64,000 nt of DNA, taken from contig NZ_CP014862.1 of the NCBI RefSeq assembly GCF_002214585.1, forward strand, positions 1,922,001 through 1,986,000, in the 5' to 3' direction. The stretch comes from Thermococcus profundus. GTDB lineage: Archaea > Methanobacteriota_B > Thermococci > Thermococcales > Thermococcaceae. Under the pieces are notes generated by a model. It saw only the letters and a program-made list of their open reading frames with translations, made no database searches and was not told the origin of the DNA. Below are positions 1-64,000 of this stretch, piece by piece. Within the stretch, counting starts at the first letter, position 1, and the number at the start of each line of letters is the position of its first letter. Position numbers and translations under genes: made by a program.

Positions 1-968
1 CCCCTGTCATTTGTTCTTGTGGAATAGCTCTCCTTGGTAATCACCGAAATAATCTCGTTGGGCACAGGCCTTCCCCTCCAGTCGAGGAGGTAGCCGGAGA
101 TCGTGACGTTCTTTCCACCGCGCTCCGACGCAATTATCTCCGTTGGAGCCCTTAGAACCCGAACCGTCAGCCTGTTTGAGATGAACGTGCCGCTGGAGTT
201 CCTGCCCATCGCGTAGAGCACATGGTTCCCCGTACTGTTGAAGACGACCGCGAAGGAGAAGGTCCCGTTCTCGACCGGGACAGTAAAAGCACTTTTATTG
301 TCAATAAAAAGCCTCACGCTGCTCATGTTCTGAGCCCACCCGAACACGGTAACGTTCTCAAGGGCATAAGCTGGGTTTTTTGATACATCGATCACGAAAC
401 CTCCAGGAGCCCCCATGGAGGAGAGTCTCCTTTTGTATCCCTCGACGAGGGCCGAAACCCTTTCCAGGGCAGAAGAGACGTTGCCGGGGTCAAATCTCAG
501 CTCTTTCCCACCCTCTCCACGGAGAGAAACCGCAGAGAGACTTGAAAGGGACGCCTCCACCATCGAAAGTCCATCTTCCATCTCTAGAACAGCAGATTTG
601 CCAAGGAGATAGTTGTTGAGCCTGAGGGATCTCTGAAAGGCTTCATCACCAGAGTACAGGAGGTTGATTCCGTAGGCAAGATCCCTGAAGGTGGAAGAGA
701 GCCCAATCAGCCTCTCATCGGTGGAATAGAGAAGGAGCGTGCGGTAGGTGGTGTTCGTGACGTTCCAGAAATCGATGGCAAGGGAGGCGTTGTAGTCGTG
801 CTCAGCCAAGGAGTTCAGAAGATCCGCCGCCTGGGAAAGGAGGTTCCCAAAATAGACGTAGGCCCCGTAGTCATCGCCGCCTGAGCCCGAATAGGGCTGG
901 GCGGCGGAGGGATAGAGGGGAAGACCAACGATTAGCAGGAGGGTAACGAGAACTCCAATCCGCTTCAT
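1..968 (-). CDS. secreted protein, Ig-like domain, C-terminus beyond window
   Basis: Open reading frame on the minus strand starting at ATG 968 and running off the left edge after 322 codons. It begins with a clear signal peptide (about residues 1-24, basic MKR then a hydrophobic run ending near SAAQP). Residues about 25-200 look helical and contain several N-glycosylation sequons; from about residue 210 the text turns into beta-rich, Ig/carboxypeptidase-regulatory-like sequence (for example VTISGYLLDWRGRPVPN). It is probably exported and anchored by a C-terminal segment outside the window. It diverges from the membrane-protein/AglB operon at 1031 across only 62 bp. I do not recognise the family; the role is unknown. 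Confidence 0.8.
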   Translation of the reverse strand, partial: MKRIGVLVTLLLIVGLPLYPSAAQPYSGSGGDDYGAYVYFGNLLSQAADLLNSLAEHDYNASLAIDFWNVTNTTYRTLLLYSTDERLIGLSSTFRDLAYGINLLYSGDEAFQRSLRLNNYLLGKSAVLEMEDGLSMVEASLSSLSAVSLRGEGGKELRFDPGNVSSALERVSALVEGYKRRLSSMGAPGGFVIDVSKNPAYALENVTVFGWAQNMSSVRLFIDNKSAFTVPVENGTFSFAVVFNSTGNHVLYAMGRNSSGTFISNRLTVRVLRAPTEIIASERGGKNVTISGYLLDWRGRPVPNEIISVITKESYSTRTNDR

Positions 969-989
969 TTCCACAGGAGTAAGAGGGGA

Positions 990-1005
990 AACCTTTTATA
1001 AGGTT
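990..1005. promoter_or_regulatory. symmetric TATA element between divergent genes
   Basis: The 62-bp divergent gap holds AACCTT-TTAT-AAGGTT, a 16-bp near-perfect palindrome containing TTTTATAA. It lies about 29 bp before ATG 968 on one strand and 34 bp before ATG 1031 on the other, so one TATA box could serve both directions. Inferred from spacing only. Confidence 0.5.
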
Positions 1006-1030
1006 AGTGGCGGGAATTAGACTGGTAAAA

Positions 1031-1786
1031 ATGAGGGATGTGGAGAATAAGGACATAGCGAGTGGAATACTGATCGTCCTTGGAGTTCTCCTGTCGGTAT
1101 ACGGATTTCTCCGGAGCAATCAGACGTGGACAAACCTTGGAATAGCAGGTATCTTCCTCGGAACGGTGGTCTTCACTTTCAAATCATCGAAATACGTGAA
1201 GCGGGATGCCCTCCAGGGTGTCTGGGGCTCATATCGGGATCTCCTCTCCACGTTCTCGGACAACCTATACCTGGAGGGAAAGGCCATCTACATCCCCCCC
1301 TACCGGAACCTCCCCAGGGGTGGCGTCTTCGTGCCCCTTCATGAGGACTTTGACCTAGACCTCGCCAGACTGGACGAGGGAACGGTTTTCCTGACCGATG
1401 TCCCCAGCGAGAAGCAGATGGGCCTCCTGCTAGGGCCCTTCGGCGGCAGACTGATAGAGAAGTACGAGGAGCACTTTGAGGGGTCCCTGAAGGGCACGGG
1501 GAGCCAGGCCGTCGAGAGCGTTGCCGGCTCGGTTCTCCGTTCGATGGGGCTGGCAAAGAGGGTGTACATAGAGGAGGAAGAGGACTCTTTCAGGATAGTG
1601 GTTGACCCTGGAATCAAGTGCACGCCAGAAAACTGCGAGAGAACCCCGTGTCCGGTGTGTTCATCCATACTCCTCTCCCTAGCAACTGCCACGGGAGAGC
1701 TCATCCAGGCGGAGAGCTTTGAACGGAAAGACTACGGTGTCGAGATAAAAGCCAGAAAGCTTGGGGGAGTCGAGAGATGGATGTAG
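1031..1786 (+). CDS. membrane-anchored protein with Cys cluster, unknown function
   Basis: Two hydrophobic segments (about residues 10-28 and 35-50) are followed by a soluble domain of about 190 residues. Near the C-terminus four cysteines sit as C-x4-C-x4-C-x2-C (KCTPENCERTPCPVC), which could bind a metal or form disulfides. A GTG 24 bp upstream (1007) would extend the frame, but it lies within the expected transcription start area of the TATA box at 990-1005, so ATG 1031 is preferred. The stop overlaps the next gene by 10 bp, making this the first gene of an operon that ends in an AglB-like oligosaccharyltransferase. Family not recognised. Confidence 0.75.
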   Translation: MRDVENKDIASGILIVLGVLLSVYGFLRSNQTWTNLGIAGIFLGTVVFTFKSSKYVKRDALQGVWGSYRDLLSTFSDNLYLEGKAIYIPPYRNLPRGGVFVPLHEDFDLDLARLDEGTVFLTDVPSEKQMGLLLGPFGGRLIEKYEEHFEGSLKGTGSQAVESVAGSVLRSMGLAKRVYIEEEEDSFRIVVDPGIKCTPENCERTPCPVCSSILLSLATATGELIQAESFERKDYGVEIKARKLGGVERWM

Positions 1787-2019
1787 AGGACTACGTTCTC
1801 CTCTTCCTGACGCTGTGGATCATCGGCTCCGCCCTGGCCGTTAAGGCCCTCGACGTTTTCTTAACTCTCACCCTTATAGGCCTTTTAATAGCGGTGGAAG
1901 TGGGGAGCCTGTTCATGAGCAAAAGACAGAAAGAGGGACTGAGACCCCTCATAGAGATCCTCATCACGATATTCGTTATTATAGTTCTGAAAAAGGTCTA
2001 CGAAGTCCTATCGGGGTGA
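1777..2019 (+). CDS. small membrane protein, two to three TM segments
   Basis: An 80-residue, almost entirely hydrophobic protein. Segments at about residues 5-22, 25-42 and 58-76 look membrane spanning, separated by a short basic loop (MSKRQKEGLRP). It starts inside the end of the upstream gene (10 bp overlap) and is followed 6 bp later by the DUF1616 gene, so translation of the three is probably coupled. No catalytic motif is visible; it may be a partner subunit of its neighbours. Function unknown. Confidence 0.7.
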   Translation: MDVEDYVLLFLTLWIIGSALAVKALDVFLTLTLIGLLIAVEVGSLFMSKRQKEGLRPLIEILITIFVIIVLKKVYEVLSG

Positions 2020-2025
2020 AAATGA

Positions 2026-3039
2026 ATGGAGCAAAAGAGCGAGCCTCAAGGACTGTGGAGGTACTGGGATCTGTTCACGATCATCGCGCTCTCACTGCTT
2101 CTCGATCTGTTTATAGCGTTCTTTCCGGACAGCATTCTGAGGAAAGTTCTGGGCCTGGCATTCGTCCTGTTCTTTCCGGGGTACGTCTTCATAACTGCCC
2201 TCTTCCCTGAGAGGAAGGAGCTCGACAACCTGGAGCGCTTGGCGTTGAGCTTCGGGCTGAGCATAGCGGTAGTGCCCCTCATAGGCCTCGTCCTCAACTA
2301 CACCCCTTGGGGAATAAGGCTCACCCCTATACTCGTCAGCCTGACTCTCTTCAACATCGTTCTTGCCGTTGCGGCAGTTTACCGGCGGAAGACCGCCATA
2401 AACCCGTGGATACCCTGGATGACCCCGGAAGACATAAAGCGGGAGCTGGAGTGGGATAGCGCAAGCAGACTCGACAAAGCGCTGACTGTGGCACTGATAA
2501 TAGCAATAATCATCTCCCTCGTGACCCTAGGCTACGTAGTAACCCACCCCAAGCCAGGGGAGGCCTTCACGGAGTTCTACATCCTGGGGCCAGGTGGAAA
2601 GGCCGCTGATTACCCCACAAAGCTCCTCCCGGGAGAGAACGGGACGGTCATCATCGGAATAGTCAACCACGAGCACCGCAACGTAACCTACTACGTGCAG
2701 ATCTGGCTCGTTAACCTGACGTGGGACAGCGCCACGAACACAACGATAATCCATGAGATGTACCCTATGCCCGGCTGGTTCAACGTAACGCTCCCCCATG
2801 TTCCTGTGAACATTGAGGGCAACTGGACTCCACAGTTCAAGACGAACTACACGTTCTCAATAGATAAACCCGGCAAATGGCAGGTCTGGTTCCTGCTCTT
2901 CAAGGATAACCCTCCAGAACTGCCTCCCGCCCCGCCCGATGGAAACTACGCAGAAACGGACGCAAGGAATCTCATACTGGAGGCCGTGAACGGGACGATC
3001 CAGAGCCTCAAGCTAAACGTGGAGGTCGAGAAGGTTTAA
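2026..3039 (+). CDS. DUF1616 family membrane protein
   Basis: The N-terminal ~160 residues have four to five TM segments with the sequence style of DUF1616 (LGLAFVLFFPGYVFITALFP, then a conserved ERLALSFGLS stretch). A further TM segment at about 150-170 is followed by an external, beta-rich domain to residue 337 carrying several NxT/S sequons. Start ATG 2026 follows GGGGTGA. DUF1616 proteins occur in archaea near glycosylation and surface genes; no activity is established as far as I know. The AglB gene lies 56 bp downstream with its own TATA box. The context suggests a role in cell-envelope glycan or glycoprotein handling, which is an inference. Confidence 0.8.
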   Translation: MEQKSEPQGLWRYWDLFTIIALSLLLDLFIAFFPDSILRKVLGLAFVLFFPGYVFITALFPERKELDNLERLALSFGLSIAVVPLIGLVLNYTPWGIRLTPILVSLTLFNIVLAVAAVYRRKTAINPWIPWMTPEDIKRELEWDSASRLDKALTVALIIAIIISLVTLGYVVTHPKPGEAFTEFYILGPGGKAADYPTKLLPGENGTVIIGIVNHEHRNVTYYVQIWLVNLTWDSATNTTIIHEMYPMPGWFNVTLPHVPVNIEGNWTPQFKTNYTFSIDKPGKWQVWFLLFKDNPPELPPAPPDGNYAETDARNLILEAVNGTIQSLKLNVEVEKV

Positions 3040-3064
3040 TAAGAATCAGAACAAAAACAAAACG

Positions 3065-3072
3065 ATATATTA
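3065..3072 (+). promoter_or_regulatory. TATA box upstream of first aglB
   Basis: ATATATTA sits 24-31 bp before ATG 3096, preceded by an A-rich stretch. The gene could be transcribed separately from the DUF1616 operon, with a very short or no leader, although GGGGGT just before the ATG can also act as a ribosome binding site. Confidence 0.5.
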
Positions 3073-3095
3073 AAGAGCGGCCCGGGGGTAGATCC

Positions 3096-5420
3096 ATGAA
3101 AAGGAAGATCTTGAAAAAGAAAATCAACCCTTTTGAGCCCAAAATAGGGCTCTCAATTATAACCGCTTTAGCCCTGATCATAAGACTCCTTCCGATGAGG
3201 TTTAAATACCTCCTCGGCGTGGACCCGTATTTTCACCTGACATACATAGAGGAAGCCCTGAAGGCGGGGAAATGGTTCAACTTCTTCACGATAGCCTACG
3301 GTCCATGGGGAGCTCAAATGAAAGCCTCTTCTCCGAAGGGCCTCTGGATGACTCCAGCATACGTGTACGATACTTTAAAGATCTTTAGGATTTCACTCTA
3401 CAACGCTTTCAGAATAACTCCAGTAATCTTCGGCGTTCTGACGATCATCCTGTTCTACTTAACAGTCCTGAAGTTCTACGGTGAGAGGAAGGCGTTTTTT
3501 GCATCCTTCTTCCTGGCGACGAGCTTTGGACACTCATTCAGGTCAATGGCAGGCTACTACCGCGGCGACAACTACATGCTCTTTTGGTACAGCGTCGCCC
3601 TCTTAGGGATAGTCTACGCCATCAGGATGAAGAAGAGACTCGGAAATATGAGGCTTCTTCTGTACCTGATCCCTGCCCTGGCGAGCGGACTTGCCAGCGC
3701 ATTCTGGCAGGCGTACTACCCGATCTTCGTTTTCTTGCTCCTTAATGCCGTTCTGTTCAGCATGGGGGCTTTCCTGCTGAACAGGGACGAGTATATAGTA
3801 GATGGGTTAGCACTAACCATCGCAACGGCAGTTGGGGCAGTCATAGCCAACCATATTGGGGAGATTCTGGGCTATGGGATACTGGGCTATAAGTCAGGTG
3901 GAGGTAAAGTTCTCACTAAGAAGCTCTCCCTTGAGTTTGGATACGTCAAGGATGCTTACCTACTAATCCACCTCAAGTACTTAGTCCCCCTTGCTATCTT
4001 GGCTATAATCCTATTGATAGGACTCTCACACGTTCTGAAGGACAGAAAAAGGAGGATAATCACAATCTCAGTGCTTCTCCTTGTGGGTACAATAGTCCTG
4101 TTCGCTAGATTTCCAGCACTGAGAGATCTCTCTTCGGGGTTTGGAGTAGTTAAATCCAATCCCTTGATAGTCGAGACCCTCCCATCTGACTTCTCCGACC
4201 TCTGGAGATCCTACGGAATCGGAATACTCCTTACCCCCCTGTTCCTTGTCAGGTTCCTGCCCAGCAGGGCAAAACCCCACGACTTCATGTTCTTAGGGCT
4301 GATAGTTCCTAGCCTCTACATGCTGAAAACATGGACAAGGTTTCTCTTCATCGGATCCATGTCAGTTGCTCTTATGGCGGGTGTAGGCCTGGTCGAACTC
4401 TACGAGATCATCTCCAAACTCGGCCTCAAAAAGAGCACTGCCCTAAGTTTAGTGTTCTTCCTCATTCTGCCCAGCATAAACGTGTACGTGGGAGCAAAGA
4501 ACACATGGGAGCAGAGGCCGATGATCAACGAAAACTGGGAAAAGGCGCTCACATGGCTTAGGGACAACTCCAACGAGAACGACGTGGTTATGGCCTGGTG
4601 GGACCGCGGGCACTGGGTGACATACTTCACCAGACGCCCCCCCGTAGCTCAAGCGGGACCAAACGTTGGCGTTGCAAAATACTATCTAGGGCTACTCAAA
4701 GAGAACTGGGCAGAAAGTTCGGGGGTAGATTACGTTATAGTCTCCTACTACGACCTCCTCGAATTCGGCTCTATGGTATACACAGCAAACGCCAAAGGAA
4801 ACTACGGCCTCGTGGTAATCCCGCTGGTGTCATCTGGGGAGAAGCTCGTGTTCCAGGGGGCATACGAAGGAACAAGCTACCGGGTAGAAGTTAGTAAGGG
4901 AAAGGACTGGGAGACGACCATATACTACCAGGGGCAGAAGTTCCCGCCACGCGGGGTCTACATCGAGTACCAGAATGAGACGATAAAACCGGAAGTCCCG
5001 AACCCAATTTCAAACGCCTACGTTTACATAAACCTCAACTACGGTTATGCGGTTCTCATGAACGAGGAGACCCTGAACACGACCCTAATGCAGCTGTGGA
5101 TCCAGCCTAAGTCACCATACAAGCTGGTCTACTCAGATGGAGGGATGATAAAGATATTCAAACTGGAGCACCCCAACGTTGCCATCGAGAGGGAAAACGG
5201 CACCATAATATTCCACTTCGAGAACGCGACTGGTACAGGTCTGGGGATATGGGGCTTCCTGGACAACGGAACACTGGTATTCCACAAATGGTATGGCGTA
5301 AAAGGGAAGGAAACCTTTGAACTTCCTAGCGAGGTTAAGGGGATCGTGATAAGGTACGCCTACGCGGAAGGGAAGAAGATCGTTGACAGAGGCATCTTCA
5401 GGAGGGACTTCAGTCCCTGA
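3096..5420 (+). CDS. aglB: AglB/STT3-type oligosaccharyltransferase, short form
   Basis: 774 residues with about 12-13 TM segments followed by a periplasm-facing globular domain from about residue 470. STT3 family marks are present: an acidic first loop (VDPYFHLTYIEE, near residue 45), the RSMAGYYRGDNY segment, a VET triplet like the TIxE loop, and the WWDxG catalytic signature as WWDRGHW at residues 501-507. A DGGMIKIF segment later resembles the DK/MI sequon-reading motif. STT3/AglB transfers a lipid-linked oligosaccharide onto Asn of N-x-S/T on the outer face of the membrane. The canonical fourth residue of WWDYG is Tyr; here it is Arg. A paralogue lies at 30597. Function strongly supported by family, substrate unknown. 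Confidence 0.9.
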   Translation: MKRKILKKKINPFEPKIGLSIITALALIIRLLPMRFKYLLGVDPYFHLTYIEEALKAGKWFNFFTIAYGPWGAQMKASSPKGLWMTPAYVYDTLKIFRISLYNAFRITPVIFGVLTIILFYLTVLKFYGERKAFFASFFLATSFGHSFRSMAGYYRGDNYMLFWYSVALLGIVYAIRMKKRLGNMRLLLYLIPALASGLASAFWQAYYPIFVFLLLNAVLFSMGAFLLNRDEYIVDGLALTIATAVGAVIANHIGEILGYGILGYKSGGGKVLTKKLSLEFGYVKDAYLLIHLKYLVPLAILAIILLIGLSHVLKDRKRRIITISVLLLVGTIVLFARFPALRDLSSGFGVVKSNPLIVETLPSDFSDLWRSYGIGILLTPLFLVRFLPSRAKPHDFMFLGLIVPSLYMLKTWTRFLFIGSMSVALMAGVGLVELYEIISKLGLKKSTALSLVFFLILPSINVYVGAKNTWEQRPMINENWEKALTWLRDNSNENDVVMAWWDRGHWVTYFTRRPPVAQAGPNVGVAKYYLGLLKENWAESSGVDYVIVSYYDLLEFGSMVYTANAKGNYGLVVIPLVSSGEKLVFQGAYEGTSYRVEVSKGKDWETTIYYQGQKFPPRGVYIEYQNETIKPEVPNPISNAYVYINLNYGYAVLMNEETLNTTLMQLWIQPKSPYKLVYSDGGMIKIFKLEHPNVAIERENGTIIFHFENATGTGLGIWGFLDNGTLVFHKWYGVKGKETFELPSEVKGIVIRYAYAEGKKIVDRGIFRRDFSP

Positions 5421-5435
5421 ACAGCGGTGATATCC

Positions 5436-6245
5436 ATGATCGGCATCGTATTCGACATGGACGGCGTCATATACAGGGGAAACGAGCCGATAAACGGCGC
5501 GAAAGAACTCATCGAGTTCTTAAAGGAGAGGGGAATACCCTTCCTCTTCCTCACGAACAACTCCACTAGAGATCCGGCTATGTACAGGGAGAAACTACTC
5601 CCTATGGGCATCGACGTCCCGGAGGAGGTTATAATCACCTCCGGCCTCGCAACGAGGCTCTACATGGAGAAGCACCTCGAACCCGGGGGAGTCTTCATCA
5701 TCGGGGGGGCAGGCCTCCGGAGAGAAATGGAGCGGCTTGGCTGGGGAGTTGTGGACATTGAAGAGGCCAGAGAAGGCGCCTGGAGAAAGATACACCACGT
5801 CGTCGTTGGCCTCGACCCAAACTTAACCTACGAGAAGCTCAAGTACGCGACGCTCGCCATAAGGAACGGGGCGAGCTTCATAGGCACGAACCCGGACACG
5901 ACTTATCCAGCGGAGGAAGGCCTCTACCCGGGAGCGGGGGCGATAATAGCCGCCCTTCGGGCGTCGACAGAGAGAGAACCAATAATCATCGGCAAGCCCA
6001 ACGAACCGGCCTACGAGATCGTCAAGGACAAACTGGGAGACGTTGATGAAGTATGGATGGTCGGCGACAGGCTGGACACAGACATCGCCTTCGCGAAGAG
6101 ATTCGACATGAAGGCAATAATGGTGCTCACTGGGGTGAGTACCCTCGAAGACGTTGCAGAAAGAAGAATAAAGCCAGATCTCGTCATCCCAAACGTGGGG
6201 GAGCTCCGGCGATACCTAGAACTGCACATGGAGGAGCCCAGATGA
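5436..6245 (+). CDS. HAD-superfamily (NagD-like) phosphatase
   Basis: About 269 residues. HAD motif I is FDMDGV with the presumed nucleophile at Asp7 and the acid/base Asp9; motif II is in LTNNSTR; the lysine of motif III is probably in IIIGKPN; motif IV is GDRLDTDIAFA. The order and the large cap between motifs II and III fit the class IIA NagD/4-nitrophenylphosphatase group, which dephosphorylates small phosphorylated metabolites; the substrate cannot be read from sequence. GGTGAT eight bases before ATG 5436 decides this start over a GTG at 5427. It ends in an ATGA overlap with the ferritin-like gene, so the two are translationally coupled. Confidence 0.88.
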   Translation: MIGIVFDMDGVIYRGNEPINGAKELIEFLKERGIPFLFLTNNSTRDPAMYREKLLPMGIDVPEEVIITSGLATRLYMEKHLEPGGVFIIGGAGLRREMERLGWGVVDIEEAREGAWRKIHHVVVGLDPNLTYEKLKYATLAIRNGASFIGTNPDTTYPAEEGLYPGAGAIIAALRASTEREPIIIGKPNEPAYEIVKDKLGDVDEVWMVGDRLDTDIAFAKRFDMKAIMVLTGVSTLEDVAERRIKPDLVIPNVGELRRYLELHMEEPR

Positions 6246-6676
6246 ATCTCGAAGAGATCCTGAAAAGGCTTATCTGGCAGGAGAACGAGCTCTACAACCT
6301 CCACAAACTAGGGGAAACCTTCGCCGCTTATGAGGCCCCCAAACTCAGGGAGGTCTTCCAGATAATGGCAGAGGAAGAGCTCAGACACAGAAAAACCCTA
6401 GAAGGTATGCTCTCAAACGGAAGCCTGGAAGGAACCGCGGTGATAGACTACCTCGATGCGATATCCCTTGAACCAATGCTGGAGGATGAGAGGGCAGAAC
6501 CGGATTCGCTTGAAGAGCTCATAACCGAGGCACTTCTACGGGAGAAACACGCATACGAGCTCTATACCAAGCTGGCAGAGATCCTTGAGGGTCCGATGAG
6601 CCACATATTTAGAATGATGGCAGGTGAAGAGCTAAAGCACGCGTACAGGCTCAGGGTTGTATACGAGGGGCTTTGA
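6242..6676 (+). CDS. ferritin-like (rubrerythrin-type) diiron protein
   Basis: 144 residues forming two similar helical halves. Each half has a Glu-rich first helix (ENELYNL; EKHAYELY) and an E-E-L-x-H motif (EEELRH; GEELKH), the ligand pattern of ferritin-like diiron four-helix bundles. It lacks the rubredoxin-like Cys domain of classical rubrerythrin. Such proteins usually handle peroxide or iron. The ATG overlaps the HAD stop (ATGA). A 13-bp palindrome (GGATAA-A-TTATCC, 6682-6694) just after the stop may belong to the 3' end. Fold confident, exact reaction not. Confidence 0.75.
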   Translation: MNLEEILKRLIWQENELYNLHKLGETFAAYEAPKLREVFQIMAEEELRHRKTLEGMLSNGSLEGTAVIDYLDAISLEPMLEDERAEPDSLEELITEALLREKHAYELYTKLAEILEGPMSHIFRMMAGEELKHAYRLRVVYEGL

Positions 6677-6764
6677 GTTTTGGATAAATTATCCGACACC
6701 CCCTTTTTCTACCCCTTCACCCCCGAGGCAAAGTTGTAACTGCAAATTCGTCAGGATGGCAACC

Positions 6765-9602
<2,838 letters not shown>

Positions 9603-9755
9603 ACTCTCTGCCCATTTTCCCCAATTTTCAAGATCTCCGATTTTAACATTTTCTTGTCAAAGCATCCTTTTTAAGCCCTATGTTTTAACTTCTGCCATTC
9701 AGCGGAAAACCTTAAGTGGAACCGATGTTAACCCGGGGTATTCGGAGGTGTTGAC

Positions 9756-10220
9756 ATGGACAAGGTTTATCTTACCTGGTGGCAGGTTGATAGGGCGATA
9801 TTTGCCTTGGCGGACGAGCTCAGGAAGAACTTCATGCCCGACGTCATCGTTGGGGTCGCGAGGGGCGGGCTCATACCGGCCGTGAGGCTCAGCCATATTT
9901 TAGGAGACCTCGAAGTTAAGGTCATAGACGTGAAGTTCTACAAGGACATCGATGAGAGGATGGAGAAGCCCGTGGTAACTATTCCGCTCCACGGCTCTCT
10001 AGAGGGTAAGAAGGTCGTAATCGTCGACGACGTCAGTGACACCGGGAAGACCCTTGAAGTTGTAACAGAGGAAGTGAAGAAGGCAGGGGCAAGCGAGGTC
10101 AAGATCGCCTGCCTCAGCATGAAGCCCTGGACGAAGGTAGTTCCAGACTTCTACGTCTTCAGGACGGACAAGTGGATCGTCTTTCCCTGGGAGGAGTTCC
10201 CGGTTGTCGTGAGGGAGTAA
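9756..10220 (+). CDS. purine (xanthine/hypoxanthine-guanine) phosphoribosyltransferase
   Basis: 154 residues of the type I phosphoribosyltransferase fold. The PRPP-binding motif is VVIVDDVSDTGKT (87-99); the N-terminal VGVARGGLIP loop (about 32-41) binds pyrophosphate. The C-terminal IVFPWE segment resembles the purine hood of archaeal XGPRT-like enzymes that salvage xanthine, guanine or hypoxanthine. GGAGGTG stands six bases before the ATG. A TATA-like AAAACCTTAAG lies about 40 bp upstream, so it is likely a single transcript. Base specificity cannot be read from sequence. Confidence 0.85.
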   Translation: MDKVYLTWWQVDRAIFALADELRKNFMPDVIVGVARGGLIPAVRLSHILGDLEVKVIDVKFYKDIDERMEKPVVTIPLHGSLEGKKVVIVDDVSDTGKTLEVVTEEVKKAGASEVKIACLSMKPWTKVVPDFYVFRTDKWIVFPWEEFPVVVRE

Positions 10221-10301
10221 AGCCTTCCTTCCCCACAAGGTCTTTAATTGCATCCGAGTATGCAGAGTGCGACTTTTCATCAAAATGCTGAGGGGAGAGG
10301 A

Positions 10302-10736
10302 ATGAAACGCCGGGAACTGCTGGCCTCCATTACCCTTTCCTTTATTCTCTCATCGTCCATAATAGGCTGGACATTCCTCTCGATAGCCTTAAACCAGAAA
10401 AATGCATCTGGAATTCTCAGGACATACACCGCTATCCACTTGGATATACTAGTTCCCGCGGTAGTCTACCTCTGCTTCGGTTACCTCCTGGGAAGCAACC
10501 TAAATAGCAGATCCCTTGAAAGAGTCGGCATTCCCGCGTTTCTACTTTCATTTTTCCTCACATTGGCATTCTCAACCCCCTTCAGCACCGTGCTCCCCCC
10601 ATGCAGCACTTCCGCGGGTGAGGAGGATTGTCTCTTGCAGCTGGCGTTCATAACCAGCACCTCGCTGTTCTTCATAGTCGGATGGGCAGTTTCCTCAAAG
10701 GGAGGAATCAAGGGGAGACATCGGAAACCTCTTTAA
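10302..10736 (+). CDS. small four-TM membrane protein, unknown function
   Basis: 144 residues with four hydrophobic segments (about 7-27, 42-60, 72-90 and 112-130). Two cysteines lie in the loop between TM3 and TM4 (PPCSTSAGEEDC), facing the outside if the basic ends are cytoplasmic, and could form a disulfide. The start is ATG 10302 with AGGGGAGAGG in front; an in-frame upstream start at 10248 lacks a site. It ends 30 bp before thpR. No family recognised. Confidence 0.7.
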   Translation: MKRRELLASITLSFILSSSIIGWTFLSIALNQKNASGILRTYTAIHLDILVPAVVYLCFGYLLGSNLNSRSLERVGIPAFLLSFFLTLAFSTPFSTVLPPCSTSAGEEDCLLQLAFITSTSLFFIVGWAVSSKGGIKGRHRKPL

Positions 10737-10766
10737 CCTTCCACCCCAACTTTTCCCGGTGGTGCT

Positions 10767-11321
10767 ATGAGGGCTTTCATAGCCATAGAGGTTAGCGATA
10801 CCGTCAGGAACAACCTCATTAAAGCCCAGGAGCGGATAGGAAGCAAGGCTGCTAAGATAAAGTTCGTCGAGAGGGAAAACTTCCATGTGACGCTCAAGTT
10901 CCTAGGTGAGATAGATGAGGCCACCGCAGAGGAAGTGAAGAAGGCTCTAGCAGAGATAGCGAAGAAGCACAAAAAACACAGAGCAAAGGTGAAGGGAATA
11001 GGCGTCTTCCCGAACCCGAACTACGTGAGGGTTATTTGGGCTGGAATAGAGAACGACGAGGGGATAAAGGCCATAGCGAACGACGTCGAGAGGGAGATGC
11101 GCCGTCTGGGCTTCAAGAAGGATAAGGATTTCGTCGCTCACATCACAATCGGCCGCGTTAAGTTCGTGCGCGACAAGCTGGAGCTGGCGATGGCATTGAA
11201 AGATCTCGCCAATGAGGACTTCGGAGAGTTCGATGTTGAGGCGATAGAGCTGAAGAAGAGCACACTGACACCAAAGGGGCCGATATACGAAACGGTGGCA
11301 AGGTTCGAGCTGGCCGAATGA
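10767..11321 (+). CDS. thpR: RNA 2',3'-cyclic phosphodiesterase (2'-5' RNA ligase family)
   Basis: 184 residues of the 2H phosphoesterase family, with both catalytic H-x-T/S motifs: [10 protein letters not shown] (His40, Thr42) and HITIGRV (about residue 125). The family opens 2',3'-cyclic phosphates at RNA ends and was first assayed as 2'-5' ligase on tRNA halves. GGTGGTG precedes the ATG. The cca gene begins 9 bp after the stop, a neighbour pairing that fits tRNA 3'-end processing or repair. Strong family call. Confidence 0.93.
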
Positions 11322-11330
11322 GGTGTGAGC

Positions 11331-12701
11331 ATGGACATCGAGGCCATCATGGGGGAAGTCCTTCGAAGGATAAAGCCCACGGAGGAGGAGAGGGCATTCA
11401 TCAACGGGCTCATGCGGGAACTGGAAGATCTTGTCAGGGAAACCAGTGAGGATCTCGGTCTCGACGTTAGGCCGTACTTCGTGGGTTCGCTCGCAAAGGA
11501 CACCTACTTGGCAGGAGACCACGACGTCGACCTCTTTCTGGCTTTTCCTCTGAGAACTCCCCTCAAGAAGCTTAGAGAGAAAGGCCTCGAACTTGGAAGA
11601 GCCATAGCAGAAGAGCTCGACTCGTATGAGATAGCCTACGCGGAGCACCCGTACGTGAGGGCCAGCTACAAAGGCGTTAAAGTCGATCTGGTTCCCTGCT
11701 ACGATGTAAAGGACTGGAGGGACGTTAGAACTGCCGTCGACCGCTCGATTCTGCATACAGAATGGGTGCTGGAGAACCTGAAAGGGAGGAACGATGAAGT
11801 CAGGCTCCTTAAAAGGTTCCTGAAAGGTATCGGGGCCTACGGCAGCGAGATCTACGTACGCGGCTTTTCAGGCTATCTGGCCGAGATACTCGTGATAAAG
11901 TACGGTTCCTTTCTGGAGGTTCTCAGAAACGCCGACTTCATGCTCAGGCAGAAGATCATCGATCCTGGAAACTGGCTCAAGCATGAGTACGAGACTGCAA
12001 TGAAAACCATAAAGCGGGAAGCAGAAGAAGACAGACCTCTGGTGGTTATAGACCCCGTTGACCCCAGAAGGAACGTAGCAGCTAACCTGAGCTGGGAAAA
12101 GTACGGGAGGTTCTACTTCAAGGCCCAAGAGTTCCTTCAGAATCCATCGGCAGGATTCTTTTTCCCGACGGAATTTATCGGAGGAGACTACCTAGCAGAG
12201 CTGAGGAGAAAGGGAACGCACCTTGTTACACTGCTCTTTGCTGTCCCGGAGATGGTGGATGACCTGCTCTTCCCCCAGCTGGAGAGGAGCGCGAAGGGTT
12301 TTGAGAAGGCGCTCGCGAGGGAGGGTTTTGCAGTTTTAGGGTGGAACATCGGAAGGTGTAAATCTGGAAAGGCCTTCATAATGCTTGAAGTCGATAGGAT
12401 TGAAAGGCCGATGGTTAGAATCCATCCAGGTCCAGAGTTCTTCACCAACAGGGGTTGGGACTTCTACCAAAAGAACGAGAGGGTCTGGCTCGTTGGAAAG
12501 AGGCTCTACGCCGAGAAGGCAGTTAAAGAGTCGATCACCGATGTAATCCTTGAGCTCCTCGAAAAGAACCAGGTGGCCATGGGGAAGAACCTGAGGAAAC
12601 CAATAAAAGGAACGGACGTTCTCGTGGACTACGTCCCGAGGGATCTGGAGACGGAGGCGTATCTGTTTTTGAGCAGGAAAAAGGAGGGGTTAAAGAACTA
12701 A
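11331..12701 (+). CDS. cca: CCA tRNA nucleotidyltransferase, archaeal class I
   Basis: 456 residues, the usual length of archaeal CCA-adding enzymes. The polymerase-beta-type head has the GS motif (Gly52-Ser53) and carboxylates in DHDVDLFL (Asp65, Asp67) and VDLVPCYDV (Asp120). The enzyme adds or restores the 3' CCA of tRNAs without a template. ATG 11331 is preferred over GTG 11325 because GAGGTG ends just before it. It shares an operon with thpR; its stop codon overlaps by two bases the stop of the convergent GH57 gene. The two tRNA genes at 34.1-34.3 kb encode CCA, so here the enzyme would mainly repair or serve other tRNAs. Confidence 0.95.
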   Translation: MDIEAIMGEVLRRIKPTEEERAFINGLMRELEDLVRETSEDLGLDVRPYFVGSLAKDTYLAGDHDVDLFLAFPLRTPLKKLREKGLELGRAIAEELDSYEIAYAEHPYVRASYKGVKVDLVPCYDVKDWRDVRTAVDRSILHTEWVLENLKGRNDEVRLLKRFLKGIGAYGSEIYVRGFSGYLAEILVIKYGSFLEVLRNADFMLRQKIIDPGNWLKHEYETAMKTIKREAEEDRPLVVIDPVDPRRNVAANLSWEKYGRFYFKAQEFLQNPSAGFFFPTEFIGGDYLAELRRKGTHLVTLLFAVPEMVDDLLFPQLERSAKGFEKALAREGFAVLGWNIGRCKSGKAFIMLEVDRIERPMVRIHPGPEFFTNRGWDFYQKNERVWLVGKRLYAEKAVKESITDVILELLEKNQVAMGKNLRKPIKGTDVLVDYVPRDLETEAYLFLSRKKEGLKN

Positions 12702-14491
12702 GCCCTGTGCTCGCACCATTCCCTCCTCTCCCAGTTCCCGTGAACCTCTCCGGGTATGTGGCCTGTGTCGGCCACCGCCCCCTTGAAGTCGTAGAGTATT
12801 CCCAGGGCTTCCTTAACCTCATCTGGCAACGCCTCCTTGCCCGTGTAGAGCGCCGCCCTCGTGACGACGTTGTATTGACTGTTGGGAACCTCGCTCTTCA
12901 GGGATTTGAACCAGGCCTTTTCCGTCGTCTCCCAGCCCTCAAGTCCTGGGAGCTTGTAGAGGTCGTAGTCGTAGTAGAGCTGCGGGAAAGCCAGGAGCTT
13001 CATGTATTCAAGGAGGAGGAAGTTGGCCCTTTCCCCCATGCCCTCCTTCATGTAGACCTCCATGAGCTCAATCAGGGCCTTGCTTATCGCGGCGACGTTT
13101 CCAAAGGTCACCCTCGTGTCGATGTTCTCCCAGAAGCGCGGACAGGAGTGGTTGGCCAGGAGCATCATGTAGTATATCCTACCAAGCTTCATAGCCAAGG
13201 TAGGATCAACGTCCTTTATAGGCTCCATGATGTAGTCAACCCCCGTGTCCATCTCAAAGTACTCATAGTGCTCCCTGAAGAAGACGCGAGCGTAGCGAAC
13301 AAGGAATTCCTGAATGGACTCTTTGTTCGCCTCTGGGGAGTGCCCCCTGATGAGGTCTATGACGCCAAAGCGGACGGCCCTGTTGAGCTCGCGGAACAGC
13401 TTTGTAAACGCATACTTCCAGAGCTGGGAGATCTTCTTACCCCTGTAAAAGCGGTTTATGACCTTACCGTCCTCCCGCCTCATACCGAGCCATCTCATAT
13501 CGCCTGTTCTGCCGTCGAGGCTCAGATCATAGTAGTCGCTCCAGCTTGAGTAGTCCTTCACGTTTATCCTGAAGTACTCACTACACTCACCCTCAAGGCA
13601 CCTGTACTCACCGCTCCGCTTCTTTCTCACGAAGTGCACGGCGTTGATGCCCTCGACACCCTTCTCATCGAGACCCCTCATCCATCCGAGGAACCTGTCG
13701 AGTTGCTGGGGATTGGCCAGCAGTGCCTCCAAGTCACTCGCAAGGTGGACCAGGTAGGGGATACCCTCCCTTTCCTTGAAAACATCAACTCTGCCTTCTG
13801 AGACTGCTCTGACCAAGCCATCGACGTCGAGGGTGTTGAAGGCGAAGGCGTCGCTGAGCTGATGGTCCCTGCCAAAGACGTACGCAAGCTTCCCACCACA
13901 TTGGTAAGTGTTGCAGGAGAACTTGGCCTGAGGAAGGTTCAGACCAACAAACTGCCTTTCGTCAAGGAGGAAGAGGACGTCCGCACTAGTTGCGTTCACC
14001 ACTATCCCTGCAGTTTCCTTGGTTATGACTCCCTCGGGGAGCCAGTAGCCCACTACCTTCTGATCTTTTATGAAGGGGGCGTAGAAGTCAAAGGAAACCC
14101 TCGCAAGGACCTCCTGGTCAAATTTTCCGAGGTGTGGCATTATGGGATGGAAGGGAGTTGTGGGAACTACCTCCACATGATCCATGAGGAGTTCAACTAT
14201 CTCACCGTATATCCTGGGTTTGTAGCTGAGTATTGTGTAGAGGGTGAAGGGCTCAAAATCGACGCTCACGCTCTTCTCGGGTAGACTGCCGAGAACATCG
14301 GCAGTGTACTCGTAGGCCTTAATGACCGCCCGGGTCCAGTTCCTCCCCTTTACCTCGACGTCTCTTATTTTTAGAGAGACCGGGCTGAGCCGTTCGGAGT
14401 ACTTTATCGGATCCCAGCCCGAGCCATCGTGGATGTAGATTATGTCACCCGGCTGGTAGGCATGGAAATGGTATGATCGTTTCATCTGCAT
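12698..14491 (-). CDS. glycoside hydrolase family 57 protein
   Basis: 597 residues. GH57 conserved regions are recognisable though divergent: HFHAYQPGD at the N-terminus (others have HQP), VDFEPFTLYTIL, TTPFHPIMPHL, GYWLPEGVIT and the following LFLLDERQF. GH57 members act on alpha-glucans (amylase, branching, transferase). The C-terminal half is helical and rich in aromatic residues. There is no signal peptide, so it is cytoplasmic. Three in-frame starts are clustered; GGTGAG sits best before ATG 14491. The closest characterised relative is not clear to me, so substrate and reaction stay open. Confidence 0.75.
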   Translation of the reverse strand: MQMKRSYHFHAYQPGDIIYIHDGSGWDPIKYSERLSPVSLKIRDVEVKGRNWTRAVIKAYEYTADVLGSLPEKSVSVDFEPFTLYTILSYKPRIYGEIVELLMDHVEVVPTTPFHPIMPHLGKFDQEVLARVSFDFYAPFIKDQKVVGYWLPEGVITKETAGIVVNATSADVLFLLDERQFVGLNLPQAKFSCNTYQCGGKLAYVFGRDHQLSDAFAFNTLDVDGLVRAVSEGRVDVFKEREGIPYLVHLASDLEALLANPQQLDRFLGWMRGLDEKGVEGINAVHFVRKKRSGEYRCLEGECSEYFRINVKDYSSWSDYYDLSLDGRTGDMRWLGMRREDGKVINRFYRGKKISQLWKYAFTKLFRELNRAVRFGVIDLIRGHSPEANKESIQEFLVRYARVFFREHYEYFEMDTGVDYIMEPIKDVDPTLAMKLGRIYYMMLLANHSCPRFWENIDTRVTFGNVAAISKALIELMEVYMKEGMGERANFLLLEYMKLLAFPQLYYDYDLYKLPGLEGWETTEKAWFKSLKSEVPNSQYNVVTRAALYTGKEALPDEVKEALGILYDFKGAVADTGHIPGEVHGNWERREWCEHRA

Positions 14492-14609
14492 CCGTCTCAC
14501 CCTAAAAAGATATGATTGAGAAGTTTATTGCTCTTTCTCCAGTTCATTGTTACCCAAATTTGTCCGATAGTCTAATAAACTCGAACATCAAATTTCTAGT
14601 GGTGGAAAG

Positions 14610-14918
14610 ATGGAGAGGGAGTTTCGAAAGATCCTGGGCGAAGAGCTGGCCAACTACCTCGAACTTCTGAGGGCTAAGATGGCCTTCGCGGAAGAACTCT
14701 ACGGGATAAAGATGAACTACGTGCCGCTGATAACTGAGGGGGAGATAGTCGTACTGGACAAGAACGACGGAAGGGTAAAATGGCTGAAGGACAAGAGACC
14801 TCTCAGCATGGAGGAGTTCAAAAGACTGTCGGAGAAAATAAAGGAAAACCTCGAAAGCGGCTACGTGGAGAGCCTCCTAGCGATGAACATGTCGTGCGTT
14901 GGTGGGCCCGGGGAGTAA
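14610..14918 (+). CDS. conserved small protein, unknown function
   Basis: 102 residues, mostly predicted helix at both ends with a central GEIVVLDKNDGRVKWL beta segment; charged throughout, with a single Cys near the C-terminus (NMSCVGGPGE). GGTGG precedes the ATG. It is transcribed away from the GH57 gene across a 118-bp gap holding promoters for both. Codon use matches neighbours, so I consider it real. Family not recognised. Confidence 0.65.
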   Translation: MEREFRKILGEELANYLELLRAKMAFAEELYGIKMNYVPLITEGEIVVLDKNDGRVKWLKDKRPLSMEEFKRLSEKIKENLESGYVESLLAMNMSCVGGPGE

Positions 14919-14957
14919 CGACCTCCCTGCTCTGAAGAAAGTTTTTCAGGGAAAGAG

Positions 14958-15389
14958 TCAAACAAGTTCGAAATTCACTTTCACGGGAGTGGTGTTGGCA
15001 AGGTTGTCGCTTATAGGACAGCGCTCTTCCACTTCTTCCAGCCATCTCTTGAGGGTCCCGGGGTCTGCCTCGGTCTTCACTTTTATGATCGCCTTGACCT
15101 CCTTGAAGCCTGCCCTCCCCTCATCGGCACCCATGAACCTTGCCGGGTTGAAGATCCCCTCGATCTCAACGCTCAGATCTTCAATGCTTATCTTCATGTC
15201 CTTCGCAACGAGGGTTGCCACGATGTTCAGGCACCCCGCCAGTGCCGCAAGCTGGTAGTGGAGGGGGCTCGGGGCGTCACCACCCAATTTGTCCACGGTT
15301 ATTTCAAAATCCTCCCCCACGACTTTCATTTTCGTTGGGGAGAGCCTCACACCGGAGAGCCTTATCGGCATGTCCTTATACTTCGGCAT
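14958..15389 (-). CDS. OsmC/Ohr-like family protein
   Basis: 143 residues with the two redox cysteines of the OsmC family: Cys53 in AALAGCLNIVA and Cys124 in EERCPISDNL. OsmC/Ohr proteins reduce organic hydroperoxides through this pair; some members may have other roles. GAGGTGG stands before ATG 15389, so the GTG nine bases upstream is not the start. It diverges from the EamA gene at 15492. Confidence 0.85.
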   Translation of the reverse strand: MPKYKDMPIRLSGVRLSPTKMKVVGEDFEITVDKLGGDAPSPLHYQLAALAGCLNIVATLVAKDMKISIEDLSVEIEGIFNPARFMGADEGRAGFKEVKAIIKVKTEADPGTLKRWLEEVEERCPISDNLANTTPVKVNFELV

Positions 15390-15491
15390 TTTTACCACCT
15401 CGGAGATTGATCCGCAGGAAGCTTTAAAAGAATCTCCGAAACCAAAGGTTTAGAAATCTCGGTTTATAGAAAGGAGACACCGGGGAGAAAA

Positions 15492-16319
15492 ATGAAGCGT
15501 GAGGAGGCAGTACTGCTCGGAATCACGGCGATATGGGGTTCAACGTTCCCCATTATGAAGATAAGTCTCGAAAACACTGCCCCAGTGCTCTTCCTCGCAT
15601 ATCGCTTTGGGATAGCTTCCGTCCTTATGCTGCTAATTTTTAGAGGGAGGGTCCTCAAAAGGGATACTCTTAAGGAGGGCTTCGTTCTCGGACTGACCCT
15701 CTTCTTCGGCCACGGTTTCCAGATAATTGGGCTGGAGTACACAACCCCATCCAACTCCGGATTCATAACATCTCTCTACGTCGTGTTCACCCCATTTATC
15801 GCGTACTTTCTACTAGGTGAGACCATAAACCGGAGGGACATTACATCTCTCCTAACAGCCCTCACCGGCCTGTACATGATCTCGGGAGCAAATGCCAGAG
15901 TAAGCTACGGCGACCTGCTGACGGTTATGTGCGCGGTGAGCTTCGCGTTCCAGATAGTCCTCGTCGAGAGATTTGGAGAAAAAGACTACCTGAGCCTCGC
16001 ATTCTGGCAGATATTCTGGAACTTCCTGCTGTCAGCTGTCTATGCGGCATTTTTTGAAGGGTTCAGTATTCCAACCGATCCCACCCCAATATTAGGAGCC
16101 CTCTATACTGGCATTTTTGCAACGGTGCTCGCCTTTACCCTCCAAATGAGGTATCAGAGAAGCGTTAAAGCCTACAAAGCGGCCCTCATATACTCATTAG
16201 AACCGATATTCGGCCACCTAGCTTCGTTTGCAATGCTTGGGGAAGTGCTGAACCCCACCGGTTACTTGGGAGCCATTCTTATCCTCGGTGGGGTCTGGAG
16301 TGAGATATCAAGGGATTAG
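15492..16319 (+). CDS. EamA-family (DMT) transporter
   Basis: 275 residues with ten hydrophobic segments in two similar EamA halves (each begins with the TM1-type pattern IWGSTFPIMK and ends with the P-x-x-Y/G-x-L-G-x-x-L-I-x-G pattern). The family exports or imports small metabolites such as amino acids or nucleosides; substrates are rarely predictable. GGGGAG precedes the ATG. Its end overlaps the convergent DUF835 gene by 4 bp. It is one of four EamA genes in the window (also 34748, 42140, 47416). Confidence 0.88.
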   Translation: MKREEAVLLGITAIWGSTFPIMKISLENTAPVLFLAYRFGIASVLMLLIFRGRVLKRDTLKEGFVLGLTLFFGHGFQIIGLEYTTPSNSGFITSLYVVFTPFIAYFLLGETINRRDITSLLTALTGLYMISGANARVSYGDLLTVMCAVSFAFQIVLVERFGEKDYLSLAFWQIFWNFLLSAVYAAFFEGFSIPTDPTPILGALYTGIFATVLAFTLQMRYQRSVKAYKAALIYSLEPIFGHLASFAMLGEVLNPTGYLGAILILGGVWSEISRD

Positions 16320-17380
16320 CCGCTCAAAATCCTCTGGAGAAGTCTCCATTCACGCTCGTTCCATGCGCTTCTCTCGGAGACTATAATCACCGTCCCCTTG
16401 TGAATGACGGCAAAATCCCGGAGGGCCCCGAGGAATTTGGCGAGGGCATCAAAACCGTTATAGATGTTGAGATACTCCAGACAGTCGAGAACGACAATTC
16501 CCCTGCCCTCCAAAGAGTTAAGGTAGCGGTTTGAGAGTTCCAGTATTCTGGGCAGGTTGGTCGGGGGAATATTACGCTCCCCCTCCACCTGAGTCACAAA
16601 GTAAACGGTCCAGCTAGATGGAGGGTCCGTGATCTTCCTCAGGAAAGCAAGCACTGAGAGGTTCCCCAGTTCCGGGAGCATCCTCCTGTATTCCTCCGAA
16701 GTGATCAAGATAGTTCCAGGGGCGAGATCCAGCTCTTTGACCTCTGGAACAGTGGGAAGACCCACGAACCATTCTGCTGTCGAAAAGCGCACAACTGCCA
16801 ACGCCAGGAGTATCGTCAGCGCAGCGCTTATACTAAAACCAATCGGGGCAAACCATCCCACCGGCCTCAAGAATGGATAGTCCATCTCATGGAGCCCATA
16901 TAAGATAAGAAGGGTTCCAAGATACCTAACATCGTTTCCATAGAGCTCAGTCATGCCGAGCAATACAACGCCAGAGAAAACCATAAACAGACCGGAAACC
17001 CCGTAGGTAACTCCAACGGTGGCCATCCAGTCAGCGGACACCCCCAGGGCCTCAGAGGCTAGCATATACAGAGCCAGCGCAAAAGGAGTGGATGATATTA
17101 CCAATCCCTTATGGAGGTTTAGGGAGAAGCCCTCCTCATTGAAAAGGAGCATCACCGCGTAAAAGACAAGAGAAGCGGCCATTGCTTCCATCACGGAAGT
17201 TATCCTCTCGTAAGAAAGAACGTCCCCCACAACCTGAAGGGCCATGAATAGAAAGGCAAGGGAGAATATCACAGCCGACTTTCGAAGGCTCTTTCGGTAA
17301 GAGCGCAACAGGTAAGCAAAAGCTGTTATCTTCGCGCCCACACTTAGACTTTGGCCTATTAGCAAAAAAACTGGGTTCAC
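16316..17380 (-). CDS. membrane protein with C-terminal DUF835 domain
   Basis: 354 residues. Seven hydrophobic segments occupy residues 1-210, then a soluble domain of about 140 residues (from PGTILITSEEYRRMLP to the end) matches the DUF835 style: VYFVTQVEG, GIVVLDCLEYL, and FLGALRDFAVIHKGTVIIVSE. DUF835 is a RecA-like fold lacking a Walker A loop and in Thermococcales is often attached to a membrane sensor-like part. The start is GTG 17380 with GGTGATC ahead of it. A signalling or receptor-like role is possible but unproven. Confidence 0.75.
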   Translation of the reverse strand: MNPVFLLIGQSLSVGAKITAFAYLLRSYRKSLRKSAVIFSLAFLFMALQVVGDVLSYERITSVMEAMAASLVFYAVMLLFNEEGFSLNLHKGLVISSTPFALALYMLASEALGVSADWMATVGVTYGVSGLFMVFSGVVLLGMTELYGNDVRYLGTLLILYGLHEMDYPFLRPVGWFAPIGFSISAALTILLALAVVRFSTAEWFVGLPTVPEVKELDLAPGTILITSEEYRRMLPELGNLSVLAFLRKITDPPSSWTVYFVTQVEGERNIPPTNLPRILELSNRYLNSLEGRGIVVLDCLEYLNIYNGFDALAKFLGALRDFAVIHKGTVIIVSERSAWNEREWRLLQRILSG

Positions 17381-17617
17381 AGGATCACCATGGGATATAC
17401 GAAAATACAGATAAATACCTTTCGGAAATTCGGCAAATTAAAGAGGGATCAAACTCAGACATCATTATTAAAAACCCCTGGCTATGTATATTAATCCCAA
17501 TGAAGTACAGAGATAATTGAAGAAAAAACAAATGGGTATTTCCTGCCCCCTTCAGAGAACGCGTGAAAACCGTCTTTTTTATTAAGTACTTCGCCCAAAT
17601 TATAGAAGGGTGGTACA

Positions 17618-18430
17618 ATGCGGTTTGAGGTGCTGTCTAAGGAGGATATGAATGCTCTTTCCAGGGAGCTCAGCAGGGCAGGAATAATGAACAGAAAGGT
17701 TGAAGAAGTCTCCCACGAGACCGCCCACTACATTCTAATCAGGGGGCGATACGGAGAGATCTTCAAAAACGCTGAAGAGATCGAACCCGTTGAAGAAATC
17801 CTCCAAAATCTCGGGAAAGCCTATGATAAGCTGATTATGCCACTTGGACTAGGAGAGGAGATCTCGGAAGAGGAGTTCCTCAGCGAGCTGGAGGTTGAGA
17901 GGCTGATCCTGCTCACGGCGCTGATCGAAGCCAATGCCGCGGAAGAAAACAACGGTAGGATAAAGCTCCTGAAGAAACCCAAACTGGAAGACCTCATCAT
18001 AGAGCTCAGATTTCCCGTGGAAGAGCTTGAAGAATACCTAGACATCCTCGAGGAGAAGTTCGATGTAAAGATGCTCAGTGAGGTTTCAATGGTAAAGAAC
18101 TACTACGTCGATGTGCTCGAAGTCGACAGGGAGTTAATAGAGCAGGCGCTGGAAGTTGCAGAGGAGTACGCCACAGAGGAGAGCTATGTGGAGGCCATGT
18201 TCATCGGCATAGCAAGATCGATCCTTGCGGAGACCATTCTCAACCTGGCGGAGAAGTACAGGAGAAAGGACGAGCTGATCAAAGCCCTTCTCGAAGGGGA
18301 GCCCGTAGCAGTGGAGGGGGAAAACGAGAGGATCTACGTCTATTTTGATGAGGACGCCATCGAGAGCTTTCTAAAGGAGCTCCAGAGCTTGGGCTACATA
18401 AAGGTCAAGGGGAACAGGATATGGGCATGA
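17618..18430 (+). CDS. acidic helical protein, unknown function
   Basis: 270 residues, very rich in Glu and Leu, with almost continuous predicted helix from residue 80 on. The C-terminal ~70 residues (DELIKALLEGEP to LGYIKVKGNRIW) look like a small helix-turn-helix-like domain. No catalytic motif or TM segment. A TATA-like TTTTTTATTAAG lies about 40 bp upstream and GGGTGGT before the ATG. The 237-bp gap in front also carries the promoter of the divergent DUF835 gene and nothing else I recognise. The 54-residue zinc finger follows 53 bp later. Family not recognised. Confidence 0.7.
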   Translation: MRFEVLSKEDMNALSRELSRAGIMNRKVEEVSHETAHYILIRGRYGEIFKNAEEIEPVEEILQNLGKAYDKLIMPLGLGEEISEEEFLSELEVERLILLTALIEANAAEENNGRIKLLKKPKLEDLIIELRFPVEELEEYLDILEEKFDVKMLSEVSMVKNYYVDVLEVDRELIEQALEVAEEYATEESYVEAMFIGIARSILAETILNLAEKYRRKDELIKALLEGEPVAVEGENERIYVYFDEDAIESFLKELQSLGYIKVKGNRIWA

Positions 18431-18483
18431 ACCCATAAATTTTAAAAAATCGAGCTGGGGATGAATGGAACGGAGGTGGGACG

Positions 18484-18648
18484 ATGGTAGGGCTCAGGGC
18501 TCTCACCTTCGTTGATAGGGACGGCGAGCTCTACTATCGGTGCCCGCGCTGTGGGAGAATCTTCAAAAAGAGCAAAGACTACATCAGGCACGTTAACAAG
18601 GCCCACGGCTGGATCTTCAGGGAGAAAACAGCCCCAGAAAAGGCTTAA
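18484..18648 (+). CDS. 54-residue C2H2 zinc-finger protein
   Basis: A short frame with a strong GGAGGTGGG ribosome binding site and an upstream TTTTAAAAAA element. The core is a single C2H2 finger: Cys20 and Cys23 (YRCPRCGRIF) and His36 and His41 (RHVNKAH), with the Phe and Leu/Ile-type hydrophobic spacing of the fold, followed by a basic tail. Tiny C2H2-like proteins occur in many archaea and are thought to bind nucleic acid or protein; no target is apparent here. The metal ligands, start signal and ending make it very likely real. Confidence 0.82.
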   Translation: MVGLRALTFVDRDGELYYRCPRCGRIFKKSKDYIRHVNKAHGWIFREKTAPEKA

Positions 18649-18666
18649 AGATTCTAACTTTTTTTC

Positions 18667-18718
18667 GGGATGAGGAGAGCTGGAGTCTGATCAATGATGA
18701 GCGGTTAGGGCTTTCCGA
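18667..18718 (+). ncRNA. candidate C/D box guide sRNA (weak)
   Basis: Between the zinc-finger gene and the convergent membrane-protein gene the plus strand reads GGGATGA (C-like, 18667), 13 nt, CTGA (D', 18687), 3 nt, ATGATGA (perfect C', 18694), 14 nt, CCGA (D-like, 18715). The order and spacing resemble archaeal C/D guides, but the outer C and D boxes each have one mismatch and the spacers are slightly long. It would overlap the end of the gene at 18705. Confidence 0.3.
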
Positions 18719-20846
18719 CCGTTCCAGACTTCACAATTTTTATATCATCGCCGGGGCTGAAGCCGTTGTTGTCTCCCTCAAAAGCCCTCAAAAACGGCAG
18801 TACTTCTCCGTCCTTCTCGCGCCACTCTCCCACTACCCAGGAAGTCCTTTCCCACCTTCCCGGGTTCTGGAGGATATCTTTCGAGATGAACCATACACCG
18901 GCGGCAACGCCATCCATGGAGGGAGCACTTACTACCAGTGCACGGCTTCCGTTGACCTCAACAGCTTGAATCACAAAATACGAACGGGTAACATCCCCCC
19001 GCTTCATGCCCTCCTTCACCGCATAGTAGTACTTGAAAGTCGGCCCCACTATTATGGAGTAGTTAACCAGGATCGGGATCAGATACTCCCTCTCCAGAGA
19101 CGCTATACCCGGGTTCAGTGTTGAGTTTCCCAGAAGGAGGAGGGAGCTATTGGAAGAGACCCGTCTCCCTCTCCCCCTAGAAAGGAGAGAGTTGGCCCAT
19201 TCTTCGAGCCCCGCCGGTAGCGACCCAGGGACCACGCTCAAATTGTCGAAGTTCACGGAAAGAATGGGCACTTCAATGTATGGATACGGAGAGTGGCAGA
19301 GGGAACCGACGCAAGCGTCCGGGGGAATGAGCCCGATATCCCCCCCAGCCGGGCGGAGGTTCACACCATAAGCCCATCCAAGGAAGGAAATAGCAAGATC
19401 ATTCTCAGGAGGGGCCCCACTTTCAGCTTCATACACAAAACCCGGTCCGACTTGGGGAACAAGCTTGAGGTCATCCCCAGTCCAGTAGTATGGATAGCTG
19501 TAGATCGAGGGCGGTCTGGCGACGTTAGCAATGGTGGTGACAATTCCCAGCAACAACAGCACCGCAAATGCCTTCCTCCTCCAGCCGCGGGATACAATGG
19601 CCCGGTTTATCCTGCCTGCAACTAACGGAATAGAAAAAACAACTAGATACTGATATACCCTCACCATCCAGTTGGTAAAGCCAAAGCTTCCAAATCCACT
19701 GGGCATTACAGCAGAGACCGCGAGAGCGAGGAGTCCAAGGAAAGCCAGGAGGAGAACCAGCAACACCGGCTCTCCAAACCGTTCATTCCCTAGGGCTTCT
19801 ACGATACTCAGAATGAGAAGGACATTGAAAACCAAGTTCCCAAACTGCATTAGAAGCAGAAAGGCGAAGTTTTCGCGGTAGACCTCACCATAGGTAGTCC
19901 TACCCAGGTACACCTGAAGGACGATGGCCAGACTCATGATGATGATCCCCACGAGGACGTATAAGGAACCCCTCTTCCTGACTTCGGAGCGCACGAACGA
20001 GGAAATCCAATGGAAGATCCTCACCTTCCCTTCAAGAAGAAAGAGCAGGGGACCGGCGAGTATTAGAAGGAGGAAGCCCAGAAGGATGAAGGGAATGAAG
20101 TGCCACCCCACCATCCTGAGGGGGGACAGGCTCGAATGCTTGAGCATCCACTTCGCGGAGAAGAGGGTCATATCATACTGGGGCAGGAGCAGAACAATAA
20201 TCGGGGCTGAGGTAGAGGGAAGCATCAGAAGAAGGTAGGTCTTAATGTCCGCGCTCCTGAGGAGATCTAGAAGAGAGAGAAACCAGACCAGAGCCACAAC
20301 TATGACAAGGGAGAGAACGTGAGAAAGGGCCAGGATGATCCAGCCAACTGCCGTCATCACTAGGTACAAGTTCCGCCGAGCGGGGTTTTCCCTATCGTGG
20401 AAAATACCAGTGTAAAGAAGGAGAACCCAGAGACCAACCAAGAGCCCAATTCTCTGAGGCCTGACCTCGTTAGAAGACCAGAGGTAGTGACTGCTGAGAA
20501 GAAGGGCCAGGAAGAAGCCAACCACAGAACCTTTGTAGGTGCTGAACCTCCTGTGGAAGCCGAGGAGGAGAAACGGGTACAGGATAAAGAAAACGAACGA
20601 AGTCAGGAGAAGGGTCCAGACAGGATTTTGAAGTACTGAATTAAGAAGCCTCAAAAGGTAGGGGGTTAGAAGTCCAGAGTAGACGCCTCCAATTTTAACC
20701 GTTGAGATGTAGTACGCCTCGTCGAAGGTTGTGGTGATTCTCCCAAAGCTGAACCTTATGAAGAGCCAGATGAGAGCAAAGATGAGAGCAAAGATGAGAG
20801 CGAACAAAACTGAACGTATTTTATTGGAGGAGATCAAGAGCACCAC
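18705..20846 (-). CDS. GT-C-like membrane protein with surface-type C-terminal domain
   Basis: 713 residues. About 12 TM segments fill residues 10-430. The first external loop has FDEAYY (Asp42-Glu43), like the acidic pair of GT-C glycosyltransferases (PMT/ArnT type) that use lipid-linked sugars. From about residue 440 an external domain follows with several N-x-S/T sequons. Its last ~100 residues parallel those of the neighbouring 2109-residue protein: SYFVIQAVEV / GYWVIQKVVD, WVVGEW / YVVGYW, then DNNGFSPGDDI / DNNGFSPGDNI. The start may be GTG 20846 or TTG 20837 (GGTGGTG in front). A glycosyltransferase role is inferred from topology; substrate unknown. Confidence 0.6.
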   Translation of the reverse strand: MVLLISSNKIRSVLFALIFALIFALIWLFIRFSFGRITTTFDEAYYISTVKIGGVYSGLLTPYLLRLLNSVLQNPVWTLLLTSFVFFILYPFLLLGFHRRFSTYKGSVVGFFLALLLSSHYLWSSNEVRPQRIGLLVGLWVLLLYTGIFHDRENPARRNLYLVMTAVGWIILALSHVLSLVIVVALVWFLSLLDLLRSADIKTYLLLMLPSTSAPIIVLLLPQYDMTLFSAKWMLKHSSLSPLRMVGWHFIPFILLGFLLLILAGPLLFLLEGKVRIFHWISSFVRSEVRKRGSLYVLVGIIIMSLAIVLQVYLGRTTYGEVYRENFAFLLLMQFGNLVFNVLLILSIVEALGNERFGEPVLLVLLLAFLGLLALAVSAVMPSGFGSFGFTNWMVRVYQYLVVFSIPLVAGRINRAIVSRGWRRKAFAVLLLLGIVTTIANVARPPSIYSYPYYWTGDDLKLVPQVGPGFVYEAESGAPPENDLAISFLGWAYGVNLRPAGGDIGLIPPDACVGSLCHSPYPYIEVPILSVNFDNLSVVPGSLPAGLEEWANSLLSRGRGRRVSSNSSLLLLGNSTLNPGIASLEREYLIPILVNYSIIVGPTFKYYYAVKEGMKRGDVTRSYFVIQAVEVNGSRALVVSAPSMDGVAAGVWFISKDILQNPGRWERTSWVVGEWREKDGEVLPFLRAFEGDNNGFSPGDDIKIVKSGTVGKP
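20768..20801. repeat. 12-bp tandem repeat in first TM segment
   Basis: AGATGAGAGCAA is repeated 2.8 times in tandem, encoding the ALIF-ALIF-ALIW part of TM1 of the overlapping gene. A change in copy number would add or remove four hydrophobic residues in frame. Confidence 0.8.
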
Positions 20847-20896
20847 CGGCAGAATTCAATAAAATCAATAGAAAAGAAAAGTTTGGAGAGAGGGCA

Positions 20897-23800
20897 TCAG
20901 CCCTCTATTATTACTCCAATGTTGTCGCCTGGGCTGAAGCCGTTGTTGTCGTCGCTGGCAAACTGGAGGAACGCCGGGCTGTAGATGAGGCCGTCGGTCT
21001 CCTCCCAGTAGCCAACGACGTAGTTGCCGTGGAGCTCGCTGAAGTGCTGGCTGAAGTAGTAGGCGGCAGCCCAAGTGCTGTCGGCGTCGGTACCGTAGAT
21101 CATGTAGACCGTGGCGCCGGTGTCCGGGTCAACGACCTTCTGGATGACCCAGTAGCCCTTGCTGACGTTCCACCAGACCGCCGGAGCGGTCCAGTTGGCA
21201 ACGGTCTCGTTGTCGACGACGATGCTGATGGTGCCGTTCTCGGTGACCATCTTGACCGGAGCGATCTCCTGGTACTGGGCGGTTATGCTGTTGGCCTCAG
21301 GACCGCCGACCGCTATGATGACATCGCCACTCTCGATGCTGAGGGTGCTCGGAGTGTAGGTCGGCTTGACACCAACGAGGTCGAAGATGAACGACATTGC
21401 CTGGTAGTCGACTGAGGTGAGGGCGTTCTCACCAAGGACGATCTTAGCGTTGCCGGTCTGGACGTCGTGGACGAAGGCGGCGAGTCCCTGCGGGGCCTCG
21501 GTGTATCCGACGACTATGTTGGCCGGTGAGGTCTGGAACGGTGAGACTCCGACCTCCGCGAATCCAGCCGGGGTGTTGCCCATGAAGGCAACGACCCTGT
21601 AGACGCTGAGCGGCGGGAGGGCCGGTATACCGTCGATCTCGTAGTGGCCGTGGGCGTCGGTTGTAACGCTGAGCTCGTTGCCAGCGTAGTCAACGGCCGG
21701 GACCCACTCGGTTCCGTTGAAGGTGTAGACGACTACCTTGACTCCAGCGACCGGGTTGTTGTTCTCGTCCATGACGATACCAGCGACGCTACCGATTCCG
21801 CCGAACCTAACGGTCTCGACGTTGCTCATGATGCCGTCGTAGGTGGCGTAGACGTTGACGTCGCCCATGAGGGTGAGGAGTTCGTCCGGGGTCATGCCGG
21901 TCTTGGCAGCTGAGTAGACCTTGAAGGTGGCAATACCGTTCTCGTCGGTCGTGGCGTTGGTTGGCTCGACGTAGGCTATGTCGCTGTCGACGTTGAACTG
22001 GAGGAGCTTGTTGGCGAGCGGACCGTTGGCGGCGCTGATGTTGCCGGCCATGGCGTAAATCTCGTTGATGAGGTTCTCCTTCTCATCGTCGGTGAGGAAT
22101 GTCCAGGCCTGGATCTGCGGTACTATCTTCTCCTGGAACTGCTGGTCGAACTGGTCCTTGGCGTTCTCGACATAGAGGATGGCCTTGAAGTCGAAGTAGG
22201 ATCCCTCCTTGGCTGGCTGGATGTCCATGTCTGTGACGCGCTCGATCTCAAGGGTCGGGGTGAGCTGGATGATCTCGCTGAAGCCCTCGAGCGGAGTGAC
22301 CTGAGCTATCTCCTTGGTGACCTTAGTGTAGATGGCATTGCCCCAGACTGATGAGGCCTGCGGCTCGATCGGGATGGCACCCGGAGCCATGGGCGGCTTG
22401 TAGGTGTATGTGAAGGTCGTTATGTTTCCGTCGACGTTGACGGTTATGCTCCAGGTGGTCTGATCGATCTGCTCGACCTCCGGGGTGACGTTCTTGTAGA
22501 TCTTGGTGACGTTCCAGGTCTTAGCGAAGGTTGAGATGTCCTCGATGACCGGCACGTCCTTGGCGATCTCAAGCGGAACGGCTATGACGTAGAGCTTGAA
22601 CTCCTCGACCGGAGCGAGCGGGAAGACTGCTTCGGTGGTTCCGACGACCTGCTTGTGGTTGACGAAGTCGTAGGCCGGGACGTACGGGCCTTCCCTGTTG
22701 TTGAAGGCGACGTAGATGACGGTGGTCTCGTTCGGTGACTCAAGGCTGCCCTCCTTCTTGATGCTGGTGTAGACCCAAGCGAGCTTGCTCATGTCAGGCT
22801 CGGTGACCGGAAGCTCAAGCTCTGCGGTCTTGCCGTACTTGTCCTCGCCGGAGATGAAGTACTTTCCGATGTCCGGAGCGTAGAGCTGAATGTTGGTTGA
22901 GCCAACACCATTGGTCATCTCAACGGTGAAGCTGGTCTTGATCGGGTAGAGGTCGGTGTTGTTGAAGACGGCCTCACCGGTGAAGGTGTCGTCGATCTGG
23001 GCAGTGATTGACTCGTTCCTGTCAAGGACGGCCTTGACGGTGATGGTTATGGTCCTGAGCGTTGCGGCCGGGAAGCTGTCCGGGTCAGCACTCATGACGA
23101 GGTGCCAGCCCTCAACGGTGATGTCCTCAGTATCGGTGACGTTGTAGACGGCGTCATAGACGGTGATGGTGTAGTTTCCAGCCTCGAGAGTGACGTCGGC
23201 AGCGTAGACTCCGTCGCCGATGTAGGTCAGCTCGGTTCCGTCAAGGGTGACGGTGATGTTCTCGTAGTCGTTGGCACCGGAGTGGACGTAGACCTTGACC
23301 TCGGTTGGGATGCCTGCGTAGATCGTGGTGGGCTCAACCTTCACGATCTTGACGAGCTCGTCGACCGGGATCTTGACGGTCTTGGTGACGTTGTAGGCGC
23401 CGATGACCTGGACGACGGTCAGGGTGGCGTTTCCGGTCTGGTTGATGACTGTCTTGCCGAAGTCGATGGTTCCCTCACCGTTGACAACGTCGAAGGTTCC
23501 GGTGAAGTTCTGTCCGTCCGGAAGGACGAGGGTGACGTTAGCGGTTCCGGTGAACGGGACGGTGTCACCGTTCTCGTCAACATAGGTGAACGGGAAGACC
23601 AGGCTGTTCTCGAACTGCGGGTGGACGTAGAGCGGGTGAGTGTCAACCTCGATACCCCAGTCAAGGACGTCGACGGTGTAGGTCTCGTTGTACATGAGGT
23701 ACTTGTTGCCGAGGTCGCTGACGTAGTAGACAGTGACGGTGTAGTTGGTGTCCTCAGTTAGGACAACCTCCGGGAAGGACTCGGTGTAGAGCTCGCCGTT

Positions 23801-26800
23801 GACGTAGATCTCAAGGTCGTCCGGGCTGATGGCGGTGACGTTCGGGGTGGCCACGACGCTGAGGTTGACAGGGATGTACTTGTAGACCTTCTCCGGCTCG
23901 AAGGTGACGTCGACCTTCCACGGCTTGACGTTGACGGTGGCAACGCCAGCGATGGTCGGGTCGGTGAGGTCCTTGACCTCAACTGTTATCGGGCCGGTGG
24001 CGTCGAGCTTAATGCCGGTTATCGTGGCGTGGCCGTTGTTGTTGTGCATCGGGACTATCTGGCTGTAGGCGATCTCGCCGCCGACGTAGACGGTCACGTT
24101 GACCATGCTGTCGGCGTCGATCGGGTAGATGACGTTGCCGCTAACGCCCATGTACTGGAGGTCAATCGTGTAGGTGCCGGTCTGGTACTGGTAGATCTCG
24201 TCAGGGGTGACCTTGACGTCGATGTACTTCTTGTTGTACTCGATGTTCGGGAAGACCGGGATGTACTGGACGGTCTTAACGAGGCCGTCGCTACCAACGT
24301 CGCTGACGGTTATCTTGGCGACACCAGGAACGGTTATGTCCTCACCCGGTATCTCGAAGTAGACGTCGAAGTCCTTCCTGTAGTCGCCGGTGGCCAGCTT
24401 CCAGAACTTCTGGCCGTTCGGAAGCTCGATGGTGACGTTGTAGGTCCTGTACCTAAGCCTGCTGTCGTCCGGGTAGACGCCGATGTTAACGCCGATGATG
24501 GCATCCTGGCCGACGGTGAGGCTGTCAGGCGTGGGCTCGGCTGAGACGTACCACTTCTTAACCGGGAACTTCTCAACGCCGGCGTAGGTGAACGGGCTGA
24601 TGTTGAGAGTATCGTCCCAGTAGGTTATGCTCCAGTCAACGGTGACGTAGCCGGTCTCGTTGAACTGGAGGTCCTCGAGGATCTCGTTAAACATGTCATT
24701 GAAGTCCGGACCGTCAGAGCAGACGTCCTCGTAGGTGAATGTCTCGTTGATCCACTTGTCGTAGTTCGGACCGGTGACGTGGACGCTGAGGTTGGCGTTG
24801 ACCGGGAACGGGAAGGAGTCCTCGCCGAAGACGTGGAGGTCGTCCATCACTCCGATGTAGAAGACGTTGTAGTGAACATAGGCATCAACGTTCGGCCAGT
24901 CCTGGACGAAAATGGCGTGCTTGTCGTAGCCGCTTATTGTGGTGTTGTAGGTGCTGCCGTTGGCGAAGATGAGCATGGTCCACTCAGCCTTTACATAGCC
25001 GCTCTTGTTGAACTGCATGAAGTCGCTGACGTTGAGGTGGACGTAGGAGATCGAACCGCTGGTAAGACCGCCGTTGGTGGTGTTCACATAGTACTCGAAC
25101 GGGCCGTAAACTGTTCCATCCGGGCCGGTGAAGGTGACGTTGACGTAGGCCTCGTCGATCGGGAAGTCAACCTCAATGTCGTAGGTGAGGTTGGCCGGGA
25201 TGTGGTCAACGAACTGACCTGAGTTGATGTGAGTGCAGTGGGCGAGGTTGTTTCCGAGGTTGTAGACGGTGTGAGCACCGAAGTCGCTCTCAATCGGGGC
25301 GACGTAGATGTAGAAGATGTCGCTCCTTCCGTAGACGGTGTCGGTGATGGTAACCTTGACTTTTCCTTCGGCATTGAACTTGATGAGCTCGGATATGGCG
25401 TAGAGGTCAAGAACGTCCGTAACGTTGAGGAGGTAGCTCTTGGTGAAGCCCGGACCGCTGACGGTGACGTTGAGCTGGGTCTGCGGGACGAACGGGAGGT
25501 CCCCTGAAAGGTAGGTAACGTTCTTGTAACCAATAACACAGCCGCAGTCATCGTAAATGGGCACTGTGGTCACTACGGCCTTCTCAAAGTTCACCCAGAA
25601 CGTGAAGTTAGCCGGTATGTCGACGTAGAAGTGGTTGGTCGCCGGAGGCTTACCGAAGGTGTAGATGTAATAATAGTCGTGCCAGGCGTTGATGCCCCAG
25701 TCGTAGACGTTGATCTTCTTGTCGCCCCACTTGGCATAGTTGTTGTCCTTAACGACGACCCTTATCTTCTTGGTGGCGTCGTGAGCAACGAAGCTGACGT
25801 TGGTGAGGTTGACGAAGATCTGACCCTGGCCGTTAACGACCGGAACCGAGTTGTTAACCCATATGAGGTCGTCACCGTAGTAGACCTCAACGGTTGCGGT
25901 GCTGTTTATAAGAACGAGGTGACCTGGGAGGGTCGAGTTGGTGTAGTTGAACTTGACGAGCATGGTTGCTGGGATGTCCTTGTAGAATCCGTAGCCATAG
26001 TCACTTGAGGTGAGGGTGTTCGAGGTGTTGTCGTAGATGTATATGTCAGCGTCAACGTTGATCTGCCAGTCGTAGACGTTTATGGTAACGGTCCTGCTGA
26101 CGCCGTAGTCTGGCAGGCTGAATGTGACCACGAGCGGGTCGGCGGAGACGTTGTAGATCGTGGTGGTGTTGGTACCGTCGGTAAGGTTGAATGTGCCGCT
26201 CATCGGGGTCGCTTCGGATGCTCCCTCGAGCTGGAAGGTTCCAGTTGCATCGAGACCGAGTTTACCGAGGGAGCTGTTTGAGGTTATAGTGAAGGTCACG
26301 TTGAACGGGGCAAACTTAACGACCGCGGTGTTTCCGAGGGAGTTGTCCCAGCTTCCGCTTATAGCGGAGGTAACGTTGAGCCACCAGTTGTGAACCTCAA
26401 CAACCTTTCCAGTCTCGTTGAGCGGTATGGTGTAGGTAAGGCCGTGCTTGGTGTCCTCGAGGACGAGGGTCAGGTAGCTTATGTTTGTGCTCTTAACGTT
26501 CGTGAAGTTAATGAAGTAGTCGTTCGGAGAAACGGCGAGTGTGGTGTTAACTACACCAGTGGCTATCTTGTCTGAACCAGCGTAGAGGTATGCCTTGAGC
26601 TCGGTCTCGTTCGGGAGGAGTGAGCCGTAGCCAGCCACGAGGGTGTCGTTGAAGTCAACCTGCAGGGTGAGGTTGAACGGTATGTTCTTGAATGCGGCGT
26701 TGTTCTGCCAGGCGGATCCGTCCCAGTAGGGGACGCTGCTGACGATGTTGATGTCGTTGTAGTCCTCAACCGGGCTCTCCTTAACGGGGATGTGCTTGGT

Positions 26801-27226
26801 GGTCTCGTAAGCGACTGAGATCTCTCCACCAATTATTGCGATAACCTGAGCCGAAACTATGACCTCGGAGGCGTTCTTCGGGATCTCAGGGAGGGTGAGG
26901 TTAACAACCTCCCAGAGGTCGTCACCGAGGTTGATAAGGCCGCTCTGGGTCTTAAGGACGAGCTGACCTGACTCGTTGTAGTAAACAAGAACCTGGAAGT
27001 TGTAGTTGTAGTCACCGCTGACATTCACTGAGAGGTTCGCTGGATACCCCACGAAGGGGTTTGAAACCTGGTTGCTGCCAAATGCTCCCAGGTAAAAGTC
27101 AGTGCTCTCAATCTGAATTTGAGGCGCTGCGTTCACTGGCTTAAAGAACGTCCCTGGAAGCACTGAAGCCACCATTAAAAATACCAACAACAAACTAAAG
27201 GTCTGCGCTTTCCTGCGCTTATTCAT
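20897..27226 (-). CDS. giant secreted surface protein with repeated beta domains and S-layer-like C-terminus
   Basis: 2109 residues. A signal peptide covers about residues 1-33 (basic start, hydrophobic core, cleavage near VNA-APQ). Most of the length is repeated Ig-like beta units of about 80-110 residues, many beginning with the pattern W-x-[IV]-[NDS]-[VA] and rich in N-x-S/T. A carboxypeptidase-regulatory-like unit lies near 1805-1885 (GSVAGIVMDENNNPVAGV). The end (VGGPEANSITA ... TDADSTWAAAYYF ... DDNNGFSPGDN) resembles C-terminal domains of archaeal S-layer proteins and the end of the adjacent membrane protein. Few cysteines. Very even codon bias suggests high expression. No TM anchor is visible, so attachment may rely on the C-terminal domain. 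Confidence 0.85.
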   Translation of the reverse strand: MNKRRKAQTFSLLLVFLMVASVLPGTFFKPVNAAPQIQIESTDFYLGAFGSNQVSNPFVGYPANLSVNVSGDYNYNFQVLVYYNESGQLVLKTQSGLINLGDDLWEVVNLTLPEIPKNASEVIVSAQVIAIIGGEISVAYETTKHIPVKESPVEDYNDINIVSSVPYWDGSAWQNNAAFKNIPFNLTLQVDFNDTLVAGYGSLLPNETELKAYLYAGSDKIATGVVNTTLAVSPNDYFINFTNVKSTNISYLTLVLEDTKHGLTYTIPLNETGKVVEVHNWWLNVTSAISGSWDNSLGNTAVVKFAPFNVTFTITSNSSLGKLGLDATGTFQLEGASEATPMSGTFNLTDGTNTTTIYNVSADPLVVTFSLPDYGVSRTVTINVYDWQINVDADIYIYDNTSNTLTSSDYGYGFYKDIPATMLVKFNYTNSTLPGHLVLINSTATVEVYYGDDLIWVNNSVPVVNGQGQIFVNLTNVSFVAHDATKKIRVVVKDNNYAKWGDKKINVYDWGINAWHDYYYIYTFGKPPATNHFYVDIPANFTFWVNFEKAVVTTVPIYDDCGCVIGYKNVTYLSGDLPFVPQTQLNVTVSGPGFTKSYLLNVTDVLDLYAISELIKFNAEGKVKVTITDTVYGRSDIFYIYVAPIESDFGAHTVYNLGNNLAHCTHINSGQFVDHIPANLTYDIEVDFPIDEAYVNVTFTGPDGTVYGPFEYYVNTTNGGLTSGSISYVHLNVSDFMQFNKSGYVKAEWTMLIFANGSTYNTTISGYDKHAIFVQDWPNVDAYVHYNVFYIGVMDDLHVFGEDSFPFPVNANLSVHVTGPNYDKWINETFTYEDVCSDGPDFNDMFNEILEDLQFNETGYVTVDWSITYWDDTLNISPFTYAGVEKFPVKKWYVSAEPTPDSLTVGQDAIIGVNIGVYPDDSRLRYRTYNVTIELPNGQKFWKLATGDYRKDFDVYFEIPGEDITVPGVAKITVSDVGSDGLVKTVQYIPVFPNIEYNKKYIDVKVTPDEIYQYQTGTYTIDLQYMGVSGNVIYPIDADSMVNVTVYVGGEIAYSQIVPMHNNNGHATITGIKLDATGPITVEVKDLTDPTIAGVATVNVKPWKVDVTFEPEKVYKYIPVNLSVVATPNVTAISPDDLEIYVNGELYTESFPEVVLTEDTNYTVTVYYVSDLGNKYLMYNETYTVDVLDWGIEVDTHPLYVHPQFENSLVFPFTYVDENGDTVPFTGTANVTLVLPDGQNFTGTFDVVNGEGTIDFGKTVINQTGNATLTVVQVIGAYNVTKTVKIPVDELVKIVKVEPTTIYAGIPTEVKVYVHSGANDYENITVTLDGTELTYIGDGVYAADVTLEAGNYTITVYDAVYNVTDTEDITVEGWHLVMSADPDSFPAATLRTITITVKAVLDRNESITAQIDDTFTGEAVFNNTDLYPIKTSFTVEMTNGVGSTNIQLYAPDIGKYFISGEDKYGKTAELELPVTEPDMSKLAWVYTSIKKEGSLESPNETTVIYVAFNNREGPYVPAYDFVNHKQVVGTTEAVFPLAPVEEFKLYVIAVPLEIAKDVPVIEDISTFAKTWNVTKIYKNVTPEVEQIDQTTWSITVNVDGNITTFTYTYKPPMAPGAIPIEPQASSVWGNAIYTKVTKEIAQVTPLEGFSEIIQLTPTLEIERVTDMDIQPAKEGSYFDFKAILYVENAKDQFDQQFQEKIVPQIQAWTFLTDDEKENLINEIYAMAGNISAANGPLANKLLQFNVDSDIAYVEPTNATTDENGIATFKVYSAAKTGMTPDELLTLMGDVNVYATYDGIMSNVETVRFGGIGSVAGIVMDENNNPVAGVKVVVYTFNGTEWVPAVDYAGNELSVTTDAHGHYEIDGIPALPPLSVYRVVAFMGNTPAGFAEVGVSPFQTSPANIVVGYTEAPQGLAAFVHDVQTGNAKIVLGENALTSVDYQAMSFIFDLVGVKPTYTPSTLSIESGDVIIAVGGPEANSITAQYQEIAPVKMVTENGTISIVVDNETVANWTAPAVWWNVSKGYWVIQKVVDPDTGATVYMIYGTDADSTWAAAYYFSQHFSELHGNYVVGYWEETDGLIYSPAFLQFASDDNNGFSPGDNIGVIIEG

Positions 27227-27260
27227 ACTACTTCACCTACCTTCCTTTTTTGCCACACTT

Positions 27261-27274
27261 TGAGGCCGGCCTCA
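27261..27274. promoter_or_regulatory. 14-bp perfect palindrome in leader of giant surface gene
   Basis: TGAGGCCGGCCTCA lies 35 bp before the start codon, downstream of the likely TATA box, in an otherwise AT-rich leader. Position suits an operator or an mRNA hairpin. Confidence 0.45.
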
Positions 27275-27306
27275 TGGAAGGCCAATACCATATAAGCAGG
27301 CGAAGA

Positions 27307-27314
27307 AATATAAA
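27307..27314 (-). promoter_or_regulatory. promoter of giant surface protein gene
   Basis: On the minus strand GAAAGG-TTTATATT gives a good BRE plus TATA pair about 80 bp before ATG 27226, leaving a leader of roughly 55-60 nt. A second TTATATGG (27289-27296) nearer the gene is an alternative. AGGTGAAG before the ATG is the ribosome binding site. Confidence 0.55.
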
Positions 27315-27391
27315 CCTTTCGCCCGATTACCGAGCATTATTTAATAATTGAAGGCACAAAAGCTAATTTCATAAGAAAACGCCCATTATCT

Positions 27392-28528
27392 TCAAAATTT
27401 TTCCAAAAGATTAGGGTCTTGAAGAAGCCTGGCCCACTTAGACCCACAGGACAGCCTTTTTAGTATGCCGTCTTTAATACTCCTCCTAAAAACCTTTTTT
27501 AAGGCTTTCGGATCAGAAAGTAGCTCGTCTAACATCGAGGAGAGTTCCGCTTTTTGTCGTAGGGTTATGAGGCCCTTTCCATCCTCCAACCCTAGAGTGG
27601 TGAAGTTGGGGGCAATGGCGGATGAAACCACCGGAACGGCATCAAAAATCAGCCCCTCAACCACGACCAACCCGAAGGACTCGAAGGAAGACGGAAGGAC
27701 AAGGATCGTGGCTTTTCCATAGATCGCGGCAAGCTCCTTTGGATCCGCCACCTGACCAAAGAAGCGAACCCTCCCCGAGATCCCAAGCCTTTCCGAGAGA
27801 GAGCGGTAGTGATCAAGCAGGTCGCCTCCGCCGACGACCCAGAGCTCCCAATCAGGATGTCTCGGGGAGACCTCGGAAAAGGCCCTCAAAAGAAGGTCGA
27901 AGTTCTTGAAGCTGTGGTATCTGGAAAGCTGGCCGACAAAAAGAATGACCTTCTCTTTTCCCATAGGATTATCCAATTTAACGAGTTTAGATTTAGGTCT
28001 GGGGAGGACCACGGTAGAGCGGAATCCCTTCTGCTGAAGGGAATCTCTAACTGCAGGCGAGACGGACACTATCCGTTTTGCCCGGGAGAGGACGAATCTC
28101 TCAAGGGTCCTCGAGTACAGAGAAGCCAGGACATCGGTTGCAGAACCCTTCTTTAGTCCAACCGTGTGATAAACAATGAGGAGGGGAACGCCAAAGAGGA
28201 GGGAAGCCAGAGCGCCGGCATCCGCAGCAGAAGGAACCGGCGTGTGGGCTATTATCAGGTCCGGATTCCACGACTTCACAGTTGAGATTACCCTGAGAAC
28301 GAACCTCAAGCTCAGGGGTGTGTTGGAGATGACAAAACCAGCTTTGACCCTTTCCACGGGAAGAACAGAGTCCCCAACGCGGACTCTCTCGCGGGAGGAT
28401 CTCCTTCTGCTCATGCAGATGATCCGGACCTCGTGCTCCTTCGAAAGATCCTCCGCCATTGCCGAAGCATAGCTTTCGAGGCCGCCGCCCTCGGGTGGAA
28501 AGTAGGGAGCCAGCAGGAGGATCCTCAA
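27392..28528 (-). CDS. glycosyltransferase family 4
   Basis: 378 residues with the GT-B layout: N-terminal LLAPYFPPEGGGLESY with the G-G loop for acceptor or nucleotide sugar, and C-terminal VILFVGQLSRYHSFKNFDLLL, VVGGGD, and the retaining E-x7-E motif in SSFESFGLVVVEG. It would add a sugar to a lipid-linked glycan on the cytoplasmic face. The start is TTG 28528, two bases after the stop of the upstream GT2 gene whose tail supplies GGAGGG; no ATG or GTG gives a sensible N-terminus. The pair forms one operon. Donor and acceptor unknown. Confidence 0.85.
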   Translation of the reverse strand: MRILLLAPYFPPEGGGLESYASAMAEDLSKEHEVRIICMSRRRSSRERVRVGDSVLPVERVKAGFVISNTPLSLRFVLRVISTVKSWNPDLIIAHTPVPSAADAGALASLLFGVPLLIVYHTVGLKKGSATDVLASLYSRTLERFVLSRAKRIVSVSPAVRDSLQQKGFRSTVVLPRPKSKLVKLDNPMGKEKVILFVGQLSRYHSFKNFDLLLRAFSEVSPRHPDWELWVVGGGDLLDHYRSLSERLGISGRVRFFGQVADPKELAAIYGKATILVLPSSFESFGLVVVEGLIFDAVPVVSSAIAPNFTTLGLEDGKGLITLRQKAELSSMLDELLSDPKALKKVFRRSIKDGILKRLSCGSKWARLLQDPNLLEKF

Positions 28529-28530
28529 CC

Positions 28531-29640
28531 TCAGCCCTCCTTGAGCATGTAGACGCTTATGAAGAACGAGAAGAAGATAACCTGAAGTCCTAGGGTTATG
28601 AGTGTAAGGATGAGCACTGCCTCCCTTATGTGGAAGAGCGCGCCGTAGCCGGTCGCCCTCCACTGGAGGAAGAGCTTAAGCCCCAAGGCGAGGCCGATGA
28701 GGAACATCAGACCCCCAAGGAGAAGGCCCTCCTCAAGGATGGAGTAGCGCATGAAGAAGCGAGTTATCCTATCGGGCCTTTCAAAGCCCTCTTTGACGGC
28801 GTAGACCTTCGCAGAGACCCCAAAGCCGAGAATCTGGGTTCCAGAGATTACCAGAAGGGAGCCCAAGATGAGGGTGTGGAGCCTTATCGGCTCAAAGAAG
28901 TAGGTGTAGCCCATGAGAAACAGACCCAGCAGAAGGAGGAAAAGGCCCGGAAGGAAGAAGAGGTACGTTGGGGAGTAGAGGAGCATGAGGCGGAGGTGCC
29001 TCCAGCCGTCCCTAAAAGAGCTCAGCTTTGATTCACCGATCCTGCGGTGGTACCTTATCGGCACCTCCTTTATCCTGAGCCCGTGCTTCGCCGCTTCGAT
29101 CACCATCTCGCTGGCGAATTCCATGCCCCTGCATTTGAGGGGCAACTTTTCAAGGGCGTCCCTTCTTATCGCCCTCATGCCGCAGTGGGCATCGGAGATG
29201 CCGGCTTTGAAGAAGAAGTTGAGGATCCACGTGAGAAGGGGGTTGCCGATCTTCCTGTGAAGCCACGGCATCGCCCCCTCGTCCATCTCACCCTTCAGAC
29301 GGTTGCCCATGACGAGATCGGCTTCATCCTTCAGCAGGGGTTCGAGGAGCGCAGGTATGTCCTCTGGATCGTAGCTCCCATCGGGATCCATCATGAGGAT
29401 GAACCTTCCCCTAGCGGCCCTAAAACCCTCAAGGTACGCATCGCCGTAGCCTCTGCCCCTCTGCCTTATAACAACCGCCCCGAGCTCCCTGGCGATCTGG
29501 GGAGTTTTATCGGTGCTCCTGTCAACGACTATAATCTCATACCTAAGGCCGGTTCTATCGAGCACCGCTTTTATCCGGGGCAGAACAGTTTGTATGGCCT
29601 CCTCCTCGTTCATCGTCGGCAGAACCACTGACACGTCCAT
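28531..29640 (-). CDS. GT2 glycosyltransferase, dolichyl-phosphate sugar synthase type
   Basis: 369 residues. The N-terminal ~230 residues are a GT-A domain with VVLPTMNEEEAI, IIVVDRSTDKT, the DPDGSYDPEDIP metal motif and a YHRRIGESKL segment typical of DPM/AglK-like enzymes. Four TM segments follow. Family members charge dolichyl phosphate with mannose or glucose, supplying external GT-C enzymes. That fits the GT-C-like protein and AglB nearby. ATG 29640 follows GGTG; the GTG nine bases upstream is less likely. Sugar not predictable. Confidence 0.85.
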   Translation of the reverse strand: MDVSVVLPTMNEEEAIQTVLPRIKAVLDRTGLRYEIIVVDRSTDKTPQIARELGAVVIRQRGRGYGDAYLEGFRAARGRFILMMDPDGSYDPEDIPALLEPLLKDEADLVMGNRLKGEMDEGAMPWLHRKIGNPLLTWILNFFFKAGISDAHCGMRAIRRDALEKLPLKCRGMEFASEMVIEAAKHGLRIKEVPIRYHRRIGESKLSSFRDGWRHLRLMLLYSPTYLFFLPGLFLLLLGLFLMGYTYFFEPIRLHTLILGSLLVISGTQILGFGVSAKVYAVKEGFERPDRITRFFMRYSILEEGLLLGGLMFLIGLALGLKLFLQWRATGYGALFHIREAVLILTLITLGLQVIFFSFFISVYMLKEG

Positions 29641-29688
29641 GGGCCGCACCGGTGAAAATAGAAAAAGAGGCTTTTAGATTTAACGGAG

Positions 29689-30492
29689 CTACCCGAGCCC
29701 GGACTTCATCTGCTTCAGCATGTCTATGGCCTGGTCTATCATCGAGTCCAGTCCAAGATCGCTCGCTGTAAGGTTAACCGTGAACTCCATGTCTATGGGA
29801 ACCTCAAGCTCCTCGTTTATGGGCACCTGGATGACGTCATCGAAGGGAACGTCAACCACTGTATCCACTGGAACGCTTAGGGTGTCCCTGAACGGGACGT
29901 CAACGGTGGTGTCGATGGGAACCTCAACTGTGGTGTCGAGGGTGGTGGTGACGGGCACGGTGGTCTTGATGTGCGTCTTCACAGTAGTGTTTATGGGGAC
30001 GTCAACCCACTTATCTATAGGAACCGTGACGTTGAGGGTGAGGTTCTTTTCGGCGTTGTAGGCTGTGGTGTTGACGGTCTGTACTATGTGGACGCGGGTC
30101 ACGGTGTTTATCGGCACGTCAACGACTTGATCAATGGGAACGTTGAAGCTGACCTCCTGGCTTATCGGAACGTCAACGGTGTCGGTAAGGTTCACCTTAA
30201 ACGTCTTGTCCACGGAGACCTCGACCGTCTTGTTGATGTGCACTTGGAACACCTTGGAAACGTGAACGTCCACCGTCGTGTTGATGGGAACTTTGACAGT
30301 CTTGTGAACCGGAACCTTGACCTCAAAGGTCTTCCCCTTCATGTCCTCCAGGGAACTTATGGCGTCGTCAACGGCAGAGGATGCTTTTCCCTTGAGCTTC
30401 ATTGCGAACATAACCGCCCCCAGATCCACGACGAGGAGCAGGATCACAAGAACAGTTAAGATGCTGAGCCACACCTTGGTTCCTTTTTCCAT
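29689..30492 (-). CDS. membrane-anchored octapeptide-repeat beta protein
   Basis: 267 residues. One N-terminal TM segment (about 8-30) with a short basic cytoplasmic start acts as an uncleaved anchor. After a helical linker (about 32-47) residues 50-245 form about 20 units with an 8-residue period, consensus V-P-[IVF]-[ND]-x-[TVE]-V-x, for example VPINTTVD and VPIDTTVD. The regular alternation suggests a long beta structure outside the membrane. A short helix (MIDQAIDMLKQMKSGL) closes it. Several N-x-S/T sites lie in the repeats. ATG 30492 follows GGGGGATGG. It diverges from aglB. The family is not one I can name; a spacer, stalk or scaffold role is a guess. Confidence 0.8.
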   Translation of the reverse strand: MEKGTKVWLSILTVLVILLLVVDLGAVMFAMKLKGKASSAVDDAISSLEDMKGKTFEVKVPVHKTVKVPINTTVDVHVSKVFQVHINKTVEVSVDKTFKVNLTDTVDVPISQEVSFNVPIDQVVDVPINTVTRVHIVQTVNTTAYNAEKNLTLNVTVPIDKWVDVPINTTVKTHIKTTVPVTTTLDTTVEVPIDTTVDVPFRDTLSVPVDTVVDVPFDDVIQVPINEELEVPIDMEFTVNLTASDLGLDSMIDQAIDMLKQMKSGLG

Positions 30493-30536
30493 GATCCATC
30501 CCCCACGCTTAAACAATAAGGGATGAGGATGCCAAA

Positions 30537-30565
30537 GTATAAATCGTTTACCCTTAATATTTATA
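30537..30565. promoter_or_regulatory. divergent promoters, repeat protein and second aglB
   Basis: In a 104-bp gap, TTTATACT on the minus strand (30537-30544) faces the repeat-protein gene 45 bp away, and AATATTTATA on the plus strand (30556-30565) faces aglB 31 bp away. Spacing fits archaeal TATA boxes. Confidence 0.5.
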
Positions 30566-30596
30566 GGGATGAGGTTAACTCGAATGGGTGGCACAG

Positions 30597-32945
30597 ATGG
30601 GCAGAAAAAAGAAAAAGACCGATGCCGGGGATACCCCAAAAAGGATGATCAAATCACCGCAATTTCCCGGATGGAGCAAGAGGCTTATCCCGTTCCTGAT
30701 ATTCCTCATGGCACTCACAATAAGGCTCATACCCTACAGACTCAAATACCTCGTCGGCTACGACCCATACTTTCACCTCGCGTACCTTGAGTACGCCTCC
30801 CAGCACGGGTGGGTCAACTACTTTCCCTACGCCCTCGGCCCGTGGGGCTTTCTGATAAACCACTTCCACCCAAAGGGAATGTGGCTGACACCCTACTCGA
30901 TCTACAGGATTGGGAATCCCTTCGGCCTCTCAATCGAAGGAGCTTTCAAACTGACGCCCCCCATATTAGGAGCCCTAACTGTGCTGCTCGTCTATTACAT
31001 GATGAAAAAACTGTACTCGTGGAAGGAGGCATCCCTCTCAGCTCTCATCCTGGCGCTCTCATTTGGTCACGTCTTCCGCTCCATGTCAAGTTACTACAGG
31101 GGAGATAACTACGCGCTCTTCTGGTACTCGGCAACCCTGGTTTTGATGGGCTACGGATTGAATGAGAAAGAAGATAGAAGAAAGGTCTTCATCTACCTGA
31201 CGGCGGGACTGGTGGCAGGGTTCTCAAGTGCCTTCTGGAGCGCCTACTACGTGGTTCTCGCGCTACCCCTCTTGGTTTCAATAGCACTGGCCGCATATTC
31301 CCTCTTCCGCGGGGGCTACTTTGGGGATTCCACGCTCACCGCGGCATCGACCGCCGTCGGTGCACTGATGGCTTCAGCGCTGGGACACGTCTTCGGCTTC
31401 GGAATGTTCTGGATCCAGAACTGGCAGGGGGAACAGCTGAGATCCATAACCGGCCTGAGCCCGGGCCCCTTAGAGGACGTCTACCTAACACTTCACCTGC
31501 TCGTTCTCGTGCCCCTAACTCTGGCCCTCACGGCTTCTCTCTGGGCGGTCAGGTCCAGGCTTCCGGAGGGAACGCGCAGAACTGGCACCATAGGGGTTGT
31601 TGCCCTGGTCACAGTCATCTTCGTGGCGATTCTCTGGAAATACGGTGGAACGATGGAGATACTCTCCGCAGGATTAAGCTCCTTCGGAAGCGCAGCCACG
31701 GCGGAGATGTCCAGACCCGGCTGGTGGGACATCAAGATGGCCTACCATGCGTTTCTGGCGTTTCTCCCCTTCTACCTCCTCTCCTTCAGGCACTTCCGCG
31801 TCCGCGATGCGTTCATCCTGGGAGTTTCAGCTCCACTAATAGCACTGGCGTTCTACTGGACGCGATTCCTGTTCATAGGGTCCCTCGGAGTGTCGCTGGC
31901 GGCTGGAATCGGGGCGAGTGAGCTCGTTGAGTTAACAGGAAGATGGAACATGAAAAAGGCAGGGGTCGCTCTCATCATAGTCCTGGTAATCTTGGGCGGC
32001 TACCATGGGGTTAAGGCAGCGGCCGATGTCAAGCCAATAGTTGATGAAAACTGGGCCAGCGCGCTGATCTATCTTAAGGGGATCTCGAACGAGAACGACA
32101 TCGTCTTAACTTGGTGGGATCACGGCCACTGGGTCACCTACTTCGCTCACAGGGCGGCGGTGGCTCAGGGGACACCTAGCAAGCTGGTATCGAGATTCTA
32201 CCTCGGGAATGCCTCCAGGGAGGAGCTGCTCGAACTGGGGGTTGACTACGTTACTGTTTCCTTTGACACGATCCTCAAATGGGGCTCCGTCAAATCGACG
32301 GCGGGGTACACGGGAAGCGAATACGTTCTGATACCCCTGTTCCCCAGCGGGGTTTACGGGGATGCCGTGATCTTCGCCAATGGGCCGTATCAGGTGGGCG
32401 TGAGGAAGGCAGAAAACGGGACATGGAGCGTTCTTGTAAACGTGAAGGGCAACACTTTTATCCCCGAAGAGGTCTGGATAGAGAGCGGGGACAAACCTTT
32501 CCGGGCCAACGTAACCGGAAAGAAGGCCGGAAACGCGTACCTGTACGTTAATCTCAAGTACGGCTACGCGGTTCTAATGGACGGCAGGACGTTTTCAACG
32601 CCCTTTGCTAGGCTCATGTTCACCTCAGAGTACTCCAAGGAGTACAGGCTTGTCTATTCAGACGGGGGAAGGGTGAAGATATTCCAGCTCCTCCACCCCA
32701 ACGTTGTCCTCGACAGGTCCAACGGACTCGTTCTGCGCTTCACAAACGCGACCGGAGACAGACTGAGAATATACGGCTACACTGACTCGGGGAAGAGAGT
32801 ATTCTACCGGGAGTACAACGTCTCAGGCCTCAGCGAGTTCCGGGTTCCAGAGACAGTACCCGGGGACGTCATAAGGTACACCTACCTAAAGGGGAGCATC
32901 ATACTCGACAGGGGTGTCTTCAGGAGGTCTGGCGGGTGGAGCTGA
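30597..32945 (+). CDS. aglB: AglB/STT3-type oligosaccharyltransferase, second copy
   Basis: 782 residues, same architecture as the copy at 3096: lysine-rich start, GYDPYFHLAYLE in loop 1, RSMSSYYRGDNYALFWYS, 12-13 TM segments, then a globular domain with WWDHGHWVTYF (WWDxG at 506-510) and DGGRVKIF. The two copies align along their length and end alike (DRGVFRR / DRGIFRR). It transfers lipid-linked glycan to Asn of secreted proteins. The fourth signature residue is His rather than Tyr. ATG 30597 follows GGGTGG. The stop overlaps the flippase start by 10 bp, so assembly of glycan transfer and flipping is one operon. Confidence 0.9.
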   Translation: MGRKKKKTDAGDTPKRMIKSPQFPGWSKRLIPFLIFLMALTIRLIPYRLKYLVGYDPYFHLAYLEYASQHGWVNYFPYALGPWGFLINHFHPKGMWLTPYSIYRIGNPFGLSIEGAFKLTPPILGALTVLLVYYMMKKLYSWKEASLSALILALSFGHVFRSMSSYYRGDNYALFWYSATLVLMGYGLNEKEDRRKVFIYLTAGLVAGFSSAFWSAYYVVLALPLLVSIALAAYSLFRGGYFGDSTLTAASTAVGALMASALGHVFGFGMFWIQNWQGEQLRSITGLSPGPLEDVYLTLHLLVLVPLTLALTASLWAVRSRLPEGTRRTGTIGVVALVTVIFVAILWKYGGTMEILSAGLSSFGSAATAEMSRPGWWDIKMAYHAFLAFLPFYLLSFRHFRVRDAFILGVSAPLIALAFYWTRFLFIGSLGVSLAAGIGASELVELTGRWNMKKAGVALIIVLVILGGYHGVKAAADVKPIVDENWASALIYLKGISNENDIVLTWWDHGHWVTYFAHRAAVAQGTPSKLVSRFYLGNASREELLELGVDYVTVSFDTILKWGSVKSTAGYTGSEYVLIPLFPSGVYGDAVIFANGPYQVGVRKAENGTWSVLVNVKGNTFIPEEVWIESGDKPFRANVTGKKAGNAYLYVNLKYGYAVLMDGRTFSTPFARLMFTSEYSKEYRLVYSDGGRVKIFQLLHPNVVLDRSNGLVLRFTNATGDRLRIYGYTDSGKRVFYREYNVSGLSEFRVPETVPGDVIRYTYLKGSIILDRGVFRRSGGWS

Positions 32946-34105
32946 GGGACCTCGCCCGGCCCACTCTCCACCTAACCACCGCGACCCTGATAAGCGCGAT
33001 AACGGGCTTGATATTCTGGTGGGCTGCCTCAAGGTTCTACTCGGCTGGGGATATTGGAACAGCCTCAGCGGTGATATCCTTCCTGAACCTGGCCTTCGCA
33101 GTCTCGACCCTCGGCCTCAACGTTGGCCTCATCCGCTTTTACGGCGAGTTCAACGGAAGAGGAGCCGGGACGACATTAATCATAATGACCGCGCTTTCGC
33201 TCGTCCTAACAGGGGTCTACGGGATTCTGAACCCCGGCAAAGCCCTGGGGAGAGAACCGAGCTTTTTTGGGCTCCTGCTGGCAACTGCAGCAGCAGGGGC
33301 ACTTTACAACGTTCTAGGATACCTCTCAGTGGCATCGGGAAAAACGAGAACTTACGTTGAGATGAGCTTAGCTTACGGACTGAGGGTTATTCCGGTTCCG
33401 CTGATGAGATCCCTAGGGGCTCCCGGCCTTTTGGGATCCTTCGGGTTCGGGCTTGTACTTGGACTCTCCCACGGATGGAGAAAGCTCAGGAGCCACATCG
33501 TCCCGTGTCTTGATAGGGAATTCCTCAGGGCAAGCTTCGGGGTCTCCCTGAGCAACTACATCGGGAACATCGTCAACCTCCTCCCCGTTTACCTCATGCC
33601 AACAATAATCCTGGTCGAGCTTGGAAGGGAGTGGACCGGATACTACTACGTCGGATTCACCCTTGGGAACATCATCCTGGTGCCCATCACCGCCCTTAGC
33701 ACGATTCTCCTCCGGGAGGAGAGAACAGGTCAAAAGTTCAGAGAGGCCCTTCTGCTGATTCTGATTTACTGGGGCGCCTCGGTGGTGGGAATATGGCTCT
33801 TTGGGAACTACGCCCTCCTGCTCTTTGGAGAGGGATACACCAGGGCCATGGACATGCTTAAAGCGGTGGCACTGGGAATAGGGCCCGCAGGGGTCACCTA
33901 CGTTGGGCTGGCAAAGCTCACCGTGGAAAAGAAACCGGTTTATATCTCCATTCTCAACGTCCTCCGCGGTGGGCTCTTCCTCCTTATCGGATACCTTCTC
34001 CTGGGGAGGTACGGCATAGCAGGGGTTGGAATGGGATGGAGCCTCGCCCACACCGCAACTGGCCTTGGGATTGTTGTGCTCTGGAAAAAGCCGAAAAGTT
34101 TTTAA
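32936..34105 (+). CDS. polysaccharide/lipid-linked oligosaccharide flippase, Wzx/MATE-like
   Basis: 389 residues, 11-12 TM segments, with the MOP-superfamily start pattern (TATLISAITGLIFWWAASRFYSAGDIGTAS cut here to its sense: first TM followed by a short basic/acidic loop) and GLNVGLIRFYGEF in the second. Such proteins flip lipid-linked sugars across the membrane. It starts at GTG 32936 inside the end of aglB, with GGAGGT eight bases ahead. Immediately after its stop come two tRNA genes whose TATA box overlaps the stop codon. Slightly shorter than typical flippases (about 400-480). Function inferred from family plus the aglB partner. Confidence 0.82.
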   Translation: MELRDLARPTLHLTTATLISAITGLIFWWAASRFYSAGDIGTASAVISFLNLAFAVSTLGLNVGLIRFYGEFNGRGAGTTLIIMTALSLVLTGVYGILNPGKALGREPSFFGLLLATAAAGALYNVLGYLSVASGKTRTYVEMSLAYGLRVIPVPLMRSLGAPGLLGSFGFGLVLGLSHGWRKLRSHIVPCLDREFLRASFGVSLSNYIGNIVNLLPVYLMPTIILVELGREWTGYYYVGFTLGNIILVPITALSTILLREERTGQKFREALLLILIYWGASVVGIWLFGNYALLLFGEGYTRAMDMLKAVALGIGPAGVTYVGLAKLTVEKKPVYISILNVLRGGLFLLIGYLLLGRYGIAGVGMGWSLAHTATGLGIVVLWKKPKSF

Positions 34106-34106
34106 A
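34099..34106 (+). promoter_or_regulatory. TATA box of tRNA-Glu/tRNA-Ile
   Basis: TTTTTAAA ends 27 bp before the first tRNA base and contains the TAA stop of the flippase gene. This spacing is standard for archaeal tRNA promoters. Confidence 0.65.
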
Positions 34107-34133
34107 CCCTCCCCACTCCCTAATTTCGGACGC

Positions 34134-34211
34134 GCCCCGGTGGTGTAGCCCGGCCAATCATGCGGGACTCTCGATCCCGCGACCCGGGTTCAAATCCCGG
34201 CCGGGGCACCA
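34134..34211 (+). tRNA. tRNA-Glu (CTC), CCA encoded
   Basis: A full cloverleaf: acceptor arms GCCCCGG / CCGGGGC, anticodon stem CGGGA/TCCCG around loop CTCTCGA (anticodon CTC), T-arm with GGTTCAAATCC. The 3' CCA is in the DNA (34209-34211). The tRNA-Ile gene starts 13 nt later and is probably on the same transcript. Confidence 0.93.
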
Positions 34212-34224
34212 GAACCTTTCTCGC

Positions 34225-34302
34225 GGGCCCGTGGCTCAGCCTGGTCAGAGCGCCCGCCTGATAAGCGGGAGGTCCGGGGTTCGAAGCCCCGCGGGCCCAC
34301 CA
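34225..34302 (+). tRNA. tRNA-Ile (GAT), CCA encoded
   Basis: Acceptor arms GGGCCCG / CGGGCCC with discriminator A, anticodon stem CCCGC/GCGGG around CTGATAA (anticodon GAT), T-arm GGTTCGAAGCC. CCA is encoded at 34300-34302. A strong hairpin begins four bases later. Confidence 0.94.
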
Positions 34303-34305
34303 CAG

Positions 34306-34327
34306 AAACTTTGCCTTCGCAAAGTTT
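34306..34327. terminator. hairpin directly after tRNA-Ile
   Basis: AAACTTTGC-CTTC-GCAAAGTTT is a perfect 9-bp stem with a 4-nt loop starting three bases past the encoded CCA. It may end or shape the tRNA transcript. Archaeal termination depends mainly on T-runs, which are weak here, so the role is uncertain. Confidence 0.4.
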
Positions 34328-34331
34328 CATC

Positions 34332-34579
34332 AAAGTTTGTAGCTCTTTCTAAAAGGCAAATTCAATGTGATTTTCTCATTGACGGGGCCACTTGAATGTG
34401 AGAACTCTTAAAGTGCTCCCTTGGGGCAGTTTAACTCTAAAAATCGACGCCCTGAGGGCGTCAAAGAATGATAAACTTTTTTCAGGAGTCCAGATTTAAC
34501 GTGTTCTCCTCTGAAAATGGGCACTTATAGTGTAAAATCCCCGTATACAGCTTTTTTTCTTAGGGGAGCTACAAACTTT
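34332..34579. repeat. 248-bp segment with 14-bp inverted ends
   Basis: AAAGTTTGTAGCTC (34332-34345) is exactly inverted as GAGCTACAAACTTT (34566-34579). No transposase is encoded between them. No target duplication is obvious by eye. Confidence 0.5.
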
Positions 34580-34747
34580 TGGTCAAGCTTTTGGAAAAAG
34601 CTTCCTCTAAAATTCTCGAAGTAGCCCGGTCCCATAACCCTGTTTTTCTTAAAACTATCGGGGAACCAGCGCCCCACACTCCAAAATTATCTGTGTGACA
34701 TTAAGGGTAAGCTTTAACGTACGGGACGATAGTCCCGTTGAGTTTGA

Positions 34748-35611
34748 TCAAAGTTCATGGTCCCGTCTAGCAGGCCCTCTCCCGTTTTCCCGCCCGATGA
34801 TTATCCCACCAACTATCATCGCCAGCCCCAGAACGGTAGCTGGGACTATCCTCTCCCCGACGACTATAGAGATGAAGAGGAGGCTCAGAAAGGGAACGAG
34901 GTATGCTAAATTAGAGGCGAAGGCCATGTCACCCTCTACTGCCCGGTACCAGAGGAGGAAAGTGACGCCCATCTCAAAGAGGCCGACATAAATAGCACCG
35001 GCAAGACCCTCAAGGGGAGGAACGACGAATTCGCCCGAAAATAAGAGGAGACCGGAGACGCAGGCGAACCCGAAGAGGAAGTTCCAGAACATCTTCTCTA
35101 CGAGCGGCCTTTCGTCCCTGAGGTTGAGGAGCCAGTAAGAGGCCCATATCACTGCACTTCCGAGGCCAAGGATCACACCGAGGGGGTCGGAGAAGTTCAA
35201 ACCAGTCAGGTTTCCCTTGGTGGCCACGACTATAGCTCCGAGGAAGCCTATGAAAAGGCCCAGCACTGTTCTCATCCTTGGTTTTCTCCCGAGAAGGGGG
35301 ATTGAGAGGAGGACGAGCATGAGGGGCCACGTGTAGTTTAAAGCCTGCGCTTCCTGGGCCGGAAGGCGGTCGTAGGCCGAGAAGAGAACAGTGTAGTAGA
35401 GGAAGGGGTTTATCAGGCCAAGGTAGGCCGAGCGGAGGTTCTCTTTTCTGGGGGAGAACTCGCGAGAGTACAGAACCCCGAACAGGATGAGTGAAGTCAG
35501 GGAAGCGTAGAATAGAAGCTGGAATGGGGTTAAATATCTAAGCGAGACCTTGAAGGCAGAGGCAACCGTTGACCAGAGGAGTACCGCACCAACGGCGTGC
35601 TTCTTGGACAT
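34748..35611 (-). CDS. EamA-family (DMT) transporter
   Basis: 287 residues, ten hydrophobic segments in two EamA halves; the first starts HAVGAVLLWSTVASAFKVSL and the second GLGSAVIWASYWLLNL. ATG 35611 has no ribosome binding site, but TTTTTAAG lies about 20-28 bp upstream, so the mRNA is probably leaderless; the 33-bp longer frame would start above the TATA box. Two 12-bp direct repeats stand upstream of the promoter. Substrate unknown. Confidence 0.85.
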   Translation of the reverse strand: MSKKHAVGAVLLWSTVASAFKVSLRYLTPFQLLFYASLTSLILFGVLYSREFSPRKENLRSAYLGLINPFLYYTVLFSAYDRLPAQEAQALNYTWPLMLVLLSIPLLGRKPRMRTVLGLFIGFLGAIVVATKGNLTGLNFSDPLGVILGLGSAVIWASYWLLNLRDERPLVEKMFWNFLFGFACVSGLLLFSGEFVVPPLEGLAGAIYVGLFEMGVTFLLWYRAVEGDMAFASNLAYLVPFLSLLFISIVVGERIVPATVLGLAMIVGGIIIGRENGRGPARRDHEL

Positions 35612-35656
35612 GGAGACTGAAGGGAGCCGCGGCTTAAAAACCAATTGTTTGAGTCC

Positions 35657-35706
35657 CCAAATAAAATTTGGTTATGCCCCCGTTACCAAGTAACGCCCCC
35701 ATTACC
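35657..35706 (-). promoter_or_regulatory. repeated site upstream of EamA gene
   Basis: Minus strand carries two copies of GGTAAYGGGGGC (35695-35706 and 35676-35687) spaced 19 bp, followed by CCAAAT-TTT-ATTTGG (35657-35671), all just upstream of the TATA box of the EamA gene. The layout resembles binding sites for an activator or repressor. The 3' end of gcvT lies 39 bp away, so a role there is possible too. Confidence 0.4.
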
Positions 35707-35744
35707 TCGGGAATTGAGTTATAGAGAGAAAGAAAAAGGGGAAC

Positions 35745-36941
35745 TCACTCCTCCCTGAAGGCGCCGTACTTCTTGGGGTCATAGAAGGGCGGCGCAACGG
35801 TAACGGCCTTCTTGGACTTGCCCCTTATCTCGACCTCTATCTCGACGCCCGGCTTGGCGTATTCCGGCTTAACGAAGGCTATTCCGATACCTATGCCGAG
35901 GAGCGGTGAGAGGGTTCCGCTGGTAACCTCACCGATGAGCTCACCGTTGGCATAGACCTTGTAGCCCTCCCTCGGGATGCCCTTGTCAACCATCTTGAAG
36001 TGCACCATCTTGCTGGGCAGTCCGCGCTCCCTCTGCTTCAGCAAAGCTTCCTTGCCTATGAACTCCTTGTCCCAGAAGAGGGCGAAGTCGAGGTTGGCCT
36101 GGAGCGGTGTCACCTCGTCGATGTCCGTGCTGAGGAGCTGCTTCTCCTTGGTCTCGTTGCCGTAGAGGGTGTAGCCGGCCTCAAGCCTGAGGGTGTCTCT
36201 AGCCCCAAGTCCGGCCGGCTTTATGCCGTACTTTTCGCCGGCCTCAAGGATGGTCTCCCAGACGTGGAGGGCCTTCTCAGGCTTTCCGCGCTTGCTCTCA
36301 TCCGGGTGGTAGGGGTTGGCATCCTCAAAGTAAACCTCCCAGCCGTTCTCGCCGGTATAGCCGCTCCTTGAGAGGAGCATCTTTATGCCGTCGAGCTCGA
36401 CCTCCTTGGCCTGGAACCACCAGAGGTCGTTGATGTCGATTCCAAAGAGCTCCTTGGCTAAATCTCTAGCCTTCGGTCCCTGGATTGAGAACATCGCCAT
36501 GTCGTAGGTCTTGTTCTCTATCTCAAGGTCGAGGTCGCCGAACTTCTCTATTCCGCCTTTGATGGCGTTGAACCAGGCCTCGAGCTTCTCAAATGCATCG
36601 CTGTCGCAGACCATCATGTAGGTGTCGTTACCCATGTTGAAGACGAGGGTCTCGTCCTTTACGGCACCCCTCTCGTTGAGAACTAGTGTGTAGGTTCCGC
36701 TTATCGCGGGCGGCTTGCTTATGTCGTTGGTTGTTACATACTGGAGGAACTCAAGGGCGTCCTTACCGCGGAAGATGAACTCTCCCATGTGGGAGACGTC
36801 GAAGATTCCGACGCCGTTCCTAACCGCTAAATGCTCCTCCTTTATGCTGGAGTACCATATGGGCATCTCCCAGCCGGCGAACTCCTCAACCTTCTTAGCG
36901 TGCTCCTTATGCCAGTCGAATATGTGAACCCTCTTAACCAT
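35745..36941 (-). CDS. gcvT: aminomethyltransferase (glycine cleavage T protein)
   Basis: 398 residues, full-length GcvT. The N-terminus has [23 protein letters not shown] and DVSHMGEF, the folate-binding and active-site region; later come [13 protein letters not shown] and [14 protein letters not shown], with the C-terminal barrel ending [10 protein letters not shown]. It releases ammonia and passes the methylene group to tetrahydropterin in the glycine cleavage system. No gcvH or gcvP lies in the window. GGTGAT stands before ATG 36941. It diverges from the universal stress protein gene. Confidence 0.94.
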
Positions 36942-37042
36942 TGACATCACCGATAAAACTCCGGCCTGAGCGTTATAATCCTTTCCAATTCATGGGCAAC
37001 TATAATAAACACTGGAGTACAAACTAATACTGGGGTGATCAC

Positions 37043-37894
37043 ATGTTTGGAAAGATCCTATACCCTACCGACTTTTCCGACGTCTCACTTCATGCACTAA
37101 GGAACTGCATATCCGACGTGCTGCGTCTGGGGGTCAGAGAGCTTCACCTCGTTCACGTGATAGACATCACAGCCCTCGACTTTGAGGCGTTCTCGGTTCA
37201 AGAGATATACCGGGAAAAGATCTCCGAGCTCGCAGAGGAGCTGAGGAAGAGCGCTGGAGGGGAAGTTGAGATAGTAACGGACGTTCCGATAGGGATACCC
37301 TCAGTGGAGATAGCGGAGTACGCGAACAGGGAAAACGTCGATCTCATCATCATTCCAAGCGCCGGGGAAAACATCTGGAGGAGAATGTTCATGGGGAGCA
37401 CGGCATCCAACCTGGCCAGAACCTCAAAGAAGCCGGTCCTCATCCTCAAGTACAAGGAGAAGGGAGATGGAAAGTTTGAGCCTGCCTTTGGCCCCTGCGG
37501 GGAGATATTCAAAAGGCCCGTTATCGCCCTGGACTTCTCGAAGTGCTCCCTTCGGATCGTTCGGGAGATCAAGAAATTTGAAGAGGCCGTAGAAAGCGGG
37601 CTTCTCATTCACTCCGTCGACTACGGGAAGATAGATGAGCTCGAGCACAACATAGAGCTGGCCAAAGAAAACCTCAGAAAAACATCAAAGGCCTTCTCGA
37701 AGCCCCTGGAGATAGAGGTAACAGTAGGCACCGCTAGCCAGGCGATAATCGGAATGGCCCTTGCAAAGAAGGCCACGCTCATCGTCATGGGCAAGAAGGG
37801 AAGGAGCTTCATCAAAGACCTCCTCCTTGGGAGCACCGCCGAAAGGGTCATGAGGGACGCGAAAATGCCGGTGCTTTTAATCCCATGTGAGTGA
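37043..37894 (+). CDS. universal stress protein, two tandem UspA domains
   Basis: 283 residues with two UspA folds (about 1-140 and 155-283). The first starts ILYPTDFSDVS and ends GSTASNLARTSKKPVLIL; the second ends VMGKKGRSFIKDLLLGSTAERVMRDAKMPVLLI, with G-x2-G-x9-G-S/T-type ATP loops. Usp proteins bind ATP or AMP and act in stress resistance, target unknown. GGGGTGATC precedes the ATG. Confidence 0.88.
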   Translation: MFGKILYPTDFSDVSLHALRNCISDVLRLGVRELHLVHVIDITALDFEAFSVQEIYREKISELAEELRKSAGGEVEIVTDVPIGIPSVEIAEYANRENVDLIIIPSAGENIWRRMFMGSTASNLARTSKKPVLILKYKEKGDGKFEPAFGPCGEIFKRPVIALDFSKCSLRIVREIKKFEEAVESGLLIHSVDYGKIDELEHNIELAKENLRKTSKAFSKPLEIEVTVGTASQAIIGMALAKKATLIVMGKKGRSFIKDLLLGSTAERVMRDAKMPVLLIPCE

Positions 37895-37896
37895 GC

Positions 37897-37983
37897 TCAG
37901 ACTGGAACGGCTTCCACATCAACTTCGGTAGCTACCCTGTTGCCATCATCGCTCAAGAACCGTACTCTTCCAATTTTATAAAG
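37897..37983 (-). other. short coding-like or sRNA-like segment after DUF99
   Basis: Directly after the DUF99 stop the same frame continues 28 codons (reads KIGRVRFLSDDGNRVATEV then DVEAVPV, stop TGA at 37899) with protein-like composition but no ATG. The same bases read as C/D-like boxes: GCGATGA, CCGA, TGATG and CTGA, 24 nt after TTTATAAA. I cannot decide between readthrough remnant, a TTG-started micro-ORF, and a guide RNA. Confidence 0.3.
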
Positions 37984-38571
37984 CTACTCCCTCGTGCTCT
38001 CCCCCCTCATGACGGCACTCGCGATCATGTGTGCCAATCGGAGAGGCTCGGGGATCAGCCCGGTTCTTGTGGTAACCCGGACTATCTCCGCGGCAGTTCT
38101 CTCGTCGATCCCAACCGCCTGAAGGTAAAGTCTGTCAGGAATGATCTCAACAAGGGGCGGGGCACTTCTGAGGAGGCGCATCCTACCCTCCGCGTCGGGA
38201 AAGTGCTTCCTAAGCGCCCTCTCCATTGCCGCCAGATCCGGCTTCTTCCTAACGACGACGACCACGGGGAGCCCGGTTTCCTCATGAAGCCTCTCAAGAT
38301 CGACGACGTTGAAGCCGCCGTAGGTTATTCCCTTGAGCATTAACACGCGAAGATCCTTAAAACGGGAAGAGACCACTGCATCCACCATCGCATCTGTAAC
38401 ATCGGTTCCATCGACGGTTATCCAGCGCGAGAGAACCCCGACTACCTCCTGAGAACCCTTCATGAGGACGCCTATGAGGATCGTCTTTTCACGGCCGAGC
38501 TTGGAGGAAAAAGAAAACGTGCCGTCATCAAAGCCGAGGACGCGGATCTGAGGTTTGACCTTCCGGATCAT
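37984..38571 (-). CDS. DUF99/UPF0215 family protein (endonuclease dU-like)
   Basis: 195 residues. The opening [16 protein letters not shown] carries the conserved Asp pair, followed by [14 protein letters not shown] and [17 protein letters not shown]; the layout matches UPF0215. The family is annotated in Pfam/InterPro, to my recollection, as endonuclease dU with a fold related to endonuclease V, suggesting DNA repair at deoxyuridine; I cannot check this here. ATG 38571 overlaps the cutA stop (ATGA), so the two are coupled. Confidence 0.78.
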
Positions 38572-38882
38572 TCGAAGAGCACCTTCCCCATCCATTCCGA
38601 GTACTCCCTGTTGAGTTTGTCAAGGTCTATCCTCGCTATCACTGGCACCTCGTAGGGGTGGAGCTCCTTTATGGCCTCCCTGAGTTCCTTCCACTTGCTC
38701 ACCTCAGTCTTGAGGATGGCGCCCACCTCTTTGCCCTCCTCGATCTTTCCTTCCCACCAGTACATTGCCTCGTGTTCACGCATGTTGGCGCAGACTATTA
38801 GCTTTCTCTGAAGAAGCTCCCTAACTATCCTCCTCGCGCTCTCCCAGTCGGGAAACGTTGTATAGACGAACACCGCCTCCAT
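38568..38882 (-). CDS. cutA: CutA divalent-ion tolerance protein
   Basis: 104 residues, standard CutA1 length. Marks are [46 protein letters not shown] and the C-terminal [12 protein letters not shown]. CutA1 forms very stable trimers and binds copper or other metal ions; its physiological role is unsettled. GGTGGGAGC precedes ATG 38882. First gene of a two-gene operon with DUF99, divergent from acylphosphatase. Confidence 0.93.
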
Positions 38883-38951
38883 GCTCCCACCATCCAAGGA
38901 TCGATGGATAAGCTTAAATCGGTTGCGGGAGTAATAACAGGGGGATGAGAG

Positions 38952-39227
38952 ATGGAGAGGATAAGGGCCCACCTTAAAATCTACGGCCGCGTTCAGGGGG
39001 TTGGCTTCAGATGGAGCATGCAGAGAGAGGCAAGAAAGCTGGGGGTAAGCGGATGGGTTCGGAATCTGCCGGACGGAACCGTTGAAGCTGTGGTAGAAGG
39101 GGACGAGGAGAGGGTGGAAGCCCTAATAGGGTGGGCGCACCAGGGGCCGTCTTCGGCCAGGGTAACGAGGGTGGAGATAAAGTGGGAGGAACCGGAGGGG
39201 CTTGAGGGCTTCAGAGTCGTTGGCTGA
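38952..39227 (+). CDS. acyP: acylphosphatase
   Basis: 91 residues. The phosphate cradle GRVQGVGFR with catalytic Arg20 and the essential Asn38 in [11 protein letters not shown] are both present. It hydrolyses acyl phosphates. GGGGGATGAGAG precedes the ATG. The last 17 bp overlap the convergent HTH/ACT gene. Confidence 0.95.
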
Positions 39228-39804
39228 GGCGCTCGATGAGAACCCTCTTGGGGCAGTACTCTACCTCACAGTACTCGCACACGTACTTCTTTTTGTCCTT
39301 CTCCGGTGTGCGTATTATCAGCTTTCTAAAGCCCTCCGCTTCCTTGATCCTCACGAAGGCCTCAACCGGTAGCGTGCCGTCTATGACGATGTAGAGCTTG
39401 CTGGGCTCATCCCGGAGGTTCCTGCTGAAGACTTCCATGACGGGAACGCTGTGCTCGTGGAGGAGCTGGAGAACCCTGTGGAAGCCCTTCAGGTAGGAAT
39501 CCTTGTCGAGCTCTATCTCCAGCACTTCCCAGCCCATCAGGGGGGCGACGTCTATGAGGCTTGGAAGGGGATTCAGCCTCTCGAAGATGAGCTTGAGTGG
39601 ATAGGTTTTCTCTATGTACTCGATTGTGTGATAGATTATCTTCCTGTTGACCCCTATGACCCGCGCAAGCTCGCTGATTGGCACCTCCACATCACGGAGG
39701 TATATCTTGCCGTTTTTAACCGAGAGACCGTTCTCAAAGAGAAACTCAGCCACCTTCCTCCTGGCCGGGTAATTTTTGAAGTACTCCTCAAGGATCAGCA
39801 TCAT
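39211..39804 (-). CDS. HTH plus ACT-like regulator of amino acid metabolism (COG2150 type)
   Basis: 197 residues. An N-terminal helix-turn-helix (about 1-65, [30 protein letters not shown]) is followed by an ACT-like alpha-beta domain with [31 protein letters not shown]. The C-terminus has C-x2-C-x4-C ([12 protein letters not shown]), probably a metal knuckle. The family is predicted to regulate amino acid metabolism; targets unknown. GAGGTGG places the start at ATG 39804; the longer frame reads into priL antisense sequence and is not coding. Diverges from priL. Confidence 0.78.
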
Positions 39805-39907
39805 TTTTGTCCACCTCTTACTCAAAGATGGGTAGAAATGGATATTTAAGCTTTTCCCCGAAAGTGTTTTATCCGGTTTCCACAACATCACCCAGGTGTA
39901 CCTCGGA

Positions 39908-41110
39908 ATGCTCGACCCGTTCGGCAGGAAGGCCCGGGAAACAATAAGCGAGTTCGGTGGAATCGAGGACTTCCTCCTTAAAATCCCCGAGTACATTGAT
40001 ATTGAGGAAGCCCTCCAGAGGGTCAGCTGGAAAGATGAACCCCCGGAAGACGTCTTAAATATGGAGGACTGGAAAGACCTCATGACGTTCTATGCCCTCC
40101 TTGGAGCACTCTCGATTTCCCCCTACGGATTTGAGATGGAGCTGGTAAGGGACAGAAACGTCGAGATCTACCTAAGACGGATCAGGGATAGCCAGAGCCT
40201 CGAGGAGCTCTCCCTCAACGTAAAGCGGGTGGATGAAAAGGAGATCCCTGAGAGGGACAGACTGATCCTGGAAAAGCTCGGGCACATGGAACTGGGGGAT
40301 GAGGAGAGGGAGAAGTTAAGGATAGCGTACAAGATGTGGCTCAGACACTTTCTCCCCCTCTGGGACGGCAACTTGAAGGGGATCTACATAAAGAACAGCT
40401 GGGCGTACCTGCGGAGAGACGACGTCCTGAGCCTCTGGAGAAAGGCTTTCGAGAGGAACATCGAGAGGGCCGTGAACCTCCTCTACGACCTGAGGGACGA
40501 TTTACCGGGTTTCTACTCGGAGCTCCACGAACGGCTGAGCGAACTGGCGAGGGAGCAGTTCAAGGAGAGGATAGAGGCGATTGGGTCCGTGGGTGCCGAG
40601 CCGCTCCGCTTTGACCTGTTCCCTCCCTGTGTTAGAAGGGCCCTGTCCGGCGTTGGAAGCGGGCTGAGAAACTACGCGATAACCGTGCTCTTAACGAGCT
40701 TCCTGAGCTACGCTAGGATCTGTCCAAACCCACCGAGAAGAAACGTTAGGATAAAGGATTGCGTGAAGGATCTAAGCGTCATCGAGAGGGAGATTCTTCC
40801 GCTAATAATAGAGGCCGGGAACCGCTGCTCACCGCCTCTGTTCGAAGACCAGCCGAACGAGATAAAGAACATCTGGTACCACCTAGGCTTCGGCTTCACT
40901 GAAAAGCCGAGCATAGAGGACAGCGGGAACACTACATGGTACTTCCCCCCGAACTGCGATAAGATACGGGCCAACGCACCGGAGCTTTGCAGGCCAGATC
41001 GGTTCTGCAGGGGGATAAAGAACCCGCTGACGTACTACCTCAAGAGGCTCTATATCGAGCGCAGGAAAGGCGAGGGAAAGAAAGAAGGAAAAGGTGAGGA
41101 AAATGAGTGA
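39908..41110 (+). CDS. priL: DNA primase large subunit
   Basis: 400 residues. Helical N-terminal part, then the iron-sulfur domain with four spaced cysteines (FPPCVRRAL, ARICPNPP, ELCRPDRFC region) characteristic of PriL/PRIM2, and a highly basic tail. PriL binds PriS and guides primer synthesis start and length. AGGTG before ATG 39908 is chosen over GTG 39896. The stop overlaps priS by 8 bp. Confidence 0.93.
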   Translation: MLDPFGRKARETISEFGGIEDFLLKIPEYIDIEEALQRVSWKDEPPEDVLNMEDWKDLMTFYALLGALSISPYGFEMELVRDRNVEIYLRRIRDSQSLEELSLNVKRVDEKEIPERDRLILEKLGHMELGDEEREKLRIAYKMWLRHFLPLWDGNLKGIYIKNSWAYLRRDDVLSLWRKAFERNIERAVNLLYDLRDDLPGFYSELHERLSELAREQFKERIEAIGSVGAEPLRFDLFPPCVRRALSGVGSGLRNYAITVLLTSFLSYARICPNPPRRNVRIKDCVKDLSVIEREILPLIIEAGNRCSPPLFEDQPNEIKNIWYHLGFGFTEKPSIEDSGNTTWYFPPNCDKIRANAPELCRPDRFCRGIKNPLTYYLKRLYIERRKGEGKKEGKGEENE

Positions 41111-42143
41111 ACTCTTCAGGGAGGCGAGGCCAGAGGAACGGCGGGAGTACTACCGGAGGGAATGGAGCGCCAAAAGGCTCCCGGATTTCATCCTCGAAAC
41201 CCTTGAGAACAGGGAGTTTGGCTTTGACCACACCGGTGAGGGACCGAGCGACAGGAAGAACGAGTTCCACGACATCAGAGATCTTGAGGACTACGTAAAG
41301 GCCACCGCCCCCTACGCCATCTTCTCAAGCGTCGCCCTCTACGAGAACCCCCGGGAGATGAGCGGATGGCTGGGAGCCGAGCTGGTCTTCGACATAGACG
41401 CAAAGGACCTGCCCCTGAGGCGCTGTCAGGGAGAACATCCCAGCGGGCAGGTGTGCCCCATCTGCCTTGAGGACGCGAAGGAGCTCGCGCGCGATACCCT
41501 GATCGTTTTAAAGGAGGACTTCGGCTTTGAAGACGTCCATGTGGTATATTCGGGAAGGGGGTATCACATCAGGGTTCTAGACGACTGGGCCCTCGACCTG
41601 GACGCAAAGGCGAGGGAAAAAATCCTCTCCTACGTAAGCGCCGCTGAGGAGGTAACATTCGACGACCTCAGGGAGAGAAAGGTGATGCTCTCATCCGGCT
41701 ACTTCCGGGTTTTCAGACTCCGCTTTGGGTACTTCATAAAGAGGGCAAGCCCCAACCACCTCCTCAACATCGGCCTCAAAAAGGGTCAGGCCGAGAGGAT
41801 AATCGAAAAAAAGGAGGAGATATACGAGGGCTTCGTCAGAAACGCCCTCCTCACAGCTTTTCCCCAGGGCGTAGGATATAAAACACTGATCAAGCTGTTT
41901 GCCCTCTCCAGTACTTTCTCGAAGGCGTACTTCGACGGCAAAGTTACGATAGACGTGAAGAGGATCCTTAGGGTTCCATCGAGCCTCCATTCCAAAGTTG
42001 GACTGGTGACCACGTACATAGGTCCGGACGAGCGGAAACTGAAGCGCTTCAACCCGTTTGAGGACGCGGTTCCAGAGTTCAGGCACAGGGAAGTGAAGGA
42101 AGCCTACCAGCTGTGGCTAGAAGAGCACGGGGATGAAACATGA
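41103..42143 (+). CDS. priS: DNA primase small (catalytic) subunit
   Basis: 346 residues. Catalytic DIDAKD (Asp97, Asp99), the zinc motif Cys108, His112, Cys118, Cys121 (RCQGEHPSGQVCPIC) and YSGRGYHIRV nucleotide loop are all present. PriS makes RNA/DNA primers at the replication fork with PriL. AAGGTGAGG precedes ATG 41103. Its stop forms ATGA with the EamA gene start, so an unrelated transporter is coupled behind the primase genes. Confidence 0.96.
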   Translation: MSELFREARPEERREYYRREWSAKRLPDFILETLENREFGFDHTGEGPSDRKNEFHDIRDLEDYVKATAPYAIFSSVALYENPREMSGWLGAELVFDIDAKDLPLRRCQGEHPSGQVCPICLEDAKELARDTLIVLKEDFGFEDVHVVYSGRGYHIRVLDDWALDLDAKAREKILSYVSAAEEVTFDDLRERKVMLSSGYFRVFRLRFGYFIKRASPNHLLNIGLKKGQAERIIEKKEEIYEGFVRNALLTAFPQGVGYKTLIKLFALSSTFSKAYFDGKVTIDVKRILRVPSSLHSKVGLVTTYIGPDERKLKRFNPFEDAVPEFRHREVKEAYQLWLEEHGDET

Positions 42144-42997
42144 ACGGTCGAGCTAAAATAGCGGTTTCCATGCTCATATGGGGTAGTGTAGGAATTTTTG
42201 GAAGATTTTCAGGCCTGTCAGGTCTGGGAGTGGCCTTCGCAAGAGTTTCCCTTGGAGCCCTCGTCCTCGTCGGGATAATAGAAATCTTAGAGAGAAACAA
42301 ACTCCCTGATCTCCTCACACTCTTCAGAAGGCGGTGGAAATCCCTCCTGGCCCTTGGAGCGGCTTTAGGCCTTAACTGGGCGTTTCTCTTCACAGCCTTC
42401 AACTACACGACCATAGCTAATGCCGTCCTCGTGTATTACACGGCCCCAGTTATAGCGACACTAATTTCGTGGCGCTTCCTTGGTGAGGAGATGAACGCGA
42501 AGAGGTGGGGGCTGATCGGCCTAGCCTTCCTCGGGCTGGTACTCATAATGAGCGGCCAGGAGGTAAATCTGGGCAATAGGGACTTTACCGGAATAGTTCT
42601 GGCTCTCATCGCGGCCTTCTTCTACGCCCTCATTCCGAACTTCGGCAGATCCCTAAGGGACGTCGATGGGAAGGTTTTAACCCTCCTCCAGCTGGCTATA
42701 GCTTCCATCGTCCTCGCACCGTTCGTGGCCGTTCAGAATACGGGAAATCCAGTCTGGTGGGCGATTCTCGTCCTCGTGCTGGTTCACACGGTCCTGGCGT
42801 TGTTCCTCTACATGGACGGGCTAAAAGAGGTTGAGGTGAACGAGGCAGCTTTGCTGAGCTACCTAGACCCAATGAGCGCCGTCGTCTATGCTTTTTTAGT
42901 CTTTGGCGAGGTTCCGGGGATTAGAACCGTCTTGGGCGGGGGACTCATACTTCTCGCTTCTGCGCTCGATGTTGTGAATAGGGCGAGGGGGCCGTAG
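42140..42997 (+). CDS. EamA-family (DMT) transporter
   Basis: 285 residues, ten hydrophobic segments in two EamA halves (IWGSVGIFGRFSG at the start, AALLSYLDPMSAVVYAFLVFGE near the end). It is coupled to priS by ATGA. The last 16 bp, including the TAG stop, lie opposite the 3' end of the RNase P RNA, so its final codons (R-A-R-G-P) are constrained by the P1 helix of that RNA. Substrate unknown. Confidence 0.88.
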   Translation: MNGRAKIAVSMLIWGSVGIFGRFSGLSGLGVAFARVSLGALVLVGIIEILERNKLPDLLTLFRRRWKSLLALGAALGLNWAFLFTAFNYTTIANAVLVYYTAPVIATLISWRFLGEEMNAKRWGLIGLAFLGLVLIMSGQEVNLGNRDFTGIVLALIAAFFYALIPNFGRSLRDVDGKVLTLLQLAIASIVLAPFVAVQNTGNPVWWAILVLVLVHTVLALFLYMDGLKEVEVNEAALLSYLDPMSAVVYAFLVFGEVPGIRTVLGGGLILLASALDVVNRARGP

Positions 42998-43305
42998 CCC
43001 GCCTTCTGTATCAAGGGGGCATTCGACTGAGCGGCCTACCACGGGGCTCACACCGGGAACTCATCGCCCCTTCCTCGGCCTTGCACCCCGCGGGACGGCC
43101 GTTTCACCGCATCCCCCGGGATCGTCTGCGGGTTAGCTCGGGCGCCGTCGCCGGGCCCTTCGCCGCTTTCATCCACATCCCCCGGAGGCCGTGTCGTTTC
43201 TGCGCCGTTGCCCCGCCTCTCGGCGGGTGCCTTGCGGCACCGCGGCCCCGGTGCGGTGGGCGGAACTTCCTCGGGAGCACCCCGAGGGCCCCCGACCCCC
43301 TCGCC
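42982..43305 (-). ncRNA. rnpB: RNase P RNA
   Basis: 324-nt GC-rich RNA on the minus strand. Conserved archaeal elements appear in order: GAGGAAGTTCCGCCCAC near the 5' end, GCAGAAACGACACGG, GATGTGGATGAAAGC, GGGTGCAAGGCCG, then TAGGCCGCTCAGTCGAATG and ACAGAAGGCGGGCTAC near the 3' end. The ends GGCGAGGGGG (43305 down) and CCCCCTCGCC (to 42982) pair perfectly as P1, which fixes both termini. TTTTTATCC lies 24-31 nt upstream. It is the catalytic RNA that trims tRNA 5' leaders. The region otherwise has only spurious frames. Confidence 0.93.
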
Positions 43306-43328
43306 TGACGGAAGTTAGAAGAAGAGGG

Positions 43329-43336
43329 ATAAAAAG
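43329..43336 (-). promoter_or_regulatory. TATA box of RNase P RNA
   Basis: Minus-strand CTTTTTAT is centred 27 nt before the inferred first base of the RNA and 7 nt after the stop of the upstream gene, giving rnpB its own promoter in a very short gap. Confidence 0.7.
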
Positions 43337-43342
43337 GTTTGG

Positions 43343-45025
43343 TCACTTCTTTTTCTTCCTCGTCTTTGCAACGGGCCTTCTCCTGAACTTCCTTGGGAGC
43401 TCGCGGTTCTCAATGAACTTCGGGAGCTTTGGCCTCTTGAACCTGCCGAGTGGAGAGCGGCGTTTGGGCTTCGGCTTCGTTCTGGGCTTTCTAGCCCGCT
43501 CCCACGGGCTTACATAGCCCTCCTCTCCACGGGAACCGAGGAAGAGGCCAGCCAGTATAACAGCGATGATAAAGATCAGACCTGCTACAAGGACAGCCTT
43601 TTCGTCATTCCCACCCCCTCCTCCTTCAACCGCTTCCCCGCTAGTATTCACGGGAGAAGACGAAGGCGATGGCTGTGCGGCGGGAGGTACAAACAGAGAA
43701 CCCGAACGCCTGTCGAACTCAGTTCCATCCTCACCGAGCAGGAGGAAGGTATAGCTTACTGTGGTATTCCTGGGAACTTTGAACTCGAATTCTTTCTCTT
43801 CTTCGCCCGGATCAACAACAATAGATTCAGAGTCAGAGTACAAAATGGCGTTCCCCCCGCTCATGTTGTAGTAGAGGCGGAGGTCGAAGGGCAGGGAATT
43901 TGGATTCACTATCGAGACGTTCACCTGGAGCGTGTCCCCCCTGGGTGAGGCAGAGATCTTCTCAAAGTACGGGTACTCAAGAACGGTGTACTCTGCTGTG
44001 GAGCTAGCGAGGACCCTTCGGCCGTAGGAGATGCTAGCCTTCAGGGTGATCTCACCGGAAACGTTCGTTGGAAGGTTCAGCTCAAAAACGTTGGTGCCCG
44101 GCTTAATAAGCAGGGGGTTTTTGTAGCTCCAGATTTCGGAGCCCTCTTTCAGAGCCGAGACGGAGAGATTGAGATCAATGCTCCTCTCAGAGATTATGGT
44201 GGCATATCCTTTGAGGGGCTTCCCCTTGATAACGGAGTCGTGGGCAATGGAGACGTTCATGTAGTCAATCCCAGTGGAGAGGCCTATAACCTTCCAAAAG
44301 CCCTCGGAGCCCCTTAGGGATTCTACCGTGAGGCTGAGGTTGTATTTCCCAGAAGGCCAGTCCCATCCAAAGGGCACCCTGAACTCCACATCCCCTGGTC
44401 CCGGGGGCATAACAAGGTTCGTGGAGTTTTGGAAGACAGCTGCACCACTCTCAAGTGAGGTGAGGTTTAATGAAACCAAGACGCCTTCCGGGTGTCTTCC
44501 TATGTTCTTCACATGGGCGATGACCAAAAGGGTCTCCCCGTTGAATGGATTGAGCCCCGACTTCGGCCTCTCAAGAACGCGAAGTTCAACGGACTTGAGA
44601 ACCACAGGGTTGAGGCTCACCCTCACGGGAACCTCAAGGGACAGGGTGTGGATAGACCCATCCTCAGCCATGGCCCTGAAGTTCAGAATCAGTGTGTAGA
44701 TCCCGGGAGAAACCTCGGGAGAGAGGGAAACGTTGAACGGTATCTCCTGGACCTCCCCGGCCTTCCAGTCCTTGAAGATCGTGTAAGCGGGCGTGAAGTT
44801 CAGGGATCCCACCGGAAGCCCCCCTGTCGAGTAGCCGGTGTAAACCACCGCGGTGAAGTTTAAACCTGCGAGGTTCAGCGCACTTATGGTGTCCGACGTT
44901 TCCTCCCCAGGAAGCAATATGAGGACGTCACTGGTTTTAAGTCCCGGGGACTGGGAAGCAGAAGAGACGTGGGGAATGAGAAGAACCGAAACGATGATTA
45001 CGGAAAGAATTACAGCCTTCTTCAT
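43343..45025 (-). CDS. exported membrane protein, CARDB/NPCBM-like beta domains, basic cytoplasmic tail
   Basis: 560 residues. A signal peptide (about 1-22, cleavage near VSSASQ) is followed by four beta-rich domains with N-x-S/T sites, including IAHVKNIGRHPEGV and VNVSIVNPNSLPF typical of CARDB/NEW3-type folds. A Ser/Pro/Gly-rich linker leads to one TM segment (about 475-495) and a cytoplasmic tail of about 55 residues with over 20 Lys/Arg. Start ATG 45025 follows GGTGGTGC. Such beta domains usually bind partners at the cell surface. No family name is certain. Confidence 0.78.
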   Translation of the reverse strand: MKKAVILSVIIVSVLLIPHVSSASQSPGLKTSDVLILLPGEETSDTISALNLAGLNFTAVVYTGYSTGGLPVGSLNFTPAYTIFKDWKAGEVQEIPFNVSLSPEVSPGIYTLILNFRAMAEDGSIHTLSLEVPVRVSLNPVVLKSVELRVLERPKSGLNPFNGETLLVIAHVKNIGRHPEGVLVSLNLTSLESGAAVFQNSTNLVMPPGPGDVEFRVPFGWDWPSGKYNLSLTVESLRGSEGFWKVIGLSTGIDYMNVSIAHDSVIKGKPLKGYATIISERSIDLNLSVSALKEGSEIWSYKNPLLIKPGTNVFELNLPTNVSGEITLKASISYGRRVLASSTAEYTVLEYPYFEKISASPRGDTLQVNVSIVNPNSLPFDLRLYYNMSGGNAILYSDSESIVVDPGEEEKEFEFKVPRNTTVSYTFLLLGEDGTEFDRRSGSLFVPPAAQPSPSSSPVNTSGEAVEGGGGGNDEKAVLVAGLIFIIAVILAGLFLGSRGEEGYVSPWERARKPRTKPKPKRRSPLGRFKRPKLPKFIENRELPRKFRRRPVAKTRKKKK

Positions 45026-45115
45026 ACGTAGCACCACCGGGTTGTTCTGAATCATGATAATAAGAGGCCCACAACTTAAAAATATTTCGAGAGGCCCCTG
45101 AGAAGTATAAACAAG

Positions 45116-45391
45116 CTAGAGAGAGGAATAAATCAAAAACACGCCGACCAGCATCAGTAGAATCGATCCAAAAAGCCCAAGGCGGTATATCCAGTTAGAG
45201 CGAAACTGGGGATAGACAATAGCGTGAACGATTAAAAGCATCAACCCGTAGAGTGCCGAAAACACCCCCAGTGCGAGGGTGATGCTTATCCTTAGAACGA
45301 AGAGGAGCCCCAGAACGGCCCCCACAAACACCGAGATATGGGGAATCGTGAAAGTGTAGTAATCCCGAAGGATTCTCGTTTTCTCGTCCAT
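45116..45391 (-). CDS. small three-TM membrane protein
   Basis: 91 residues with TM segments at about 15-33, 37-55 and 65-88 and charged N-terminus (MDEKTRILRDYY). It starts 5 bp after the stop of the UPF0216 gene, with GGAGTGA from that stop region serving as ribosome binding site for ATG 45391. Function unknown. Confidence 0.68.
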   Translation of the reverse strand: MDEKTRILRDYYTFTIPHISVFVGAVLGLLFVLRISITLALGVFSALYGLMLLIVHAIVYPQFRSNWIYRLGLFGSILLMLVGVFLIYSSL

Positions 45392-45396
45392 TCCCA

Positions 45397-45804
45397 TCAC
45401 TCCGATATGAAAGCGTAAGTTGTGGCAGTGGGGAGGATCCTCCGTATCCTTGGAAGGAGGTATCGGGGGTACCTCCCCTCTTCCCTCTCGTTAAGGGGGT
45501 CGAACTGCTCAAAAATTTTGTCCACAACCTTGACCGCGAGCCTGCCCCGAACCCTAAAGTACCCCCTGTCAACAGTGCTTATCTCCAGAACTATGGGTAA
45601 CCTCAGCCTGTCCGCCTCCCCTGGATCGAGAAGCGAAGCAAGATATTGGAGCTCCGACCTTTTAAAATAGTGCCTGCTACCGTCCCTCAGCAAGACACTC
45701 GGATCGTCCATACCCAGAAGCTCAGAAAGGCTGACCCTCTCCCTCGGGAGGTGGAGGTTTATCCTGAAGATCTCCCTCTTCAATACATCCTCAGCGGTCG
45801 GCAT
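45397..45804 (-). CDS. UPF0216 (DUF61) family protein
   Basis: 135 residues with the family's opening DVLKREIFRINLHLPRERVSLSELL and a later LRLPIVLEISTVDRGYFRV and LPRIRRILPTATTYAF. UPF0216 is a conserved archaeal family of unknown role. Two in-frame ATGs exist; 45804 is taken because the family usually begins close to the DVLKR segment, but 45819 cannot be excluded. It leads a two-gene unit with the membrane protein at 45116. Confidence 0.75.
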   Translation of the reverse strand: MPTAEDVLKREIFRINLHLPRERVSLSELLGMDDPSVLLRDGSRHYFKRSELQYLASLLDPGEADRLRLPIVLEISTVDRGYFRVRGRLAVKVVDKIFEQFDPLNEREEGRYPRYLLPRIRRILPTATTYAFISE

Positions 45805-45946
45805 GGGCGCACTTCTCATTCATCCCTGAAAAACCTTGGTTGACATGTTTATGACTATTTTATCATTTTAAAAAAGAACTTTAAACATTTTTAAATTAAA
45901 GAGCGATGGGAGGATGACCTGTTGACGATCCGACAAAAAATCAAAC

Positions 45947-45987
45947 AAAAGCGTTAAATAACAGTTATCGTTCATAAAAAAGCGTTA
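45947..45987 (+). promoter_or_regulatory. direct repeats upstream of glnA
   Basis: AAAAGCGTTA occurs at 45947-45956 and again at 45978-45987, 31 bp apart, close to three helical turns, in the AT-rich 200-bp region before glutamine synthetase. They lie 36 to 67 bp before the ATG, around the expected promoter, and may bind a nitrogen regulator. Confidence 0.4.
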
Positions 45988-46022
45988 TTTACTGATCAAT
46001 AGTTCATTAAGGTGATGAAAAA

Positions 46023-47354
46023 ATGAACGACATTAAAACAGTCGGGACTTCCCTCAACGGAAGCAGCGAGAAGCCCAGGTTCCTGCAGCTGGTTTTTGTC
46101 GATATCAACGGTGCCTCAAAGGGCATGGAGATCCCAATGGAGAGGTACGAGGAGGCCATAAACGAAGGGATAGCATTCGACGGCTCCTCCATACCCGGGT
46201 TCCAGGGAATAGAGGACAGCGACCTCGTGTTTAAGGCAGACCCCTCAACCTATGCAGAAGTGCCGTGGGAGGGAATAGGGAGGGTTTACGGCTACGTATA
46301 CAAAGGCGGAAAACCCTACGGGGCGGATCCCAGGGGAGTCCTCAGGGAGGTGTTAGAGGATCTCGAGAAGAGGGGGTTCAAAGCATACATCGGTCCAGAA
46401 CCAGAGTTCTATCTCTTCAAGAAGAACGGCACCTGGAAGTTCGATATTCCTGACGGCGGCGGTTACTTCGACCTCGTAACCCTCGACAAAGCTAGGAACG
46501 TCAGAAGGGAGATAGCGCTCTACATGCCTTCCTTCGGCCTGATTCCAGAGGTTCTCCACCATGAAGTAGGAAGGAGTCAGCACGAGATAGACTTCCGATA
46601 CGATGAGGCCCTGAGAACGGCGGACAACGTAGTGAGCTTTAAGTACATTGTTAAGGCAGTGGCGGAGATGAACGGTCTCCACGCCACGTTCATGCCCAAA
46701 CCTATCCACGACTTCCCCGGCAATGGAATGCACCTTCACATAAGCCTGTGGGGGGAAGGGGAAAACGTTTTCATCGGCGAAGAAGGGCTCAGCGAGACGG
46801 CCCTCCACTTCGTAGGGGGAATCCTTAAGCATGCGAAGGCCCTTGCCGCGGTCACGAACCCAACGGTCAACAGCTACAAGCGTCTGGTTCCCGGCTATGA
46901 AGCCCCGGTCTACGTGAGCTGGGGATATCGGAACAGGAGTACTTTGATCCGCGTTCCAACGTTCTGGGGCAATGCTGCCAGGATAGAATACCGCTGTCCG
47001 GACCCCAGTGCAAACCCGTACCTGGCATTTGCGGCGGTTCTCACCGCGGGACTCGACGGGATAAGGAAAAAGATCGAACCGTCGGCTTACGTTGAGGAGA
47101 ACGTTTATGAAATGGGCGAAGCGGAGAGGACCGAGCTCGGTATAGAGACCCTCCCTTCGAATCTCGGAGAGGCCCTCGAAGAATTGAAGAGGGACAGAGT
47201 CATCAGGGATGCCCTCAGCGGGATATACAGGAACTTCATTGAGTACAAGGAGAGGGAATGGGAGAACTACGTCGAGTTCCTCAGCTCTCGGGAACTGCCA
47301 CTGGAGACGAAGGAAGTAACCGAGTGGGAGCTGGAGAGGTATTTCTACATTTGA
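46023..47354 (+). CDS. glnA: glutamine synthetase, type I
   Basis: 443 residues, typical of the GSI-alpha form without the adenylylation loop. Motifs: FVDINGASKGMEIPM, FDGSSIPGF, GPEPEFYLF, NGMHLHISLW with the metal-binding His, NPTVNSYKRLVPGYEAPVYV, and IEYRCPDPSANPYL. It makes glutamine from glutamate, ammonia and ATP. GGTGATG precedes the ATG. It has its own promoter region with repeats and no operon partner. Confidence 0.96.
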   Translation: MNDIKTVGTSLNGSSEKPRFLQLVFVDINGASKGMEIPMERYEEAINEGIAFDGSSIPGFQGIEDSDLVFKADPSTYAEVPWEGIGRVYGYVYKGGKPYGADPRGVLREVLEDLEKRGFKAYIGPEPEFYLFKKNGTWKFDIPDGGGYFDLVTLDKARNVRREIALYMPSFGLIPEVLHHEVGRSQHEIDFRYDEALRTADNVVSFKYIVKAVAEMNGLHATFMPKPIHDFPGNGMHLHISLWGEGENVFIGEEGLSETALHFVGGILKHAKALAAVTNPTVNSYKRLVPGYEAPVYVSWGYRNRSTLIRVPTFWGNAARIEYRCPDPSANPYLAFAAVLTAGLDGIRKKIEPSAYVEENVYEMGEAERTELGIETLPSNLGEALEELKRDRVIRDALSGIYRNFIEYKEREWENYVEFLSSRELPLETKEVTEWELERYFYI

Positions 47355-47415
47355 CCCTTCATTTTCTCCTGCGGGATGCGTAGAGGTCAGCCAGAGGGCG
47401 GGAGTGGCCCCACGT

Positions 47416-48288
47416 CTAATGGGCCTCCTCAAGGACGGCCCCTTCCGGCTCTTCTTTCCCGCCTATGTGGACGAGGATGGAGCCCCCGATTATCATGGCG
47501 GCACCGACGAGCTGTTTTGGTGTCAGCCTCTCCCCAAAGAGGAGAAAAGCCAGGAGTATTGCCACGACAGGCTCTATTGTTGCTATTATACTCGCCCTGC
47601 TAACCTCAACCTCTTTGAGGGCGTGGTTGTAGAGAATGTATCCAAAGAACGTCGGAAACAGGGCCAGTGCAAACAAGTAAGGAACTGCACCAAAGGGAAC
47701 CTTGAAGTCGGTGAAGGGCACCAGGAAAAACAGGCCGAACAGAAGGGTGTAGAACAGCGCTTTCTCAGGTTCTTCCTTCCTCACCGCGAACTTGGCCAGC
47801 ACCCCGTATAGGGCATAGGTGAATCCGGTGAGGAGGCCGAAGATAAGGGCTCTGGTAGAGAAACCGTTTCCAGCGCCGTTGACGAGCACAACTCCAACCA
47901 TCACGAGGAGGAGGGCAAAAAGCTTCTCTGAAGTGAGTTCCTCTCCAAATATCAATCTCCCCAGGATTATAGAGTACACCGGCGCGGTGTAGAGGAGGAG
48001 AACAGCAAAGGAAACGGAGGATATCGTGACCGTGTAGAAGTAGAGGGTATAGAAGAGGAATATGCTGAAGAAGCCGTAGAGGGCGTAGAACTTGAGCCTG
48101 GAGCGGTCAATTGAAAAGCCGATGCCCCTAACGCTGAGATACGCCGCCAGAAGGATTATGGCAAACAGAACCCTGTAGAAGACCATCGTGAAGGTACTCA
48201 GTCCAAAGCCGTTGAGGTACTTGGCGAATATGCCGAGGGTCCCCCACATGCTCGCGGCCAGAAAAACGAAGAGGTAACCGCGCCTCAT
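47416..48288 (-). CDS. EamA-family (DMT) transporter
   Basis: 290 residues, ten hydrophobic segments in two halves (ASMWGTLGIFAKYLN; GLLTGFTYALYGVLAKF), ending with IIGGSILVHIGG. GAGGTGAG precedes the ATG. It follows the 156-residue membrane protein gene by 5 bp and converges on glnA. Substrate unknown. Confidence 0.88.
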   Translation of the reverse strand: MRRGYLFVFLAASMWGTLGIFAKYLNGFGLSTFTMVFYRVLFAIILLAAYLSVRGIGFSIDRSRLKFYALYGFFSIFLFYTLYFYTVTISSVSFAVLLLYTAPVYSIILGRLIFGEELTSEKLFALLLVMVGVVLVNGAGNGFSTRALIFGLLTGFTYALYGVLAKFAVRKEEPEKALFYTLLFGLFFLVPFTDFKVPFGAVPYLFALALFPTFFGYILYNHALKEVEVSRASIIATIEPVVAILLAFLLFGERLTPKQLVGAAMIIGGSILVHIGGKEEPEGAVLEEAH

Positions 48289-48292
48289 TGGC

Positions 48293-48763
48293 TCACCTCT
48301 TTCGGGAGGATCTTATGTCACCTATCATACGGATGTAGCCCTGAACGGCCAAGACCAGGCCAACTATGAAGAACAGGAACGCGAGGAGGGAGAGGTACGC
48401 AAGCGGGTAATCTGTAGCCCTAACCGTGTAGTCGTAGCTGACGTTCCCAGATAAAACCTCAACACTGGGGCGAAGGGAGGGGGTCACGTTAACCAGGCCG
48501 GTAACCGAGTAGGTGACGTTGTTAACTGAGACGCTGGCGTTAGTCGAGTTCAGAAGGAGAACCCTTTTGTAGGTGTAGTAGGCTCTCTCAAAGTGATCGT
48601 CACCAATAACGTGGAGTCCGGGGCCCAGATGGCCGCTCTCATGGTAATTCTTCTCGATCCCGTACATGCTCGCCAGGGAGAGAACGAGCGCAAGGACCAG
48701 AAGGAGAAAGCCCACCTTTATCAGGGCGTACTTAAAAGCCAACCTTAGGGGTTCGAGAACCAT
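48293..48763 (-). CDS. membrane protein with external loop domain, unknown
   Basis: 156 residues: one TM segment at about 14-32, an external domain of about 90 residues with four N-x-S/T sites, and a second TM at about 122-143, then a basic end (RSSRKR). The start ATG 48763 follows GGTGGTGG. It lies between the oppF gene (31 bp upstream) and an EamA transporter. Likely N-glycosylated outside. Family not recognised. Confidence 0.7.
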   Translation of the reverse strand: MVLEPLRLAFKYALIKVGFLLLVLALVLSLASMYGIEKNYHESGHLGPGLHVIGDDHFERAYYTYKRVLLLNSTNASVSVNNVTYSVTGLVNVTPSLRPSVEVLSGNVSYDYTVRATDYPLAYLSLLAFLFFIVGLVLAVQGYIRMIGDIRSSRKR

Positions 48764-48793
48764 TTCCACCACCAAAATAAAAGTTGAGAAAGG

Positions 48794-49801
48794 TCAGAAC
48801 TTGCCGACCAGGTGGCACTCCGCGAAGTGGTTGTGCTCGTATTCTATCAGCTTGGGGTGCTCCACGTCGCAGAGACCCTTCTGGGCGTAGATGCACCTCG
48901 GGTGGAAGCGGCATCCGGGCGGCACGTTGGCGGCGCTAGGAACCTCACCCTTGATCGGAAGCTCCTTGATGACGTTCCTCCTCTCGGGCTTCGGCTCTGG
49001 AACTGCAGCGAGCAGGGCCCTGGTGTACGGGTGGAGCGGGTTGTCAATGACGCGCTTTGCCGGTCCCATCTCAACGATCCTTCCGAGGTACATGACAGCC
49101 ATCCAGTCCGCGAAGTACCTTGCCGTGGACATGTCGTGGGTGATGTAGAGGTAGGTGACGCCCATCTTCTCCTTGAGCTCCTTCATGAGCTCGAGAACCT
49201 CTGCACGGATCGACACGTCGAGCATCGAAACCGGCTCGTCGGCGACGATGAACGTAGGATTGAGGATCAGCGCACGGGCGATGGCAACACGCTGCCTCTG
49301 ACCACCTGAGAGCATGTGCGGGAACCTTCCGACGTAGTCCTCTGGCGGCGTTATCTTGACCATCTCAAGGGCCTTGTAGATGAGCTCCTCGCGCTCCGCC
49401 CTGGTCTCACCGATGCCGTGTATGAGGAGCGGCTCCTCGAGGATGTCGAATATCCTGAACCTCGGGTTCATTGAACTGAATGGATCCTGGAATATTATCT
49501 GGACCTTCCTCCTGTAGGCCAGGACGTCCTCCTTGGACCTTATGTCGGTGACGTCCTGCCCCTCGAGGTATATCCTGCCGTCTGTCGGCTCCAGGAGCTT
49601 GACTATTAGCTTTCCAGTTGTGGACTTACCACAGCCGCTCTCACCCACGAGGGCAAAGACCTGCTGTTTCTCAATCTCAAAGTTTATGCCATCGACGGCC
49701 TTGACGTACCTCTGCGGAGCACCCTTGAGAGTGTCCATGAACGTCCTCTTAATGGGGAAGTACTTCTTAAGGTTCTCAACTTTAAGTACCGGCTCGGCCA
49801 T
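48794..49801 (-). CDS. oppF: oligopeptide ABC transporter ATP-binding protein F
   Basis: 335 residues. Walker [13 protein letters not shown] (about 54-65), Q-loop FQDPFSSMNPRF, signature LSGGQRQRVAIARAL, Walker B TFIVADEP and the His switch YITHDMS. The C-terminal oligopeptide extension has CRFHPRCIYAQKGLC. With OppD it drives the importer formed by the preceding four genes. Last gene of the operon; 10 bp after oppD. Confidence 0.93.
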   Translation of the reverse strand: MAEPVLKVENLKKYFPIKRTFMDTLKGAPQRYVKAVDGINFEIEKQQVFALVGESGCGKSTTGKLIVKLLEPTDGRIYLEGQDVTDIRSKEDVLAYRRKVQIIFQDPFSSMNPRFRIFDILEEPLLIHGIGETRAEREELIYKALEMVKITPPEDYVGRFPHMLSGGQRQRVAIARALILNPTFIVADEPVSMLDVSIRAEVLELMKELKEKMGVTYLYITHDMSTARYFADWMAVMYLGRIVEMGPAKRVIDNPLHPYTRALLAAVPEPKPERRNVIKELPIKGEVPSAANVPPGCRFHPRCIYAQKGLCDVEHPKLIEYEHNHFAECHLVGKF

Positions 49802-49811
49802 TTCTCACACC

Positions 49812-50771
49812 TCACAGCAACCAGCATGCGGCGTAGTGGTCCTTATCAATCTCCTTCAGCTCGGGGATCTGCTCCCTGCAGACGTCCATGGCGTAGGGGC
49901 ACCTCGGGTGGAAGCGGCATCCGCTCGGCGGGTGGATGAGGTTGGGCGGCTGTCCGGGGATGAACTCGAGTTTGTCAACGTCTTCGTGAAGCCTCGGAAT
50001 GGAAGCCAGGAGCTTCTGGGTGTACGGGTGGGCCGGCTCGTAGTAGATCTTCTCACTGTCGCCAATCTCGACTATCTTTCCGGCGTACATGATGGCAACG
50101 CGGTCGCTGATCTCGGCGAGGATGCTGAGGTCGTGGGTGATGAAGATCATCGAGAGGCCCAGATCCTTCTTGAGCTTCTTCAGGAGGTTTATGATCTGAG
50201 CCTGAACGACGACGTCGAGGGCAGTGGTTGGCTCATCCGCTATAACGACGTCCGGCTCAAGAAGGAGCGCCGAAGCTATGACGACACGCTGCTTCATACC
50301 ACCCGAGAGCTCGTGGGGATAGCGGTAGACGATGTCCGGATCGAGACCGACGAGCTCGAGGTACTTCTGAGCCCTGTCGATAGCCTCGTCCTTGCTCATG
50401 TCGGTGTGGAGCAACAGCGGCTCTATCATCTGATAGCCAACTGTGTAAACTGGGTTAAGGGCGTTCATGGCACCCTGGAAGATCATGGCTATCTTCTGCC
50501 AGCGTATCTCCCTTCTCAGTACGTCCTCGGGGAGGCCAACTATCTCCCTTCCATCGATCTTAATGCTGCCGTCGACTATCTTTCCCGGAGGGGTCGGCAT
50601 GCCCAAAAGGGTGAAGCCGAGGGAGGACTTGCCGCATCCGCTCTCGCCGGCAAGTCCAAGGACCTCACCCTTCTTGAGGTTGAAGGTCAGGTCGTCAACG
50701 GCCCTAACGACACCCTTACTCGTGAAGTAATACATTTTGAGGTTCCTAACTTCAAGGACGTTCCTTGCCAT
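49812..50771 (-). CDS. oppD: oligopeptide ABC transporter ATP-binding protein D
   Basis: 319 residues. Walker [13 protein letters not shown]-loop [12 protein letters not shown], signature [15 protein letters not shown], Walker [13 protein letters not shown], His switch ITHDLS. The C-terminal extension [14 protein letters not shown] is the usual OppD/DppD tail. It sits 10 bp after the oppC stop, with GGTG before its ATG. Confidence 0.94.
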
Positions 50772-50781
50772 TCAAACCACC

Positions 50782-52266
50782 TCACAGCCTCCTGAGCCTC
50801 GGGTTGAGTATCCTATCCAGGGCCGTACCTATGAGGACGAACGTAAGTCCGACGACCGCAATTCCAAGTCCAGGTGGAAGAACCCACCACCAGTATCCCT
50901 TAGTGGCCGCGGACTGCACCTCTGCATCGTGGAGTATCTGGCCCCATGTAACTGAGGTCGGATCACCGAGACCGAGGAAGCTCAGGGAAGCTTCACTGAT
51001 AACCGCGATTGGAACGTTGAGGGCTATAACTGCGAAAGCGTACGGGAGGAGCTGCGGGAGCATGTGCTTGAATATGATCCTTCCCGTTCCGGCACCAAGG
51101 GCCCTTGCAGCCTCAACGTAGGTCTGCTCCTTGATCTGAAGGGCCATACTCCTCGATATCCTCGCTATTCCCATCCATCCGAAGACGACGAGCAGGAGGA
51201 CTATCATGCTGAGGGGAATGTGTCCCATGGTGGCTCCTATGAGGATCAGGATCGGGAGCGAGGGAATTGAGCTGAAGAGCTCGTTTATACGCATGAGCAC
51301 TTCATCCGCGTTTCCTCCAAGGTAGGCGCTGGTAACACCGTAGACTATTCCTATGATAGTGCTGAGGAGCGAGACCGTGATACCGATAACGAGGGAGACC
51401 CTGCTTCCCCAGATGATGGCCGCCCAGAGATCCCTGCCCTGATAGTCGGTACCCATGCTTCCATAGACGCGGCCGAGGAAGGTTACGTGCAGGTTGTCAA
51501 CTTTCACGTCAGTTCTGAATGGTTTGGTGATAGTAACCTTTAGAGTGTAGGTACCGTGAAGGGTCTGCGGGTTGCTGATTATCTCATCCACGAGCCCAGT
51601 GGCGTTCTTGGAGCTGTATGCGCTGGGATCCACAACGGCGAAGAGGGGCCTGACCATATCCCTGATGAGGACGACCTCAACCGGAACGTCATCGGGGCTG
51701 ATGGTCTTGCCGGTGACCTCCTTGTAGAGCCAGATGTAGGTGGCCTTCTTGATGTTTCCGTCCCTTCCTATGGCTATTGACATACCCGAGCTGAGAGGCT
51801 TTTTCTCCACGAGGGGCACGGTCCTCCCATCCGGCCTCTCAAGGTAAACGCTTATTTTGGGCTGGAACGGTGATCCAGGTGGGACTGTAACGTTGAAGCC
51901 CTTGATCAGTATACCCTTCGGCCCGTAGTAGTAATCATCGGAGAGGTTGTACTGGACCTCTATCGTCATGCTCCTCTTCTGGTTGTCAACGTGGACGTTG
52001 GGGGAATCAACAGTGTAAACCTGCTGGGGCACGAGATCCTTACTCGTGAACATGTTGTACCAGGTTGGCGGAACGGTCTGGGGGTAGGCCTCCCAGTACT
52101 GGGGGTCCCTCCACTTGTCCGGGAAGTTGGGCTCGGTTATTATCGGGGCGGCGGCCGCCACGACCACGAGCAGGATAAGCAATATCAGACCCAGCATTCC
52201 AGTCTTCTCTCGTTTGAACTCGTTAGCGAACTCTGATAGGCTCTCCTTAAAGTCAACCCATCTCAT
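50782..52266 (-). CDS. oppC: oligopeptide ABC transporter permease C with long external domain
   Basis: 494 residues, much longer than the usual ~300 for OppC. After TM1 (about 22-45) there is an external domain of about 220 residues, beta-rich (STYLE: EVQYNLSDDYYYGPKGILIK), before the permease core of five TM segments with the EAA-type loop EAARALGAGTGRIIF. The insert may meet the binding protein. It pairs with OppB 11 bp upstream to form the channel. Confidence 0.92.
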   Translation of the reverse strand: MRWVDFKESLSEFANEFKREKTGMLGLILLILLVVVAAAAPIITEPNFPDKWRDPQYWEAYPQTVPPTWYNMFTSKDLVPQQVYTVDSPNVHVDNQKRSMTIEVQYNLSDDYYYGPKGILIKGFNVTVPPGSPFQPKISVYLERPDGRTVPLVEKKPLSSGMSIAIGRDGNIKKATYIWLYKEVTGKTISPDDVPVEVVLIRDMVRPLFAVVDPSAYSSKNATGLVDEIISNPQTLHGTYTLKVTITKPFRTDVKVDNLHVTFLGRVYGSMGTDYQGRDLWAAIIWGSRVSLVIGITVSLLSTIIGIVYGVTSAYLGGNADEVLMRINELFSSIPSLPILILIGATMGHIPLSMIVLLLVVFGWMGIARISRSMALQIKEQTYVEAARALGAGTGRIIFKHMLPQLLPYAFAVIALNVPIAVISEASLSFLGLGDPTSVTWGQILHDAEVQSAATKGYWWWVLPPGLGIAVVGLTFVLIGTALDRILNPRLRRL

Positions 52267-52277
52267 TCCTTACCACC

Positions 52278-53321
52278 TCACATCTTGGCTGAGGCACCGA
52301 CCTTGACACGCGGGTCGAGGAATCCGTAGATCATGTCCGCAAGCACGACGCCGCTGAGGTACAGAACCACCGAGAAGTAGGTAAGACCTATGACGATGTT
52401 GGTCTCACCCTGGTTGAGCGCCATCCAGTAGAGCATTCCCATTCCCGGGTAGCTGAAGACCTGCTCGCTGATTATTGCTCCACCAAGGGATCCGAGGAGG
52501 GAGAATATGACCATTGTCACTATCGGGGGAGCTGCTGCACGGAGGGCGTGGCCGTAGATGACCTTCCTCTCGGGGAGACCCTTGGCCCTGGCGGCCATGA
52601 TGAAGTCCTCCTGGAGGGTTCCTATCATGATGTTCCTAGTAGTCCATGCCCATCCACCGAAGGCCACGAATACGAACGTCAACACGGGGAGGGCGAGCTT
52701 GTGTATCTTATCAAGTATCGTGTCAGTTGGGAGGAAGTTGGACTGAAGCGGGAACCAGCCGAGCTTGTAGGCGAATATGAGGATGAACATCATTCCTGTC
52801 CACCATGTTGGAAGACTGTACGTCAGGAGGGCGAATATTGAGAGGCTTCTGTCAAAGACGCTTCCAGGCATGTTAGCGGCCCTGACTCCAAGGTAGATAC
52901 CAAGGATCATTGTGATGATCGTTGCCGTGGTGAACAGCACTATGCTCCTCGGGAGGTACATGAAAACTATGTCGCGGACGTTGTTCGTTCCACCAATTGA
53001 AACGGTGCTCTGTCCAAAATCCCACATCAAGGATCGTTTGGTTTTTTCAATGACCTGTCCCCAGAAGGATTTGTCCAGGTTGTACTTCTTTCTGAGGTTC
53101 TGCTCTTCTATAGCACGCTGCCTCCAGTATTCTTCCTCACCAAGAGACTGTTTTATCTTTTTACCTTCCGTCTGATCCCAAGATCTAAGCTCCTCAAACA
53201 GTTTGGACTTGTTGTCCTCCCTAGCGACTTTAACGAAGAGGGCGGACATAATAAGGGTGGCGATCACCAGAACCAAAAGCGCGTTGAGGATTCTAAACAC
53301 GAGGTACTTGCCGTATCCCAT
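52278..53321 (-). CDS. oppB: oligopeptide ABC transporter permease B
   Basis: 347 residues, six TM segments; TM1 is followed by a charged loop of about 85 residues with many Lys/Glu, then the core with the loop AARAKGLPERKVIYGHALR. GAGGTGACC precedes the ATG. A TATA-like element lies 63 bp upstream, so the four permease/ATPase genes may have transcripts separate from the binding-protein gene. Confidence 0.93.
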   Translation of the reverse strand: MGYGKYLVFRILNALLVLVIATLIMSALFVKVAREDNKSKLFEELRSWDQTEGKKIKQSLGEEEYWRQRAIEEQNLRKKYNLDKSFWGQVIEKTKRSLMWDFGQSTVSIGGTNNVRDIVFMYLPRSIVLFTTATIITMILGIYLGVRAANMPGSVFDRSLSIFALLTYSLPTWWTGMMFILIFAYKLGWFPLQSNFLPTDTILDKIHKLALPVLTFVFVAFGGWAWTTRNIMIGTLQEDFIMAARAKGLPERKVIYGHALRAAAPPIVTMVIFSLLGSLGGAIISEQVFSYPGMGMLYWMALNQGETNIVIGLTYFSVVLYLSGVVLADMIYGFLDPRVKVGASAKM

Positions 53322-53383
53322 CTAGGTCACCTCCAAGTTTCTCGGAGTTCCTGAGCGATCTTTTTCGGCTTTGTAAAACTGCC

Positions 53384-53392
53384 TTTAAATAC
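53384..53392 (-). promoter_or_regulatory. internal TATA box before oppB
   Basis: Minus strand GGTATTTAAAGG in the 169-bp gap between the binding-protein gene and oppB fits a BRE/TATA element about 65 nt before the oppB start. Confidence 0.45.
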
Positions 53393-53490
53393 CTTACTGA
53401 ACAGAAATGAGCATAGCAATCAAACATGTACATCAAAAACGTGCTCGATATCTGGATAAACGCAACGAACAAAAGAAAGAAGGGAAGGGA

Positions 53491-56010
53491 TCACTTCCTC
53501 CTCCTGAGGAGGAGCGGTATTATTGCCAGGCCGACGAGAGCGGCCGGACCGCAGATTCCTCCACCACCCTGCTTGCTGGTAGTGGTGGTCTTGCTCGGTG
53601 ATGAGCTGGTGGGCTTGCTGGTTGTGGTCGGCTTGCTGGTTGTCGTGGGCTTGCTGGTAGTAGTCTGCTGGCTGGTAGTGGTGGTTGGCTTGCTGGTTGT
53701 GGTCGTGGTCTCTTCGGAGGAGGTGGTCGTGGTGGTCTCGGCCGGACCAACGAGCTCGCCGACGAACTTGAGGAACTCCCTCACCGTAACGGTGTTCCTG
53801 TGGCCGTGGTCAACACCCATACCGTTCGGGGTGTATCCGTACCAGTTGGTGTAGAAGAACGCCATGTAACCGTCAACCCACTGGGTCGGGAGACCGCTGG
53901 TACCCCAGCCGCCGGTGTAGAGGTTCCACTTGTAGTTGGCCGGGTCCTCAGCAAAGACGACGCTACCGGTCTTCTTCCTGTCCCACAGGTACTTCTCGAC
54001 CTTGAAGCCGACCTTGGTCTCAAGGAGCCTGGCTATGTAGAGACCGATCTCCTTCCTCTCGTCCTCGGTACGGATGAGGAACTTGATGGAAACCGGCTTT
54101 CCGTCGAAGTACCAGTAACCGTCGCTTCTCTTCTCAAGGGTGTGGCCGTACTTGGCGACCTGCTCCTTGGCCTTCTCCATGCCCTGCTCGATGAGGTAGA
54201 GGGCATAGTCCTCGTTGCCGCTGGTGGTCATTCCAAGGGTGTCGTAAACGATCTGGAAGTACTTGTTGGCCGGGTGGCTGGGCCTGATGCAGCCGAGCAT
54301 TGGGGCACCGCTACCCTGGTAGATGTTCTGGACGATGTAGTCCCTGCTGATGAGCCAGTTCATAGCGTACCTGACCTCCCTGATGGCGAACGGGTTGAAG
54401 TAAACGCTGTCACCAACGGTGACTATCGGGGCATCCTTGTCCGGGTCGTGCCAGTCGTTGATGGTCAGCTCGTTGTAGGAGCTGGCGCTCTTGAAGAGCT
54501 TGAGGTTGTTGAGGACGTCCTCACCAAGGCCCTGGAACTTGCCGGCCGGGAACGCGTAGGAGAGGATGTCGTAGTCGCCCTTGGCAACTGAGAGAATGGC
54601 GGTATCCTGACCCTGGACACCCACGTACTCGATCTCGTCAGGCACACCGTCGATCGGAAGCCCGCTGTCGGTGCCGAGGACGTGCCTCTCGCCGGTGAAC
54701 TTCTTGAGCTTGAGGTAGAGGGCGTTCGGGTCATACTTAACGAGCATGTAAGGACCGTTGCTTATAAAGAGGTGGTTGTACTGGTTGAAGAAGTTGATGT
54801 CAGCCTGGAACCTGTCCTTGGCGGCGCTCCAGTCGATTCCCGGGAAGTTGTCCTTGGCGTTGCCGTTCATTATCTCCTGCATGATCTTGACGACGTCAGC
54901 GGCGTGCTCCTTGGTGATGAGGTCGAGCCAGAGGATTCCCTCGCCAGAGCTGCTGAAGGAGTAGGTCTTGTCGATGCCGTACTTCTTAGCGTTGGCGACG
55001 AGCTCGCCCATGGCCCAGTAGAGCTCCCACGGAACGCTCGGGTACATGCTGTAGTAAGCAGCGATCTGATCGTCCGCAAGCGGGTGGGTGTACTTACCGT
55101 AGACGGTGAAGCCGTCGTCAGTGAACTCGTAACCGAGGATGTTCTTGAGGTAGGCACCAGTTGAGGAGAGGCCAGAGTCGTAGTACGGGTCGTTCGGGTA
55201 GTCCTCGTATGCCCAGGTGTAGTAGAAGGCGATGTAGTTCTTTATGTCGTTGATGTCGCCCTTAACGCCGTTGTGCCACTCGCCGATGTCGCAGTGGAAG
55301 GTAACCTTGGCCTTATAGTCCTCGCCTGCGTGGGCGGCTATCCATCCCTGGGTCTGGTTGTAGATGACGGCATCATCTGGAACCTTACCAGGGGTCTTGT
55401 CGATTTCCCAGGTGCACCTGTATGGGGAGTAGATACCGTCGAAGTTGGTGGCTCCACCGTAGTCAGTTATGAGGGTGGAGACCCTAACGCTGTAAACGTC
55501 GGTGAGGCCGCCGACCGGGTTGAACGGGCTCATGAACATGGCACCGGTTGAGGCGAACTGGGCGATTTTGAGCTTTCCGTCAGGGGTCTTGGCGGTCATT
55601 GGGCTCCAGCGGGTTGCAAGACCAACGTTCGGGTCGGCAACGATGTCCTGGATCCTGTTCTTGTTGGCCGGGAAGAAGGTCCAGGTCTCGACGATGAAGA
55701 CGCGCGGGCTCTCGAAGATACCGAGACCCATATTGATCTTCGCGAGATCCCAGAACTGGTCTGGGTTGGTAACCTCAATGGTCTTGTTGTGGAACTCGGC
55801 GGTGAAGTATGCAGTCAGCTCCGTGGAGTTGTCAAGGGTCATGTCGAGGATGTCTCCAAGATCCTCGGCCGTCTTGTAGTACTTCGTTTCAAACGCCTGA
55901 AGGGCTGCATTGATGTATGCATTCTCATCCTCTGCAGCCGCTGGCTGGACAAAGAAAACACTAAACACCATCAAACCTATTATAAACAAACTGAAAACTT
56001 TCCTGCTCAT
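53491..56010 (-). CDS. oppA: peptide-binding protein of ABC transporter, CGP-CTERM anchored
   Basis: 839 residues. Signal peptide about 1-26 (FFVQPAAA-EDEN). The body (about 30-760) is a bacterial family 5 extracellular solute-binding protein, seen in the middle as VGDSVYFNPFAIREVRYAMNWLISRDY. A Thr/Ser/Lys/Pro linker (about 765-815) resembles an O-glycosylated stalk. The end CGPAALVGLAIIPLLLRRRK is the CGP-CTERM sorting signal known from Thermococcales, so the protein is probably processed and fixed to the membrane. GGAGG before the ATG. It captures peptides, or possibly sugars, for OppBCDF. Confidence 0.92.
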   Translation of the reverse strand: MSRKVFSLFIIGLMVFSVFFVQPAAAEDENAYINAALQAFETKYYKTAEDLGDILDMTLDNSTELTAYFTAEFHNKTIEVTNPDQFWDLAKINMGLGIFESPRVFIVETWTFFPANKNRIQDIVADPNVGLATRWSPMTAKTPDGKLKIAQFASTGAMFMSPFNPVGGLTDVYSVRVSTLITDYGGATNFDGIYSPYRCTWEIDKTPGKVPDDAVIYNQTQGWIAAHAGEDYKAKVTFHCDIGEWHNGVKGDINDIKNYIAFYYTWAYEDYPNDPYYDSGLSSTGAYLKNILGYEFTDDGFTVYGKYTHPLADDQIAAYYSMYPSVPWELYWAMGELVANAKKYGIDKTYSFSSSGEGILWLDLITKEHAADVVKIMQEIMNGNAKDNFPGIDWSAAKDRFQADINFFNQYNHLFISNGPYMLVKYDPNALYLKLKKFTGERHVLGTDSGLPIDGVPDEIEYVGVQGQDTAILSVAKGDYDILSYAFPAGKFQGLGEDVLNNLKLFKSASSYNELTINDWHDPDKDAPIVTVGDSVYFNPFAIREVRYAMNWLISRDYIVQNIYQGSGAPMLGCIRPSHPANKYFQIVYDTLGMTTSGNEDYALYLIEQGMEKAKEQVAKYGHTLEKRSDGYWYFDGKPVSIKFLIRTEDERKEIGLYIARLLETKVGFKVEKYLWDRKKTGSVVFAEDPANYKWNLYTGGWGTSGLPTQWVDGYMAFFYTNWYGYTPNGMGVDHGHRNTVTVREFLKFVGELVGPAETTTTTSSEETTTTTSKPTTTTSQQTTTSKPTTTSKPTTTSKPTSSSPSKTTTTSKQGGGGICGPAALVGLAIIPLLLRRRK
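53606..53710. repeat. degenerate tandem repeat encoding Thr-rich stalk
   Basis: Repeats built on GGCTTGCTGGTTGTGGT and close variants on the plus strand encode successive SKPTTT/SQQTTT units of the linker in the overlapping binding-protein gene. Such runs can change length between strains. Confidence 0.75.
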
Positions 56011-56069
56011 ATTTCACTGCCTCCTTTCAGTTTTGGCACGTCTGCCTTCTATAGGCTATGGCAGCATTA

Positions 56070-56078
56070 GTTTATACA
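56070..56078 (-). promoter_or_regulatory. promoter of peptide-transport operon
   Basis: Minus-strand GATGTATAAACTA gives a TATA box about 60 nt before ATG 56010, with AAAGGAGG as ribosome binding site. Confidence 0.55.
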
Positions 56079-56226
56079 TCCGATCCCTTTTAAGGATTAC
56101 GATACTCAGGAGGTTATCCCCGTTAGGGATAAAGCTCTGTGGCGTCGATCAACGAAAAGGAGGAAGATCTTAGTCGAAATCCAAAAGCTTTTTTAAAGAC
56201 AACCCCCAAACGTCTTGCGGGCTCTC

Positions 56227-57444
56227 ATGCACGAGCTTGTGATCGCGGGAAAATTCGTAACTGAAGAGGGCATCTTTAGAGGGAGCGTTGGAATCGACGA
56301 TGGAAAGATTCGGGCTATCTCCACAGGCCTTCTAAGGGGAGAGGAAGTTCTGAACCTTGGGGAGGACCTTATCCTTCCAGGATTAATAGACGTCCACGTC
56401 CACCTCAGAGATTTTGAAGAGAAGCACAAGGAAACAATCGAAAGCGGGACGAAAGCGGCAATACACGGGGGCATAACCACAGTTTTTGATATGCCAAACA
56501 CGAGACCGCCGATAATGGACCTGAAAACCTTTGAGAGAAGGGAGCACACTTTCAGGGGACGAGCTTATTCCGACTACGCAATGGGTTTTCTGGTCTCCAA
56601 CAACTGTGAAGACGCCAAGATGAGCGGTGCTGACTTCTTCAAGGTGTTCATGGGCGCGTCCACTGGGGGGATTTATTCTAAGGACTTCGAGAGTGACTAC
56701 TCCTGTGCGCCGGGTGTTGTGAGCGTCCATGCCGAAGATGCGAGGACAATTCAAAAAAGGCCGGAGAGGCCGCCAGAGGCAGAGATAAAGGCAGTGGAGC
56801 GAGTACTGCTGGCGGCAGAGAAGCTGAGAAAGCCCCTTAACATCTGCCATGTATCAACCGGAGGGGCGATAAAAGCTGTTACACGCTCAAACCTGCCATG
56901 GGTCAGCTTTGAGGTGACTCCCCATCACCTATTCCTCAGCAGGGGGGATTATGAGAGGAACGGGCTCCTGAAGGTTTATCCCCCTCTCAGAGGGGAAGAT
57001 GACATAAGGACGCTGTGGGAGAACTTCCGCAGAATACCCATAATAGCGAGCGACCATGCCCCACACACCATCGAAGACAAGAAAGAAGGAGCCGCGGGGA
57101 TCCCGGGTCTGGAGACAGAAGTGGCCCTTCTTCTTGATGGGGTAAACAGGGGCCTGTTGAGCATAACAGACATAGTGAAAAAGATGCACCTCAACCCAAT
57201 TAGGGTATTTGGGATAAGGAACAAAGGGTTCAGGCTCGGCGCAGATGCAGACTTCACGGTAGTCGATCTAAAGAGGGAGTGGATCGTGAAGCCCGAGGAG
57301 TTCTACACAAAGGCGAAATGGAGCCCATGGGAAGGGAAGAGGCTCAGGGGGAAGGCCGTAATGACCCTGCTTCGTGGTGAAGTCGTCATGGAAGAGGATG
57401 AGATAACTGGAAAGCCACGGGGGGTTAGGATAGATGTACGCTAA
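56227..57444 (+). CDS. pyrC: dihydroorotase
   Basis: 405 residues, cyclic amidohydrolase fold. Metal ligands DVHVHLRDF (His57, His59), FDMPNTRPP, VHAEDA, NICHVSTGG, and SDHAPHTIEDK with the catalytic Asp. It closes carbamoyl-aspartate to dihydroorotate in pyrimidine synthesis. ATG 56227 is near the start expected from TTTTTTAAAG about 30-37 bp upstream, so it is probably nearly leaderless; the TTG at 56215 is unlikely. Overlaps pyrK by 11 bp. Confidence 0.95.
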   Translation: MHELVIAGKFVTEEGIFRGSVGIDDGKIRAISTGLLRGEEVLNLGEDLILPGLIDVHVHLRDFEEKHKETIESGTKAAIHGGITTVFDMPNTRPPIMDLKTFERREHTFRGRAYSDYAMGFLVSNNCEDAKMSGADFFKVFMGASTGGIYSKDFESDYSCAPGVVSVHAEDARTIQKRPERPPEAEIKAVERVLLAAEKLRKPLNICHVSTGGAIKAVTRSNLPWVSFEVTPHHLFLSRGDYERNGLLKVYPPLRGEDDIRTLWENFRRIPIIASDHAPHTIEDKKEGAAGIPGLETEVALLLDGVNRGLLSITDIVKKMHLNPIRVFGIRNKGFRLGADADFTVVDLKREWIVKPEEFYTKAKWSPWEGKRLRGKAVMTLLRGEVVMEEDEITGKPRGVRIDVR

Positions 57445-58135
57445 GGTGCTCATCAATGAGGTATTTGAAGCGGCAGATAGCGTCAGAGTCTTCAAGTTTG
57501 ATAGAGGATTCCAGTTCGAGCCGGGACAGTTCGTTATGGTGTGGCTACCAGGAGCAGGAGAGAAGCCGTTCAGCTTGGCAGATCGGGATACCCTCATCGT
57601 CAAAAAGGTGGGGCCGTTCACTTCCAGACTCTTCGAACTGAAGGAGGGGGACTCCCTCTGGGTACGGGGCCCTTACGGGAAGGGTTTTGAACCGGTTGGA
57701 GAAAGGGTAGCTCTCGTCGCAGGGGGGATAGGGATCCCACCTATATACGCCCTGGCAAAGCTCTGGGGAGACAGATTCAAAGAAAAGATACTTCTCTATG
57801 GGGCAAGAACTTCCGATGAACTAGCCCTCCTTGACATAGAGAACTACGTCGATGAGATAGTCATTTTCACCGACGACGGATCCACTGGCAGAAGGGGTTA
57901 TCCAACGGACGGTCTTAGGGAAATAAAAGGTGAAGTCGAACAGGTCTATGCCTGCGGACCGGAGCCCATGCTGAAAGCCGTCCTTGAAGTAATGAACTAC
58001 GAGAGGGTGCAGGTGTCTATGGAGAGGTATATGAAGTGCGGCATCGGTGTGTGCGGGAGCTGTAACCTCGGGAAGTACCTGGTGTGCAGGGACGGTCCAG
58101 TCTTCAGGGGGGAGCTCCTCAGGGGAGTTATATAA
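57434..58135 (+). CDS. pyrK: dihydroorotate dehydrogenase electron-transfer subunit
   Basis: 233 residues. FAD domain with EPGQFVMVWLPG and KPFSLAD, NAD domain with VAGGIGIPPIYAL and YACGPEPML, and the [2Fe-2S] site Cys202, Cys207, Cys210, Cys218 (CGIGVCGSC...C). It passes electrons from PyrD to NAD. pyrD is not adjacent in this window, unusual for a PyrK gene. It follows pyrC with 11 bp overlap in one operon. Confidence 0.93.
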   Translation: MYAKVLINEVFEAADSVRVFKFDRGFQFEPGQFVMVWLPGAGEKPFSLADRDTLIVKKVGPFTSRLFELKEGDSLWVRGPYGKGFEPVGERVALVAGGIGIPPIYALAKLWGDRFKEKILLYGARTSDELALLDIENYVDEIVIFTDDGSTGRRGYPTDGLREIKGEVEQVYACGPEPMLKAVLEVMNYERVQVSMERYMKCGIGVCGSCNLGKYLVCRDGPVFRGELLRGVI

Positions 58136-58178
58136 ACCAAAGACTTAAATCAAAAAGCACCGTAGGCTTAAATTAGGG

Positions 58179-59693
58179 ATGGTCATGGGTAGGGAGGAGA
58201 TAATACTCGATAAGGATGGCATTCGGCGGGATTTAATGGCATGGAACATTAAAGAAGTCGTGAATCTCGCGGGAACTTACGACAAAGCGTTCCAAATTCT
58301 TCTAGATCTGCTCCACGATAAAAATCCAATGGTGAGAACCAACGCCCTGCAGGTGATCAAAGAGCTACTCAAGGCAAATTCGCTAAATCCAGAGAGAATC
58401 TCCCTCGTCGTCGATGACCTGGTGGAGCTGGCCAGGGATAAAAACGAGAGAGTGTCCCTAAAGGCCCTGGAAGTCCTGAACCTCCTCCTTGAGACGGGTG
58501 GGATAAGCGAAGAGGATTACGACAAGATAACGGACGCACTCGTTGAGATAATCAAGAGGGGAGCACCCATACTCAGCGAATACGCCTCAGAGGGCCTAGG
58601 AAAAGCGGGTGCAAAGGTAGTGAGGATAGCCAAGAAGCTTATAGGGTGGCTCTTCTCCCTCATCCGCTCCTCAGAGGATAGACAAGTTCAGAGCGCTGCG
58701 ATAACGGCCCTGACAGAGATGGCATACAGAACGGAGGATTCAAAGGTGTTCAATGAAATATTTGACAAGATGGTAGATCTGGTAGATCACGTTGACCCGT
58801 ACATTCAGGAGAGGGCGCTCCTCTCGATAGACAGAATGCTCTCAAGGCCGGAGATGCTGACGAAGAGGAACAAGATAAAAGCAGTAAAAAAGATAAGTAA
58901 GATAAAAAACAGCGTCCGATTGGCCTCCAAGGCCAGCCTTCTGCTGGAGAAGCTCGAGAAAGTAAGCGGTGAAGAAGAGGAGACCCTAACTCCCGAGGAA
59001 GTCAAGAAGAAGCTTGAGATAAGCGAGTACGGGCCTGAGGACGTTGAAAAACTGCTCGATGCAGGAAAGACGGATATAGTGGCGGAACTTGCAAAAATCG
59101 ATCCCATAGTCATGTCAATGATAATAGACATGCTGAACTCCGACGATCCAACAAGGCGAATGGATGCACTTTGGGTCCTCTCGAAGACTGCATCCCAGCT
59201 CACCCCCACCGACGCATACTCGGTGCTTCCTGTTCTGGGGGAGTTCCTGAAGAGCAGGAACCCCTGGGCCAGGAGCACCGCCGCTGAAACCCTCGCCGAA
59301 ATATACTCCCTCTACCCAGGAACGGCCCAGTTCTTCACCTCCCTCCTCGACGTTCTCCTGAAGTCGAACAGGGAACCTGACATAGAGGGGGCCCTTGAGC
59401 TGATCCAGGCACTTCAGAAGCGTATGCCAACGCCGGAGTTCCAAATGGCTATAGTAAACATTTTAGAGGGCCTCCTACGGAGGAAGGAATCGCGTGCTAC
59501 GACACTCCGCTTCATGGCACGGGAAGCACAGAGCTTGATAGACCTGGACTACGAGACCCTGGTACGGCTGGAAAACGTGCTGAAGGAGATCTACGGGGAG
59601 GAGGGAGGGAAGTACGACAACATAATAGCATCACTCATAGACCTGATCGATGACCTCATCCGGATGAAGGGAGGAGAAACGGAAAGCGACTAA
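58179..59693 (+). CDS. HEAT-repeat protein
   Basis: 504 residues made almost wholly of paired helices of 35-40 residues, for example [17 protein letters not shown] and [17 protein letters not shown], the classic HEAT pattern with conserved Asp/Arg. No catalytic motif or TM. HEAT proteins act as scaffolds for protein or nucleic acid partners. Two ATGs six bases apart (58179 and 58185); neither has a good ribosome binding site, and TTAAAT elements lie upstream. Its stop overlaps the NAC stop on the other strand by 2 bp. Partner unknown. Confidence 0.82.
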
Positions 59694-60028
59694 GACTCTT
59701 CCGCGAGCTTCAGAATTGCCTCTGCAAGGTCTCCCTTTGCCTCCTCCAGGGCCTTCTTCGCCGCTTCATAGTCAACTCCTGCCTGCTCCATGACGAGCTT
59801 TATATCCTCCTCTGGTATCTCTAGAACCTCACGGACTTCCTCGCTTCCGGGAACTATCTGATAGCTTTTTTCGCCGTGAGCCGTGATGACCGTTATCGCG
59901 GGATCCCTGAGAACTATCTCCTTTCCTCGCATTCTGATAACTACCTCCTCAACGCCCTCAAGCTCCTCCATCTTGATGCCCATCTGCTTCATGAGCTTCC
60001 TCATCTGCCTTGGGTTCATCCCCATCAT
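59690..60028 (-). CDS. nac: nascent polypeptide-associated complex protein
   Basis: 112 residues. The NAC domain (about 1-65, [40 protein letters not shown]) is followed by a C-terminal UBA domain ([30 protein letters not shown]). Archaeal NAC is a homodimer that binds ribosomes and emerging chains. AGGTGATAG precedes the ATG cluster at 60028. Divergent from the RecA-like gene. Confidence 0.95.
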
Positions 60029-60167
60029 AACTATCACCTGGAAGAAATTGGAGGAGGATTTTAAAAAGGTTGGTAGATTGCGTTGCCCGGCATTTAACGG
60101 GCCTTTTCGAACAGTTTAAATAGATGAATGTCACATTATACCCCAAGCGAGGGACGGGGGGTCTAGA

Positions 60168-60923
60168 GTGAAGGCCCAGATCTTCAGGGAGCCATTATCA
60201 CCTGGGTCAATAGTGAGCATAATCTACGACGGCTACTCATCGGCGTGGATGATGGGATTCGCAATACTCAAGAGGGAGATCCAGGAGGGAGGTTTCGCGG
60301 TCATATCCAACTACAACCTCCCAATTCCGGGACTCTGCAGATCGGCAAGACAGGTCGGGTTGGAGATAGAGAAGGAGCTCAGCGAGGACAATCTAGCCAT
60401 AATAGACGTCTTTGGATCAAAGTACAGCGCCAGATACGATAAGAAAAACGTGTTCTACGTGGACAACGTTTCCCCCGAAACAATAAACCCAAAGATAGAC
60501 CTGATATACCGGGATCACATAATGCCACTCATAAAGAACAGAAAAACCGTGAGGCTCATAAACACTCTTGACGGGGCCGCTTTGATGTTTGGAGAGATGG
60601 AAACCCTAAAGCTACTGAACCAGACCATAGCCGGCCGCTCAAAGGACGTACCGGACTCGGTTCTAATACTCCCGATAAACAGGGACGTTGTCTCAGCTAA
60701 ATTTACTGGATGGATCGCGGGAATAAGCGACTACGTCATAATATCCTCGACCCAGATGGGGGAGGATATAGAGGAGAAGATCTACCTCGTGAAATCCCCA
60801 GAGGAAGGCTTCACCTCCGCGGTCTACCGCCTCTGGATAACGGAGGAGAAGAGCCCCGAGAGGATAAAGGTAAAGAGAATAGGGGGAAGCAGAAAAGCCA
60901 GCTCCGGCTCCTCCTTCCGATGA
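60168..60923 (+). CDS. RecA/KaiC-like protein without Walker A (DUF257 type)
   Basis: 251 residues. The layout follows KaiC-like ATPases: PGSIVSIIYDGYSSAW where a P-loop would lie, GFAVISNYNLPIPGL, NLAIIDVFGSKY as a Walker-B-like strand, and VRLINTLDGAALMF. The G-x4-GK-[ST] signature itself is missing, so ATP hydrolysis is doubtful. It resembles the Thermococcales-specific DUF257 family. It starts at GTG 60168 after GGGGGTC. No operon partner. It may be a regulatory or structural RecA relative; role unknown. Confidence 0.68.
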   Translation: MKAQIFREPLSPGSIVSIIYDGYSSAWMMGFAILKREIQEGGFAVISNYNLPIPGLCRSARQVGLEIEKELSEDNLAIIDVFGSKYSARYDKKNVFYVDNVSPETINPKIDLIYRDHIMPLIKNRKTVRLINTLDGAALMFGEMETLKLLNQTIAGRSKDVPDSVLILPINRDVVSAKFTGWIAGISDYVIISSTQMGEDIEEKIYLVKSPEEGFTSAVYRLWITEEKSPERIKVKRIGGSRKASSGSSFR

Positions 60924-60939
60924 CTTCTCAATCAGAGGG

Positions 60940-61038
60940 ATGATAGGATTGGCCCCTCTGGCAGTTCTCCCCCAAGACCCCTTCGAAATGGAGAGGAGAT
61001 ATGCAGAGCGGAATGAAAGAGAACCTCAGGAGAAGTAA
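60940..61038 (+). other. possible 32-residue ORF or remnant
   Basis: ATG 60940 with AGAGGG ahead opens 32 codons ending in a charged helix (MERRYAERNEREPQEK). The composition is protein-like, but nothing identifies it; it may be a decayed antitoxin or chance. Confidence 0.2.
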
Positions 61039-61105
61039 AAGAACTTGAAGATGAAGGCAAGGTTTACTGACGCCCACACCATCCTAATTTCCAAAAGGCA
61101 CTTGA

Positions 61106-61130
61106 ATGGTAAAACCTTAGCTTTTACCAT
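61106..61130. promoter_or_regulatory. palindromic operator at vapB start
   Basis: ATGGTAAAA-CCTTAGC-TTTTACCAT is a perfect 9-bp inverted repeat with a 7-bp spacer whose right arm contains the first two bases of the antitoxin ATG. Position is that expected for autorepression by a VapB/AbrB-like dimer. Confidence 0.55.
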
Positions 61131-61370
61131 GAGCACTGAAGTTGTCAGACTGGATGAAAACGGCAGGCTGTATCTCCGGCCTCCCTGCGAAAGAAGCTGA
61201 AGGTGAAGGAGTTCTACGTTGAGGAGAGAAACGGGGAGATAGTTCTCATTCCCGTCAGGAAAAAGATCGAGAAGTACTGGGGCATCGTGAAGGGGGAGAA
61301 GCTGAACGCCGAGGAGATTGACAGGGTGATTGAGAAAGAGACGGAAAAGCTCCTGAGGGATGAGCTTTGA
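61129..61370 (+). pseudogene. vapB: AbrB/VapB-type antitoxin, frameshifted
   Basis: ATG 61129 starts STEVVRLDENGRLYL, an AbrB/SpoVT swapped-hairpin opening, but the frame stops at 61198 after 23 residues. Restoring one C near 61174-61179 gives PASLRKKLKVKEFYVEERNG and continues to a TGA at 61368, a complete ~80-residue antitoxin with a toxin-binding acidic helix. A single base has been lost, in the genome or the assembly. The last base pairs overlap the vapC start (TTGA). Confidence 0.75.
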
Positions 61371-61732
61371 AGGTTTACGTAGATGTCAACGTGATTTACT
61401 ACATTCTCACAGCCAACGAGCAGTTCGGCCCGAGGGCGAAGGAACTGGTTGAGGAGCACTACGGCAGGATGATAACCTCGGCACTGACCGTCTGGAAGCT
61501 CTACATCCTCCTCCTGCATTCGGGAGCTAAGCTTAGGACAAGTCAGGTTTTGGAAGATTTGGGAGTAAAAGTCGTCGCCTTAACTCCTAAGATTATCAAA
61601 ATGGCTGAGGAATGCGAGAAGCTCGACTTCGACGATGCCATACACTACGCCACGATGAAGGCACACGGGGTAGGGGTTATCCTCTCAAACGACAGGGACT
61701 TCGATAAAGTTGACGTGAAAAGGGTGTTTTAG
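61367..61732 (+). CDS. vapC: VapC-type PIN-domain toxin ribonuclease
   Basis: 121 residues. PIN fold with acidic catalytic residues: Asp6 in VYVDVNVIYY, Glu/Asp in DFDDAIHYATM and Asp in LSNDRDFDKV. VapC toxins cut tRNA or rRNA and are held by VapB. The start is TTG 61367, overlapping the antitoxin stop, with GAGGGATGAG ahead; translation is therefore likely coupled to the antitoxin frame. With the antitoxin frameshifted, control of the toxin is questionable. Confidence 0.85.
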   Translation: MKVYVDVNVIYYILTANEQFGPRAKELVEEHYGRMITSALTVWKLYILLLHSGAKLRTSQVLEDLGVKVVALTPKIIKMAEECEKLDFDDAIHYATMKAHGVGVILSNDRDFDKVDVKRVF

Positions 61733-61766
61733 ATTCAAATAAAGGGAGGTAGAAAACGGAGCAAAC

Positions 61767-62798
61767 TCACTCCTTCTTCTCTTCCTCCGGGAACTTCGAG
61801 GTCTCCTCGTTCGCCTTCATGATCTTCTGCCTGTACTCCTCGTACTTCTTCCTGGCCTCTTCCGCCTTCTCCTTCTCGCCAAGGTACTCGTATGCCTCAG
61901 CAACGTGCTTCCACCACATCGGGTCTTCCTCAGCTTCCTTCAGGCAGTACTCGAGGAACTTCTGATACGCTTCCCTGGCGAGGTCTTCCATACCGAGCTT
62001 TCTAGCTATGTTCCCAACGTCCTCCCAGAATACTCCTTCCTCCTGGGCCTCGCCCTTGTAGTACTCAAGGGATTTCTCCCATGCTTCCCTCGCCTTCTCC
62101 TCGTTTCCGAGCTCCTCGTAGAGCTTAGCTACGTCCTCCCAGAACCAGGGTTCTTCCTCTGCATAGCGCTCAAGGGCCTTCGCTGCCCTCTCCATATCGC
62201 CAGCCTTCTTCCAGTACTCGTGGGCCTCCTTGAGGTAGTATGTGTCCTTCTCCTTCTCATATAGCTGCTCGTATATTTCGGCGGCCTTCGCGTACTCTCC
62301 GGCCTTCTCGTAGGCCCAGGCGGCGCTCTCCATCCAGCCGAGCTTCAGATACATCTCCGCGGCCTTGAGATAGTTGCCAGCCTTCTCGTACTTTCTGGCT
62401 GCCTGCTTGTACTTCCCGGCCTTTTCAAGGCTCTCGGCGCTCTTGAAGCGGTCGACTAAGCCGAGGTCGGGCTCGCTGATGTACCAGATGCCGAAGGCAA
62501 CCACCGCTATGAAGAAGACGATTATCCCAGCAACCACTTCGAGGTTCTTCCAGACCCAGCTGAGATAGAGGCCGTAGCCGCTTATCACTGTGAAAACCGC
62601 CAGTATCGCCCCGTACTTCCAGCTCTCGGCGTAGAACGTCAGCCCCGTGAAGAACAGCAACATTAGGGTAACACCGAGGAAGCCGAGCACTAGAATGACT
62701 TGCAGCAGAAGCTTCCAGCCGCCGTACCAGACTATTCCAGCCGCTATGGCTATTACCGCTATTAAAAAGCCTATTAGGTAAGCTTTGAGTTTGTCCAT
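61767..62798 (-). CDS. membrane-anchored TPR protein
   Basis: 343 residues. Four TM segments in the first ~108 residues, then soluble TPR-like helix pairs from about 115 on: units YKQAARKYEKAGNYLKAAEMY and longer ones with a Trp-rich start (WFWEDVAKLYEELGNEEKARE, FWEDVGNIARKLGMEDLARE, MWWKHVAEAYEYLGEKEKAEE). An acidic/basic tail closes it. TPRs bind proteins, so this may gather partners at the inner membrane face. Its ATG lies 25 bp inside the ogt 3' end with GGGGTG. Partner unknown. Confidence 0.8.
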   Translation of the reverse strand: MDKLKAYLIGFLIAVIAIAAGIVWYGGWKLLLQVILVLGFLGVTLMLLFFTGLTFYAESWKYGAILAVFTVISGYGLYLSWVWKNLEVVAGIIVFFIAVVAFGIWYISEPDLGLVDRFKSAESLEKAGKYKQAARKYEKAGNYLKAAEMYLKLGWMESAAWAYEKAGEYAKAAEIYEQLYEKEKDTYYLKEAHEYWKKAGDMERAAKALERYAEEEPWFWEDVAKLYEELGNEEKAREAWEKSLEYYKGEAQEEGVFWEDVGNIARKLGMEDLAREAYQKFLEYCLKEAEEDPMWWKHVAEAYEYLGEKEKAEEARKKYEEYRQKIMKANEETSKFPEEEKKE

Positions 62799-63310
62799 CT
62801 TTTCACCCCCTCTATTTCCAGCAGGAACACTTTTTCATCAAGCCTTGGGGTGTAGTAGCCGATTCCGTCCCTAGCCACTACCCTGTGACATGGAACTACT
62901 ATAGGATACGGGTTCCGCTTCATGGCCCCTCCGACGGCCCGCGGTGACGTGCCGAGGGCTCCGGCAAGGCTACCGTAGGTTATAACATTACCTCTTTTAA
63001 CGTTTTTCGTGAGCCATTCGTAAACGCGCCTCTCGAACGGTGTAACGCCCTCGAATGACAGCTCGGGAAGAACCTCTGAGTTATCTATCCGTCCAATGAC
63101 GACGTCGCGGACTAAGCTCGGATAATCAGACGCCTTTTGGGTTAGATCCACCTTCACTCCCCGCCTCTTCAAAAAAGCCGCAACGCGCTCTATGTTCCTC
63201 TCGAACTGCTCCTCATCGAGAGCGAAAGTTATCCCCTGGATTCTCTCCCTCCAAAGGACAGCTATCCAGACGCTCCTTCCAGCGATCTCAAATCTTTCAA
63301 CGCTCAGCAT
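62774..63310 (-). CDS. ogt: methylated-DNA-protein-cysteine methyltransferase
   Basis: 178 residues. The acceptor Cys141 lies in VVPCHRVV; before it TYGSLAGALGTSPRAVGGAMKRNP is the DNA-binding helix region. The protein removes alkyl groups from O6-guanine once per molecule. Start ATG 63310 overlaps the upstream methyltransferase stop by 14 bp. Operon with the TPR gene. Confidence 0.96.
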   Translation of the reverse strand: MLSVERFEIAGRSVWIAVLWRERIQGITFALDEEQFERNIERVAAFLKRRGVKVDLTQKASDYPSLVRDVVIGRIDNSEVLPELSFEGVTPFERRVYEWLTKNVKRGNVITYGSLAGALGTSPRAVGGAMKRNPYPIVVPCHRVVARDGIGYYTPRLDEKVFLLEIEGVKRWTNSKLT

Positions 63311-64000
63311 TGTGGCATTCCTCCAGCTTAATCCGTGCCTTCCTCAGAGGCCCCATCAACGTGTGAACCTCCCTTCCGTAGAGGACGGCCCTTCCAACGA
63401 ACCGCCTGAAGACCCTGATGAAGACCTCCCTACGTTCAGCGTCCTTAGGATAGTTGAGGGCCCTAAGAAGCCCCGCCCAGGTTTCAACCAGCTTCTCTTT
63501 CTCCTTCCTGGTGGCGGGTTTTAGCGCCTCAACTGCCGGCTCAGGTTTCCTCTTGAACAGCTCGTATAGGATCACCGCGACGGACTGGGCGAGGTTCATG
63601 ATTGGGTAAGCCTCGCTCGTCGGCACGGTCACCGTGAGATCCATTTTCGCCAGCTCCTCGTTCTTCAGCCCTATGCTCTCCCTGCCGAAGAAGAGGCCCA
63701 CCCTTCCGGAGTAGCCTTCGAGGGTTTCCCTCAGCTCCCAGGGCATTATAGGGGCTCTGTCAGGAATGTAGTTCTTCCCGGGCTTTCCGGTGGTTCCGAC
63801 GGCAAGGTCGAAGAGTTCGAGGGCATCCTCGAAGCTATCCAGGATAACGGCGCTATCGAGCACGTCCTTTGCATGGACGGCATAGGCGTAGCTCTCCTCC
63901 GTAAGGTTGGGATTGACGAGGACTAACTGGGAGAATCCAAAGTTCTTCATAGTCCTCGCAACCATGCCAACGTTTGCAGGTCCCTCTGGCTCCACCAGAA
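63297..64000 (-). CDS. trmJ: TrmJ-type tRNA/rRNA 2'-O-methyltransferase (SPOUT), N-terminus cut by window
   Basis: The frame runs through the right edge: reading in from 64000 gives LVEPEGPANVGMVARTMKNFGF, where LVEPEGP is internal in this family, so the GTG at 63995 is not the start. SPOUT knot motifs follow: GLFFGRESIGLKNEEL and IMNLAQSVAVILYELF, which bind S-adenosylmethionine. TrmJ methylates position 32 of tRNA. The C-terminal part is helical. About 233 residues are visible. Family sure, exact target less so. Confidence 0.85.
   Translation of the reverse strand, partial: LVEPEGPANVGMVARTMKNFGFSQLVLVNPNLTEESYAYAVHAKDVLDSAVILDSFEDALELFDLAVGTTGKPGKNYIPDRAPIMPWELRETLEGYSGRVGLFFGRESIGLKNEELAKMDLTVTVPTSEAYPIMNLAQSVAVILYELFKRKPEPAVEALKPATRKEKEKLVETWAGLLRALNYPKDAERREVFIRVFRRFVGRAVLYGREVHTLMGPLRKARIKLEECHNAER

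Follow-up and report, generated by a model that had tools for sequence, protein, structure and literature searches.

Why do a membrane protein with the look of a glycosyltransferase and the giant secreted surface protein encoded beside it end in the same domain, and what might this domain do? Little is known yet about the way in which archaea attach secreted proteins to their surface, or about the contact between an S-layer anchor and the membrane. The question was raised by a sequence-only reading of the window, by which we mean the whole 64,000-nucleotide stretch of Thermococcus profundus DNA analyzed here, and it concerns the following features:

18705..20846, minus strand: GT-C-like membrane protein with a C-terminal anchor-type domain (open reading frame, 713 aa, GTG start)
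20897..27226, minus strand: giant secreted surface protein, 2109 aa, 67 N-glycosylation sequons (open reading frame and sequon count)
18705..19238, minus strand: shared anchor-type domain of the GT-C-like protein, residues ~537-713 plus stop (profile match, hhalign)
20897..21418, minus strand: shared anchor-type domain of the giant, residues ~1937-2109 plus stop (profile match; S_layer_C 0.0009; model matching PDB 9FSA)
18747..18773, minus strand: loop D-N-N-G-F-S-P-G-D of the GT-C-like protein, residues 692-700, candidate metal loop (invariant residues)
20924..20953, minus strand: loop D-D-N-N-G-F-S-P-G-D of the giant, residues 2092-2101, candidate metal loop (conserved in the alignment)

Both open reading frames and all motifs quoted from them in that reading were found as given, and its claim that the last residues of the two products run parallel was borne out. 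Pairwise blastp aligned residues 618-708 of the GT-C-like protein with residues 2020-2109 of the giant over 95 columns (33% identity, E=3e-9), and the local score was 122, compared with a mean of 34.3 and a maximum of no more than 61 in 1000 shuffles. Comparison of the domain in the GT-C and surface families gave a probability of 99.95 and E=1e-37 (hhalign), against 0.35 for the reversed control; all reversed-alignment controls of this kind stayed at or below 1.5%. Chance similarity of the two C-termini is ruled out by the shuffles and the hhalign controls, and the two domains are homologous. The extent of ~100 residues proposed earlier was too short, as the profiles of both families placed the domain at residues 537-708 of the GT-C-like protein and 1937-2109 of the giant, i.e., about 150-175 residues. 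Within the loop of the GT-C-like protein, D692, N694, G695, F696, S697 and D700 were invariant in 19 proteins, and the D, G, F and last D of the loop were invariant in the alignments of both families. The conserved pattern is D-x-N-G-F-S-x-x-D, and it did not match the spacing of EF-hands or dockerins (D-x-D/N-x-D-G, acidic at position 12); the calcium loop suspected in the sequence-only reading would therefore have to be of a different type.

With regard to the nature of the domain, S_layer_C (PF05124) was the sole family matching more than a couple of its members, namely 17 of 22 surface domains (best 1.8e-8) and 3 of 19 GT-C proteins. The curated cut-off of this family is 23.9 bits; the giant of the window remained under it (14.5-19.4 bits, E 0.0009), as did most relatives, some exceeded it (e.g., 29.2 bits for the L103 protein), and the GT-C protein of the window gave no match to S_layer_C. 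Compared by hhalign with the C-terminal part of the canonical Thermococcales S-layer protein, the surface domain reached 91.4% (E=9e-7) and the GT-C domain 70% (E=4e-5). An AlphaFold model of the giant's domain (pLDDT 74) matched 9FSA in Foldseek (E=0.041, probability 0.97, TM 0.58 by target length) at rank 42, below BcsB and glycosidase N-domain folds, and the same BcsB and GH67 PDB entries were retrieved separately by this model and by the C-terminal part of the GT-C model. 9FSA is from the Methanococcus voltae S-layer anchor and is described as the domain by which this anchor dimerises, and dimeric anchors have also been predicted for the S-layers of Thermococcus and Pyrococcus (PMC11410804). 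The canonical S-layer protein of the same genome carries the S_layer_C anchor in two halves, spanning residues 47 to 619, whereas the domain in the giant is contiguous (1937-2109) and not split around lattice domains; a profile of the S-layer anchor extended by its N-terminal half gave no better match. Thus, given the S_layer_C matches, the profile matches and the fold match to 9FSA, it is well supported that the domain is distantly related to the dimerising archaeal S-layer anchor, of which it represents a contiguous form placed at the C-terminus.

A separate observation concerns the canonical S-layer genes themselves. In all 31 loci examined (L104 9358-11920, which is C1 ~1877857-1880419 of the same genome, and L136-L165), the S-layer gene product had no C-terminal membrane helix, and within ~50 bases (with one overlap) the next gene encoded a protein of 194-279 aa with an N-terminal membrane helix. 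This small protein may be the membrane partner of the S-layer. By eye its end resembles the anchor domain; homology was not established by comparison with the domain (best E 0.004, 24 columns).

The strongest functional evidence for the domain came from its replacement of membrane anchors on other proteins. In related genomes, the domain was also found at the end of a solute-binding protein of ABC type (SBP_bac_5), of a papain-family protease that contains a PEGA domain, of a beta-helix protein and of Ig-like proteins. All complete solute-binding homologues without the domain that were examined ended in a stalk, usually Thr-rich, followed by a membrane helix, whereas those with the domain had neither; the homologue of the same genome (window 53491-56010) is of the stalk and membrane helix type, without the domain. 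Likewise, all five complete homologues of the papain-family protease lacking the domain ended in a membrane helix and the carriers did not. Since the domain replaces a membrane anchor in two unrelated families, it appears to work as an anchor module, first of all for anchoring or docking, and the conclusion that it holds secreted proteins at the cell surface is well supported. That it is private to the GT-C/giant pair is ruled out by the solute-binding, protease and beta-helix carriers.

Two further features were recognized in the giant:

27128..27226, minus strand: signal-peptide-like N-terminus, residues ~1-33, MNKRRKAQTFSLLLVFLMVASVLPGTFFKPVNA (sequence inspection)
21512..21790, minus strand: carboxypeptidase-regulatory-like domain, residues 1813-1905 (PF13620, E=2.3e-6, below the curated cut-off)

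No C-terminal membrane helix was present in the giant. Its 67 sequons were about three times the number expected (21.9 +/- 4.0 in shuffles), and an excess of two- to four-fold was seen in the surface partners encoded beside a GT-C gene. On the other hand, the solute-binding carriers (6-13 vs 6-7.5 expected) and the S-layer protein of the same genome (6 vs 4.9 expected) showed little or no excess. Judging from this distribution of sequons, the giant is a likely main target of N-glycosylation. Such enrichment points to AglB and not directly to the GT-C enzyme. It is unlikely that the giant is the main S-layer protein, because the genome encodes a canonical 623-aa S-layer protein elsewhere. Two peculiarities of its relatives were also observed. 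The tandem giants of L044 (1420-7512 and 7613-12463) are identical in their last ~70 residues but differ elsewhere in the domain, a pattern suggestive of gene conversion at its end. The surface proteins of L047, L048, L050, L052 and L053 (836-861 aa) carry, unlike all other carriers, a tail of ~32 residues after the domain with a conserved PSCxC-type end.

The sequence-only reading had also taken the first protein to be an enzyme-like membrane protein, and our analysis agreed: a simple hydropathy scan gave ~11 hydrophobic segments, forming a membrane-spanning N-terminal part, followed by a C-terminal part of 270 residues. An acidic motif in the first outer loop, which is a trait of GT-C glycosyltransferases, was present:

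20709..20726, minus strand: FDEAYY motif, residues 41-46, candidate catalytic D42/E43, directly after the first membrane helix (by invariance)

D42, E43, Y45 and Y46 of this FDE(A/S)YY motif were invariant in 19 of 19 GT-C-like proteins, as were other polar residues, at identities down to 25%. A low-confidence model of the protein (pLDDT 61) had GT-C enzymes as all seven of its best PDB matches (E 0.005-0.06), with AglB, ALG12, ArnT and Pmt4 among the fold matches. None of the Pfam GT-C families (PMT, PMT_2, STT3 and others) matched the 19 members at E values up to 1, neither Pfam nor NCBIfam offers a name for the protein, and a PDB sequence-profile search with the GT-C family returned nothing significant, only a chance receptor (0.15) and 9FSA (2.5). 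All five sequons of the GT-C-like protein fall within residues 535-632, a placement that fits a C-terminus outside the cell. It is probable, if not proven, from the modeled fold and the conserved motif that the protein is a GT-C transferase with an extracellular domain.

To what extent do the two genes belong together? The search covered 94 Thermococcales genomes and 21 other genomes of the phylum. The GT-C protein was full-length in 19 of the 94 and cut by contig ends in two more (G061 and G085), and domain-bearing surface proteins occurred in the same 21 genomes and in G029, G034 and G036. The co-occurrence thus looked for across the order was found, with both genes in 21 genomes, the surface protein only in 3, the GT-C only in none and neither in 70 (Fisher p=4e-18, uncorrected for relatedness). 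Neither the domain nor the GT-C was found in the 21 non-Thermococcales genomes. Moreover, all 19 full-length GT-C genes had a gene for a domain-bearing surface protein upstream of them in the same orientation. The sequence-only reading had named, as speaking against it, a domain present on unrelated proteins together with a lack of linkage between these two genes; the domain does occur on unrelated proteins, but the genes are linked. A widespread domain without linkage is ruled out by the co-occurrence and by the absence from the 21 other genomes. As G034 and G036 have domain-bearing surface proteins with no GT-C found, the GT-C is not strictly required. The G029 cassette (L055, L187) is eroded, consisting of AglB and domain fragments where its close relative G026 has an intact one; the protease carrier of G029 contains three in-frame stops and its other domain copies are fragments, which fits a loss of the carriers together with the cassette.

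Two arrangements of the pair were distinguished. In clade A (the window and seven relatives; GT-C proteins 41-51% identical), a giant of 1945-2933 aa is followed directly by the GT-C gene. In clade B (GT-C ~26% identical), the surface protein encoded upstream has 836-2030 aa, and in 10 of 11 loci a ~240-aa DUF1616-like protein is encoded immediately before the GT-C (PF07760 matched weakly by 9 of 11 members, best 0.0014); at L061, the DUF1616-like gene precedes a GT-C fragment. GT2, GT4 and AglB-like genes lie nearby in both clades, and a flippase-like gene in some loci. In a tree of 50 domain copies, one branch separated the 19 GT-C copies from the 31 surface copies (95/87, 97% of bootstraps). 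Although long branches meet in this tree, the two-sided branch suggests that the copies separated once, early on, and were inherited together thereafter. In clade A, the eight GT-Cs paired with the eight giants, and five GT-Cs of two genera with an 840-aa partner grouped together (98/94), which suggests that in the latter group the pair was transferred between genera as a unit. Distances among GT-Cs and among their surface partners were correlated (Mantel rho 0.49, p=0.0002), with species relatedness contributing. In addition, a 5 kb contig of a Thermotogaceae MAG (L059) encodes a domain-bearing GT-C along with a DUF1616-like protein and a flippase-like one of Thermococcales type; either the contig was misbinned or these genes were transferred to bacteria.

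The neighbors of the pair in the window are the following:

27392..28663, minus strand: GT4-type glycosyltransferase (PF00534 1.7e-24; also in the loci of relatives)
28531..29649, minus strand: GT2-type glycosyltransferase, AglJ-like (PF00535 1.7e-32; TIGR04182 4e-58, below cut-off)
29689..30639, minus strand: repetitive VP(I/F)xTTV protein, one membrane helix at its N-terminus, restricted to clade A loci (cluster of 7)
30588..32945, plus strand: AglB/STT3-like oligosaccharyltransferase paralogue with a WWDHG motif (PF02516 6.1e-9; TIGR04154 1.9e-12, below cut-off)
32936..34105, plus strand: polytopic membrane protein, flippase-like by family (clusters with L047:3259-4530, Polysacc_synt 1.8e-5)

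The last of these had no Pfam match itself, and the repetitive protein contains 8 sequons vs 2.0 expected. Another AglB/STT3-like paralogue is encoded at 3096-5420 (plus strand) of the window and shares 40% identity with that next to the pair. Because members of the AglB family occur widely (in 72 of 94 Thermococcales genomes), the GT-C/surface pair appears to be an optional addition to N-glycosylation loci.

We propose that the surface-protein and glycosyltransferase genes form a linked cassette based on an S-layer-type anchor, whose domains pair, dock and put the coat beside the enzyme, and we give this explanation about an even chance of being correct. Pairing of the anchor copy on the enzyme with the copy on the secreted protein would be the most economical reading: the domain of the GT-C protein would bind that of its secreted partner and thereby dock the coat protein on the membrane, next to the GT-C active site. 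The giant would be N-glycosylated by the AglB paralogue of the cassette, and the GT-C enzyme might add a further sugar to the giant or its glycan, drawing on a polyprenyl-phosphate sugar supplied with the help of the neighboring GT2 and GT4 genes. The earlier suggestion of a dedicated coat assembly or glycosylation system is favored in part by the shared domain, the gene pairing, the GT-C appearance and the N-glycosylation locus, but not in its exclusiveness, as the domain is not private to the pair. A broader version, i.e., a surface sorting system in which secreted proteins as unrelated as the coat, a nutrient-binding protein and a protease carry the S-layer-derived tag at their C-terminus and the domain-bearing GT-C is the receptor that recognizes, holds and glycosylates them, is tentative and seems to us possible rather than probable.

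The chief rival to domain pairing is that all carriers, the GT-C protein included, dock into the ordinary S-layer via its canonical anchor, with no direct contact between giant and GT-C. The relationship of the domain to the S-layer anchor, the presence of canonical S-layer proteins (~620 aa) in 91 of 94 Thermococcales genomes and the two genomes having carriers with no GT-C found are in its favor. However, canonical S-layers are near universal while carriers occur almost only where the GT-C does, and the surface domain resembles that of the GT-C (1e-37) much more closely than it does the S-layer anchor (9e-7), and we consider docking of this kind rather unlikely, though it deserves to be taken seriously.

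Two other readings deny that the domains bring an active enzyme to its substrate. The GT-C-like protein might be a mere membrane stalk for the coat, its transferase fold being a relic and no longer an enzyme; the surface partner indeed has no membrane anchor of its own, and since the canonical S-layer gene is followed in every locus examined by one whose product has an N-terminal membrane helix, a coat gene beside a membrane-partner gene may be a general plan. We regard this as improbable in view of the invariance of the first-loop D-E motif and polar residues in the 19 diverged proteins and the position of the pair among sugar-transfer genes. Similarly doubtful is that the shared domain records only an old gene fusion, with the pair being an optional glycosylation island whose domains do not interact. 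While the patchy occurrence of the pair, in N-glycosylation loci that also exist without it, would agree with this, the GT-C has retained the domain in 19 of 19 cases despite deep divergence and with the same invariant residues as the surface proteins, and elsewhere the domain serves as an anchor substitute.

It looks like an S-layer anchor domain, here used outside S-layer proteins, was adopted as an anchoring module and joined to a probable glycosyltransferase, which is apparently undescribed: in the open-access literature searched, no paper on PF05124 or the GT-C/surface pairing was found, in keeping with the earlier remark that no description of the pairing was known. One domain on an enzyme, a coat and nutrient-binding proteins would provide a testable surface-display module for hyperthermophiles and might connect the anchoring of proteins with their glycosylation. 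Given the genetic tools for Thermococcus, a tractable carrier strain would allow this idea to be put to the test.

Compared with known systems, the domain shares with S_layer_C and 9FSA the GGPxxN motif, a probably related fold and occurrence in secreted surface proteins without other anchors, but it is contiguous and C-terminal, has the additional D-x-N-G-F-S-x-x-D end, and sits on an enzyme, a solute-binding protein and a protease. Like the GT-C enzymes AglB/STT3, PMT, ArnT and ALG12, the GT-C-like protein has a multi-helix membrane part, an acidic first-outer-loop motif and a C-terminal outer domain; it differs in matching no Pfam GT-C family and in its S-layer-anchor-type outer domain, which to our knowledge does not occur in those families. 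In bacterial type IX secretion, one C-terminal domain (CTD) tags unrelated secreted proteins, and the processing enzyme PorU bears the same kind of domain. This is an analogy and not a claim of homology, since phylum, fold and chemistry differ from those of the archaeal cassette. Finally, the S-layer of Sulfolobales, with its coat protein SlaA and membrane anchor SlaB, likewise combines an anchorless coat protein with a separate membrane partner. The likeness lies in this two-part plan, whereas in the cassette a putative polytopic enzyme takes the place of the membrane partner and shares its domain with the coat protein.
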